Shown here piece after piece: positions 1 through 35,188 of a stretch of DNA of 35,188 bases. The stretch is from a virus. Each line of letters starts with the position of its first letter. The stretch's first letter is position 1. The notes beneath the pieces were generated by a model. The model did not search any database. It had not been told where the DNA came from and saw nothing but the letters and a program-made list of their open reading frames with translations. Where the stretch lies: the IMG/VR virus record IMGVR_UViG_3300041409_000428, positions 1 to 35,188 of that record, one strand, 5' to 3'. A program made the translations under genes and the position numbers.

Positions 1-349
1 AGCGGTTCTCGGTGGACTCGACGACCCAGATGTCGTGGCCGCGGGACTGGACGACGGCGCGGAGCGTGGCGGCGCGGGCGGCGGCGGTGCCGTCGATGAT
101 GTCGAACGACCGCAGGGCGGCCATCGGGGACAGGCCCACTTCGGTGCCGGACAGGATCGCGGCGGTGGCCTCGTGGGGCTTGTCGCGGAACTGCTTGGGG
201 ACGAACGAGGTCTTCACCAGCGATTCGGCGATGGCGTGGGCGGCGCGGGCCGCGTCGGCCCACTCGACGAGGGAAGCCACGCCGGGGGTGTAGTCGGGGA
301 CGGGCGCGAGCTGCGCACCGTCGTGGCGGGTGGCGAGCTCGGCGGTCAT
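1..349 (-). CDS. recT: RecT-like single-strand annealing protein (3' truncated by window edge)
   Basis: The first 116 codons of a protein are present, starting at ATG 349 and running off the left edge. After about 40 residues it carries the layout I know from actinophage RecT-like annealing proteins: AESLVKTSFVPKQFRD, then HEATAAILSGTEVGLSPM and LRAVVQSRGHDIWVV. These proteins coat single-stranded DNA and pair it with complementary strands during phage recombination. The upstream neighbour, overlapping by ATGA, is a PD-(D/E)XK exonuclease, which is the expected RecE/lambda-Exo-type partner; together they form a two-gene recombination module at the end of the early operon. Family assignment is from recognised motifs only, and the C-terminal half is not visible. 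Confidence 0.78.
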   Translation of the reverse strand, partial: MTAELATRHDGAQLAPVPDYTPGVASLVEWADAARAAHAIAESLVKTSFVPKQFRDKPHEATAAILSGTEVGLSPMAALRSFDIIDGTAAARAATLRAVVQSRGHDIWVVESTENR

Positions 350-1113
350 GCGACGTTCTCCGTTCGGGTCGGGGGTGTCAGCGGTGCGCCGACGTAGTCC
401 TTGATCTCGTCCTCGCGCTTCGCGACGAACGCGGCGTGGAGGAACGTCTTGAACGGCTCACCGTCGGACCGCAGCGGCACCAGGTCGTAGCCGTCCGCGC
501 GGACGTGGATCACACCGAGACGCGTGATGCCGTCAGGCATCGGCTGCTCGGACCCGTCCGCGGCGAGGTGGAACTCGAAGTTGCGGTAGGCATCGGTCTG
601 CATGGCGTTCTCGCCGTACACGCCCTTCGCGGTCTTCACGTCCAGCAGCCACCGGTCGGGCCCGATGTCGGCCACCAAGTCGCCCGTGCCCGCGTACCAC
701 CACTTCCGGTTTGCGCCCGTGAACTCGACGAGGATCGGCTTCGGGTCCCAGTCGTCGAGGAACCGCACGTAGGACTCGACGTGCCCGGCGAGCTCGTCCG
801 GCACTTCCACCTCGTCGCCGACGATCAGCTTCTCCGCCAGCTCGTGGACTTCCGTGCCGCGGTGCGCGGCGGCGTCCCGCTGGCTGTACGGGGCCTGCTT
901 GAGCGCGGCCACGACAGCGCCGCGGCCCATCGACTCCATCTCGAGTAGCTGCGGCAGGTGGTCGGCGGCGTACTCGGCGACGGACTTGATGCCCCACCCG
1001 ATGAGCGCCGGGGCGGGCACACCCTTCTTCAACAGGGTGGTGACGCCGCTGACGGCTTTCCCGTCGAGCTCGTACCGGTGTCCGTACCGGGTGGGGATCC
1101 TCTTGAGGGCCAT
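346..1113 (-). CDS. PD-(D/E)XK exonuclease, RecB/Cas4-like phage recombination nuclease
   Basis: This 255-residue protein carries a RecB-type nuclease core in order: HRGTEVH near residues 84-90, D145 in GTGDLVAD, the DVK triad D158-x-K160, and the Q172-x3-Y176 motif typical of RecB/lambda-Exo nucleases. The role expected for the family is 5'-3' resection of double-stranded ends to give single strands for the annealing protein encoded next (ATGA overlap). ATG 1113 is chosen because it overlaps the stop of the upstream gene by 4 bp and begins the conserved part; a longer reading in this frame is Arg/Pro-rich and is the shadow of the neighbour. It acts in the cytoplasm on phage DNA ends. Confidence 0.85.
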   Translation of the reverse strand: MALKRIPTRYGHRYELDGKAVSGVTTLLKKGVPAPALIGWGIKSVAEYAADHLPQLLEMESMGRGAVVAALKQAPYSQRDAAAHRGTEVHELAEKLIVGDEVEVPDELAGHVESYVRFLDDWDPKPILVEFTGANRKWWYAGTGDLVADIGPDRWLLDVKTAKGVYGENAMQTDAYRNFEFHLAADGSEQPMPDGITRLGVIHVRADGYDLVPLRSDGEPFKTFLHAAFVAKREDEIKDYVGAPLTPPTRTENVA

Positions 1114-1412
1114 CACAGACCCACCACCCGGAACGCCGAGTCGATCTCCTGCTCGGCGCAGTCCACGATCTCCGGCGACTCGGCGTAGTTGCCGGCGTGG
1201 GCGATGGCGTAGATGGCGTCGGTGAGCATTGTCCACAGTTGCTGGCGTTGTAGGTCGGTGGCGTGGGGGAGGCAGATGCGGAGCGCGGCGGCTTCGGCCG
1301 CGTCGGTCGCGCCTTCTTCGGCGAGGGCGCGGAGGAGTAGGCGGGCGTCGTGGTTGTGGCCGATGTCGGTGGTGGTGGCCCAGTTGTAAGCGGCGGGGTC
1401 GGTGGGGTTCAC
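1113..1412 (-). CDS. Hypothetical early protein, helical
   Basis: A 99-residue protein that I do not recognise. It starts at GTG 1412, which overlaps the upstream stop (GTGA), and its own stop overlaps the ATG of the exonuclease gene. After a short N-terminal segment (NPTDPAAYNW) the sequence is Ala/Leu-rich and looks mostly helical, ending acidic (IVDCAEQEIDSAF). No metal-binding, membrane or nuclease motif is visible. Its position directly before the exonuclease/RecT pair suggests an accessory role in early replication or recombination, but that is only inference from context. Confidence 0.72.
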   Translation of the reverse strand: MNPTDPAAYNWATTTDIGHNHDARLLLRALAEEGATDAAEAAALRICLPHATDLQRQQLWTMLTDAIYAIAHAGNYAESPEIVDCAEQEIDSAFRVVGL

Positions 1413-1783
1413 GACGCGCGCTCCCTGAGGATGCGGGCGGCGATGTGATCGAGGTCTTCGACTTCGTTGCCGCCGTCGAACAGGGATTCCGCATCGCTGT
1501 CGGAGATGTGCATCAGCTGCTGGGCGAGGCTGGCGATGCGGTACAGCTGCCCCGTGTCGGGGTTGCGGACGCAGCACGTCGTGGTCTGGGCACCCCGGCG
1601 GACGGGAGTACACGAGCAGTACTCGAACTCGCACGACGCGGGTTCGTATCCGGCGAGGAGGCAGGCGCGGCCCGCGACGCACGCCGTGGTGCCGCACGAC
1701 CACACGGTCTGCTCGTGCTGCTCCGGGTGGGCGTGGATGTGACCGAGCACCTCGGCAACGGGGACGTGGCTTCGGACGGTCAT
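1409..1783 (-). CDS. Actinophage early protein with HPE...W.CGT..C.AGRA motif
   Basis: 124 residues from ATG 1783. The N-terminal half carries IHAHPEQHEQTVWSCGTTAC followed by AGRACLL, a signature I associate with a family of small actinophage early proteins of unknown function. The C-terminal half has an LF-D/N-x-E-x-DL region (SLFDGGNEVEDLDHIA). The gene at 2049-2402 is a clear paralogue with the same two blocks. This copy has a Cys-rich insert between the blocks (CEFEYCSCTP, then TTTCC), giving nine or so cysteines overall, which might bind metal. Stop and start overlap both neighbours. No enzymatic function can be assigned. Confidence 0.78.
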   Translation of the reverse strand: MTVRSHVPVAEVLGHIHAHPEQHEQTVWSCGTTACVAGRACLLAGYEPASCEFEYCSCTPVRRGAQTTTCCVRNPDTGQLYRIASLAQQLMHISDSDAESLFDGGNEVEDLDHIAARILRERAS

Positions 1784-2052
1784 CACGCCACCGCCTGGTG
1801 GTGCTCGTAGCCGGTGAGGTGCAGGTGCAGCCCGTCGGTGTCCACGTCGACCGTCCACGCAGTGTCCCCGTTGCGGAGGGTCGTCTCGTGGGGGTTGGTG
1901 TGGAACTCGGCTGCCCACCGCAGCAGGTCGCCGTATCCGGCGAGGTGCAGGTCGGCGCCTCCGGGGTGGACGGAGTACAGGACGGGGGCGGGGAGGCTGC
2001 GGTAGTCGATGAGGCCGCACACCTGCCGCAGCGTGTCGACGGTGGTGCTCAT
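1783..2052 (-). CDS. Hypothetical early protein
   Basis: 89 residues from ATG 2052, which overlaps the upstream stop by ATGA; its own stop shares one base with the next ATG (TGATG). The sequence has two similar short beta-like segments, GADLHLAGYGDLLRW and GLHLHLTGYEHH, which may be an internal repeat. I do not recognise the family. It lies between two paralogous genes carrying the CGT/AGRA motif, so the three may have moved as a block. Confidence 0.72.
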   Translation of the reverse strand: MSTTVDTLRQVCGLIDYRSLPAPVLYSVHPGGADLHLAGYGDLLRWAAEFHTNPHETTLRNGDTAWTVDVDTDGLHLHLTGYEHHQAVA

Positions 2053-2402
2053 GACGCGGTCTCCCACGCCATCTCCCACGACAGCGGCTGGTGCGGAGCT
2101 CCGTGGAGCTCCTTCACCATCGAGTGCAGGTCGTCGAGCGTGTTGCTCGCGGCGAAGAGGCGCTGGGACTGGTCGTAGGACAGGCCGAGGATGTCTTCGG
2201 CGAGGCCCTCCGCGAAGCGACGTTCGCCGTTCTTCCTGATCTCGCCCCAGTCGTAGACGATCTCCCAGCCGTCCATCAGAACGGCCCGACCGGCGAAGCA
2301 CGCCGCCGTACCGCAGAACCAGCGTTCCTGATCCCACTCCTCGGGGTGGGTGTCGATGTAGTCCATGACGGCGTCGATCAGGTCCAAGTTCGGGCTCTTC
2401 AT
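2049..2402 (-). CDS. Actinophage early protein with HPE...W.CGT..C.AGRA motif (paralogue)
   Basis: 117 residues from ATG 2402. It carries YIDTHPEEWDQERWFCGTAA and then CFAGRAVLMDGWE, followed by a C-terminal block ILGLSYDQSQRLFAASNTLD. Both blocks match the protein at 1409-1783, so these are diverged paralogues one gene apart; this one lacks the Cys-rich insert. The family occurs in actinophage early regions, but its function is not known to me. Translation is probably coupled to the upstream gene, whose stop overlaps this ATG. Confidence 0.8.
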   Translation of the reverse strand: MKSPNLDLIDAVMDYIDTHPEEWDQERWFCGTAACFAGRAVLMDGWEIVYDWGEIRKNGERRFAEGLAEDILGLSYDQSQRLFAASNTLDDLHSMVKELHGAPHQPLSWEMAWETAS

Positions 2403-2632
2403 GACGTGCTCCTTCTCGGCCAGATGTCGGCGCGGGTCAGTTCGCCGTGGATCACGGCTTCGGGGAGGCCGCCGTTGTGCCACAGGCCGCCCGACGGGCA
2501 GCGGTACTGCCGCTTCTTGTCGCCCCTGTGGTGCTGCCGGGCCCACTTCTTCGCCACGGCCCTGCGGCAGAAGCCGCGCTTCCCGCAGGTGGTGCAGGTG
2601 AGCCACCAGGTGAGCCCCGTGGCGGCGGTCAC
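2399..2632 (-). CDS. Small zinc-ribbon-like early protein
   Basis: 77 residues from GTG 2632, chosen because it overlaps the upstream stop (GTGA) like its neighbours; an in-frame ATG at 2668 would add 12 Arg-rich residues. The protein has CTTCGKRGFC near the N-terminus and YRCP later, a Cys spacing suggestive of a zinc knuckle or ribbon, within a very basic context (CRRAVAKKWARQHHRGDKKR). DNA or RNA binding is plausible but is inference. No named family recognised. Confidence 0.68.
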   Translation of the reverse strand: MTAATGLTWWLTCTTCGKRGFCRRAVAKKWARQHHRGDKKRQYRCPSGGLWHNGGLPEAVIHGELTRADIWPRRSTS

Positions 2633-2991
2633 GACGCGCCGCCGGACAGGAGCGGCGAACAGCGCCACTCGACGGTCTCGACGGTCTCCGTGCCGACGAC
2701 GACCCGCTCACACACGGCGGCGCGGTAGGCGCAGAGCCTGATCGTCAGGCCGTGGAGCGTCCCGTTCAGGTCGAAGTAGTTGTCGTCGCGGGGACCCTTC
2801 AGCAGCGGCACCGGCAGCGCCCGGACGGCCGCGACCATCTTGGCTTTCGGGTCGGTGCCGGACAGGAAGTAGAACGTCATCGGCGCATGCTTCCGACCTT
2901 CGTGGGGCAGCGGCAGTTCGTCGTGCTGCTCCAGGAGGTCGGCGAGCTGGCGGAGCCCCGCCACGTACTCGGTCCGGTCGGTGGTGGTCAT
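2629..2991 (-). CDS. Conserved actinophage early protein
   Basis: 120 residues from ATG 2991, overlapping the upstream stop by ATGA. The C-terminal part (YFDLNGTLHGLTIRLCAYRA then VCERVVVGTE) resembles a small family common in actinophage early regions whose members end in a VCE/RVVVGTE strand. No catalytic motif is evident and the function is unknown. The N-terminal helix (LRQLADLLEQHDEL) precedes a mixed alpha/beta region. Confidence 0.76.
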   Translation of the reverse strand: MTTTDRTEYVAGLRQLADLLEQHDELPLPHEGRKHAPMTFYFLSGTDPKAKMVAAVRALPVPLLKGPRDDNYFDLNGTLHGLTIRLCAYRAAVCERVVVGTETVETVEWRCSPLLSGGAS

Positions 2992-3161
2992 GGCTTCGTC
3001 TCTTCCTCGTCGCGGTGGACGGTGACGGCGGAACGTGGAATGAGGAGGCGGGTGTCGGCCCAGGCGGTGCACCCGCCGGGGAGCCGGATGAGGGTGAGGT
3101 GGCCGGGGCAGGCGACGACTGTGGCGGGGACCAACACGGTGTCGTCGCGGCGGAACGTCAC
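2988..3161 (-). CDS. Small hypothetical protein (57 aa)
   Basis: An open frame of 57 codons from GTG 3161 to TGA 2988. It is supported by the overlap pattern: its GTG overlaps the stop of the upstream gene (GTGA) and its TGA overlaps the next ATG (ATGA), closing what would otherwise be a 170 bp hole in the operon. The protein begins VTFRRDDTVLVPATVVACPG and ends acidic/basic (HRDEEETKP); it looks like a small beta-rich domain. Function unknown. Confidence 0.66.
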   Translation of the reverse strand: MTFRRDDTVLVPATVVACPGHLTLIRLPGGCTAWADTRLLIPRSAVTVHRDEEETKP

Positions 3162-3334
3162 GTCGTCACCGCCACCACGTACAGGGCGGTCAACCCGGCC
3201 GCCAGCACCACGACCAGCGCCACGGCGAGGCCCTTGTTGCGGTTGCCGGCGAAGGCGGCTTCCACGTACCGGGAGGTCTCGTGGAAGGCGGCGAGGAGGA
3301 CGAGGTACATGGCGATGAGGAACGCGGTGGTCAT
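3158..3334 (-). CDS. Small membrane protein, two predicted helices
   Basis: 58 residues from ATG 3334 (ATGA overlap with the upstream gene). Two hydrophobic stretches, about residues 3-17 and 35-57, are separated by a charged segment (HETSRYVEAAFAGNRNKG), so a hairpin in the inner membrane is likely. Early phage genes of this kind can act in superinfection exclusion, but nothing in the sequence shows that here. Confidence 0.7.
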   Translation of the reverse strand: MTTAFLIAMYLVLLAAFHETSRYVEAAFAGNRNKGLAVALVVVLAAGLTALYVVAVTT

Positions 3335-3678
3335 GGCGTCACCTCGCGCGGGTCGAACACCGGGCGGATCTCGGCGGGGAGTTCGGCGCGACGTACGGCG
3401 AAGCCGACGGAGGGGGGCTCGAAGAGCAGTTCGCCTGTACGCGTTGTGCCACACACCCACCAGAGGCGGTCGTCGCTCCTGTCCTCGGGCATCACGACCA
3501 TGCCGGGCTCCAGCTCCGGGTCCACGTACGGCGGCTCAGGGGCGGGCATCAGGTCGGCTGGCCGGGCGTAGAAGCTGAACCCGTTGTCGGTCGTGACGAG
3601 TTGGTCGCCGACGGTCTCCAAAGGGCCCTTCACCGTTGCGCGGATCAGCACCCGGTCGCCGGGCTTGAAGTCGGTCAT
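3331..3678 (-). CDS. Hypothetical protein with SH3-barrel-like N-terminus
   Basis: 115 residues from ATG 3678. The start FKPGDRVLIRATVKGPLETV followed by GDQLVTTDNG resembles the small beta-barrel (SH3/KOW-like) modules seen in several phage proteins. A second strand-rich part contains GMVVMPEDRSDDRLWWVCGT. No enzyme motif is visible. Both ends overlap neighbours by ATGA/GTGA. Confidence 0.74.
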   Translation of the reverse strand: MTDFKPGDRVLIRATVKGPLETVGDQLVTTDNGFSFYARPADLMPAPEPPYVDPELEPGMVVMPEDRSDDRLWWVCGTTRTGELLFEPPSVGFAVRRAELPAEIRPVFDPREVTP

Positions 3679-3791
3679 GACGCGCTTCCCTTCCGGGCTG
3701 CGATGCGCAGCACCGTCAACGCGAGCTGCGGCTTACGGCGGCGGAGACACAGCCGGGCCAGGCGCACCGCACGGCCGTAGTCGGCGATCAC
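3675..3791 (-). CDS. Very small basic protein (38 aa)
   Basis: 38 codons from GTG 3791, which overlaps the stop of the upstream gene, to TGA 3675, which overlaps the next ATG. The peptide is strongly basic and looks helical (YGRAVRLARLCLRRRKPQ, then LTVLRIAARKG). Coding status rests on the overlap pattern, which is hard to obtain by chance at both ends. Function unknown. Confidence 0.58.
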   Translation of the reverse strand: MIADYGRAVRLARLCLRRRKPQLALTVLRIAARKGSAS

Positions 3792-3940
3792 GACGCCCTC
3801 ACCCGGCTTGCCAGCCGGAGCCCGGCGATGAAGGCCCACAGGACGGCGGCGGTCACGTTCAGCGCCGCGCCGAGAGTCGTGCCCGCCGCGACGGACAGGC
3901 AGCCGTGGAACACGGCGAGGACAATGCCGACGGCGATCAC
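3788..3940 (-). CDS. Small membrane protein (50 aa)
   Basis: 50 codons from GTG 3940 (overlaps upstream stop) to TGA 3788 (overlaps downstream GTG). Almost the whole chain is hydrophobic: about residues 1-20 (IAVGIVLAVFHGCLSVAAG) and 24-42, with a basic tail (RLASRVRAS). A two-helix membrane hairpin is likely. It is the second small membrane protein of the operon, after 3158-3334. Confidence 0.62.
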   Translation of the reverse strand: MIAVGIVLAVFHGCLSVAAGTTLGAALNVTAAVLWAFIAGLRLASRVRAS

Positions 3941-4179
3941 GACGCCACCTGGCCGATCGGGGTGACGGTGAACTCGGGCCGGACACCGGTCACCCGCTGC
4001 CGCTTGTCCGCAACCAACTCAGCCACCTCGAAGGCGCGTTCCGGGCCGGACGCGTACACCTCGCACAGGTGCTCCCCGTCCGGTTCGGTCCACCGCACCT
4101 GGTAGGCGTCCATCCACTGGGGCAGGCGGTGGCGGGGCAGTTCGCGGGCGACGTCGGTGTAGTGCTGCGGGGCGCTCAT
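3937..4179 (-). CDS. Hypothetical early protein (80 aa)
   Basis: 80 residues from ATG 4179 with ATGA/GTGA overlaps on both sides. The core YQVRWTEPDGEHLCEVYASG reads like a small alpha/beta domain with a helix (PERAFEVAELVADKRQ) and a closing strand (EFTVTPIGQV). I do not recognise a family. Confidence 0.72.
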   Translation of the reverse strand: MSAPQHYTDVARELPRHRLPQWMDAYQVRWTEPDGEHLCEVYASGPERAFEVAELVADKRQRVTGVRPEFTVTPIGQVAS

Positions 4180-4358
4180 GCCGCACCGTCCACAGCGGAG
4201 TCGAGGGACAGGGCACCGTCGGCGGCGTCGAGGGCAGCGCGAATGTCGTCGCGTCGCGCCGGGTGACGGACCCACATCTCGGTGAGCGCGTCGTCCAACG
4301 TTTCGAGGTCACGGTCACCGAGCCGCAGCACGGTCACGTCCGGCTCCGGGCCGTTCAC
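4176..4358 (-). CDS. Hypothetical early protein (60 aa)
   Basis: 60 residues from GTG 4358, overlapping the upstream stop by GTGA. The sequence is acidic and helical (LGDRDLETLDDALTEMWVRH, then RRDDIRAALDAADGAL). No motif of known function; its overlap-linked position shows it is part of the early operon. Confidence 0.68.
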   Translation of the reverse strand: MNGPEPDVTVLRLGDRDLETLDDALTEMWVRHPARRDDIRAALDAADGALSLDSAVDGAA

Positions 4359-4582
4359 GACTGCACATCCGTGTACGAGGCCCGGCGCACCACGCGAAGG
4401 TCAGCGGGCGCAGCAACGAACCAGTCGGCGTGCCCACCGCCGTCCACCGTGACGAGCAGCAGTAGTCCGGCGGGGTTGGTGCCGACGGCAATGAACTGGA
4501 CGTTTCGGCGGCGAGGATAGGCAGCACCGACGTAAGTGACGAAGTCGCCGAGGCTCGGCTCTGCCTCACCGGGGCCGGTCAC
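4355..4582 (-). CDS. Hypothetical protein, tandem paralogue of the next gene upstream
   Basis: 75 residues from GTG 4582 (GTGA overlap). It shares a frame-like pattern with the protein at 4579-4860: LGDFVTYVG near the start, a strand-rich middle and the closing signature LRVVRRASYTD (there VRVVRRASYED). The two genes are adjacent, so a tandem duplication followed by divergence is the simplest reading. Function unknown; the fold looks like a small beta barrel. Confidence 0.72.
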   Translation of the reverse strand: MTGPGEAEPSLGDFVTYVGAAYPRRRNVQFIAVGTNPAGLLLLVTVDGGGHADWFVAAPADLRVVRRASYTDVQS

Positions 4583-4860
4583 GACGCCGCGTCCTCGTAG
4601 GACGCGCGGCGCACCACGCGGACCTCGGACGGCCACACGTAGCACTGGTCACCGGTCGACGGCTTACCCGCTGCGTGCAGACAGACGACCGGCTCGTCAC
4701 CGTCGCTTGGCGACCACTCGCCGCTCAGCACGGCCGTGACGAGGAACTGGGTCTGGTTCTCCCGCCGGTCCCGCCAGATCTGGGTCTCGAAGGGGACCGG
4801 CTCGCCGACGTAGACGACGATGTCGCCGACCTTCGGCTCCGTGGTGCTGGATGTACCCAT
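4579..4860 (-). CDS. Hypothetical protein, tandem paralogue
   Basis: 93 residues from ATG 4860, which has a good ribosome-binding sequence (GGAAGGAAG about 8 bases upstream) and a 74-base untranslated gap before it, unlike most neighbours. It starts MGTSSTTEPKVGDIVVYVGE and ends VRVVRRASYEDAAS, the ending shared with the paralogue at 4355-4582. A longer in-frame reading upstream is Arg-rich and overlaps the excisionase-like gene; it is not credible. Function unknown. Confidence 0.76.
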   Translation of the reverse strand: MGTSSTTEPKVGDIVVYVGEPVPFETQIWRDRRENQTQFLVTAVLSGEWSPSDGDEPVVCLHAAGKPSTGDQCYVWPSEVRVVRRASYEDAAS

Positions 4861-4934
4861 CTGCGATACTTCCTTCCGGGTCTGGCGTCCGCGTCTCTTG
4901 CCTTGCCGGGTGAGCGCGGGCGCCGATCTGTCGT

Positions 4935-5138
4935 TCAGGACGCCGTGCGTGTGCGGGACTCGATGAACGCCTTCAGGTCCGCCTCGGTGATCCGCGACCG
5001 CGCGCGCTTCGACCCCGGGGACCGGACATCCACCACCGGCAGGTCGCCGCTGGCGATCAGGTCGTAGACGGCGGACCGGCCGATCTGCAGCTGCTCGGCT
5101 ACCTCGGCGGGCGTCAGCAGCCGCCTCGGCGCGGTCAC
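4935..5138 (-). CDS. Excisionase-like helix-turn-helix protein (MerR/AlpA-type fold)
   Basis: 67 residues from GTG 5138, overlapping the stop of the Cro-like gene. The chain LTPAEVAEQLQIGRSAVYDL followed by IASGDLPVVDV and SKRARSRITEADLKAFIE is the classic HTH_17 (excisionase/AlpA) domain: helix-turn-helix near residues 9-25, a basic wing, then a last helix. Such proteins bend DNA for prophage excision or regulate transcription. As the second gene of the lytic transcript with a tyrosine integrase on the opposite strand, a Xis role is likely but not proven. The wing is unusually basic (GSKRARSR). Confidence 0.78.
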   Translation of the reverse strand: MTAPRRLLTPAEVAEQLQIGRSAVYDLIASGDLPVVDVRSPGSKRARSRITEADLKAFIESRTRTAS

Positions 5139-5377
5139 GCCGCACCGGCCTGGTCGTGGCGCCGCTTCTCGAGCATCGACATCGGCACGTTCAGCGCCTC
5201 GGCGAGCCGCTTGGTGATCCGCGGGTTGGGTTCGCGGCGGCCGCTCTCCAGCTCGGACAGGTAGCTGAGGCTCATCCCGGCGGCGGTGGCGAGTGTGGTG
5301 AGGGTGTGGCCGTCCTTCGTGCGAAGGACCCGCAGCTCCGTCCAGGGACGGGTGTCCGGTTCGGTGGTCGGCGTCAT
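5135..5377 (-). CDS. Cro-like XRE-family regulator, first gene of early operon
   Basis: 80 residues from ATG 5377. The HTH_3 domain is clear: LRTKDGHTLTTLATAAGMSL, SYLSELESGRREPN and ITKRLAEALNVPMSMLEK, spanning about residues 17-70. It lacks the C-terminal dimerisation or cleavage domain of CI proteins and leads the early operon, so a Cro-like role is inferred. The promoter (5384-5413) has a repeat-type operator filling its spacer and predicts a leaderless transcript, which suggests autoregulation by this protein or by the divergent regulator. Confidence 0.85.
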   Translation of the reverse strand: MTPTTEPDTRPWTELRVLRTKDGHTLTTLATAAGMSLSYLSELESGRREPNPRITKRLAEALNVPMSMLEKRRHDQAGAA

Positions 5378-5383
5378 GCGCTC

Positions 5384-5413
5384 AGGCTAGTGCGAAGTTC
5401 TGCGAAGTAGCAA
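5384..5413 (-). promoter_or_regulatory. Leaderless promoter of the early operon with operator in its spacer
   Basis: On the minus strand -35 TTGCTA (5413-5408), an 18 bp spacer and -10 TAGCCT (5389-5384) lie six bases before ATG 5377, so transcripts would start at or next to the ATG. The spacer is filled by TGCGAAGTTCTGCGAAGT (5391-5408), two direct TGCGAAGT copies. Its complement matches the element at 5535-5552 in 16 of 18 positions. Confidence 0.55.
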
Positions 5414-5417
5414 TAGT

Positions 5418-5435
5418 TTCGCGCGAAGTTCGCAC
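5418..5435. promoter_or_regulatory. Central operator, perfect GCGAAGTTCGC palindrome
   Basis: GCGAAGTTCGC at 5423-5433 is a perfect 5-1-5 palindrome embedded in TTCGCGCGAAGTTCGCAC. Imperfect copies (9 of 11 matches) sit in both divergent promoters. Three related sites between two XRE regulators form a lambda-OR-like control region; binding by either protein is inferred. Confidence 0.5.
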
Positions 5436-5530
5436 GCCAGTTTTCGGGCGTTGTCCGATTGATGCCGGACTGTGCCATGCTTTGTCCATCCCAGGCGCAA
5501 CCAGGCACGTGGCCGAGGAGCCCCGAGGTG

Positions 5531-5560
5531 TTGGACTTCGCAGAAGTTCGCTGCGACGAT
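5531..5560 (+). promoter_or_regulatory. Leaderless promoter of the lysogeny genes with operator in its spacer
   Basis: -35 TTGGAC (5531-5536), 18 bp spacer, -10 GACGAT (5555-5560), then six bases to GTG 5567. Spacer length, six-base gap to the start codon and an operator copy (ACTTCGCAGAAGTTCGC, 5535-5551) in the spacer mirror the divergent promoter exactly, which supports both calls. Confidence 0.5.
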
Positions 5561-5566
5561 GGTTTA

Positions 5567-6007
5567 GTGACAGATCAGCAATGGCCCGCAGGCGCAGCAA
5601 TCCAACGGGCCAGGGGCAACCTGAGCATCAGAGCCGCCGCCAAACGGGCCGGGATCAGCGAAGCCCGATGGCGTCACATCGAGCTCGGATACCAGATCGC
5701 CAGCGGCGGCCACAAACTGCCCGTGAACCCGCGACCCGAGAACGTCGTCGCCGTCGCCCGGGCCGTCGACCTCGACCCCGCCGAACTGTTCGCACTCATG
5801 GGCCGCGACGACTTCCCGCCGCTGCTCAGCATCCCCGTCCCCGAAGTGCGGCCCGACATCGTCGTAACCATCGAGGCCGGCAGCGACCTCACCGACGACG
5901 AACGCCAAGGCGCGACGGAGACGGCGCGTGCGGCGGCTGAGGCGTATGTGCGTGCTGTCCGCGAGCAAGGCAGGCGCGCGGGCCTTACGGCCGGAGATGA
6001 TCGCTGA
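5567..6007 (+). CDS. XRE-family regulator, candidate lysogeny repressor
   Basis: 146 residues from GTG 5567. The N-terminal half is an XRE helix-turn-helix (AIQRARGNLSIRAAAKRAGI, then SEARWRHIELG) with a short insert (YQIASGGHKLPVNPRP) before the last helices (VVAVARAVDLDPAELFALMG). The C-terminal half is acidic and helical, with no visible protease dyad for self-cleavage. It is divergent from the Cro-like gene and co-directional with the integrase, the place of an immunity repressor. The GTG is chosen because it lies six bases from a promoter -10 and directly before the conserved domain. Confidence 0.82.
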   Translation: MTDQQWPAGAAIQRARGNLSIRAAAKRAGISEARWRHIELGYQIASGGHKLPVNPRPENVVAVARAVDLDPAELFALMGRDDFPPLLSIPVPEVRPDIVVTIEAGSDLTDDERQGATETARAAAEAYVRAVREQGRRAGLTAGDDR

Positions 6008-6148
6008 TCGGCCTACTTCTCTGGTGATTTCTGCGACTCTGGACATAACGTGGGTTTCGCTCGTTGAGCGATCCACTGTTCTTGTCCCCGCCGGTGGAAC
6101 CAAGGCACCGACGACCGCACAGCCCCCAGGTTGCGGAGGTCGCACAGC

Positions 6149-6325
6149 ATGCTCGTCACAGAAGCCGCGATTCAACATCCGGTCGCCATCGCGCACGGCA
6201 TCTCGGGTGCCGTGCTCGTGTTTCGGCACGGTGTCCTGCCCTCCACGGTTGTCCGGACTTTGGGGCGTCTCCTGCGTCACGCCCACGTTCCGGCGGAACC
6301 GTCCGCTCGCTACCCGGATTCGTGA
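6149..6325 (+). CDS. Possible small protein before the integrase (58 aa)
   Basis: The 324 bp between the repressor and integrase holds one reasonable frame: ATG 6149 with GGAGG about 9 bases upstream, ending six bases before the integrase GTG, which itself has no clear ribosome-binding site. Coupled translation would explain that. The peptide starts MLVTEAAIQHPVAIAHGISG and is of no known family; third-position GC is only moderate. The rest of the gap shows nothing I can support. Confidence 0.33.
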   Translation: MLVTEAAIQHPVAIAHGISGAVLVFRHGVLPSTVVRTLGRLLRHAHVPAEPSARYPDS

Positions 6326-6331
6326 TCGGCC

Positions 6332-7543
6332 GTGGCGTCGTACACGAAGTTGCCGTCGGGTAAGTGGCGAGCCCAGGTGCGCCTCCCCAGCGGGCGTCGG
6401 CCGTCGAAGACGGATCCGTTGAAGTCCGTCGTGAAGCGGTGGGCGGAGGATGTGGAGGCGAAGGCCCGCCGCGGCGAGTACGCCGACCCGGTCGTCGGGA
6501 AGTTGACCGTGGCGGCGTTCCACGCCAGGTGGTGGCCGTGGCCGGGGCGGAAGGGTCAGCCGTTGTCGGATCACACGCTGCGGAACTACGGCCAGCAGTG
6601 GCATCTGCGGGTGGAGCCGTATTGGGGGCGTTGGCAGTTGTCGGCGATCCAGCGCGGCGACGTGGTGGAGTGGTGCGACGGGCTGAACCGGTCGACGCGG
6701 GTCGCCCACCCGGACCACCCCACGCGGACCGTGGACGTGGCGAAGCTGGCGAAGTTGGAGGCCGAGGGGTGGGAGGACTTGGGCCGGGCGACGCGCACCA
6801 ACGAGATCGCCCGCACCATGTTCTCCTCGCTGCTGCGTGTCGCTGCCGAGAAGGAGCTGATCCGGAGCAATCCGGCTGAGGGTGTGTACCCGGCGAAGCC
6901 GCTGGTGACCCCGCCGCGGTGGTTCACCAAGGAGGAGGCGGCCCGGATCCTCGAGGAGCTGCCGACCGACGCCGACCGGCTGATGGTGGAGTTCAACCTG
7001 CACGTCGGTCTGCGGTGGGGTGAGCTGGCGGCGCTGCGCGGGATGCGGATCGACCAGCTCCGCAACGTGGTGGTGGTGCAGGACGTGCTGATGCACGACG
7101 GGAAGTTGCGGGGCTACCCGAAGGAGCACCACTCGCAGCGTGAGGTGCCGATTCCCCCGGAGCTGGTTCCCCGGATGCTGGCGCAGGTGGGTGGCGACCT
7201 GACGGACTGGCTGTTCCCGTCACCTCGGGGCGGGCCGTTGCTGTACGACAACTGGTATCACCGGGTGTGGGCACCGACGTTGAGGGCCGCGGGGGTGGAG
7301 GGGACGCCGCATCACATGCGGCACACGGCTGCCTCCTGGCTGGTGCAGGCGGGGGTGGATTTGTACCGGGTGCAGAAGCTGCTGGGTCATGCGTCGATGA
7401 CGACGACGCAGCGGTATGCGCATCTGGCCCCGGATTACCACGACGCGATCACCGACTCGTGGCGTGACGCTACGGCTTCCAACCCTTCGGCATCGTCGCC
7501 GCCGCGTAGGCCAGCATCCGACGGATCATCTCCGAGCGGTTAG
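6332..7543 (+). CDS. int: Tyrosine recombinase (phage integrase)
   Basis: 403 residues from GTG 6332. Order of parts: a small N-terminal arm-binding domain (ASYTKLPSGKWRAQVRLPSG), a SAM-like core-binding domain at about 65-190, and the catalytic domain. Catalytic residues are visible: R228 in GLRWGEL, H327/H328-x-R330 in HHMRH, H353 in LGHASM and nucleophile Y362 in TTQRYAHL. Family members catalyse site-specific integration and, with an excisionase, excision. The putative attP, a tRNA-Arg 3' end with flanking direct repeats, lies 830 bp downstream. The last 25 codons overlap a convergent gene and are Ser/Pro-rich, as if added to a normal C-terminus. Confidence 0.93.
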   Translation: MASYTKLPSGKWRAQVRLPSGRRPSKTDPLKSVVKRWAEDVEAKARRGEYADPVVGKLTVAAFHARWWPWPGRKGQPLSDHTLRNYGQQWHLRVEPYWGRWQLSAIQRGDVVEWCDGLNRSTRVAHPDHPTRTVDVAKLAKLEAEGWEDLGRATRTNEIARTMFSSLLRVAAEKELIRSNPAEGVYPAKPLVTPPRWFTKEEAARILEELPTDADRLMVEFNLHVGLRWGELAALRGMRIDQLRNVVVVQDVLMHDGKLRGYPKEHHSQREVPIPPELVPRMLAQVGGDLTDWLFPSPRGGPLLYDNWYHRVWAPTLRAAGVEGTPHHMRHTAASWLVQAGVDLYRVQKLLGHASMTTTQRYAHLAPDYHDAITDSWRDATASNPSASSPPRRPASDGSSPSG

Positions 7544-7658
7544 GTTCGCCGTTTCCCTTGAGTAGTCCCTCGTCGGCGGCGCGGGCGTCTATGTGTGCGG
7601 TCTCGTCGTCGCCGAGGCGTGCGATGACGTTGGACCGTCGCGGCCCTGTGCGGGGCAT
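7470..7658 (-). CDS. Small ribbon-helix-helix-like protein
   Basis: 62 residues from ATG 7658. The chain NVIARLGDDETAHIDARAAD followed by NRSEMIRRMLAYAAATMPKG has the strand-helix-helix pattern of small DNA-binding RHH proteins. It overlaps the 3' end of the integrase gene by 74 bp in the opposite orientation, so its transcript is antisense to the int message. It ends a four-gene minus-strand string driven by the promoter at 8243-8271. Confidence 0.68.
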   Translation of the reverse strand: MPRTGPRRSNVIARLGDDETAHIDARAADEGLLKGNGEPNRSEMIRRMLAYAAATMPKGWKP

Positions 7659-7705
7659 CAGCGGGCGCCCCCGTGCCTGTGGGCACCGACACGGGGGGCC
7701 GTCAC
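7658..7705 (-). CDS. Possible 15-residue linking ORF
   Basis: GTG 7705 overlaps the stop of the upstream gene (GTGA) and the TGA shares one base with ATG 7658. The 15-residue peptide (VTAPRVGAHRHGGAR) carries no motif. It may only serve to hand ribosomes across the gap between the two genes. Confidence 0.28.
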   Translation of the reverse strand: MTAPRVGAHRHGGAR

Positions 7706-8013
7706 GCGGACACCTCGTCCCAGCGGCGGGCGACGCGGCCGCGGCTGCCCTGGTTGATGGACTCGACGTAGATCACGCCGGGCTCGATGTCGTCACGGGG
7801 GCCGGACTCCTCTCCGCCGTAGTTGCTCACGAACCGGCCGACCGACCCCTCGCTGCTGTGCTCGACGCCCTGCGCGATGAGCGCCCGGACGAACGCCGCT
7901 CGGCTCTTGAACGCGCCGAGGACTCGTGCTTGGCGCATGTGCGCCGCGTCGCCGAGGGCGACGACGACCTTCTGGGGCACTATCGCCGTGTAGCCGAAAA
8001 CCTTCGCGCTCAT
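7702..8013 (-). CDS. Hypothetical protein, possible DNA-associated regulator
   Basis: 103 residues from ATG 8013 with AAGGAG about 9 bases upstream. The start MSAKVFGYTAIVPQKVVVAL resembles MTAKVFGAE of the next gene. The middle (MRQARVLGAFKSRAAFVRAL) looks helical and basic; the end (VIYVESINQGSRGRVARRW) is strand-like. Function unknown. The setting between integrase and attP suggests a role in integration control or maintenance, by inference only. Confidence 0.7.
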   Translation of the reverse strand: MSAKVFGYTAIVPQKVVVALGDAAHMRQARVLGAFKSRAAFVRALIAQGVEHSSEGSVGRFVSNYGGEESGPRDDIEPGVIYVESINQGSRGRVARRWDEVSA

Positions 8014-8207
8014 GGGGTGGGCTCCTTCGTGACCTGCCCGTCCAGCTCCGCCTTCATCGTCATGAACTCGCCGATGACGCGCCGGACCACGTGCGTCGCC
8101 ACGCTGACCTGCGTCGCGCTCGGCTCGGGCTGCGCGGCCTCGCCGTAGATCTCGTCCAGGGCCGCCCGAACGAGCCTGTCCTCTGCGCCGAACACCTTCG
8201 CGGTCAT
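8010..8207 (-). CDS. Hypothetical helical protein
   Basis: 65 residues from ATG 8207 with GAGGGAGA upstream. It begins MTAKVFGAEDRLVRAALDEI and continues as amphipathic helices (VSVATHVVRRVIGEFMTMKA). It shares its first residues with the gene it overlaps downstream, hinting at a common origin of the two N-termini. First gene behind the operator-bearing promoter, so it may encode the cognate regulator, though no clear HTH or RHH is seen. Confidence 0.68.
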   Translation of the reverse strand: MTAKVFGAEDRLVRAALDEIYGEAAQPEPSATQVSVATHVVRRVIGEFMTMKAELDGQVTKEPTP

Positions 8208-8232
8208 GGGGGTCTCCCTCGGTGGTTGCTCT

Positions 8233-8279
8233 GTAGTGCATTACACTACGCCTCACCCACGCATTGTGCAATGCACTAC
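8233..8279 (-). promoter_or_regulatory. Promoter with paired operators upstream of the 7470-8207 genes
   Basis: On the minus strand -35 TTGCAC (8271-8266), 17 bp spacer, -10 TAGTGT (8248-8243). Both boxes sit in dyads: GTAGTG-N5-CACTAC at 8233-8249 and GTGCA-A-TGCAC at 8266-8276. The first read on the minus strand (GTGTAATGCACTAC) and the second on the plus strand (GTGCAATGCACTAC) differ at one base, so they are inverted copies of one operator. A dimeric repressor covering -35 and -10 is the natural reading. Confidence 0.55.
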
Positions 8280-8375
8280 GCGGAGGTTTTCGGCGGCGGG
8301 ACTCACCAGGGACTCACGAGGGGCCCGATCCGGCGGCCGGGAGCGGTCCGCACCCGGCTTGACCTGCTGTTGTTC

Positions 8376-8420
8376 TGGCGCGCCCGGCAGGGATCGAACC
8401 TGCGACCGGCCGCTTAGAAG
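8376..8420 (-). other. tRNA-Arg(TCT) 3' half, probable att core
   Basis: Read on the minus strand: anticodon loop CTTCTAA (anticodon TCT), a T-arm GCAGG-TTCGATC-CCTGC at 8403-8387, acceptor strand CGGGCGC, discriminator G and CCA (8378-8376). No D-arm or 5' acceptor half precedes it, and the 5' side of the anticodon stem does not pair beyond two or three bases, so this is not a functional tRNA. Identity beginning at the anticodon loop is the usual crossover segment of tRNA-targeting integrases. Confidence 0.75.
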
Positions 8421-8450
8421 GCACTTTTAGGCCCGTTCTGCTGCGTCCTG

Positions 8451-8520
8451 GTGGGTCCCGGTGCGTCGTTACCGGGTGGTGCCGCTAGTTGGGGAGTCCC
8501 GCTGGGTCCGGTTGGGTCCG
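8451..8520. repeat. Ten-base GYTGGGTCCG repeats beside attP
   Basis: GCTGGGTCCG and GTTGGGTCCG are tandem at 8501-8520, and GTGGGTCCCG lies at 8451-8460. On the complementary strand they read CGGACCCA. They could be further integrase or Xis sites, or recognition repeats for the TraB-like translocase encoded next door, since Streptomyces TraB proteins bind short GACCCGGA-type repeats. Neither is shown. Confidence 0.4.
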
Positions 8521-8551
8521 GGTGTGGCTGTACTAGCGCCTCACCAGTGAC

Positions 8552-8869
8552 TCACGCCCTGACGCAGCCGCCGCGTCCGCAGATGAACATCGGCCCGGCT
8601 GAAGGCTCTGGACGCCGGTAGAAGAACCCGATCGGGAACCCGGTCAGGAACGACAGCCGGTGAAGCTGGTCTTGTGTCGGGGTCCGGATCCCGGCCTCCC
8701 ACTCGTCCACCATCGGCTCAGCACCACCGCACGCCTCGTCGACCTCAGGTCCGTACAGGCCGCGTATGTCGAGTGCCTGCGTGATGCGTTCGGGTTGGAT
8801 GCCGTTCCGCTCTTCCCGCTGGTTCTCCAGGGTCCGTTCATAGCGCTGCCGGTCGCTGAGCTTCCTCAC
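8552..8869 (-). CDS. HTH-domain regulator with Cys-containing tail
   Basis: 105 residues from GTG 8869, preceded by AAGGAGG at a good distance. The middle (ITQALDIRGLYGPEVDEACG, EWEAGIRTPTQDQLHRLSFL, TGFPIGFFYR) follows the helix order of an XRE-type domain, with recognition-helix region near residues 45-60. The protein ends MFICGRGGCVRA, a CxxxxC tail. It is the last gene of the plasmid-type module, and its stop lies inside the attP arm repeat, so it could regulate transfer or excision. That role is inferred. Confidence 0.7.
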   Translation of the reverse strand: MRKLSDRQRYERTLENQREERNGIQPERITQALDIRGLYGPEVDEACGGAEPMVDEWEAGIRTPTQDQLHRLSFLTGFPIGFFYRRPEPSAGPMFICGRGGCVRA

Positions 8870-8922
8870 GCCATCCTCCTTGTCGTGCGCGCGGCCAGGG
8901 TCAGGAACTCCACCAGCGTCAC
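8866..8922 (-). CDS. Possible 18-residue linking ORF
   Basis: GTG 8922 overlaps the upstream stop and its TGA overlaps GTG 8869, both by GTGA. The peptide starts VTLVEFLTLAARTTRRMA and the ribosome-binding AAGGAGG of the next gene lies inside it. It bridges a 50-base gap, possibly only to keep translation coupled. Confidence 0.3.
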   Translation of the reverse strand: MTLVEFLTLAARTTRRMA

Positions 8923-9200
8923 GACGTGCCATCCCTAAGGATGTAGTGCGCCTCCGCGCTCTCCATGCGCGTCACGCGAGAGTCCACGCCGAGCAGCTCA
9001 CAAAGCGCGGCGTACTGGTGTGCCACCTCCACCGCCGCCATCGCGCCATTGAAGCGGACGGCGATGCGGCGGCCACTCACGTGATCCTCCGACCAGTCGA
9101 TCTGCTCAATGTCAGGGAAGGGGATGCGCTCGCCGTCCGTGGTGAGGACGGTCCACGGCCCGTCAGCCTTTCGCGCTACCGACTTGGCGCGCCTGGTCAT
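8919..9200 (-). CDS. Hypothetical protein of the transfer module
   Basis: 93 residues from ATG 9200, chosen for GGAAGGA about 7 bases upstream; an in-frame ATG at 9242 overlaps the upstream stop but lacks such a site. A strand-rich first half (GPWTVLTTDGERIPFPDIEQ, GRRIAVRFNGAM) precedes a helical part (VEVAHQYAALCELLGVD). Family unknown. Confidence 0.7.
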   Translation of the reverse strand: MTRRAKSVARKADGPWTVLTTDGERIPFPDIEQIDWSEDHVSGRRIAVRFNGAMAAVEVAHQYAALCELLGVDSRVTRMESAEAHYILRDGTS

Positions 9201-9238
9201 GCCACGTCCTTCCTTCTCGCTCCACGAGGACTCCGCGC

Positions 9239-9646
9239 TCATGGGCGCGGCGGACGTGTGAGAGGCCGCGCCTTCGCGGTCCAGGTGACCACCGCGGTGC
9301 GTGCTTCCGGGGAGTCCTCCGCGACGACATGGTCGACGCGCCGACCGGTCGACCAGTCCACCTCGGCGGACCAGACGACCGTCTCGTACGGGCGGGTGAA
9401 GACGCCGACACCGGCATTGTCGGCGTTGAGCCGCAGCCGGTACCGCAGCAGCGCCCGATTCGACTTCCGCCCGGCGGGCGTCTTCCACTCTGTCGCGGCG
9501 AACGCCAGGGTCACGGTGACGTCGACGGGGTCGGGCCCGATCCGGTCCGCGGCGCGCCGCAGCCCGTCCGCGAGTCGCTGCCGGGGTGTCACGGGTGCCC
9601 ACTCGGCGTCGAGCAGGTTGCCGGTGTAGATGTACTCGTCGGTCAT
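9239..9646 (-). CDS. Hypothetical protein of the transfer module
   Basis: 135 residues from ATG 9646 with GAGGGGA upstream; GTG 9679, directly after the upstream stop, is the alternative and would add 11 residues. The middle is beta-rich (VDVTVTLAFAATEW, SNRALLRYRLRLNAD, PYETVVWSAEVDWS) and contains a Trp-rich sheet. No catalytic motif or membrane segment seen; function unknown. Confidence 0.7.
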   Translation of the reverse strand: MTDEYIYTGNLLDAEWAPVTPRQRLADGLRRAADRIGPDPVDVTVTLAFAATEWKTPAGRKSNRALLRYRLRLNADNAGVGVFTRPYETVVWSAEVDWSTGRRVDHVVAEDSPEARTAVVTWTAKARPLTRPPRP

Positions 9647-9679
9647 GGCGTCGGCGTCCCCTCGGTTCGGTTCACGCAC

Positions 9680-10075
9680 TCACCCCCACAGTCTGGGCTC
9701 ATTCCGTGCGTACTTTTCCATGACGCTGTTCCACGGACCGGCGAGCGCCTCGTACTGCTCCGGAGTGATCAGGTCACGCACCACCTCGGCGGACACGGCG
9801 CACCAGGCGGCGTCCGCCGCGTCTACCGCGTCCACGGGAGCGGCCGGAACGGCACGCCAGGCGGCGGACCGGGCGGCATCCAGAGCGGCGGACCGTCCGG
9901 CGGCCCGGGCGGCGGACCCGGTGATGACCCAGGCGTCGACCCGGACTACGCGCCAGGCGGCTGCCAGCGCCTCGACCTCATCGGGCGTCAGCCGCTGGGC
10001 ACGGGTGATCACTGCCGCGACGGCATCCCCGTTCGGTCCGAACGCCGCGCTGTCCGGTGTCGCCTCGCTGCTCAT
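9680..10075 (-). CDS. Hypothetical Ala-rich protein of the transfer module
   Basis: 131 residues from ATG 10075 (ATGA overlap with the nuclease gene). The N-terminal third is an amphipathic region (RAQRLTPDEVEALAAAWRVV). An Ala-rich middle with period-like AARSAAW/AADAAW units follows, and the end is ITPEQYEALAGPWNSVMEKY. The first and last parts look alike (LTPDEVEAL and ITPEQYEAL), suggesting two related helical modules. Function unknown. Confidence 0.72.
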   Translation of the reverse strand: MSSEATPDSAAFGPNGDAVAAVITRAQRLTPDEVEALAAAWRVVRVDAWVITGSAARAAGRSAALDAARSAAWRAVPAAPVDAVDAADAAWCAVSAEVVRDLITPEQYEALAGPWNSVMEKYARNEPRLWG

Positions 10076-10686
10076 GCTGCTCCCTCTGTCAGTTCCGGCC
10101 AGCCGTCGGTCATCCACGACGCCAGACCATCATGGTCCACACACACGATCCCGTGCCGCTCCGCGAACGCCAGCGCTGCCGGCGTGAACCGGGATGCGGT
10201 CGTCACGAACACGGCCACGTCCGCGCCGTGCTCGGCCCAGCAGGTGCCGTTGAACGTCTGCAACGCCGGGGAGCCGATCGGCTGCTGGTAGTCCTTCACC
10301 TGCACGACGACCCTGCGGCCGTCCGGCAGCCTGCCGGTCACATCCGCCCCCAGGTCCCCGGCGCCGCCGCACACCTGCACGTCGGTGCAGCCGTCGTCTT
10401 CGAGGAGGCGGCCGACCAGCTCCTCCACCTGGCGCGGGTCGAGCTGGTCGAGCGTGTTGGCGGAGTGGTCGCGGGCGTACCGCTCGGCCACCGCGTGTGT
10501 GGCGGCGCGGTGCCGCCACCACACCACCCCCGCCGCGAGCAGAAGCACCACCGCGACGGCCGCTGTCGTGACGCCGGGGTGCGCGCGGACCGCTGTCACG
10601 ACCACCGTGACCGCCTTCCACAGCAGCCACCCCACCACCAGTACAGCCACCAGCCGGAGCTGTCTGCGGGACCTCCGGGGCGCCAT
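10072..10686 (-). CDS. Membrane-anchored Mrr-type restriction endonuclease-like protein
   Basis: 204 residues from ATG 10686, which shares a base with the stop of the translocase gene. Two hydrophobic helices (about 12-34 and 39-57) are followed by a Mrr_cat domain: E89 in RQVEELVGRLLED, D115 in GADVTG, and Q129-V-K131 in VVVQVKDYQ, then FNGTCWAEHGADVAVFVTTA. This is the PD-(D/E)XK nuclease core of Mrr proteins, which cut DNA in the cytoplasm, often modified or foreign DNA. Tethered versions next to traB-like genes are known from actinomycete plasmids and AICEs. Whether it guards, exports or processes DNA is open. Confidence 0.82.
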   Translation of the reverse strand: MAPRRSRRQLRLVAVLVVGWLLWKAVTVVVTAVRAHPGVTTAAVAVVLLLAAGVVWWRHRAATHAVAERYARDHSANTLDQLDPRQVEELVGRLLEDDGCTDVQVCGGAGDLGADVTGRLPDGRRVVVQVKDYQQPIGSPALQTFNGTCWAEHGADVAVFVTTASRFTPAALAFAERHGIVCVDHDGLASWMTDGWPELTEGAA

Positions 10687-12683
10687 CAGGCGGGCTCGCC
10701 GTGCTCGGCGCCCTCGGCGGGGCCAGCGGCCCACCAGCCGGGGCGGGCCTTGTGCACCTTCCCGGCGCGTTCCAGGCGGGCCAGCTCCGGCGACACCGTT
10801 GTCCGGTCCAGGCCGAGGTCGTCGCCGATCTTCGACGGTGTCGCGTGCTCCACGCCTTGGAGGTAGGCGACGATGCGGGCGCCGACGGTGGGCGCGGACG
10901 GGGCGTCGGACAGGGGTATGACGGTGCGTTCCGGTTTGAGGCCCCGCGCCGCGTCGAGGGCGTCCCGGCTCATCTCGTCCAGCGGCACCGTGGTGCCCTC
11001 GGTGGACCAGCGGACCGGGTCGGGGTCGAAGTAGGAGCGGAACAGCGCGGGCCGCATCGACGCGCCCAAGGTGTAGCCGAGCCCGCCCGTCGGTGAGCCG
11101 TCCTTGAAGCGGCGCGGAATCTTGTACGGGTCGACGCCCGAGTCGTCCATCGCCGCCAAACCGGACACCTGGCCGGACAGCCGGTCGGCGGTGCGGAACA
11201 CCACCACGTTCCCCGACGTGAGACCGGCCCGGAGCGGGGTCGAGTTCCCGAGCTGGGACAGCAGCGGCACCTGCGCGACGAACGTCAACGCGATACCCAC
11301 CTTCCGGCCCGTGTTCACGATGTCCGCCGCGTTCTCCGCCGCGCCCTTGATCTTCATGACCTGCGGCGCCTCTTCGATGGTGATGGCCAGCAGCGGCATG
11401 TCGGTGGACGGCTCGAAGTGCTTCATGCCGTGCCGGGCCCGGCCTGCAACGTCGGTCCAGTCCATGGTCGCCATGTACCGGGCGCGGCTACGCATGACGG
11501 CCAGCGCCCACTGCAGCATCGCCGCCCCACCCTCCGGGGTGTCCACGGACAGGGCCACGTTGCCCATCCACTCCGGGAACGACATGCCGCCCTGGGGGCA
11601 GCAGATCCACGAGCTGATCAGCCCACCGGAGTGACGTTCGGTGGCGAGCTTGGTGCCGACGAACATGGACTTCCCGGAGCCGGTCGCGCCCGCGATGAGG
11701 GAGTGGACAGCGCCGGAGCCGGGCTGCCAGTAGCGGAGGTAGGCGAGGTCCCCGTCGTGGTACGGCCCGATGGGGGCGATGCCTTCCGTCACGTCGAGCT
11801 GCGGCCCCGGCCACACCTGCGGAACTTCGAGCATGTTGCTCTTGAGCACGGCGATCCTCGCCTGCGCGGCGTTGTAGTCCTCGGTGGGCTCCACGACCAC
11901 CGAGGACATGGGCAGCCGGTACGCCGACGCGATGCGGGCGGCAGCGTTGACGGCGTCGGCGGTGGTGTGCTTCCCCGGGTCGAGTTCGATGGTCGCCGAC
12001 CAGTTGCCGGTGTCGGCGGCGGGCAGGTAGTCGGTGAGCGCGGCGCCGGGCAGGGGCTTCCCGTCGGCGCTGACCCGGTCGGTCCAGATGGTGAGCCAGT
12101 CGCCGGGCCGTTCGGTGGCGCGGGCGCGGTGATGCCACCACCACGGCCCACCCCACGCGAGGACACCGACCGCGAGCAGGCCCGGCATCGGCGGACCCGA
12201 CCCGACCGCGGCGGCGACGGTGAGCCACAGGCCCGCGGCCGTGTACAGGGACCACACCCACAGCAGTTGCCGGCGGGTGCAGGCCTTGCGGCGCGCGGCT
12301 GGTCTGGTGGCGACCCGCTGGCGACTGACTGCCGCCGCCGGGTTGAGTCCGTGCAGCCACCAGGCCAGTGCGGTGCTGCCGAGGAGGGCGAGAGTGAGGG
12401 CGGTGGCGTATCCCTTGTCCGCGCCGGACAGAACAGCCCCGGCGACCTGCAGGACGATCGCCGCGTACAGGGGGGCGAGGCCCCTGCGGTGGGCCCAGCC
12501 GCGGCGGCCGGTCCACCGGGTGGCGGTGGCTGCCCCGCGCAGCATCACGCCGGGCAGCCACTCGGGGCGCATGGCCCGCTGGTAGGCGCGCATCGTCGCG
12601 CGGCGTTCCCGCCGCCCCATCTTGCCGGTGAATGCGGGCGGCAGGAACGGTGCCATGGTCGGCGTGATGCGTGCGCGGGCCAT
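10686..12683 (-). CDS. FtsK/SpoIIIE-family DNA translocase, TraB-like transfer protein
   Basis: 665 residues from ATG 12683. Two or three membrane helices lie between about residues 70 and 190, then a cytoplasmic ATPase. Walker A GATGSGKS is at residues 332-339 and the Walker B strand LLAITIEEA ends with E437-E438 in place of the usual Asp-Glu. NTGRKVGIALTFVAQVP is the conserved FtsK segment after Walker B. The C-terminus (about 600-655) is a winged helix (PSKIGDDLGLDRTTVSPELA), as in FtsK-gamma and TraB, which read short DNA repeats. In actinomycete plasmids such a protein alone moves double-stranded DNA between cells. Chromosome-type FtsK is larger, so TraB-like fits better. Confidence 0.88.
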   Translation of the reverse strand: MARARITPTMAPFLPPAFTGKMGRRERRATMRAYQRAMRPEWLPGVMLRGAATATRWTGRRGWAHRRGLAPLYAAIVLQVAGAVLSGADKGYATALTLALLGSTALAWWLHGLNPAAAVSRQRVATRPAARRKACTRRQLLWVWSLYTAAGLWLTVAAAVGSGPPMPGLLAVGVLAWGGPWWWHHRARATERPGDWLTIWTDRVSADGKPLPGAALTDYLPAADTGNWSATIELDPGKHTTADAVNAAARIASAYRLPMSSVVVEPTEDYNAAQARIAVLKSNMLEVPQVWPGPQLDVTEGIAPIGPYHDGDLAYLRYWQPGSGAVHSLIAGATGSGKSMFVGTKLATERHSGGLISSWICCPQGGMSFPEWMGNVALSVDTPEGGAAMLQWALAVMRSRARYMATMDWTDVAGRARHGMKHFEPSTDMPLLAITIEEAPQVMKIKGAAENAADIVNTGRKVGIALTFVAQVPLLSQLGNSTPLRAGLTSGNVVVFRTADRLSGQVSGLAAMDDSGVDPYKIPRRFKDGSPTGGLGYTLGASMRPALFRSYFDPDPVRWSTEGTTVPLDEMSRDALDAARGLKPERTVIPLSDAPSAPTVGARIVAYLQGVEHATPSKIGDDLGLDRTTVSPELARLERAGKVHKARPGWWAAGPAEGAEHGEPA

Positions 12684-12688
12684 GCCGG

Positions 12689-13606
12689 TCAGCCGCCCGT
12701 GTAGAACTGCCGGTTGGCGACCACGTCGCGGTGCTCGAGGATCGCCCCGTGCCGCTTGCGGACACCCTGCAGCGCGGCCTCGTTGGCGGCGTGCTCGTTC
12801 TCGGCGGCCTGCAGGAGCGCCCGGTGGGCGTTCATGCGGGACTCGACGGCTTCCCCGACGGTGCCGAGCTCGGCGAGGGTGTCGGGGTCGACCTCCATCT
12901 CGGAGAGGGACGCGACGGTTTCGTCGATGCGCTGCACGTCTTGTTCGGCGCGCTGCATTCCGGCTTGCGCGTCGTCGACCTCGTCGGCGGACCGCTTGAT
13001 GTCGGCTTCGAGCTGCTGCTCGTAGTCGTCCATGGAGTTGATGTCGGCGGTGCGGGTGGTGGTGGCCACGGGGGTGTTCTCCTTCGGTTGGGTGGTGCCG
13101 TTGTGGGTGGGGTCGGGTACGGCGGTGAGGGTCGGCGGCGGGGTGTCGGGTCGCGCGGGGGTGTTGGCCACCGGGTGCTGGTCGGGGTTGTCGGGTGCCG
13201 GGTCGACGTTGGCGGTGTCGGCCTTGCCACCGAAGCGGGCGCGGGCCCGTTCCTTGCCTTCCGGCCAGCCGCGTCGCCATCCGGCGGCGAACTCGCGGCG
13301 GACGACACCGGTTCCGGCGACCACAGCGGCCGTGCCGGTGGCGACCCGGCGGCCGACACCCGCGCCACGACCGGTGCCCGTCGCCACATAGCGGCTCCGC
13401 GTCGTCGTGGTCGTCCCGCCGCGGCCGGTGGACACCCTCGAACCGGCGCCGCCGACATGTCCCGGCGGAGCATGCCCGCCGGAGCCGTGGCCACCACCAC
13501 GGCGGCCCTGGATCAGCCGCTTCGTGGCCGCCGTGGCGTCCTCCGTAGCCCGTTTGAAGCCGTACAGCATCCCACCCAAGACGAGCAGGATCATGATCGG
13601 TTCCAT
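12689..13606 (-). CDS. Single-pass membrane protein with coiled-coil domain (transfer module)
   Basis: 305 residues from ATG 13606. A short hydrophobic N-terminus (MEPIMILLVLGGMLYGF) is followed by a Gly/Arg/Thr-rich linker, a Pro/Thr-rich stretch, and from about residue 190 an acidic heptad-rich helix region (LEADIKRSADEVDDAQAGMQ and following) to near the C-terminus. Proteins of this build sit next to traB in Streptomyces-type plasmids and may help spread or tether the translocase; the exact family was not identified. It ends five bases before the translocase start. Confidence 0.72.
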   Translation of the reverse strand: MEPIMILLVLGGMLYGFKRATEDATAATKRLIQGRRGGGHGSGGHAPPGHVGGAGSRVSTGRGGTTTTTRSRYVATGTGRGAGVGRRVATGTAAVVAGTGVVRREFAAGWRRGWPEGKERARARFGGKADTANVDPAPDNPDQHPVANTPARPDTPPPTLTAVPDPTHNGTTQPKENTPVATTTRTADINSMDDYEQQLEADIKRSADEVDDAQAGMQRAEQDVQRIDETVASLSEMEVDPDTLAELGTVGEAVESRMNAHRALLQAAENEHAANEAALQGVRKRHGAILEHRDVVANRQFYTGG

Positions 13607-13620
13607 CGGTCAGTCCTCCA

Positions 13621-14061
13621 TCAGTGAATGCCGAACAGGGCGCCGACGGCCATACCGGCGGCGGTGGCCACACCGTTCACGACAGACGTGCCGACCTGGC
13701 CAGCCAAGCCGGGGATCATGGCCACGGTCACCGGCACGAACGCGGCGGCCACCAACGTCCGGCCCGTCACCTTGTTCTGCCACAGGGCCACCGTCACCAA
13801 GGCGATCGCGACGATGGCCACGACACTGGTAGCCACGACACCACCCAACTGGCCGACGAACTGCGCGACGACGCCGTCCACGTACACCGCCGTGCGGTGC
13901 AGCCAGCTCGCCAGCCCCGACCCGGCGAGCCCCGACATCCCGGCGATGACCAGCACCGCGACGATCCGGGGCTGCCACCGGCCCGCCACGAACCACATGA
14001 TCGCGGCGACGACGAGACACACCAGCCCTGCGCCCGCCGAAATCCCCGCCCCTGCCGTCAT
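13621..14061 (-). CDS. Multi-pass membrane protein, Spd-like
   Basis: 146 residues from ATG 14061, overlapping the upstream stop by ATGA. Four or so hydrophobic segments are visible: about residues 8-28, 32-52, 72-92 and 100-118. No enzymatic motif. Its location two genes upstream of a TraB-like translocase and its composition match the small hydrophobic spread (Spd) proteins of actinomycete plasmids, which help intramycelial DNA spread. The assignment is by context. Confidence 0.73.
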   Translation of the reverse strand: MTAGAGISAGAGLVCLVVAAIMWFVAGRWQPRIVAVLVIAGMSGLAGSGLASWLHRTAVYVDGVVAQFVGQLGGVVATSVVAIVAIALVTVALWQNKVTGRTLVAAAFVPVTVAMIPGLAGQVGTSVVNGVATAAGMAVGALFGIH

Positions 14062-14267
14062 GACGTCTGCCTTTCCTTCTCGTGGATGAACTCCTCCAGT
14101 GCGGACCGGATCCGGTTCCACACCTGGTCGTGCGGTGGCGCCAGGGCCCGAAGGCGGCTGAACGCGACCTGCGCCTGCCCCTGCGGGTCGGCGGCCTGGG
14201 CCATCTGCGTGGCGTAGTACTCCATCTGGCGGGTGGCCCGGCGGACCTGCCGGGGCGTCATCGTCAC
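14058..14267 (-). CDS. Small helical protein of the transfer module
   Basis: 69 residues from GTG 14267 (GTGA overlap upstream, ATGA downstream). It starts MTPRQVRRATRQMEYYATQM after two residues and continues as charged helices ending IHEKERQTS. No family recognised. Confidence 0.7.
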   Translation of the reverse strand: MTMTPRQVRRATRQMEYYATQMAQAADPQGQAQVAFSRLRALAPPHDQVWNRIRSALEEFIHEKERQTS

Positions 14268-14524
14268 CGCTTCACCTGCACCTCTCCGGTGGGCGTCAGC
14301 CAGCAGCTGGCGAACAGTCGCCTGCCGCCATTCGCCGCGTGGACGTGGATGACGTACCGCGAGTACTCCCGGTCGGACAGGCGGCTGTCGTTCCGCCGGG
14401 CGCGGACCATCTGCCGGAGTGTCGCGGCGAGCTCGTGGGCGTCGCCCGGGTCGAGGACACGCAGCTCCTCCGCCTGCTCGCTCGAGCCGAGGTACAGCCG
14501 GACGAGGAATTCCTTCGCGCTCAT
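14264..14524 (-). CDS. Hypothetical protein of the transfer module
   Basis: 86 residues from ATG 14524. It starts MSAKEFLVRLYLGSSEQAEE and has a basic helix (LRQMVRARRNDSRLSDREYS) then strands (RYVIHVHAANGGRRLFASCW). Function unknown; it is coupled by overlap to the genes on both sides. Confidence 0.7.
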   Translation of the reverse strand: MSAKEFLVRLYLGSSEQAEELRVLDPGDAHELAATLRQMVRARRNDSRLSDREYSRYVIHVHAANGGRRLFASCWLTPTGEVQVKR

Positions 14525-14670
14525 GCGCGGCTCCGTGACTGTGAGTGAGAGTGGCGGGTGGCGAGTGGCAGGGAAGAGGCGCCGTTTCGGCGTCCTACGC
14601 GCACCGTGTGACGGGCGCCCGCGTGCGCGCGCGAGGATGACACGGAGCGTGACAGGCGGCAAGGAGTCAC
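14521..14670 (-). CDS. Possible small Ser/Arg-rich protein
   Basis: 49 codons from GTG 14670, which overlaps the upstream stop, to TGA 14521, which overlaps the next ATG. The peptide is Ser/Arg/His-rich (VTPCRLSRSVSSSRAHAG) and codon use is less GC-biased at third positions than its neighbours. The two overlaps argue for a gene; the composition argues against, so it could be a linker only. Confidence 0.4.
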   Translation of the reverse strand: MTPCRLSRSVSSSRAHAGARHTVRVGRRNGASSLPLATRHSHSQSRSRA

Positions 14671-14867
14671 GGCCGGTCCCCGCGGCGGTGCCGCCCGCCC
14701 TGCCAGTGCAGCGGGCCAGGCAGGTCGACCCTGCTGCGCCGGGCCCGGGTGTTCCACGACCACGGCCCCAGCTTCACCGTCCACGACAGACCCTGGAACG
14801 ACAGGTTCGCCCGGATGTGCGCGAGACGGCTCCCGAGCCGCCACGACTGCCGCAGATGCACGCCCAC
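14667..14867 (-). CDS. Small DUF4236-like protein
   Basis: 66 residues from GTG 14867, starting one base after the upstream stop. LRQSWRLGSRLAHIRANLSF, then LSWTVKLGPWSW and RRSRVDLPGPLHW, follow the pattern of the short DUF4236-type proteins common on Streptomyces plasmids (R-S-x-R/L ... hLNxSxxGhSxSh ... GP). Function unknown in the family. Its presence supports a plasmid/AICE origin for this module. Confidence 0.66.
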   Translation of the reverse strand: MGVHLRQSWRLGSRLAHIRANLSFQGLSWTVKLGPWSWNTRARRSRVDLPGPLHWQGGRHRRGDRP

Positions 14868-14868
14868 G

Positions 14869-15051
14869 TCAGCGCCGCCCCCACTCGTTGACCGGCGCCG
14901 TGAGGCCCCACAGCAGGTTCGCGGCGACGAGGAGTACGGCCCCGGCTACGAGCGCGGCCCAGTTGTGGGCGACGAACCCGCCTAAGGCAGCGCCCGCGCC
15001 GGCAGCGCTCAGTACCAATACCAGCGCCTGTACGAGTGTCTGGGTGTTCAT
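14869..15051 (-). CDS. Small membrane protein (60 aa)
   Basis: 60 residues from ATG 15051. Two hydrophobic helices, about 7-25 and 31-50, with a short basic/acidic tail (APVNEWGRR). A two-helix protein next to other Spd-like genes; function unknown. Confidence 0.7.
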   Translation of the reverse strand: MNTQTLVQALVLVLSAAGAGAALGGFVAHNWAALVAGAVLLVAANLLWGLTAPVNEWGRR

Positions 15052-15056
15052 GCCGG

Positions 15057-15479
15057 TCAGCCTCTGCATCCGGGGCAGTGGCGTGCCACTGTGCGGCCGA
15101 TGAGCCACAGGAAGCCGAGGGCGGGGATGGCGCCTGCCACCCAGGGGATGAGTGTGGCGATGGTGACGCCGAGGGGGATGGTGGAGAACCAGAGGCCCGC
15201 GGCCCAGGCCGGGACGATGAGGGCGACGGCGGTGATGGTGGCGCGGATGGCGACGGTGCGGCCGGGGGTGACGCTGTGGCCTCGGGTGGGGCGTCGGGTG
15301 GCGGGCGTGACGGTGGGCGCGACGGGTGGGGTGGTGACGATGGTGATGCGCCGGACGACGGTGGCGGGTGCGGGTGCGGGTGCGGGTGCGGGTGGCGCAG
15401 GCGGCGGTGGCGGGGTGGCGGGTCGCGGCCTGGGGGCGATGGTGCGCGCCCCTGGGCGGTGGCGGGTGGCGGCGGTCAT
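15057..15479 (-). CDS. Pro-rich membrane protein, Spd-like
   Basis: 140 residues from ATG 15479. The first 75 residues are Pro/Ala/Thr-rich with an (AP)n run encoded by tandem hexanucleotides near 15366-15392. Two hydrophobic helices follow, about 80-100 and 105-128, and the end is TVARHCPGCRG with paired Cys. Likely a cytoplasmic Pro-rich arm on a membrane hairpin; function unknown. It starts one base after the stop of the DUF2637-like gene. Confidence 0.72.
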   Translation of the reverse strand: MTAATRHRPGARTIAPRPRPATPPPPPAPPAPAPAPAPATVVRRITIVTTPPVAPTVTPATRRPTRGHSVTPGRTVAIRATITAVALIVPAWAAGLWFSTIPLGVTIATLIPWVAGAIPALGFLWLIGRTVARHCPGCRG

Positions 15480-15480
15480 G

Positions 15481-16290
15481 TCAGGCTCCTCGGACGGCGG
15501 ACAGGGTGGGGCGGGTTGTCTTCCAGTGGCGAGTGACGGTGCGTTCGCTGATGGCGAGTCGGGCCGCGACTTCGGCTTGCGTCATGTCGGGGTGGGTTCG
15601 CCGGAGCTCGGCGATGCGTGTCGGGTTGTCGGTGTGCGGTGTCGGGGTGCGTGGCGGCGTCGGTGGCGTGTCGGTGTCGGGCTCGGCAGCGGCTGACGGG
15701 GTGACAGGTGCCGCCACGACAGGGGCGGTGTCGGGGCGCGTGTCCGGTGTCGCGACCGGTGTCGGGGCCGTGTCCGGCTCGGCGCGGAGGAGGCTGGTGA
15801 GCGCCGTTCCCATGCCGACCACGGCGATGGGGACACAGGACACGGCCATGGTGATCGGCCACGGGGCGGTGTCCCACCCGGCGGCGGTCATCAGGTGGAA
15901 CGCCACCTGCCCGAGCCCGCCGAGGATCAGCGCCCCGATGGCGGACCGGCGGGCGAACCGGCGGGCCCGCTCCGGCGCGCGTCCGGACAGCCAGACGTGG
16001 ATCGCGTACGCGGCGTAGGTCTCCATGCCGATGGGCAGGGTGATGGCGGTGTCGAGCTCGTAGTCGGACCAGCCGGGCAGCAGCTGCACGACCCCGAAGC
16101 CGGTGAGTCCACCGAGGCCGACCCAGCCGGACCAGATGGCGACGAACGCGGGGGCGGCGAGCAGGAGAACGGGCCAGCGGGCCCAGCCCCGGCCGGTGGC
16201 CGCATGGGGGGTCGGGTCACCGGCCGGGCCGCCGAGGCTAGCGGACGTGTCGGCCTGTCCGTGGCGGAATTGATCAACTGGGGGGGTCAC
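15481..16290 (-). CDS. DUF2637-like membrane protein with C-terminal helix-turn-helix
   Basis: 269 residues from GTG 16290 (GTGA overlap). Four hydrophobic segments between about residues 38 and 155 include WSGWVGLGGLTGFGVV and LPIGMETYAAYAIHVWLSG, a layout known from DUF2637/Spd-type proteins of AICEs and actinomycete plasmids. A Pro/Thr/Asp-rich linker follows. The last 45 residues (RIAELRRTHPDMTQAEVAAR, LAISERTVTRHWK) form a helix-turn-helix. It would sit in the membrane and present a DNA-binding tail, which could guide DNA to the translocase or regulate genes. Confidence 0.78.
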   Translation of the reverse strand: MTPPVDQFRHGQADTSASLGGPAGDPTPHAATGRGWARWPVLLLAAPAFVAIWSGWVGLGGLTGFGVVQLLPGWSDYELDTAITLPIGMETYAAYAIHVWLSGRAPERARRFARRSAIGALILGGLGQVAFHLMTAAGWDTAPWPITMAVSCVPIAVVGMGTALTSLLRAEPDTAPTPVATPDTRPDTAPVVAAPVTPSAAAEPDTDTPPTPPRTPTPHTDNPTRIAELRRTHPDMTQAEVAARLAISERTVTRHWKTTRPTLSAVRGA

Positions 16291-16472
16291 GACGCGAGCA
16301 CCTCGACGTTGTGTTCGGCGGTGAGCTCGGGGGCGCAGGGCCATGTCGGGCATCCGGCGGTGCACTGTCCGCCGACGTTGCGGCGGTGGGCGTGGAGGAC
16401 GCGGATGGCGGTGTCCAGCGCGTGGGCGATGGGGTCGCTGTCGTGGCCGTGTCCGGTCGTCGTGTCGGCCAT
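16287..16472 (-). CDS. Small Cys/His-containing protein, first gene of the transfer operon
   Basis: 61 residues from ATG 16472 with AGGAG 8 bases upstream. It has HALDTAIRVLHAHRRNVGGQ, then CTAGCPTWPCAPEL with three Cys that could bind zinc. It is the promoter-proximal gene of the minus-strand module running to 8552. An in-frame ATG at 16565 would place the hairpin repeat inside the gene and lacks a ribosome-binding site. Confidence 0.7.
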   Translation of the reverse strand: MADTTTGHGHDSDPIAHALDTAIRVLHAHRRNVGGQCTAGCPTWPCAPELTAEHNVEVLAS

Positions 16473-16497
16473 GGCTGGCTCCTGGTGGGTGTGGTGG

Positions 16498-16539
16498 CCG
16501 GGCCGGTGACGGTCTCGGTCGGCGGCGTCACCGGCCCGG
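16498..16539. repeat. Perfect 14 bp inverted repeat in the leader of the transfer operon
   Basis: CCGGGCCGGTGACG (16498-16511) and its exact reverse complement (16526-16539) flank a 14-base loop. It lies in the 5' leader of the minus-strand operon, 26 bases before ATG 16472. It is not followed by a T-run. An attenuator, RNA-stability hairpin or DNA-level site (origin or cis transfer locus) are all possible. Confidence 0.6.
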
Positions 16540-16573
16540 TTGTCTGTGGACACGTGCTGTGTCATGTCCGGGG

Positions 16574-16650
16574 ACGCTACACCCGTGTCTAGACACGCAC
16601 CAGTGGTTCACGCTCAAAAGTGGTGTTGGTGTCTAGACACGGAGTACGGT
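16574..16650. promoter_or_regulatory. Divergent promoters with two GTGTCTAGACAC operators
   Basis: The 12 bp palindrome GTGTCTAGACAC occurs at 16585-16596 and 16629-16640, centres 44 bp apart. Each lies 4-5 bases upstream of a possible -10: TAGCGT on the minus strand (16579-16574) and TACGGT on the plus strand (16645-16650), so each would fill the spacer of one promoter; -35 boxes are weak. A related ACACCTAGACAC is at 16974-16985. The ribbon-helix-helix protein encoded at 16689 is the likely binder. Confidence 0.55.
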
Positions 16651-16688
16651 CGTGGCATGACGGTGCGAAGTCCTGACATGATGGCGGC

Positions 16689-16964
16689 GTGTCGAACCCC
16701 TCCCACACGCCGAAGCGCGTCTTCCGCGCCGACGACGACCTGTGGGACCCGGCCGCCGCGAAGGCGGAGAGACACGGCCGGACGATGAGCGACATCCTCC
16801 GCGAAGCCATGGCCCAGTGGATCCAGCCCGCCAAGGTGGCGTTGGGTGACAGGGTGCAGCTGCTGCGTGCCGGTGCGGCTCCGGAGCTGTACGAGGTGGT
16901 GGAGGAGCCGGTCGACGGTGTCGGTGGCCGGACCGTGCCGACACTGCGGAGGGTCGAGGAGTGA
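16689..16964 (+). CDS. Ribbon-helix-helix regulator divergent from the transfer operon
   Basis: 91 residues from GTG 16689; a stop codon 15 bases upstream in frame rules out a longer start. The N-terminal half has the RHH pattern: strand RVFRADD, helix LWDPAAAKAERH, then TMSDILREAMAQWI. The second half is strand-rich (VQLLRAGAAPELYEVVEEPV). Divergent orientation and paired palindromes suggest it represses itself and the transfer operon, like Kor-type controls of actinomycete plasmids. The function is inferred. Confidence 0.74.
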   Translation: MSNPSHTPKRVFRADDDLWDPAAAKAERHGRTMSDILREAMAQWIQPAKVALGDRVQLLRAGAAPELYEVVEEPVDGVGGRTVPTLRRVEE

Positions 16965-16993
16965 GCTCCGCCGACACCTAGACACAGCAAAAC

Positions 16994-17027
16994 GCGCCCC
17001 CGCCCTCCCGAAGGAGAGCGGGGGCGC
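16994..17027 (-). terminator. Rho-independent terminator of the late operon
   Basis: GCGCCCCCGC pairs with GCGGGGGCGC (10 bp) and CTCC with GGAG above one mismatch, closing on a CGAA loop. On the minus strand it is followed by GTTTTGC, so it mainly ends the late transcript after the holin gene at 17051. It may also stop the plus-strand regulator message, though no T-run follows on that strand. Confidence 0.75.
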
Positions 17028-17050
17028 AGTCGTTCGCGCGGAACGTCAGG

Positions 17051-17284
17051 TCACGGCTGGCCGATGTCCGACCGCGGCGAATGCGCCGCATTCCAACCCG
17101 CCAGCAGACCAGCCGCCGTCGTGATCGCCGGAGCCACGAACACCTCGATGATGTCCGGCAGACCCGCCACCAGATCCGTGCTCGTCACACCGTTCAGAAT
17201 CGCCAGAGCCGCCACACCGACAAGGTAACTGGCAACCCCAGCGGCCTTGACCTTCGTCTCCATGGGCGCGTTCGCTGTCTTCAC
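17051..17284 (-). CDS. Phage holin-like protein (DUF7439-type)
   Basis: 77 residues from GTG 17284, overlapping the endolysin stop (GTGA); ATG 17263 is an alternative. It has VKAAGVASYLVGVAALAIL and then PDIIEVFVAPAITTAAGLLA, two hydrophobic helices, ending with GWNAAHSPRSD. The x-K-x-KA-x ... AG-x-x-A-x-HSPR pattern matches small holins next to amidases in actinophages. Holins form membrane lesions that let the endolysin reach the wall. It is the last gene of the late operon. Confidence 0.78.
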   Translation of the reverse strand: MKTANAPMETKVKAAGVASYLVGVAALAILNGVTSTDLVAGLPDIIEVFVAPAITTAAGLLAGWNAAHSPRSDIGQP

Positions 17285-18231
17285 TGCGCTGCTCCGTTCT
17301 CGGTGATACCGGGCGCCGCGGGCGCGGGCTCCGGGGTCTGCGACGCGTCGAAGTCGGCGCGGAGCTGCTCCAGGACCGCGTCCCGCTGGGCGGCCTTCGC
17401 GTCGCGCTGCGTGTCGTCCACGTCGTCGGTGTCCATGCGGGTCACCAGCATCTGCACGGCCCGGTTCAAGTTCTGGAAACTGCGCGTCAACTGCTCGTTC
17501 GTGGCCACCCGCTCCCCCTTCGAAGGCGCCGCCAGCACTCTGGCGCGCGCCATGATCTGGTCCTTCACCCGGCCCCGGAACCCCGGCCCGCAGTCCGTGT
17601 GACCGCCCACCCGGGCCCGCGCCACCGTCACGCAGTAGTGATCCGAGAACCCGCCCAGACGGACGTCGTTGGCCCGCACCGCAGCGTTCAACTGCGCCGG
17701 GCTGATCCACCGCAACGGAATGCCGTACCGCAGATTCAGCTCTGCCGCCCACGCCGCGCCGGCCTCCAGCAGCAGCTTCTCCGACAGCCACCGTTTCTCC
17801 GTCCAGGCGGCGAACGCGCACTGCTCGAGTGTCAGCGTCGACTCGTTGACGTCGGGGTTCGTCCACGCCGCCCACTGGTCCGGCACGTACCGGCCCCGCC
17901 GCCCGGCCGTGTCCGTGCCGACGTGCGACGACACGAACCGGGGCGTGTTCTTGAAGAAGTTCCCGAGCTCGGTGACCGTCAGCGCACCTTCGGCGGTGTG
18001 GAAGATCCCGGCCACGATCCGCTTGCTGCCGCGGCTCGAATAGTCCGGGCAGGGGATGACGATCCACTGCGCCTCCGCGCCCGCGAACCCCTCCGGCTCA
18101 CCGACCGCCGTCTCACCCTTCACGCCGTGCCCCACATCCGGGGAGTCGTCACCCGGATACGGGCGCGGCGGCGGCCACAGCGACGGGTCGATCTGCACAG
18201 GTTCGAGCTCCACGCGCTCCGGGGCGCTCAT
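17281..18231 (-). CDS. Endolysin, N-acetylmuramoyl-L-alanine amidase (Amidase_2/PGRP)
   Basis: 316 residues from ATG 18231. The amidase domain spans about residues 55-225: IFHTAEG with zinc ligand H78, SSHVGTD around H103, and GGHTDCGPGF with H211 and D213 or C214 as remaining ligands. The family cuts the bond between muramic acid and the stem peptide. From about 225 the C-terminus is helical and charged (NLNRAVQMLVTRMDTDDVDD), ending in a Pro/Ala-rich tail, and has no recognisable LysM or SH3 wall-binding module. The adjacent holin supports the role in lysis. Confidence 0.9.
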   Translation of the reverse strand: MSAPERVELEPVQIDPSLWPPPRPYPGDDSPDVGHGVKGETAVGEPEGFAGAEAQWIVIPCPDYSSRGSKRIVAGIFHTAEGALTVTELGNFFKNTPRFVSSHVGTDTAGRRGRYVPDQWAAWTNPDVNESTLTLEQCAFAAWTEKRWLSEKLLLEAGAAWAAELNLRYGIPLRWISPAQLNAAVRANDVRLGGFSDHYCVTVARARVGGHTDCGPGFRGRVKDQIMARARVLAAPSKGERVATNEQLTRSFQNLNRAVQMLVTRMDTDDVDDTQRDAKAAQRDAVLEQLRADFDASQTPEPAPAAPGITENGAAQ

Positions 18232-18240
18232 GTGTCTCCC

Positions 18241-18546
18241 TCAGTCAGTGAAGTCGGTGATGTTCACGCCAGGGGCGTGCTTGATGAGCAGCCGCCGGAG
18301 GGTCGCCACCTGGCGTTCGAGCCGGTCGGCGCGCTCGTTCGCTGTGGCCGCGTTGCGGCGGACCCGCTCGAGGGCCGTCTCCAGGTCGGCGACGATGCCC
18401 TTGTTGATTTTCTCGGCCCGCTCGTAGGCGGTCTGCTCGGCGGCCTTCTCGATCTCCTGCGCGCGGCGTGACGAGCGGGCTGTGTACGCGACGGCGAACG
18501 CCGACAGGGCGGCGGCACCCAGGGTTGCGATGGACTGCCAGTCCAC
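18241..18546 (-). CDS. Membrane-anchored coiled-coil protein in the lysis region
   Basis: 101 residues from GTG 18546. One hydrophobic helix near residues 5-22 is followed by a long heptad-like helix (IEKAAEQTAYERAEKINKGI through DRLERQVATLRRLLIK). Such small N-anchored coiled-coil proteins next to endolysins can act as spanin-like or holin-regulating proteins; no specific family was recognised. Confidence 0.72.
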   Translation of the reverse strand: MDWQSIATLGAAALSAFAVAYTARSSRRAQEIEKAAEQTAYERAEKINKGIVADLETALERVRRNAATANERADRLERQVATLRRLLIKHAPGVNITDFTD

Positions 18547-18550
18547 GACG

Positions 18551-18964
18551 TCACCCCCCGTTTCCGGGGCGCGGCTCCAGCATCCCCGCGGGCAACGCGA
18601 GGGCGAGGCTGAGCGCCGCGTAGACCTCCGCGCCCAGCCAGGCCAGGTCCACGCCGTACACCGCCGCCGACATCAGGAACACCGCGGCCCACCACGACGG
18701 CATCGCGACGAGGACCGCGAACCCGGCGGTCATGTGCCGGGTCAGGGCGCAGACGATGCCCAGCAGCCCGGCCGCGATCCACACCGCGCCCCAGTTCTGC
18801 ACCGTCAACGGGAGGGTGTCGAGGACGGCGACGAGGTTCCGCAGCCCCGAGCTGGATGTCTTGCCGGTCAGGTAGCTGTAGCCGATGAGGCACCAGATGT
18901 TGCCGAACAGGATGAGGAACAGGCCCTTCCGGCCAACCATCCACCACCGGCGGCTCGGCGGCAT
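18551..18964 (-). CDS. Four-helix membrane protein, possible second holin
   Basis: 137 residues from ATG 18964 (TGATG overlap). Hydrophobic segments lie at about 12-32, 58-78, 82-104 and 108-128. Lack of any soluble domain and placement just before the endolysin suggest membrane permeabilisation or lysis timing. It is not a family I recognise with certainty. Confidence 0.72.
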   Translation of the reverse strand: MPPSRRWWMVGRKGLFLILFGNIWCLIGYSYLTGKTSSSGLRNLVAVLDTLPLTVQNWGAVWIAAGLLGIVCALTRHMTAGFAVLVAMPSWWAAVFLMSAAVYGVDLAWLGAEVYAALSLALALPAGMLEPRPGNGG

Positions 18965-19677
18965 CAGGCCGACACCCGCCGGGCCTGCACGAAGGTCGCG
19001 GTCTGCCCGCCGGACAGGCCGCCGGTGATGACGCCGCCCGAGTTCTGGTACACGAACGCCTCGAAGTAGTCGCCGATCGTGAACGGCTCGTCGAAGTCGG
19101 CGTACACGGGCGGCAGGGACGCCGACGACCCGGAGGTGCCGGTGTCGAACACGACGGTGAACAGTTCCGTGCCGCCCGCGTTGGAGCCCGCCGAGTTCTT
19201 GCGCACCGACAGGTATTTGATGGGCGCGGCGTAGTTGCCGAACCCCGGGCGGACCCGCACGTGGTACAGCCCGGCGACGGTGGCGGTGACGCGGGACGAG
19301 TTGTCGGTGAACATGCCGTGGGTGTCCCGCGCCGATTCGGTCCACACGATGGGGACGGCACTGGTGGTGCCGTTGAGGCTGAGCGCTGCCGCCCGGTACA
19401 GGTGGCAGGCTGGCGGATTGGTGAGCAGGGTGAGGTCGGCGGGGACGGTGAGCCGCACGTACACGCCTCCGGCGCGGACCTCCAGCCGGTCCACATCCGA
19501 CAGGTAGGTGACCTCACCATCCTGCGGCGACGGGACTTGCGCGGCGCGGTCCGCCGAGGACGTGAAACGGCGCACGATCTTCGGGTCGGCGGCGTCGGCG
19601 AGGGCCTTCATCTGCTGCGGGCCCGCGGGGGCGTCGGAGTTCTCCGGGTAGACCAGTCCACCGACAGTGGTTCCCAC
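18964..19677 (-). CDS. Minor tail / receptor-binding protein
   Basis: 237 residues from GTG 19677, preceded by a strong AGGAGG. The N-terminus (YPENSDAPAGPQQMKALADA) is the attachment segment seen in many actinophage minor tail proteins. The rest is beta-rich and resembles a C1q/TNF-like trimer tip (VTATVAGLYHVRVRP, NSSRV, YFEAFVYQNSGG). It probably forms the tip of a tail fibre that contacts the cell surface. It follows the beta-helix spike gene in transcription order. Confidence 0.78.
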   Translation of the reverse strand: MGTTVGGLVYPENSDAPAGPQQMKALADAADPKIVRRFTSSADRAAQVPSPQDGEVTYLSDVDRLEVRAGGVYVRLTVPADLTLLTNPPACHLYRAAALSLNGTTSAVPIVWTESARDTHGMFTDNSSRVTATVAGLYHVRVRPGFGNYAAPIKYLSVRKNSAGSNAGGTELFTVVFDTGTSGSSASLPPVYADFDEPFTIGDYFEAFVYQNSGGVITGGLSGGQTATFVQARRVSA

Positions 19678-19720
19678 GCGGTCCTCCTACGGTTCGGTCG
19701 GGTGAGGGGGACGTGCGGGG

Positions 19721-21088
19721 TCAGCCGACGGCGTACAAGGTGGTGCCGTCGGAGACGCGGGAGAACGACCGGGCACCCACGTTGGCGGTGCCGACGAACG
19801 GGGTGGTGATCCGCGCCGGTTCGACCTTCCCGACCATCGTCACGTCGGTGAACGCGGCATCCACCCACAGGCCACGCGTCTGCGTGGCGTACCGGCCACC
19901 GGAGCGGTTGAAGATGTTGAACCCCGTCAGCACCACGTCCGTCGAGGACATGATGATCCCGGCGTCGGAAGACGTGTCGCAGGTGAGCCCGTTGCCGACC
20001 GTCGGCGCGGCGTTGAAGTAGAAGCCCACGAAGTCGTCCTGCGACTCGCAGCCGGTGATGGTGCACCGGCCGGACGTGAACACGAACCCGTACGCGTCGC
20101 AGAAGAACGACTTGCAGTTCGCCATCTTCGTGTTCCCGGTCGCGATCCGGTACCCGGCCCCGCCCATCGTCCCCACGTGACAGTCCGAGACGAACGAGTC
20201 CGACGCCGCCGACAGCCAGATCCCGTCGCCGGAACAGTTGCGGATCTGCAACCGGCTGACCATGTTGCCGCGGTTCTTCGTCGTCGTCGTCGACCAGATG
20301 TGCACGCCGTGGCGGGTGCCGCCGGTGAACCCGTCGATGAACACGTCGCGGATCATGTGGTACGAGTCCGGCGACGACGACGGGTAGTTGGAGACACCGG
20401 ACGCCGACACCGATCCGGTCATGTCGAAGTCGATGGCGTTGCAGGTGCCGCCGGAGCCGAAGTTGCCGTACAGGTACAGGTCGTGGACCGACGTCAGGTG
20501 GTCGTTGACATTCCCCAACTTGATCAGCCCGGTGCCGTTGTTCGCGACGGCGCGGACCTCGGACAGCCAGCCGACGCCGGAGAAGTCGACACCAGTCCAG
20601 GTGACGATCGGGTTGGCGCAGTTGAACCGGCCACCGGACAGCTGGACACGGCCGAGCTGCGCTGCGGTGGCGGGCATGTTGGCGTTGCGGGACTGCAGGG
20701 GCGCGGCGCGCTGCAACGCGGTGTTGATTTCGGCTTCGTCGCCGGTGCCGTCGCACACGTAGTCGGCCCCGGCCTTGAAGTCGGCGGGGGCGTCGTTGGA
20801 GGCGACGGTGAGGAACTGGGGGCGGGGTGTGGTGGTGGTGCCGCCGGTGATGGTGACGGTGGTGCGCCCGTTGGTCGAGTCATCGGTGACGTCGACCCCC
20901 GCGCCGACGAAGTTGAGTTTCGCCCGCTGCGGTTCGTCGCTGCCTTCGTCTTGGACGCGTTCGTACAGGTGGATCGCTTCGAGGGCGGCGAGGCGGGTGC
21001 GTTCGGAGTTGATTTCGGTGCGTTCGGTGTTGTGGATGCCTGCGTGGTCGGGTTGTCCGGCGACGATGTTGGTGGGCAGGTCGGGCAT
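19721..21088 (-). CDS. Tail spike with right-handed beta-helix (pectate-lyase-like fold)
   Basis: 455 residues from ATG 21088, which has GAGGGAG at proper spacing. The N-terminus (NIVAGQPDHAGIHNTERTEI) is a tail-attachment segment. From about residue 110 the sequence becomes a run of short strands with Cys/Asn/Gly turns (MIRDVFIDGFTGG, SRLQIRNCSGDGIWLS, MANCKSFFCDAYGFVF, CTITGCESQDDFVGFY), the repeating coil pattern of pectin-lyase-like spikes. Such spikes bind or cut surface polysaccharide; catalytic residues cannot be assigned by eye. Confidence 0.83.
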   Translation of the reverse strand: MPDLPTNIVAGQPDHAGIHNTERTEINSERTRLAALEAIHLYERVQDEGSDEPQRAKLNFVGAGVDVTDDSTNGRTTVTITGGTTTTPRPQFLTVASNDAPADFKAGADYVCDGTGDEAEINTALQRAAPLQSRNANMPATAAQLGRVQLSGGRFNCANPIVTWTGVDFSGVGWLSEVRAVANNGTGLIKLGNVNDHLTSVHDLYLYGNFGSGGTCNAIDFDMTGSVSASGVSNYPSSSPDSYHMIRDVFIDGFTGGTRHGVHIWSTTTTKNRGNMVSRLQIRNCSGDGIWLSAASDSFVSDCHVGTMGGAGYRIATGNTKMANCKSFFCDAYGFVFTSGRCTITGCESQDDFVGFYFNAAPTVGNGLTCDTSSDAGIIMSSTDVVLTGFNIFNRSGGRYATQTRGLWVDAAFTDVTMVGKVEPARITTPFVGTANVGARSFSRVSDGTTLYAVG

Positions 21089-21144
21089 CAGCACTCCCTC
21101 GGGCACGACGGATCAGGGCCCGAGGGCCCGGGGATGAACAAAGG

Positions 21145-21420
21145 TCAGGGCGTGCCGATGACGTGGCAGAGGATCGTGCGCTGCGGCCCCTGCACCGCCA
21201 GCAACACCACATGCCCCACCGTCGGCGTATACCCGGCGTTGTAGGCGCACTTCGCGGTCACACCGTCGTCACACGCCACCGTCACCAGGGCGTTGCCGTC
21301 CGACGCGGCCCCCGCGGTCACCGTGGCGACGACGCCCTGACCGAAGCGGCCCGTCACCACCGTCCCCGGCGAATGCCTGCCGGTCATCTCCGCCTTCAAC
21401 CGGTCACGGCCAGACGCCAC
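21145..21420 (-). CDS. Small tail protein, OB-fold-like
   Basis: 91 residues from GTG 21420. A chain of strands (PGTVVTGRFGQGVVATVTAG, ALVTVACDDGVTAKCAYN, TVGHVVLLAVQGPQRTILCH) suggests a small OB-like barrel as found in tail hub and baseplate proteins. It sits between the DUF5047-type protein and the spike, so an adaptor role is plausible. The gap on its 3' side (21089-21144) holds a GGGCCC-GA-GGGCCC repeat only. Confidence 0.72.
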   Translation of the reverse strand: MASGRDRLKAEMTGRHSPGTVVTGRFGQGVVATVTAGAASDGNALVTVACDDGVTAKCAYNAGYTPTVGHVVLLAVQGPQRTILCHVIGTP

Positions 21421-21423
21421 AGG

Positions 21424-22524
21424 TCACTCCTCCGCCGGAACGTCACCCTCAGGGCGCGAGGAGCGGGTCGTGATCCGCTGATCCCCCATCGGCAACGGCA
21501 CCGTCACCGAGTCGATCAGATGCCGCTGCACCACCCCGTCCAGGAACCGGACGAGGATCACATCACCCGGCTCCAACGCCGGATTGCAGGCCGCCACCAG
21601 ATCCAGTTGGGCGTTGAACGAGCGGACCCGGTTCAGGATCGTCGTCGCCGCCGCGAGCGCCGCGGGGACGGTGGTGATCAGCGGGGAGGCGTAGAAGTAC
21701 GGCACCTCGCCGTACGTGGTCACGAACGTCGGGCTGTCGGGGTCCAGGTCCTTCACGATCTGCCGGGCGAACGGCGCCGTCCCGTCGATCGACGACGGGC
21801 TGACGACCACCACGTTGTAGGTGCGGGCCGCGTCCACCGACAGATCCCCGTCGACCAGTACTGCCGACTCGACACCGGCGTCGACCGTCCACACCGGCTC
21901 CGCCGACAGCAGCGGCGCGTCCCGGATCACGATGTCCCCGGCCGTGTCGAAAAACCCCTCGGCGCCGATCGCCGCCAGCAGGTCGTCGGTGATCGCCTTG
22001 TCGCGGTCCCGCTCCCACACCAACGCCCCCACGGCCAGGCTCGAGGACGCTGTCACCGTGTACCCGGCCTCCGGCACCGCAGACACCATCAGCCGCCGCG
22101 CCTCGTCCCGCACCAGGGCACCCACCACCGACGCGGCCGGGGTCAGGAACCGGGCCCGCTGCACCCGCGCCCACCGGTCCGGCGCCGACGAGATCGAGAT
22201 CTCGCCGCCCACCCCGGCCTTCATCGACCGCGAATCCACCCGGAACACACCCAACGGGGCGAGCTCCGTCGCGTCGTTCGGATACGCCACACCCCGGTAC
22301 GGCCGCAGCTCCGCCCCCGGCGCCAGCACCTCCCACAGCGACGTGTCGGAGATCGTCACATTCAACGACCGCCGCACACCCGTGCCGCTGCCGGCACTGA
22401 CCTCGCCGGTCGTGAACGGCACGTCGTCTTCGATGCGGACACCGCCCCGCCACACGTCGAGCCGCGAACGGACCCGCTGCGAATAGCGGAGCCCGTCGAA
22501 GAACCCCGGCGACTGGGTGTGCAT
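21424..22524 (-). CDS. DUF5047-type tail hub protein
   Basis: 366 residues from ATG 22524 (overlaps the upstream stop). The N-terminal third has the DUF5047 signature: RSRLDVWRGGVRIEDDVPFT, VRRSLNVTISD, then GAELRPYRGVAYPN and LAPLGVFRVDS. Later parts (LAVGALVWERDRDKAITDDL, LAAIGAEGFFDTAGDIVIRD) match the hub-like beta domains of actinophage tail tip proteins. It probably belongs to the baseplate hub below the distal tail protein. Confidence 0.83.
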   Translation of the reverse strand: MHTQSPGFFDGLRYSQRVRSRLDVWRGGVRIEDDVPFTTGEVSAGSGTGVRRSLNVTISDTSLWEVLAPGAELRPYRGVAYPNDATELAPLGVFRVDSRSMKAGVGGEISISSAPDRWARVQRARFLTPAASVVGALVRDEARRLMVSAVPEAGYTVTASSSLAVGALVWERDRDKAITDDLLAAIGAEGFFDTAGDIVIRDAPLLSAEPVWTVDAGVESAVLVDGDLSVDAARTYNVVVVSPSSIDGTAPFARQIVKDLDPDSPTFVTTYGEVPYFYASPLITTVPAALAAATTILNRVRSFNAQLDLVAACNPALEPGDVILVRFLDGVVQRHLIDSVTVPLPMGDQRITTRSSRPEGDVPAEE

Positions 22525-23369
22525 CAGACCGCCTCGGTGACCGTCGCCCCGACCGTCCCGTTCCCACCCGCGGGCGGCGGTGCTGTCGGGACCGTGCGGG
22601 GCCGGTTCGCGATCAGGTCACGCCACGTCGCGAACGCGGCCTGCACATCCGCCCACGTCGCATACGTGGCGGCCACATCGGCCCACGACCACTGCGCCTG
22701 CTGGCCGCCCTCCGGCCGGTCCACCACCAGATACGGCAACGACCAGGTGCGTCCACCGAACTCCGCGACCTCCGGCACCGACCGGGTCGCCGTCACATCG
22801 GCGATCGCCATGTACTGGTGCTCGACACCCCACCGGAACGATGCGGGCACATCCAGCAGCAGAACCTGCCCGTCGTCCACAACCGACAGCAGGGCTTGGC
22901 GCTCATCCAAGTCCCACGTGTACACCTGCAACGTCGCCGACTTGGCCTTCCTGCGCCCGTCGGTGTACACGATCGGGTACTTGCGGCCCTGTGGCGCGGT
23001 CACCAGCTGGTTGATGGGGTACGTCTCGTCCGGTTCCCCGGCGACCTCCAGGCGGACCGACAGGTCGGGGACACCGGGATGCCGCAGCCACACCGCCGCC
23101 ACATCCAACGTCACCGACTCGGTGACCGTGACGGTACCGCCGGGGGCGGTGGTGGCCTCCCACACGGTGGGCTGCCCGAACCACGACTCGTAGTCGTAGC
23201 CGATCCACGCCCCACCCGACAACGCCGCCGGGTCACCGAGGCGCACCGGGCGGGTACGCCCATCGGGGTCACGCCGCTGAACGGTCGCCGACGACCCCGC
23301 CATGCCGGTCAACTCCAGCAGAACCCGCGGCGGACTGTTGTCGGGCTGCGGGGTGGCGGTGAACGGCAC
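22524..23369 (-). CDS. Distal tail-like protein
   Basis: 281 residues from GTG 23369. It follows the tape measure gene and precedes the hub, the position of Dit-type proteins. The N-terminal part (RVLLELTGMAGSSATVQRRD) and the beta-rich middle (PDLSVRLEVAGEP, YPIVYTDGRRKAKSATLQVY) fit a distal tail sandwich. A C-terminal helical part with three short Trp-Ala-Asp/Thr units (SWADVAATYATWADVQAAFA) is likely a small repeat. Confidence 0.8.
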   Translation of the reverse strand: MPFTATPQPDNSPPRVLLELTGMAGSSATVQRRDPDGRTRPVRLGDPAALSGGAWIGYDYESWFGQPTVWEATTAPGGTVTVTESVTLDVAAVWLRHPGVPDLSVRLEVAGEPDETYPINQLVTAPQGRKYPIVYTDGRRKAKSATLQVYTWDLDERQALLSVVDDGQVLLLDVPASFRWGVEHQYMAIADVTATRSVPEVAEFGGRTWSLPYLVVDRPEGGQQAQWSWADVAATYATWADVQAAFATWRDLIANRPRTVPTAPPPAGGNGTVGATVTEAV

Positions 23370-23372
23370 ACC

Positions 23373-26300
23373 TCACCCCCCGTAGATGCGCGCGTCGGCG
23401 AGGTCCCCGGCCAGGCCGTCGGCAACGGCCTCCATCTCGCCGCGGATCCGGCCCATGAACGTGCCGTCGTCCAGCACCAGATTCCCGGTGAACGTGCCCC
23501 CGCCGGCGCGGGCGACCAGCTGCTGCTGGGTGCGCCACTGCCGGTCGGTGAGGACCGCCTCGGGGCGTCCGGTGCCGTTGTAGACGGTCGACACGCCGGG
23601 TGGGATGTAGCCGCCGGAGTCGAAGCCGATGGCCGTACCGAGGCCGAGGGCTTGGCGGGCGGCGGTGATGGCGGGGTTCGTCATCGCCGCGTGGACGTGG
23701 TTGTAGTGCTGGCCGATCGTCGTGTCGGTGCCGGGGGCCGCCCAGCCTCCGTAGTATCCGGCGCCGACCCGCTTCCCGTTCTTGACGAAGAACCCGCCGC
23801 CACCGGAGTGGATGAGTTCCAGCTCGTAGTTGGACAGCCGGTACATCCAGCGGGCGAGTTTCGCCATGTTGTCGGCCGAGGAGTACATGTCGACGGCCAG
23901 GCCGCGGCCGTGGTAGTCGTTGGTGTTCCGCAGCGTGGACGACACACCGAACGGGATGTTCGACTTCCGGGCGAGGGCGATGATGTTGTTGTACGAGTGG
24001 GCACCCATGCCTTGTCCGACGACACCGCTGGCCCGGCCGAGGGCGCCGGTGGAGCTCAGTTCCACCAGCGACGTCACCTTGCGGACGATCATCGCCGCGA
24101 TGGCCTTCGGGATGGCGGCGATGGCCTGCACCCACGGCGAGTCACCGAGGGCCCGCATCCGGTCCAGCGGCCCCGTGATGCGGCCGATCAGCCCACCGTC
24201 GGCGTAGCCGCCCAGCCAGCGCTGCACCCCGCCGACACCGCCGCTGCGGGCCACCTTGTTGGCCTCGTCCACATAGCCGGGGCCGACGGCGCGCGTCCAC
24301 TCCGGACGCATGATCGCCTCACCGCCGGAGACGCCGATCATGCCGACGTCCCGGCCGGGCGTGTACCCGGGGTAGACGCCGCCACCGGCGAACCCCTTCG
24401 GCAGCTTGATCTGCACATTGTCCGGCTTGACGTTGAACATTTTCGCGATGTAGTTGTACCCGGCCAGCAAACCCTTGTTGAGGATCGTTTCGACGAGAAA
24501 CTTGACGGGGACCTTGGCCGCGTTCCGCAGCCCGTCCCACGCCTTCCCGATGGCCTCCACGCCCTTCTTGAACGAGGGGGCCACGTTCTCGGAGATGAAC
24601 CCACCCACAGCCTTGAACACCGGCCGCAGGATCTTTTCCCAAACCCACTTCGCCGCCGCGCCCACACCGTCGAACACGGCCTTCACCGTCAGGAAGAAGC
24701 CCCGGAAGATCCCCACGAGGATCTTGATGGCGATCTGCAGCAGGCCGAAGATGACCTTGATGACAGCCCATGCGACGGAGATGACGATCTTGATGCCGTT
24801 CCACACCGGTTCGATCTCGTCATGCCACAGCCACATGAAGATCGGGCCCAGCACGTGCTCGATGGTCCACGCGATGGCCGTGAAAATGGGGTGCAGGAAG
24901 TTGTCCCAAACCGACTTCGCCGCGCCGCCGATCGCGTCGAACACGGGCTTGAACACGTTGTTCCACAGCCACATCACCACCGGGGCCACGACGTTCTCGT
25001 AGAACCACACGAGGGCCGCGAACACGGGCTTGATGACCTTCTCCCACGCCCACTTCGTCGCGTCGACGATGGCCTGCCACGTGGCCTCCACCACCCGCCG
25101 GAACACCGGGAACCGGTTGTACGCCAAGACGACGGCGACACCGAGCGCCCCGATCGCGGCGATGACCGCCAGCACCGGGGTCGCGATGAGAGCCAACGCG
25201 ATGTTCGTCAGAAAAACCGCCGCCGCGACCGCGCTGATACCGACGGCGATGATCGTCAAATCCTTCGCCGGGATGGCGGAGATGATGTTCCCCAGCCGCT
25301 CCAGACCGGCGATCGCCGTCCCACCGATCGGGGCCAGCGCGCGGACCACATTCTCGAGCCCCCGGAACAGGGACCCCAGCATCGCCACCACCCGGGGCCC
25401 GTTCTCCCGGATGTAGGCCAGGAACTCCTGGAAACCCCTGTTGTCCTTCAACCCCTTCGCCCACGCCGCGAACCGGGCCGTCAAACCGACCAGGCCGTCG
25501 CCGAAGTCCTTCGCCGCCGGATTGAACGCCATGAACATCGCCGCGAGACCCGTCGCCAAATTCCCGACGACCGCCCCCATCTGCCGCAACGCAGGCAACG
25601 CGTTCTCCGCCAGGAACCCGAAGAACTCCCGCCAGAACGGAGACGTCAACGCCCGCCCCGCAGCGGCGAACATGTCGCCCAGCACCCGTGCCGCCGCGGC
25701 GACGAACCGGTTGAGCTGCGGGAAGTACGGCAGCAGGGAACGGATCCCCGCCTCCACGCCGGGTAGCAGCCCGGCCTGTGCGGTGGCCCGCAGAGCATCC
25801 AGGCGCGGCTTGAGGGAGAACAGGAACCGGGCGAACGCCTGCCCGGCCGGGGACAGGTTGTCCATCGACTGCCGCAGCTTCACCATCGCCGCCGACGCCG
25901 CCGCGCCTGCCGTCACCGACGCGCGCTCCAAGCTCCGCTGCGCCGACACGACGGACTGCTGCGCCTGTCGCACTGTGTCGTTCGCGGCAGCGACCCGCTG
26001 CTGCGCGTCCACGACCTGCCGGGATCCGTTGACACCGGCCCGGTCGGAGGCGGCCTTCTCCTGCCGCAGCCGCTGCGTGCGCACCGTCTGCTCGTCCAGC
26101 TGCTGCACGGCCTGCTCGTAGGACAGCTGCGCCTGCTGCCGTTCCAGCGCGGTCGACTTCGGGTCGGCGCTGACCCGGTCGAGTTCCATCTTCGCCCGCG
26201 CCACGTCCAGGTTCGCCTGGCGTTGCGCCAGCGCCCCGCCACGCACCTGCAACGCCAGGTCCTGCATGGCGCGGCGGGCGTCCTGCCTCGCGCGGGTCAA

Positions 26301-26957
26301 ATCCTGCTGCGCCGTCTTCGCCTGACCTTGCGCGCGCGTCAGGTTCTGCTCGGCGTTGCGGACCTGGTCGGCGGAGTTCGCCAGCGACAACTGCCGCGCC
26401 GCCGCAGACGCGGCGTCCTTCCCGGCGGCCAGCTGCGCCGCACCCAACGCCTTCACCGCATCCCCGACACCGGAGAAGCCCAGGAACATCACCCCCAGTC
26501 CCGCACCGGCGCCGATCGCCGCCGTGCCGATCCCCGCCACCGCGACAGCCGCAGCCCCCGCAGCGGGGACCAAAGCCGACCCCAGCAGCAGACCGGCGGA
26601 CACCAGCCCCGCCATGCCCACACCCGCGAACGCGATCCGGGACTCCAACGCCGACAGCTGCGCGTTCGCGCCCGCCGTGTCCACGTCCACGTTGATCGTC
26701 GGAGAGGAACGGCCGAGCCGGTCGGCCTGCGCGCCGACCCGGTCCAACTTCCCCGACGCCCCGGCGGTGTCGGCGTCGACCTGCACCTTCGGGTTCTTCA
26801 AGTTCTTCGCGATGCCATCGGAGATCTGCCGGCCGATGTCCTCGCCGATGCTCTTGGCGACGGGGTTGAGGTCGCGCCGCAACGTGGGCACGAACCGGCG
26901 CGTGTCGGGGACGACAGTGACCCCGACGGAGCCGACGTTGATACCGGGTGCGGTCAC
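23373..26957 (-). CDS. Tape measure protein with internal peptidase domain
   Basis: 1194 residues from GTG 26957, overlapping the frameshifted chaperone stop. Long Ala/Gln-rich helices at about 180-380 and hydrophobic segments at about 110-160 and 560-620 are typical of tape measures, which set tail length. Aromatic 11-residue-like repeats (WEKVIKPVFAALVWFYENVV, MWLWNNVFKPVFDAIGG) fill 630-790. Near the C-terminus a LAS/M15-like zinc peptidase core is visible: STLR near 1005, H1016-x6-D1023 in YHGRGLAVD, and H1087-x-H1089 in YNHVHA. The peptidase could open peptidoglycan during DNA entry. Confidence 0.92.
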   Translation of the reverse strand: MTAPGINVGSVGVTVVPDTRRFVPTLRRDLNPVAKSIGEDIGRQISDGIAKNLKNPKVQVDADTAGASGKLDRVGAQADRLGRSSPTINVDVDTAGANAQLSALESRIAFAGVGMAGLVSAGLLLGSALVPAAGAAAVAVAGIGTAAIGAGAGLGVMFLGFSGVGDAVKALGAAQLAAGKDAASAAARQLSLANSADQVRNAEQNLTRAQGQAKTAQQDLTRARQDARRAMQDLALQVRGGALAQRQANLDVARAKMELDRVSADPKSTALERQQAQLSYEQAVQQLDEQTVRTQRLRQEKAASDRAGVNGSRQVVDAQQRVAAANDTVRQAQQSVVSAQRSLERASVTAGAAASAAMVKLRQSMDNLSPAGQAFARFLFSLKPRLDALRATAQAGLLPGVEAGIRSLLPYFPQLNRFVAAAARVLGDMFAAAGRALTSPFWREFFGFLAENALPALRQMGAVVGNLATGLAAMFMAFNPAAKDFGDGLVGLTARFAAWAKGLKDNRGFQEFLAYIRENGPRVVAMLGSLFRGLENVVRALAPIGGTAIAGLERLGNIISAIPAKDLTIIAVGISAVAAAVFLTNIALALIATPVLAVIAAIGALGVAVVLAYNRFPVFRRVVEATWQAIVDATKWAWEKVIKPVFAALVWFYENVVAPVVMWLWNNVFKPVFDAIGGAAKSVWDNFLHPIFTAIAWTIEHVLGPIFMWLWHDEIEPVWNGIKIVISVAWAVIKVIFGLLQIAIKILVGIFRGFFLTVKAVFDGVGAAAKWVWEKILRPVFKAVGGFISENVAPSFKKGVEAIGKAWDGLRNAAKVPVKFLVETILNKGLLAGYNYIAKMFNVKPDNVQIKLPKGFAGGGVYPGYTPGRDVGMIGVSGGEAIMRPEWTRAVGPGYVDEANKVARSGGVGGVQRWLGGYADGGLIGRITGPLDRMRALGDSPWVQAIAAIPKAIAAMIVRKVTSLVELSSTGALGRASGVVGQGMGAHSYNNIIALARKSNIPFGVSSTLRNTNDYHGRGLAVDMYSSADNMAKLARWMYRLSNYELELIHSGGGGFFVKNGKRVGAGYYGGWAAPGTDTTIGQHYNHVHAAMTNPAITAARQALGLGTAIGFDSGGYIPPGVSTVYNGTGRPEAVLTDRQWRTQQQLVARAGGGTFTGNLVLDDGTFMGRIRGEMEAVADGLAGDLADARIYGG

Positions 26958-27774
26958 AGGTCGCCCCCGTCCCGGTCACGCATCGCGAGCATGTGACGGG
27001 CAGCCGCTGCCCGGTCTTCCGGTCCGGCGACACGCACGGGTTCCGCGCCGGGCCGGTTCCGCATCGCCGCCATGTGCGCCAGGACCTCATCCGACGGCGG
27101 CACCTTCACCGCCGCCGACGCCACACCGGGGCGGGGCATCGGCTTCGGCTCCGGCGGCTTCCCCCCACCGGCCACGTACACGGCGTAGGTGGTCCACGCG
27201 AGCCGATCGCACACCTCGGCGAGGAGGGCCTCGATCCGCGACCACGGGCCGTGCCCCGACGGCTTCGGCAGGGCCGCCAACTGCTCCGGCGTCATGCCGT
27301 CGCGGATCGCCGTCACCGTCGCCGACTCCGGCGGCAGCCCGTCGATCAGGACCCCGAGTTCCCGGTACGTCATCCGGCCACGCCACAGGTCCCGCAGATC
27401 GCGGCCCGGATAGTGGCGGGCGATGTCGGCTTCTACCGCCTCCGCGTGCTCCTCGAGGAGGGCCGTGAGCTCCGCAATTTTCCCAGGTCCTGCCCGGCGA
27501 GCTCCTTCCAACGATCGAAGAAGCCGGTCAGGTCGTCGTTCGTCGGATCCAGGTCCAGCCACTTCGCCCGGTCGTCGGCGGCGAGAACCATGTCGGCCCA
27601 CGACTCGAAGTCGCCGTGCGCCAGCGCCGTGTTCGCGCGGCTCTTCCACTTCCCCGCCGCCGGAACCCGAATGTCCTCTTTGCCGTCGTCGGTGACGAGT
27701 TCCACCACCACGGACCCGTCGTCGACCTCGGCCGTGACTTCGGCTTCCACCGCGGCCAGCTTCTCGGCGGCCAT
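26954..27774 (-). CDS. Tail assembly chaperone, GT-type product of -1 frameshift
   Basis: Ribosomes reading the G gene would slip -1 at GGGAAAA (27484-27478): codon 98 GGA and codon 99 AAA are followed by ATT in the new frame, and reading continues IAELTALLEEHAEAVEADIA to the stop at 26954, giving about 273 residues. The downstream frame has no convincing start of its own; its upstream reading is an Arg-rich shadow. In siphophages such G/GT pairs chaperone tape measure and tail tube assembly. The C-terminal part (MTYRELGVLIDGLPPESATV) is the conserved T region. Confidence 0.85.
27433..27774 (-). CDS. Tail assembly chaperone, G-type product
   Basis: 113 residues from ATG 27774, sharing a base with the major tail protein stop. 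An acidic beta-rich start (VTAEVDDGSVVVELVTDDGK) and a helical part (WADMVLAADDRAKWLDLDPT, FFDRWKELAGQDLGK) match actinophage tail chaperones. Unshifted translation passes the slippery site and ends after LRSSRPSSRSTRRR. Most ribosomes are expected to take this path. Confidence 0.85.
   Translation of the reverse strand: MAAEKLAAVEAEVTAEVDDGSVVVELVTDDGKEDIRVPAAGKWKSRANTALAHGDFESWADMVLAADDRAKWLDLDPTNDDLTGFFDRWKELAGQDLGKLRSSRPSSRSTRRR
27478..27484 (-). promoter_or_regulatory. Programmed -1 frameshift site GGGAAAA
   Basis: On the minus strand G-GGA-AAA (27484-27478) fits the X-XXY-YYZ rule and lies exactly where the two chaperone frames overlap (27433-27650). Confidence 0.82.
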
Positions 27775-28334
27775 CAGGTCGTGATCCCGGCGAGCTTGAA
27801 GTAGGAGTGCACGGACACGCCGTCGGACCCCGGGTAGGCGGTGATCGTCAACTCGTAGCCGATCAGCTCCGCCGTCTTGTACACCACGTCGCCGCGGCCG
27901 GTGACCTCACCGGTCGGGACGGCGAACCGGAACAGGTTGTTGGCCCCGTCCGTCACGTCGAACAGGAACGCCCGCCGGTCCTGGTTCAACGCGTTCGCGT
28001 CGGTGAAGTCCATGATCGTGGTCGTCACGTCGGGGACGATCGTGGTCTGCTTGTAGTACAGGCCCAGGGTCGTCTTGTTCGTCTCCCAGCAGGTGATCTT
28101 GAAGGTGCGTTCCGCCTTCGTGACCTGGGTGCGGACCGGCGACGACCGGCCCCACGGGGTCCACTCCTTGCGTTCCTCGCTGGCCGTCGCGGTGAGCCCG
28201 TCTTCGGAGATGTGCCCCATGTCGGTCCAGCCGGTGGAGGGGGCGGCGAACCCGACGGGGAACGTCACCCCCGTGGCGCCGGTGAACGCGACTCCGGCCG
28301 CTCCGGCGCGCATGAAGTCAGGGTTGCTTGCCAT
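27774..28334 (-). CDS. Major tail protein
   Basis: 186 residues from ATG 28334, preceded by GAAGGAGA. The Gly/Ala start (ASNPDFMRAGAAGVAFTGAT) and the pattern GWTDMGHISEDGLTATASEE, RTFKITCWETNKTTLGLYYK, then LFDVTDGANNLFRFAVPTGE is that of siphophage tube proteins of actinophages. It directly precedes the tail chaperones, as in most siphophages, and follows the tail terminator. The 71-base gap before it (28335-28405) holds its leader and no gene. Confidence 0.86.
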   Translation of the reverse strand: MASNPDFMRAGAAGVAFTGATGVTFPVGFAAPSTGWTDMGHISEDGLTATASEERKEWTPWGRSSPVRTQVTKAERTFKITCWETNKTTLGLYYKQTTIVPDVTTTIMDFTDANALNQDRRAFLFDVTDGANNLFRFAVPTGEVTGRGDVVYKTAELIGYELTITAYPGSDGVSVHSYFKLAGITT

Positions 28335-28405
28335 CAGGTTCTCTCCTTCGTGCGGGCAGGCGGCAGCGCCCGGCCCGGGAGGGGTCGGGTCGGCAGTGGG
28401 GTGGG

Positions 28406-28798
28406 TCAGGCGGCGGGGCGGCGGACGGTGAGCTGGTAGGACGCGCCGTAGCGGCGCATCGTCGTGTCGTCCCACGGCCGCCAGTGCGGCCCGGCGATGG
28501 TCTGCACCCGGCTCACCGTCGTCCCGCCGACCGTCTTGCCGGGGAGGGTGAACCGCAGCAGGTCACGCACGTCTTCGGCGAGGTCCTCGGCGGTGCCACG
28601 GCTGGCCGCGTAGCAGTCGACGTCGACAGTCGGCAGGTCGATGGTCGGCTGATCGTCCGGACCGCCGAAACGCACCACCTGCACCACCGGCAGCTTGGTT
28701 GCGAGCTGCGCCGGGAGCTCCGTGACGACACGCGTAACAGTCGGGAGCTGCGACTCCAGCCAGGCGACGAGAAGCTTTTCGACGCTGGCATAAGGCAT
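28406..28798 (-). CDS. Tail terminator-like protein
   Basis: 130 residues from ATG 28798. It begins MPYASVEKLLVAWLESQLPT, has the strand TELPAQLATKLPVVQVVRFG and PTVDVDCYAASRGTAEDLAE, and ends RRYGASYQLTVRRP. This helix-strand layout (start helix, LP-x-VQVVR strand, DVDCYA strand, AEDLA helix) is typical of tail terminator/minor tail U-type proteins that cap the tube. Placement just upstream of the major tail protein agrees. Confidence 0.82.
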   Translation of the reverse strand: MPYASVEKLLVAWLESQLPTVTRVVTELPAQLATKLPVVQVVRFGGPDDQPTIDLPTVDVDCYAASRGTAEDLAEDVRDLLRFTLPGKTVGGTTVSRVQTIAGPHWRPWDDTTMRRYGASYQLTVRRPAA

Positions 28799-28801
28799 CG
28801 G

Positions 28802-29161
28802 TCAGGACACTGACGTGCTCGTCGCCGCACCCGGGCCGGTGCCCGTGGACGCCGTGGCGGGCCCGGAGCCGCCGATGGGTCCTGCGCCACCGGGGACGGC
28901 CGTCGAGGCTTCACCGGACGTCTGAGCGGCCCGGATCGCCTCGGCGATGTCTTCCTTCGTCGCCGACTGCGCCACGGGCACGTTGACCCGGGCGGCGTGC
29001 TTGATCAGCTCCGCCTTCGTCATGCCCATCAGTTCGTCGGTGTCGTCGATGACGACGGCCCGCCCGTCGCGGACCAGCTCGCGGGCCTCGTCGTCGGTGA
29101 CGTCGCGGGTGGTGCCGATGAGGCTGTTGTCGGGGTGGTAGCTGATGCGGACGGTTGGCAC
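28802..29161 (-). CDS. Small structural-region protein with SAP/HeH-like motif
   Basis: 119 residues from GTG 29161. After a beta part (VRISYHPDNSLIGTTRDVTD, ELVRDGRAVVIDD) there is a helix-extended-helix stretch (MTKAELIKHAARVNVPVAQS, ATKEDIAEAIRAA) as in SAP/HeH domains. The tail is Gly/Ala/Thr-rich and looks disordered. It lies between neck and tail terminator genes. HeH/SAP modules often touch nucleic acid, but its role here is unknown. Confidence 0.72.
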   Translation of the reverse strand: MPTVRISYHPDNSLIGTTRDVTDDEARELVRDGRAVVIDDTDELMGMTKAELIKHAARVNVPVAQSATKEDIAEAIRAAQTSGEASTAVPGGAGPIGGSGPATASTGTGPGAATSTSVS

Positions 29162-29173
29162 GGTAGGTCCTCC

Positions 29174-29494
29174 CTAGTCTCTGGCGGCGTCGAGTGAACG
29201 GCCGAGGACACGATGGCGTGGAGTCCGGGAAGTACCGAACTCGACATAGAACGCTTCGGGGCTGTCGTTGTAGAGCCGCCCGAACGCGCGGCTCGTCTTC
29301 CGCCGCTGCACACCCGACTCGACGTGGAACGACGCCTTGTACCGGCCGGGATGCGGGCCGTGCTCGTCCACGGGGGCGATGCTCTCGGCGTACACCTTCA
29401 TCTTCTCGGCGCGGCGCCGCATCTCCGCCACCATGCCCGGCGACGTCAGGAGACGCCCGATACCGGAGTAGTCGGCCTGGTATCCGTCGGCCAT
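29174..29494 (-). CDS. HK97 gp10-like neck/tail completion protein
   Basis: 106 residues from ATG 29494 (TGATG overlap). The string GIGRLLTSPGMVAEMRRRAE, IAPVDEHGPHPGRYKASF, then SPEAFYVEFGTSRTPRHRVL matches HK97 gp10-like proteins (A-P-V-D/K...GxL/YKxS...Y-x-x-x-VEFGT-x-x-x-PxHxF/V). They sit in the neck between connector and tail. An upstream in-frame extension lies in the previous gene and is rejected. Confidence 0.83.
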   Translation of the reverse strand: MADGYQADYSGIGRLLTSPGMVAEMRRRAEKMKVYAESIAPVDEHGPHPGRYKASFHVESGVQRRKTSRAFGRLYNDSPEAFYVEFGTSRTPRHRVLGRSLDAARD

Positions 29495-29835
29495 CACGTC
29501 ACCCGCTTCACGGGCACCTCGGTGCCGAAGAACGTGCCGGAGAACGGGGACCGCCACACACCCGGCTCACCCTCCACCTCGTACACGGCGCCACCGACAC
29601 GGAACCGGTCGCCGGGCTGCACGTCGTAGCCGGGCAGCGGCGGCAGGAGCAGGGTTTTCCCGACGATGACCGTCGACTCGCCCTGGTCACGTTCGGAGGA
29701 GTAGCGGGGCGCGACACCCACATCGGGGAGGGGTGTCTCTGCGGGTTCGTCGTCGTACAGGTCGTTGCCGTAGCCGTCGGTGCCGATCAGGGTGTACCGC
29801 AGCCGGACGACCGTCTCCCCGTGCGCGAACCTCAC
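29494..29835 (-). CDS. Head closure-like protein
   Basis: 113 residues from GTG 29835. A beta-barrel-like chain (ETVVRLRYTLIGTDGYGNDL, ESTVIVGKTLLLPPLPGYDV, DRFRVGGAVYEVEGEPGVWR) ending FFGTEVPVKRV is typical of actinophage head-tail stoppers. It follows the connector gene in transcription order, with a plus-strand moron inserted between them. Confidence 0.76.
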   Translation of the reverse strand: MRFAHGETVVRLRYTLIGTDGYGNDLYDDEPAETPLPDVGVAPRYSSERDQGESTVIVGKTLLLPPLPGYDVQPGDRFRVGGAVYEVEGEPGVWRSPFSGTFFGTEVPVKRVT

Positions 29836-29855
29836 TCTCGGTCGCCACCTCTCGG

Positions 29856-29901
29856 TACGCTGACCGGCATGACGACCACGCCTGGAAGGTGGAACCCGTG
29901 A
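29856..29901 (+). promoter_or_regulatory. Moron promoter -10 and 10-codon leader ORF
   Basis: TACGCT (29856-29861) fits an actinobacterial -10 and lies 7 bases before ATG 29869; no good -35 is seen. The ATG opens a 10-residue ORF (MTTTPGRWNP) whose TGA overlaps GTG 29898 (GTGA), and the GGAAGG inside it is the ribosome-binding site of the next gene. This fits a leaderless message with coupled translation. Confidence 0.45.
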
Positions 29902-30200
29902 GCAACTGGGCAACCGTGCTCCACGGCCCACTGATCCGCAGAGGTAGCGGCGCGACGACCTGGACGAAGCCTTACCCGGACGATCCGGCTGGCCGGGCCG
30001 TGTGGCACGCCGAGCAGGCTGCCGACCTGCTGAGACGGGCCTCCGAGTCGCGGTGGCCGGACCGACTCGAGCCGGTTCACACGCCCGACATGCGCCAGTT
30101 CCTGCGCGAAGCTGCGGATGGACAGATGGCCCTCGCCGCCACCTGGGCGACTGTGGCGGAGCCAGTCACCAAGGAGCAGCGCAGTCCCGCCGAGCCCTGA
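29898..30200 (+). CDS. Plus-strand moron gene inside the late operon
   Basis: 100 residues from GTG 29898. It is the only convincing plus-strand gene in the 18 kb structural region and has its own likely promoter, the definition of a moron. The protein is mostly helical (GRAVWHAEQAADLLRRASES, PDMRQFLREAADGQMALAAT) with a strand-like start (NWATVLHGPLIRRG). Its 3' end overlaps the connector gene by 35 bp in the opposite direction. Morons are often expressed in lysogens and change host traits or exclude other phages. Function unknown here. Confidence 0.7.
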   Translation: MSNWATVLHGPLIRRGSGATTWTKPYPDDPAGRAVWHAEQAADLLRRASESRWPDRLEPVHTPDMRQFLREAADGQMALAATWATVAEPVTKEQRSPAEP

Positions 30201-30819
30201 CCCCGAACGCGACCGTCCCGACACCGCCGTTGCCGGCAGCCGCCGGGGCCAACTGGGTGAGCTCGTCCTGACCGACGAACAGGAACCCCGCCGCCAGCCG
30301 GAAGTTGTAGTTGACGCTGAACGGTCCGGCCGATTCGTTGCTCAACGCCGCCGGGTTCCGCAGCACCCGCAACACCATCGCCACCGCCACGTCGCGGGCG
30401 TCCCACCACGACACCGTGCCCAGGGCCAGGTTGCCCTCCAACGCCGGGACCGCGCTGCGCATCCTGCGGGACGCGGTCGCCAGCAGCCGCTCCGTCAACG
30501 TCACCTGCGGCACGTCCAACGCCCCGAACACGTCCACCACATCGTCCACCGACGCATACGGCAACGGGGCATCAGCGGCATCCACCAGCAGCGGGTGCCG
30601 CTCCCGCGCCGTCACCGTGCCCGACGCGACGAACAACACCACCCACCGGCCCGCCACGTCCGGAACGAACGTGTGCGGATACAGGCCGCTCGCTGCCGGG
30701 GCCTCCGCGACACCCACCTCCGGCACCGACGTCCCGTCCTCACGGAACGCCTCCGCCGTCACCACCGCACCCGTCGTCGTCTCCATCGTCAAGGTGACCG
30801 CGTCGCCGACCTCACTCAT
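30166..30819 (-). CDS. Head-tail connector (Gp15/Gp19-like) with N-terminal beta domain
   Basis: 217 residues from ATG 30819. The C-terminal half (YASVDDVVDVFGALDVPQVT, LTERLLATASRRMRSAVPAL, VAMVLRVLRNPAALSNESAG, PFSVNYNF) is the helical head-tail adaptor seen in many actinophages. The first 75 residues form an extra beta domain (GLYPHTFVPDVAGRWVVLFV), not part of a minimal adaptor. It connects portal and neck. Confidence 0.82.
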   Translation of the reverse strand: MSEVGDAVTLTMETTTGAVVTAEAFREDGTSVPEVGVAEAPAASGLYPHTFVPDVAGRWVVLFVASGTVTARERHPLLVDAADAPLPYASVDDVVDVFGALDVPQVTLTERLLATASRRMRSAVPALEGNLALGTVSWWDARDVAVAMVLRVLRNPAALSNESAGPFSVNYNFRLAAGFLFVGQDELTQLAPAAAGNGGVGTVAFGVRARRDCAAPW

Positions 30820-33146
30820 CTGCGCCTCACCCTCCCCGGCCCCGTCGACACCGTGACGTGCACCCGCCGCGTCACATCCCGCACCGTTCCCGCCGGGCCC
30901 GTGCGCCGCACCACCGCCGAACCCGACACCGGCGGCACACCCAGGCGCATCACCAGCACGTCATCCGCGCCCGTACCGTCGACGACCGCCCGCACCAGCA
31001 CCCGCACCGGCGACACCGAATCGGTGGCACCCGCGTCGTCGCCCACCGTGCGGTCATAGGCAGCGGCCGACACGAACACGTCGCCCGACCCGGCCGGATC
31101 GTCGACCGGCAGCCCGCGAACGAACGCGAACGCCACCACATCGCTGGCGCCCGCGCCGTCGGTGAACGACCGCTGCGACGTGAGCGCCGGTGAAGCCACG
31201 TCGGTCGCACCGGCCGGGTCACCGATCGTGAGCCCCGCGCTGCCGCTGTACGTGTCGCCCGAACCCGCGTCGTCGACGACACCGAGGGCCTGCGTTTTCC
31301 CGGCAGTGTCCGACGCCCCGGCCGTGTCGGTGACAGTCACGGTGCGGGTGACCACCGTCGCGGCCGTGTCTGTGGGCCCGGAGTTGTCGGTGACGGTGAG
31401 CGCCTTGACCAGCGACACGACGGTCGTGTCCACGACACCGGCCGTGTCGGTGAACGTCCGGGCGGCGGTGGACGCGGTCGTGGCCGTGTCGACGGTGCCG
31501 CTGTCGTCGGTGAAGCTGCGTGTGTGCGTCGCTGCGACGGTCGCCGTGTCGGTGACACCGGCGGTGTCGTCGACAGTGCGGGTGGTGGTGACGGCCACGG
31601 TCGACGTGTCCGCCGCACCCGCGACGTCGGTGAACGTGCGGGACGCGGTCGAGGCCGCCGTGGCTGTGTCCGTGGACCCCGCGCCGTCGTCCACCGTCAC
31701 CGCGCGGACCGCGGCGAGGCTCGCTGTGTCGGTGGCGCCCCCCGGGTCGGTGGCCGAGAACCCGGCCACCAGCGACCACGTGGTCGCATCGGTGCTGCCC
31801 GCCGCGTCGTCGACCGTCCTGCCGAACGTCGCCACCACCGCGGCGACATCTGTGGCGCCGGCTGTGTCCGTGAACGTGCGCGCGACCGTCGCGGCCAGCA
31901 GCGTCGTGTCCACAGACCCGGCCGGGTCGTCCACCGCAACCGGATGCGTCACCGAGGTCACGGCCGTGTCCGCGGCGCCTGCGCTGTCAGTGGCGGCGAC
32001 AGTCACCGTCAGCGACAGAACAGCCGCGTCGCTCGCACCTGCCGGGTCGTCGACGGTCCGCGTGTAGGCGCCCGCGGTGGTCGCCGTGTCGACGGAGCCC
32101 GCCGGGTCGTCCACCGCCCGGGTGAACGTCGCAGCCGTCGCGGCGGTGTCCGTGGCCCCGGCGCTGTCGGTCGGGGTGACAGTGAACGTCGCCCCCGGCA
32201 CGGCGGGCTTCACGGCCAGCGTGGCGGTGATCACGTTCACGTTGGTGTTGGCGCCGACCCAAGTCCCGCCGCCGATCGACGTCGCCGACGGCAGATGCGT
32301 CAGATCGTCCGCGACCGCGGTCGACGTGCCACCAGAACCCGTCGCATTCGCGACCGCCGCCACCGTGAACCCCGCCGGGGGCGACCACGCCGTGTTCGAC
32401 GTCGTCGACCGCTCCGAGATGACCGACACCGCCAAAGCGCCGGCAGTGGCCGTGGCCGTGGTGGGTGTGGTGTGGCTGGTCTGGTTGACGGTCTCCGCGA
32501 CCTGCGTCGCGACCTCGAACGGGGCGGTCGCAGCGGTCCCCGCCCAGGCGACGAGGACGGCGGTGTGCCGGTTGATGACGTCGTTCACCATCGCCACGGT
32601 CGCCCCGGCGTCACCGGCCTGCGCGACCCGGTACAGCAGGTACTGGCGAGATGTGGCGGTGGGGTGGTCGAACGGCGCGAGCAGCGCGGTCCAGCCGGTG
32701 GGGACAGTCGGGACGGCCGTGTTCAGCATCGTCCACGCGATGAGCAGCGCGTCGTTGGGCTGCACTGTGGCGGGGATGGTGAGGTTGAACGAGGTGGCGT
32801 TCGCGCCGCCGGTGGCCGTACCCCGCACCCACACCGTGGACACGTCCGACGCGTCGACCGCACCGGCACTGTCGGTGACCGTCAGCCCGTAGGTGACCGC
32901 CTGGGTGGCCGCGTCCGTGGCTGCGGCACTGTCGGTGACGGTGAGCCCGTAGACGGCCGCCGTCGAGAAGTCGTCGGCGGCACCGGCGGTGTCGTCACCG
33001 AGAATCCCGAACGCCGACTCGACGACCGCCGCATCCGACACACCGGCGTCGTCGTCCACCGCAAGCTCCGGCAGGTCGACCACATACGCCGGATGCCCGA
33101 ACCGGGGCTGGATGGGGGTGCGGCGACCGAACAGCGGTGCGGTCAC
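30816..33146 (-). CDS. Large repeat protein: about 25 units of a 20-residue D-x-AG-x-x-D repeat
   Basis: 776 residues from ATG 33146. Four repeat units occupy residues 30-108 and about 21 more run from about 325 to 745. Units share the pattern (T/D)D-x-AG-x-x-D(T/V)A and end in R-T-V/F (for example FTDTAGATDVAAVVATFGRT), with a near-constant period of 20. Between them, residues 105-312 form a beta-sandwich domain (NLTIPATVQPNDALLIAWTM, WSPPAGFTVAAV) known from phage fibres. The Asp pattern could bind calcium. Placement between putative capsid-side proteins and the connector suggests a capsid or neck fibre. Confidence 0.85.
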   Translation of the reverse strand: MTAPLFGRRTPIQPRFGHPAYVVDLPELAVDDDAGVSDAAVVESAFGILGDDTAGAADDFSTAAVYGLTVTDSAAATDAATQAVTYGLTVTDSAGAVDASDVSTVWVRGTATGGANATSFNLTIPATVQPNDALLIAWTMLNTAVPTVPTGWTALLAPFDHPTATSRQYLLYRVAQAGDAGATVAMVNDVINRHTAVLVAWAGTAATAPFEVATQVAETVNQTSHTTPTTATATAGALAVSVISERSTTSNTAWSPPAGFTVAAVANATGSGGTSTAVADDLTHLPSATSIGGGTWVGANTNVNVITATLAVKPAVPGATFTVTPTDSAGATDTAATAATFTRAVDDPAGSVDTATTAGAYTRTVDDPAGASDAAVLSLTVTVAATDSAGAADTAVTSVTHPVAVDDPAGSVDTTLLAATVARTFTDTAGATDVAAVVATFGRTVDDAAGSTDATTWSLVAGFSATDPGGATDTASLAAVRAVTVDDGAGSTDTATAASTASRTFTDVAGAADTSTVAVTTTRTVDDTAGVTDTATVAATHTRSFTDDSGTVDTATTASTAARTFTDTAGVVDTTVVSLVKALTVTDNSGPTDTAATVVTRTVTVTDTAGASDTAGKTQALGVVDDAGSGDTYSGSAGLTIGDPAGATDVASPALTSQRSFTDGAGASDVVAFAFVRGLPVDDPAGSGDVFVSAAAYDRTVGDDAGATDSVSPVRVLVRAVVDGTGADDVLVMRLGVPPVSGSAVVRRTGPAGTVRDVTRRVHVTVSTGPGRVRRR
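30911..33059 (-). repeat. 60 bp-period coding repeats (two blocks)
   Basis: The protein repeat corresponds to 60 bp units at about 32823-33059 and 30911-32174. At DNA level units are similar but not identical (recurring GCCGGGTCGTCGACG-like and GTGTCGGTGACA-like cores on the plus strand), which points to an old expansion kept under protein-level selection. Two units near the C-terminal side are shortened. Confidence 0.8.
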
Positions 33147-33149
33147 CGG

Positions 33150-33908
33150 TCACCCCAGAGAGTCGTGGACGGCCACCGGAGTCGACAGGTTCCCCGACGG
33201 GGACCCCTTGCCGAGCCGGAACGGCAACGGCCCCAGCGGGCCCTCACTGGACACCCCCACGCCCGACAGGAACATCTGCGGCCAGTTCGCCGAGGACGAC
33301 GTGTAGCCGTACAGGTAGTTCGTGGCCGACGCGGCCCCGAAGTTCTGCCCCGACATGGTGATCGTGTCCGACACGTTGTCGGAGTCGACGTCGTCGCCCT
33401 TGTACAGCCACACGTCCGCGTTGCCCGTCGTGGTGCTGGCCTGCACCCGGGCCTCGATGCGCATCCACGACCCGGCCACCACCGTGGCCGTCGTGTAGGC
33501 GAACACCGTCGCGTCGAAGTTGCACACGAACACGCGTGCGGTCGCCGGGTCGATGCCCACCATCGAACACACCCCGGTCGCCGAACCCGTGGACTCCGCA
33601 CGCCACACGTAGCATTTGCTGCCCGTCGGCAGGGTCGAGTAGTACAGGTAGAACCGCGCCCACACCTGGGTTTGGGTGCCCATCGACGTGGACCAGTTGA
33701 ACTTCGGGCTGGCGCTCGTCGCCCCCGTGCTGATCTCCATCGAGAACTCGGCGGTCGGCCGCGCCGGGGTGGCCGAGTACCGCATCACCACACCGGAGAT
33801 CCCGGCGTTCTGCACCAGGTCGAACGCGTCCCCGCCCTGCGCCGAGTTCGCTGCCGTCAACGTCGTCCCCGCCGGGCCGCCGTCGAAGTTGTTCTCCAGA
33901 ACCGTCAC
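33150..33908 (-). CDS. LamG/concanavalin-like structural protein
   Basis: 252 residues from GTG 33908. It has ENNFDGGPAGTTLTAANSAQ, then VMRYSATPARPTAEFSMEIS, TQVWARFYLYYSTLPTG and GSWMRIEARVQASTTTG, the strand order of LamG-like jelly-roll domains in actinophage proteins. Such domains bind glycans. As part of the cluster upstream of the connector it may decorate the capsid or form a side fibre together with the repeat protein. Confidence 0.77.
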   Translation of the reverse strand: MTVLENNFDGGPAGTTLTAANSAQGGDAFDLVQNAGISGVVMRYSATPARPTAEFSMEISTGATSASPKFNWSTSMGTQTQVWARFYLYYSTLPTGSKCYVWRAESTGSATGVCSMVGIDPATARVFVCNFDATVFAYTTATVVAGSWMRIEARVQASTTTGNADVWLYKGDDVDSDNVSDTITMSGQNFGAASATNYLYGYTSSSANWPQMFLSGVGVSSEGPLGPLPFRLGKGSPSGNLSTPVAVHDSLG

Positions 33909-33911
33909 CGG

Positions 33912-34361
33912 CTACTGCTCGAACACGAGGTTGATGTGCACGTTGCCCGCCGCGACGGCCGTCAGGCGCAACGCCCGGTTCGTCGACACCGGCTGGTACA
34001 TCTCACGGGCGTACGGGTGGAACGCCGAGTACATGCCCGGCAGCGGGAACACCCACGACGGCAGGGTGCCGCGCGCGAACCCCGCCGGTTCCACCGTGTC
34101 CGCGATCTTCACCGTGCCCAAGAGGGCCACAGGGCCCTGGTCCATGCCGTACTTGAACGCCGTCACCGTCGTCCCCGTGCCGGTCGTCGTGAACGTCCCC
34201 CACTCGACCACGCACGACGACGCCGCCGTGTGCGAGAACGACAACTCCAACGCGATCACCGTCAACGGTGCCGTCGAGCCGGTGGGGATCTCGATGCACG
34301 TCTTCGCCGTCGCCGCCACCAACGCGATCGACCCCGTCGAGACGCTGTACTGGGTGGCCAT
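33912..34361 (-). CDS. Conserved beta-sandwich structural protein
   Basis: 149 residues from ATG 34361 (TGATG overlap). The chain STGSIALVAATAKTCIEIPT, APLTVIALELSFSHTAASSC, VVEWGTFTTTG, then AREMYQPVSTNRALRLTAVA and GNVHINLVFEQ follows a beta-sandwich module found beside fibre proteins in many actinophages. A structural, accessory role is likely. Confidence 0.76.
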   Translation of the reverse strand: MATQYSVSTGSIALVAATAKTCIEIPTGSTAPLTVIALELSFSHTAASSCVVEWGTFTTTGTGTTVTAFKYGMDQGPVALLGTVKIADTVEPAGFARGTLPSWVFPLPGMYSAFHPYAREMYQPVSTNRALRLTAVAAGNVHINLVFEQ

Positions 34362-34684
34362 CAGCCACCACCGACCGGACCGGGCGGATACGCCCAACCC
34401 GGACGCTGCCACGGCGGGTCATCCGGGTGATCGGCGCCGCAGTGATGCACCCGCGGACCACCCCGACCCGCGTACGCGTCGAGTCCGGTCACCATCGCCA
34501 CGCCGTCGATGTCCTCGACCGTCTCGTGCATCCACGTGCCGTGCTGCAACGGCTCGCCGCAGCCCGAGCACACGTAGCAGCCGACCTTCGTGCCGAGAAA
34601 GTCCACGGCGCCCGGACGCACAAGCGGCGTGTCCCCCGAGGACTTCGGCACCGGGAACGGCGTGAACTCCGCCACGTCACTCAC
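34361..34684 (-). CDS. Small putative zinc-binding protein
   Basis: 107 residues from GTG 34684, overlapping the upstream gene by 8 bp. CYVCSGCGEPLQHGTWMHET, with a later VHHCGADHP, offers Cys/His pairs suited to one zinc site. The C-terminus is Pro/Gly-rich (PPWQRPGWAYPPGPVGGG). Such small proteins occur among actinophage head genes; the role is unknown. Confidence 0.72.
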   Translation of the reverse strand: MSDVAEFTPFPVPKSSGDTPLVRPGAVDFLGTKVGCYVCSGCGEPLQHGTWMHETVEDIDGVAMVTGLDAYAGRGGPRVHHCGADHPDDPPWQRPGWAYPPGPVGGG

Positions 34685-35186
34685 CCGGAGCCAACCCGGC
34701 GACAGCCGAGAACACGCTGTTCACCGTGAACGCGATGTTCGCGTCCGTCTCCACCTTCATCACAAACCCCGACGCCGTCCCCGTGCCGTTGCCGGCCATC
34801 GGGACCGAGAACGTGGTCGCCGTCAGATTCGTCACCGACCACACCCCGTTCGCGCGGGTGTTCACCAGATGCTCGAACACCTCCACCACGTCCCCGTTCA
34901 CATACCCGTGGGACGCCGAAGTGGTGATCACGAGCGGGTTCGCGCTCGACGACGACGCGATCGCCACCGGCGCGAACCACGCCAGCGACGACGCCTGATC
35001 GGCCGCCACCGCCGCCACGAACGACGCCAGCATCGAATCCGGCCCGTTCAAGATGCGTGTCGCCAACTGCCTGCGCTTCACCCACGCATTCGACGACAGG
35101 GCACCCTGAACCTCCGAGGACACCGAGATCGCGGCCCGCACCATCGCCGACCGGATCCGCGACGCATACAACGGATCCGCCACCAT
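34677..35186 (-). CDS. Phage structural protein with FCCH-like beta domain
   Basis: 169 residues if it starts at ATG 35186, two bases from the window edge; a start further right cannot be excluded. The first 75 residues are helical (YASRIRSAMVRAAISVSSEV, RRQLATRILNGPDSMLASFV), a segment I know from a protein encoded near the major capsid gene in actinophages. The rest (ITTSASHGYVNGDVVEVFEH, ANGVWSVTNLTATTFSVPMA) is the ubiquitin-activating-enzyme FCCH-like fold common in phage structural proteins. Portal and capsid genes should lie just beyond. Confidence 0.76.
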   Translation of the reverse strand: MVADPLYASRIRSAMVRAAISVSSEVQGALSSNAWVKRRQLATRILNGPDSMLASFVAAVAADQASSLAWFAPVAIASSSSANPLVITTSASHGYVNGDVVEVFEHLVNTRANGVWSVTNLTATTFSVPMAGNGTGTASGFVMKVETDANIAFTVNSVFSAVAGLAPGE

Positions 35187-35188
35187 CT

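Follow-up and report, generated by a model that had tools for sequence, protein, structure and literature searches.

A tRNA-Arg(TCT) 3' half flanked by putative arm-type sites as the probable attP of a temperate actinobacterial siphovirus

The occurrence of only the 3' half of a tRNA gene within a viral sequence raises the question of whether it belongs to a functional phage attachment site (attP), to the scar at one end of an integrated prophage, or to a disused relic. We addressed this question for the IMG/VR record IMGVR_UViG_3300041409_000428, positions 1 to 35,188 (hereafter the window, i.e. the whole stretch of 35,188 nt that was analysed). As detailed below, positions 8298-8557 very probably constitute the attP of a temperate siphovirus infecting an actinobacterium, used together with the integrase encoded at 6332-7543 at a host tRNA-Arg(TCT) gene (Table 1).

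On the minus strand, positions 8376-8420 read CTTCTAAGCGGCCGGTCGCAGGTTCGATCCCTGCCGGGCGCGCCA, which corresponds to tRNA-Arg(TCT) from the anticodon loop to the CCA end: when reverse-complemented, plus-strand TTAGAAG (8414-8420) gives the anticodon loop CTTCTAA with the anticodon TCT, and plus-strand TGG (8376-8378) represents the CCA end. Inspection of the sequence beside 8376-8420 revealed no 5' half of this tRNA, and ARAGORN detected no complete tRNA in the 35,188-nt window, in agreement with the first-pass annotation, which had described a minus-strand tRNA-Arg 3' half, from loop to CCA, lacking its 5' half. When the genomes of 84,980 prokaryote species were scanned, a single exact match to 42 nt of the core was obtained, located in Geodermatophilus sp. 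DF01-2 within an intact tRNA-Arg(TCT) gene, and the identity to this gene extends to 46 nt (8377-8422), a length far beyond chance. The core hence exactly duplicates the 3' part of a host tRNA gene, one of the features that characterize an attP. The core at 8376-8420 proposed in the first-pass annotation is upheld as an exact tRNA 3' half, with its outline refined by a host match running two bases further.

Table 1. Coordinates of the putative attP and of the surrounding phage features in the window
Feature	Position	Strand	Remarks
RecT-like gene	2-349		Left of the core
Exonuclease (Exo)	346-1494		Left of the core
Divergent HTH regulator (Cro/repressor-like)	5135-5377	-	phrog_2439, phrog_5823
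Probable immunity repressor-type gene (tentative)	5567-6007	+	Just before int; short C-terminal similarity to the regulator beside the G654 integrase
Tyrosine integrase, 403 aa	6332-7543	+	Transcribed toward attP; phrog_1 integrase E=4e-61; PF00589 E=1.5e-25
Left arm, tandem 11-bp arm-type sites GGGACTCACCA, GGGACTCACGA	8298-8319	+	Motif scan; includes repeat 8302-8318
attP common core	8377-8422	-	46 nt shared with the 3' part of the host tRNA-Arg(TCT) (exact match, L003 5175-5220; ARAGORN tRNA-Arg(tct) there)
Anticodon loop CTTCTAA	8414-8420	-	Loop from sequence; most likely strand-exchange (overlap) region, crossover position inferred
Right arm, putative inverted arm-type site GGGACCCACCA	8449-8459	-	Motif scan, 1 mismatch
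Right arm, putative inverted arm-type site GGGACTCCCCA	8490-8500	-	Motif scan, 1 mismatch
Right arm, tandem 11-bp arm-type sites GCGCCTCACCA, GTGACTCACGC	8536-8557	+	Motif scan, 2 mismatches each; includes repeat 8540-8556
HTH regulator gene	8552-8932	-	Stop codon within right arm; phrog_2439 E=1.2e-6 (weak regulator match)
Mrr-like nuclease	10072-10734	-	Right of the core; PF04471 E=7e-25
FtsK/SpoIIIE-like ATPase, 995 aa	10686-13673	-	Right of the core
Endolysin	17281-18231		Right of the core
Tail and connector genes	up to ~31 kb		Right of the core

Actinobacteriophage attP sites typically have 30-45 bp in common with a tRNA 3' half, which allows the tRNA to be rebuilt upon integration (PMC10865867), and 11-bp arm sites arranged in direct or inverted pairs have been described for them (PMC3203893). 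The arrangement in the window is akin to those of the tyrosine-integrase phages L5, Giles, CrimD and Pixie (PMC3203893, PMC10865867), which carry a 30-47 bp core with a tRNA or tmRNA 3' end rebuilding the host gene, this core being flanked on either side by paired 11-bp arm sites, whereas the target here is tRNA-Arg(TCT). The attP is, in this sense, a clean textbook-type example of an already known kind. We also considered tRNA-dependent lysogeny, in which a ~10-bp core fails to restore the tRNA and is combined with a phage tRNA gene, and rejected it, as the 46-nt core rebuilds the tRNA and the window is devoid of a tRNA gene.

A tyrosine integrase gene lies nearby, 0.83 kb from the attP, a further feature of such sites, and the HxxR...Y region of its product aligns to XerD/XerC-like structures. 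In Cluster K phages the attP is found on the 5' side of int, whereas here it lies past the int 3' end with two small ORFs in between. An attP beyond the 3' end of int is a lambda-like arrangement. The nearest integrases found are ~35-40% identical; those near a tRNA adjoin tRNA-Pro, tRNA-Val and others, and some have no tRNA within reach. Since relatives at this level of identity are associated with other tRNAs, integrase homology cannot predict the choice of target, and no integrase relatives were confirmed in viral contigs. Upstream of int, the candidate repressor-type gene at 5567-6007 returned no PHROG match. The two small minus-strand ORFs that separate int from attP encode 65 aa and 103 aa (7702-8207); they overlap by ATGA, both begin with M(T/S)AKVFG and likewise gave no PHROG match; two palindromic GTAGTGCATTACACTAC-like repeats (8233-8279) precede them, giving the whole the look of a small autoregulated operon.

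The first-pass annotation had further pointed to matching arm repeats on both sides of the core. The underlying pair of direct repeats (8302-8318 and 8540-8556) is indeed identical at 16 of 17 positions; however, 16/17 pairs spaced 100-400 bp apart occur at about nine further places in the 35 kb, so that the 17-nt pair alone is weak evidence. Both repeats resolve into tandem pairs of an 11-bp unit, GGGACTCACSA (starts at 8298 and 8309, and at 8536 and 8547), and two inverted copies were found in the right arm. Allowing up to two mismatches, 6 of the 19 matches to this motif in the whole window fall within the 260 bp of 8298-8557, the two weakest sites carrying two mismatches to the consensus; as the motif was derived from the region itself, this count is partly circular, and four sites remain in the 260 bp once the two defining ones are set aside. 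Of 3000 random 11-mers drawn from the window, 21 were clustered at least as densely as the observed 5 in 260 bp, which lends modest statistical support to the array. Repeated arm-type sites, in the form of six 11-bp motif matches, are thus present on both sides of the core, as in other attP sites, and the six putative sites within 260 bp have the layout of tyrosine-integrase arm sites. As the first-pass annotation had noted, the right-arm repeat overlaps a stop codon: 8540-8556 contains the TGA (plus-strand TCA, 8552-8554) that ends the minus-strand ORF 8552-8932. There is a slight chance that the arrangement of arm sites, together with an attP located 0.8 kb past the int 3' end behind two small ORFs, reflects a variant integration complex, or that a right arm placed over the stop of the HTH gene couples regulation and recombination.

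An attR would likewise show a tRNA 3' half on its own, as in a contig (C95) of another genome discussed below, and the window might accordingly run from a prophage into host DNA, or into a neighbouring element, at a tRNA fragment. We regard such an attR-type scar as highly improbable, in view of the integrase and arm repeats surrounding the core and of the phage genes on both of its sides, whose order and content are consistent with one temperate siphovirus. In addition, we compared the window with a related provirus (IMGVR_UViG_3300044739_000092, hereafter G654), which has a homologous tail module, with a tape measure 62% identical to that of the window, and matching early genes. Homologues of the left side of the window are located at 3.5-5.8 kb in G654 and those of the right side at 32-51 kb, including a homologue of the Mrr-like gene at 50.8 kb, toward the right end. 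The two sides of the window therefore correspond to opposite ends of a single provirus, i.e. to an attP arrangement, whereas host DNA would be expected on one side of an attR. By gene content and by comparison with G654, phage DNA is found on both sides of the core, which bears out the earlier proposal that the window represents unintegrated phage DNA. A second IMG/VR contig (3300035687_000017), which may not be fully independent of the window, also spans the site: it matches the window at 100% identity across 27,261 bp and runs 2.7 kb further; its end gave no match to plasmids, and no near matches to the region were found in sequenced phages.

G654 itself carries a different integration module. 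At its left end, an exonuclease III-like host gene is broken at ~1.2 kb and followed by a large serine integrase (1.2-2.7 kb; L060 1-2676) and a repressor-type gene, with host DNA beyond the integrase end, as opposed to the tyrosine integrase and tRNA-Arg core of the window. A comparison of its two ends revealed neither terminal repeats nor an att duplication exceeding 15 nt. A second recombinase, of the tyrosine type, is encoded near its right end (L062 12954-13982). The association of related tail modules with either integration module illustrates the known swapping of such modules.

To what extent could the core be used in a host? When the 5' half from DF01-2 was joined in silico to the 3' half carried by the phage, ARAGORN detected a tRNA-Arg(tct), now with a CCA that is encoded by the phage and not by the DF01-2 gene, while no tRNA was detected in the reciprocal in-silico junction or in the attP. 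The tRNA is thus restored in silico at one junction, as expected of an attP, and it would fall on the integrase side. Together with the core match, this is in line with the suggestion of the first-pass annotation that the phage integrates at tRNA-Arg(TCT) and restores its 3' end, integration as such being inferred. The DF01-2 gene appears to be unoccupied, because by reading the flanking ORFs are host-like: a flavin-dependent-oxidoreductase-like protein is encoded to one side, an ABC-F type ATPase and a single-strand binding protein to the other. The anticodon stem is different in other Geodermatophilaceae, and besides DF01-2 only three genomes of the family, of 112 searched, come within three mismatches of the 44-nt core. 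As the only exact match among the searched genomes, DF01-2 points to the true host only tentatively.

The viral and genome collections that we searched yielded neither a provirus of this phage nor its attL/attR, and a tape-measure search of Geodermatophilaceae, performed without a positive control, gave no hit at E <= 1e-100. Such a result, as well as the location of integrase relatives near other tRNAs, would fit a decayed attP or a captured, disused tRNA piece in a phage that integrates elsewhere. This reading is extremely improbable, given that the core carries no mutation and yields a perfect tRNA in silico and that the arm sites and the integrase are intact in form.

The check proposed earlier, namely a search for prophages whose ends duplicate the tRNA 3' half, gave no provirus of this phage as stated above, but an apparent duplication of this kind was seen for another element. 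In another genome of the same order (G175), one contig carries a full tRNA-Arg(TCT) next to an integrase and a second contig carries a 3'-half fragment, which together form an apparent attR/attL pair (L063 9510-9550 and L064 3716-3790) with 41 nt in common that start exactly at the anticodon loop. As the two contigs are not joined, this pair is only suggestive of provirus ends at tRNA-Arg(TCT). A tRNA-Arg(TCT) 3'-half pattern gave at least 80 matches in at least 79 further IMG/VR loci; among the matches listed, 76 of 80 are complete tRNAs, and many of the contigs carry an integrase 0.3-1 kb from the tRNA 3' side, reading toward the tRNA. Many of these matches look near-identical and probably derive from few lineages. 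Overall, tRNA-Arg(TCT) is a common integration target. The elements in IMG/VR and G175 resemble this phage in the tRNA gene used and, in many cases, in a 3'-side integrase transcribed toward it, whereas their integrases are only ~20-30% identical and their cores differ.

These observations suggest a model in which the N-terminal domain of the tyrosine integrase would bind the 11-bp arm sites and its catalytic domain the core. Strand exchange with the matching host tRNA-Arg(TCT) gene would occur near the anticodon loop at 8414-8420, a crossover candidate because the identity of the G175 pair begins exactly there. The phage copy of the 3' half would then rebuild the host tRNA at the integrase-side, attL-like end, and the far end of the prophage would retain the old host 3' half as a fragment. 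Most likely, we are dealing with a virus of a soil actinobacterium that docks into the end of a tRNA gene without breaking it. The site marks an otherwise unassigned metagenomic phage as temperate and predicts its integration gene, the tRNA match narrows the host, and the intact integrase/attP pair could serve as an integration tool for actinobacteria.

Two further regions right of the core deserve mention. The FtsK/SpoIIIE-like ATPase has its best relatives (~34%) on Streptomyces and Kitasatospora plasmids, and together with the Mrr-type nuclease (10072-13673) it may form a defence or transfer module inside the phage. A 29-nt match between window positions 16729-16757 and the interrupted exonuclease gene of G654 was considered as a second att site and rejected, as it encodes a short shared peptide (DD-WDPAA) within an unrelated 91-aa ORF. 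This plus-strand ORF, for which no Pfam match was found, is located in an otherwise minus-strand-coded region, has by eye the look of a ribbon-helix-helix regulator and is preceded by GTGTCTAGACAC palindromes (16580-16964).

Follow-up and report, generated by a model that had tools for sequence, protein, structure and literature searches.

A candidate head or neck fibre built of 20-residue D-x-x-G-x-x-D units in a temperate siphovirus and its uncultured relatives

Results

The repeat gene lies between the capsid and connector genes

The window, that is the whole stretch of DNA analysed, is a 35,188-base IMG/VR virus record. It comes from a temperate siphovirus, with an integrase gene, RecT/exonuclease genes at the left end and a tape measure gene (Table 1). 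The gene for the repeat protein belongs to a same-strand late operon, in which it is separated by 3 nt from the upstream gene for a 252-aa protein and overlaps the downstream Ad1 gene by 4 nt. Plus-strand ORFs opposite the array (31162-32067, 32077-32892 and 31524-34430) were rejected as high-GC shadows, the neighbours being all on the minus strand.

Table 1. Features of the repeat gene and of its surroundings in the window
Feature	Position	Strand	Evidence
Integrase	6332..7543	(+)	
995-aa ORF, FtsK/SpoIIIE-like	10686..13673	(-)	phrog_1358 8e-7
Tape measure	23373..26957		
Major tail protein	27774..28475	(-)	phrog_117 4e-36
Tail terminator	28406..28798	(-)	phrog_123 2e-26
Endonuclease VII-like protein	28802..29161	(-)	phrog_3281
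Neck protein	29174..29557	(-)	phrog_16886/387
Head closure Hc1	29494..29931	(-)	phrog_501 9e-24
Head-tail adaptor Ad1, ~80-residue N-terminal extension	30166..30819	(-)	phrog_137 1e-20, PF09355
Repeat protein CDS, 776 aa, GTG start	30816..33146	(-)	ORF as in the sequence-only reading
Arg/Gly/Val-rich C-terminal tail, residues 743-776	30819..30920	(-)	sequence
C-terminal array, 21 units, cores at residues 327-723	30921..32168	(-)	core spacing; DNA pattern
Central all-beta domain (CD), ~residues 112-320	32187..32813	(-)	homologues; AlphaFold2 pLDDT 91, pTM 0.89; BFVD matches
N-terminal array, 4 units, residues 32-111	32814..33053	(-)	core spacing
252-aa protein	33150..33908	(-)	no family match
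166-aa protein	33912..34412	(-)	no family match
107-aa Cys/His-rich protein	34361..34684	(-)	
179-aa protein, truncated by window end, complete at L002:2722-3261	34677..35186	(-)	

A second record, L002, is identical to the window virus across 10,370 bases and continues beyond the window end. Its upstream genes begin with that of a 143-aa protein, which by eye looks like a gpD decoration protein, followed by those of the major capsid protein (phrog_29, 4e-52), a 109-aa protein, a protein called p193 (phrog_5417) and the 179-aa protein. Read from the head side, these genes are continued by those of the 107-, 166- and 252-aa proteins and the repeat protein, and then by Ad1, Hc1, the neck protein, the tail terminator, the major tail protein and the tape measure. 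The combined gene order of L002 and the window thus places the repeat gene between the capsid and the connector, inside the head/connector block. This agrees with the sequence-only reading, which had tentatively put the protein on the capsid or neck and its gene next to the head-tail connector, here Ad1.

Several other features of this region were observed. The 252- and 166-aa proteins, encoded between p193 and the repeat gene, both appear beta-rich (the former looks LamG-like when judged by eye), and they may belong to the same appendage as the repeat protein. Ad1 aligns with phrog_137 from residue 79 only; the ~80 residues ahead of this match resemble a small additional beta domain (Ig-like) joined to the connector protein. 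The gene for an endonuclease VII-like protein lies between the neck and tail terminator genes, the 107-aa protein inside the head gene block is zinc-ribbon-like, and the 995-aa ORF overlaps other good ORFs.

The arrays of the window protein are regular and old

The window protein contains 25 D-x-x-G-x-x-D cores, four of them (starting at residues 32, 52, 72 and 92) before a domain of ~209 residues, designated CD, and 21 after it. The core-to-core step within the arrays is 20 residues, with the exception of two steps of 18. An aspartate is present at positions 0 and 6 in 25/25 units and a glycine at position 3 in 24/25, the remaining core having an alanine instead. The sequence-only reading, which had described about 25 units of near-fixed 20-residue period and a conserved core around a single beta domain, was correct on each of these points, CD being a real domain with homologues of its own and all-beta in a confident AlphaFold model.

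The self-identity of the C-terminal array was 0.37 at lag 20 and 0.41 at lag 40, as compared with at most 0.21 in shuffled sequences (n=500), and a three-unit DNA pattern occurred 16 times in the window for 0 expected. The mean identity between units was 55% for DNA and 41% for protein, and Tandem Repeats Finder did not call the array. These repeats are therefore old and not recently expanded, as had been suggested from the divergence of the units.

The repeat defines a widespread and almost exclusively viral family

A scan of IMG/VR with the three-unit DNA pattern yielded at least 120 stretches, among which a two-unit HMM was used to separate true repeat loci from DG-rich noise. At least about 65 true loci were retained (at least 70 at the cut-off, counting a small number of near-duplicates and two or three loci of doubtful status), and the DG-rich and LRR-like matches, such as L006 and L087, were set apart as controls. 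The window protein has more than the three units at 20-residue spacing by which we define the family, and it matched the HMM with 18 domains at 2e-49, its own units being in the training set.

The consensus unit reads D-[ST]-[VLA]-G-[LIV]-[TS]-D-[STA]-x-[ST]- in its first half and x-x-x-x-x-x-R-[TSA]-[VIL]-[TS] in its second. Among 423 units taken from 30 ORFs that were reached via p193, independently of the repeat itself, D0 was conserved in 96%, G3 in 84%, D6 in 98% and the whole core in 83%. The array of the window protein is an Ala-rich variant of the family. A further variant was seen at L268:8362-11406, a very long array in which the core glycine is mostly substituted (D-x-x-[AST]-L-x-D).

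A stricter pattern, which retains 55/70 of the IMG/VR loci, was applied to 257 Gb of cellular genomes and gave three true matches among the 60 stretches listed, in MAGs of an Actinomycetota (L135), a Nocardioides (L167) and a Nitrosotalea (L141). Both bacterial genomes also carry p193, which makes it likely that L135 and L167 represent prophage or virus contigs. A search of 395 genomes from the same class as L167 recovered p193 from the L167 genome itself and, weakly, from one further genome. The archaeal contig, from a Candidatus Nitrosotalea MAG, holds a true repeat array, and a search of its genome gave no p193; this array could belong either to an archaeal virus or to a cellular surface protein. 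The repeat is thus a real, widespread and almost exclusively viral family.

The distribution bears on whether the window gene encodes a virion protein at all. In their general character, Asp-rich repeats recall the surface adhesins of bacteria, and the virus has an integrase, so that a secreted or lysogen-expressed surface adhesin borne by a prophage could be envisaged. We regard this as very improbable, since the gene lies inside a late structural operon with junctions of 3-4 nt on both sides, and since the repeat is almost absent from cellular genomes, p193 being likewise rare in those of the class of L167.

Searches against known families placed neither the repeat nor CD nor p193 in a curated family, and their relatives are touched only by unnamed PHROG clusters. 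The window protein had no Pfam match at E<=1 (no Ig domain among others, and no curated calcium-repeat model such as RTX), and for 57 relatives the 25 top-ranking families likewise included no calcium-repeat family. No PHROG reached the threshold with the window protein, while some relatives matched phrog_12240 (17/57), 18245 and 22415; no function is assigned to these clusters or to phrog_5417. The best PDB sequence match, a designed helical repeat (E 0.0019), was rejected because it clashes with the beta pattern described below, leaving no PDB relative. The sequence-only reading had not recognised the repeat as any named phage family, and a match of the unit to a well-described domain, looked for in these searches, was indeed not found. 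A tblastn search of named phages gave no true match for the repeat, CD or a close p193, although low-complexity masking may conceal some; a match in Mycobacterium phage Aminay proved to be antisense to gp26 and a composition artefact. The full-text literature, in a coverage that leaves out most subscription papers and preprints, contained no description of the repeat or of the module that it forms with p193 and CD.

The repeat is beta-patterned and carries a common phage domain

Analysis of 706 units showed that even positions are taken by bulky residues and odd ones by small residues (permutation p = 0.0004), with bulky hydrophobic residues at positions 2, 4, 8, 12, 14 and 18 of the unit. Such an alternation is the pattern expected of extended beta structure, and it favours the beta part of the beta stack that had been proposed from the sequence. 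An AlphaFold prediction of eight units with 44 aligned segments upheld this proposal in part, as it gave two strands per unit but with low confidence (pLDDT 51, pTM 0.37). Comparison of this model with the PDB gave weak solenoid-like matches, none of them significant. Its low confidence would be compatible with an intertwined oligomer, which monomer prediction hides.

The same low pLDDT, together with the Ala/Thr/Asp/Gly-rich composition, could also be taken to mean that the array is no ordered fibre but a flexible and mostly unstructured stretch of low complexity, which keeps adhesive domains apart as a linker or mucin-like coat. However, the strict 20-residue register, the full conservation of 83% of the cores in the 423 units and the strict even/odd alternation together suggest an ordered repeat, which makes such a linker quite improbable.

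An ordered stalk might further be stabilised by calcium, as the sequence-only reading had it, the Asp pairs of adjoining units chelating the metal so that the fibre is rigid only in its presence. Such stabilisation would refine the fibre model more than compete with it. The two aspartates six residues apart, in register each 20 residues and 96-98% conserved, speak for such a stack; no metal-binding family was matched, however, the repeat model is too weak to place the carboxylates, and the aspartates could instead cap turns or make solvent-facing ladders. We therefore hold calcium stabilisation to be possible but somewhat doubtful.

The AlphaFold2 model of CD was all-beta and confident (Table 1). 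Comparison of its fold with BFVD gave 71 matches at E<=0.001 (best E 8e-10, TM 0.77), mostly uncharacterised phage proteins with some minor tail proteins, while comparison with the PDB gave no significant match. On the basis of this model, CD appears to be a common but unsolved phage fold. Glycan binding by CD would be a guess, given the lack of a significant PDB match.

CD and p193 are linked to the repeat gene

CD homologues were found in 35 ORFs, 18 of which are repeat ORFs and 8 of which are separate ORFs within repeat loci; in L018, L060, L212 and L228 the separate CD ORF is directly upstream of the repeat ORF. The p193 gene starts ~160 bases past the window edge in the identical contig (L002:2011-2592), 2.2 kb upstream of the repeat gene and on the same strand. 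A search with the p193 of the window virus itself found homologues close to the repeat gene at 37 of the repeat loci. With a p193 profile, trained on repeat-linked members, p193 was present in 41/50 whole repeat-bearing contigs and in 0/49 control contigs, which were not taxon-matched (Fisher p ~2e-19). In the reverse direction, a repeat ORF was located within 8 kb in 56/79 p193 loci. These reciprocal rates apply to this p193 subfamily, because the profile was built from repeat-linked members. The p193 and repeat genes were co-stranded in 74/74 non-duplicate loci, with p193 upstream in 57 and a median gap of 425 bp.

Comparison of the flanks of the module in other viruses (138 ORFs) showed mainly major head, head protease, portal, terminase, head-tail adaptor and Neck1 proteins; the major head protein accounted for 17 family-member matches, partly overlapping, and tail matches were few. 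The order p193, repeat, Ad1, terminator, major tail, tape measure was found again in L054, where the repeat and Ad1 genes overlap by 4 nt as in the window. In L111 and in L023/L231 (two contigs), the array is N-terminal to an Hc1 head-closure domain within one ORF, a fusion that is absent in the window (phrog_501, 5e-21 for L111; L231 has the same tail). Some relatives also have arrays fused to lectin-like or otherwise adhesive domains; Laminin_G_3 occurs in 6/57, and DUF2341, DUF4082 and H_lectin were seen as single cases.

A first and smaller set of neighbours showed that some repeat genes adjoin tail or baseplate genes, and the attachment site may therefore vary. The protein could then be a fibre of the tail or baseplate, of the receptor-binding or side-fibre type, and the place of its gene amid head genes would be incidental in this virus. 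The neighbours of some relatives (central tail fibre J, baseplate wedge or tail proteins) point in this direction, as do the occurrence of the CD fold in 'minor tail protein' entries and the tail-region location of gp55 of Achromobacter phage phiAxp-1, a distant p193 relative that lies beside another fibre-like gene. On the other hand, head, packaging and connector genes prevail in the larger flank set, the tail genes form a separate downstream block in this virus, and two contigs have their arrays joined to Hc1; we thus consider a tail fibre unlikely. PhiAxp-1 was also evaluated as a named carrier of the module and rejected, having neither the repeat nor CD.

Proposed role

The anatomy suits a fibre, with a stalk of periodic beta units, an all-beta domain displayed on it, a partner gene dedicated to it and a locus that lies between capsid and connector. 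We conclude that the product of the repeat gene is probably a virion fibre of elongated shape, carried on the head or neck of this temperate siphovirus as a head fibre or whisker, so that the fibre-like architecture proposed earlier gains support. The 20-residue units would form a beta-structured stalk with a turn at D-x-x-G-x-x-D, CD would be displayed on this stalk, in the window protein between 4 and 21 units, and the product of the upstream p193 gene would be the partner that regularly accompanies it, probably as base, adaptor or tip. Such a fibre would probably bind the host surface, envelope glycans or appendages weakly and reversibly, before the tail engages. We infer the presence of the protein in virions, as well as its assembly state, docking partner, stoichiometry and ligand binding. 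More tentatively, and with somewhat less than even confidence, the repeat, p193 and CD may constitute a virus-specific modular head/neck fibre system with a new beta-fibre architecture, possibly metal-stabilised, the system being exchanged among many phages.

Few phages are known to have head or neck fibres, and the proteins that form them are not easily identified from sequence. The gene for the phi29 head fibre, gp8.5, has a similar position in the head-gene block. To our knowledge, none of the surface proteins Hoc (T4), pb10 (T5) and SPP1 gp12 has been described with a D-x-x-G-x-x-D 20-residue repeat. The phi29 fibre is head-attached and elongated and contributes to ordered attachment without being needed for stability (PMC7602432); it is alpha-helical (PMC7602432), whereas the repeat described here is beta-patterned, and family searches showed no relation between them. 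Hoc, pb10 and SPP1 gp12 strengthen weak host or carbohydrate binding (PMC7602432), the first two having Ig-like folds and the third being collagen-like; the window protein had no Ig match in Pfam. In lactococcal 936 phages, an optional gene between the capsid and tail genes gives rise to a neck disc and whiskers (PMC4759559); this nps gene is immediately upstream of mtp whereas the repeat gene precedes Ad1, and the two are likened by gene position, not by sequence. The head fibres of phage 7-7-1 reach flagella (PMC12796354). By analogy with these head fibres and decoration proteins, the 936 whiskers and the fibres of 7-7-1, reversible binding to the host surface is the likely role.

The triple beta-spiral shafts of the adenovirus fibre and reovirus sigma1 have patterned hydrophobics, two strands and a Gly/Pro turn (PMC3150272). 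In their 15-position consensus (a-o), the positions c, e, g, k and m are hydrophobic and j is Gly/Pro (PMC3150272). A repeated unit, patterned hydrophobics and two strands (the latter from a weak model) are shared with our repeat, but its period of 20 and its paired aspartates flanking a glycine depart from that consensus.

The head/neck fibre is thus a kind already known, while the repeat and its module are undescribed as far as tested. The repeat is a candidate new fibrous beta fold, for which 6-8 units would make a tractable construct for structure and metal work, and the combination of repeat, p193 and CD offers a recognisable signature with which such fibres could be annotated across uncultured phages.

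Two features at the ends of the repeat proteins were also observed. An N-terminal [LF]GR..P motif stands ahead of the array in the window (33060-33146), L018, L019 and L238, that is in 4/107 repeat ORFs as compared with 28/6793 other ORFs, and its sharing is suggestive only. Many repeat proteins, such as those at L017:3-938, L271:11760-13790, L075:11884-13521 and L249:9342-11828, close with another repeat whose unit is shorter, at ~9-12 residues (RTLRVPAEDRTLVVAAENRTL and RVRIGAPKGRIDMGEPKARISIGAPK are examples), and which is possibly an attachment or capping element.
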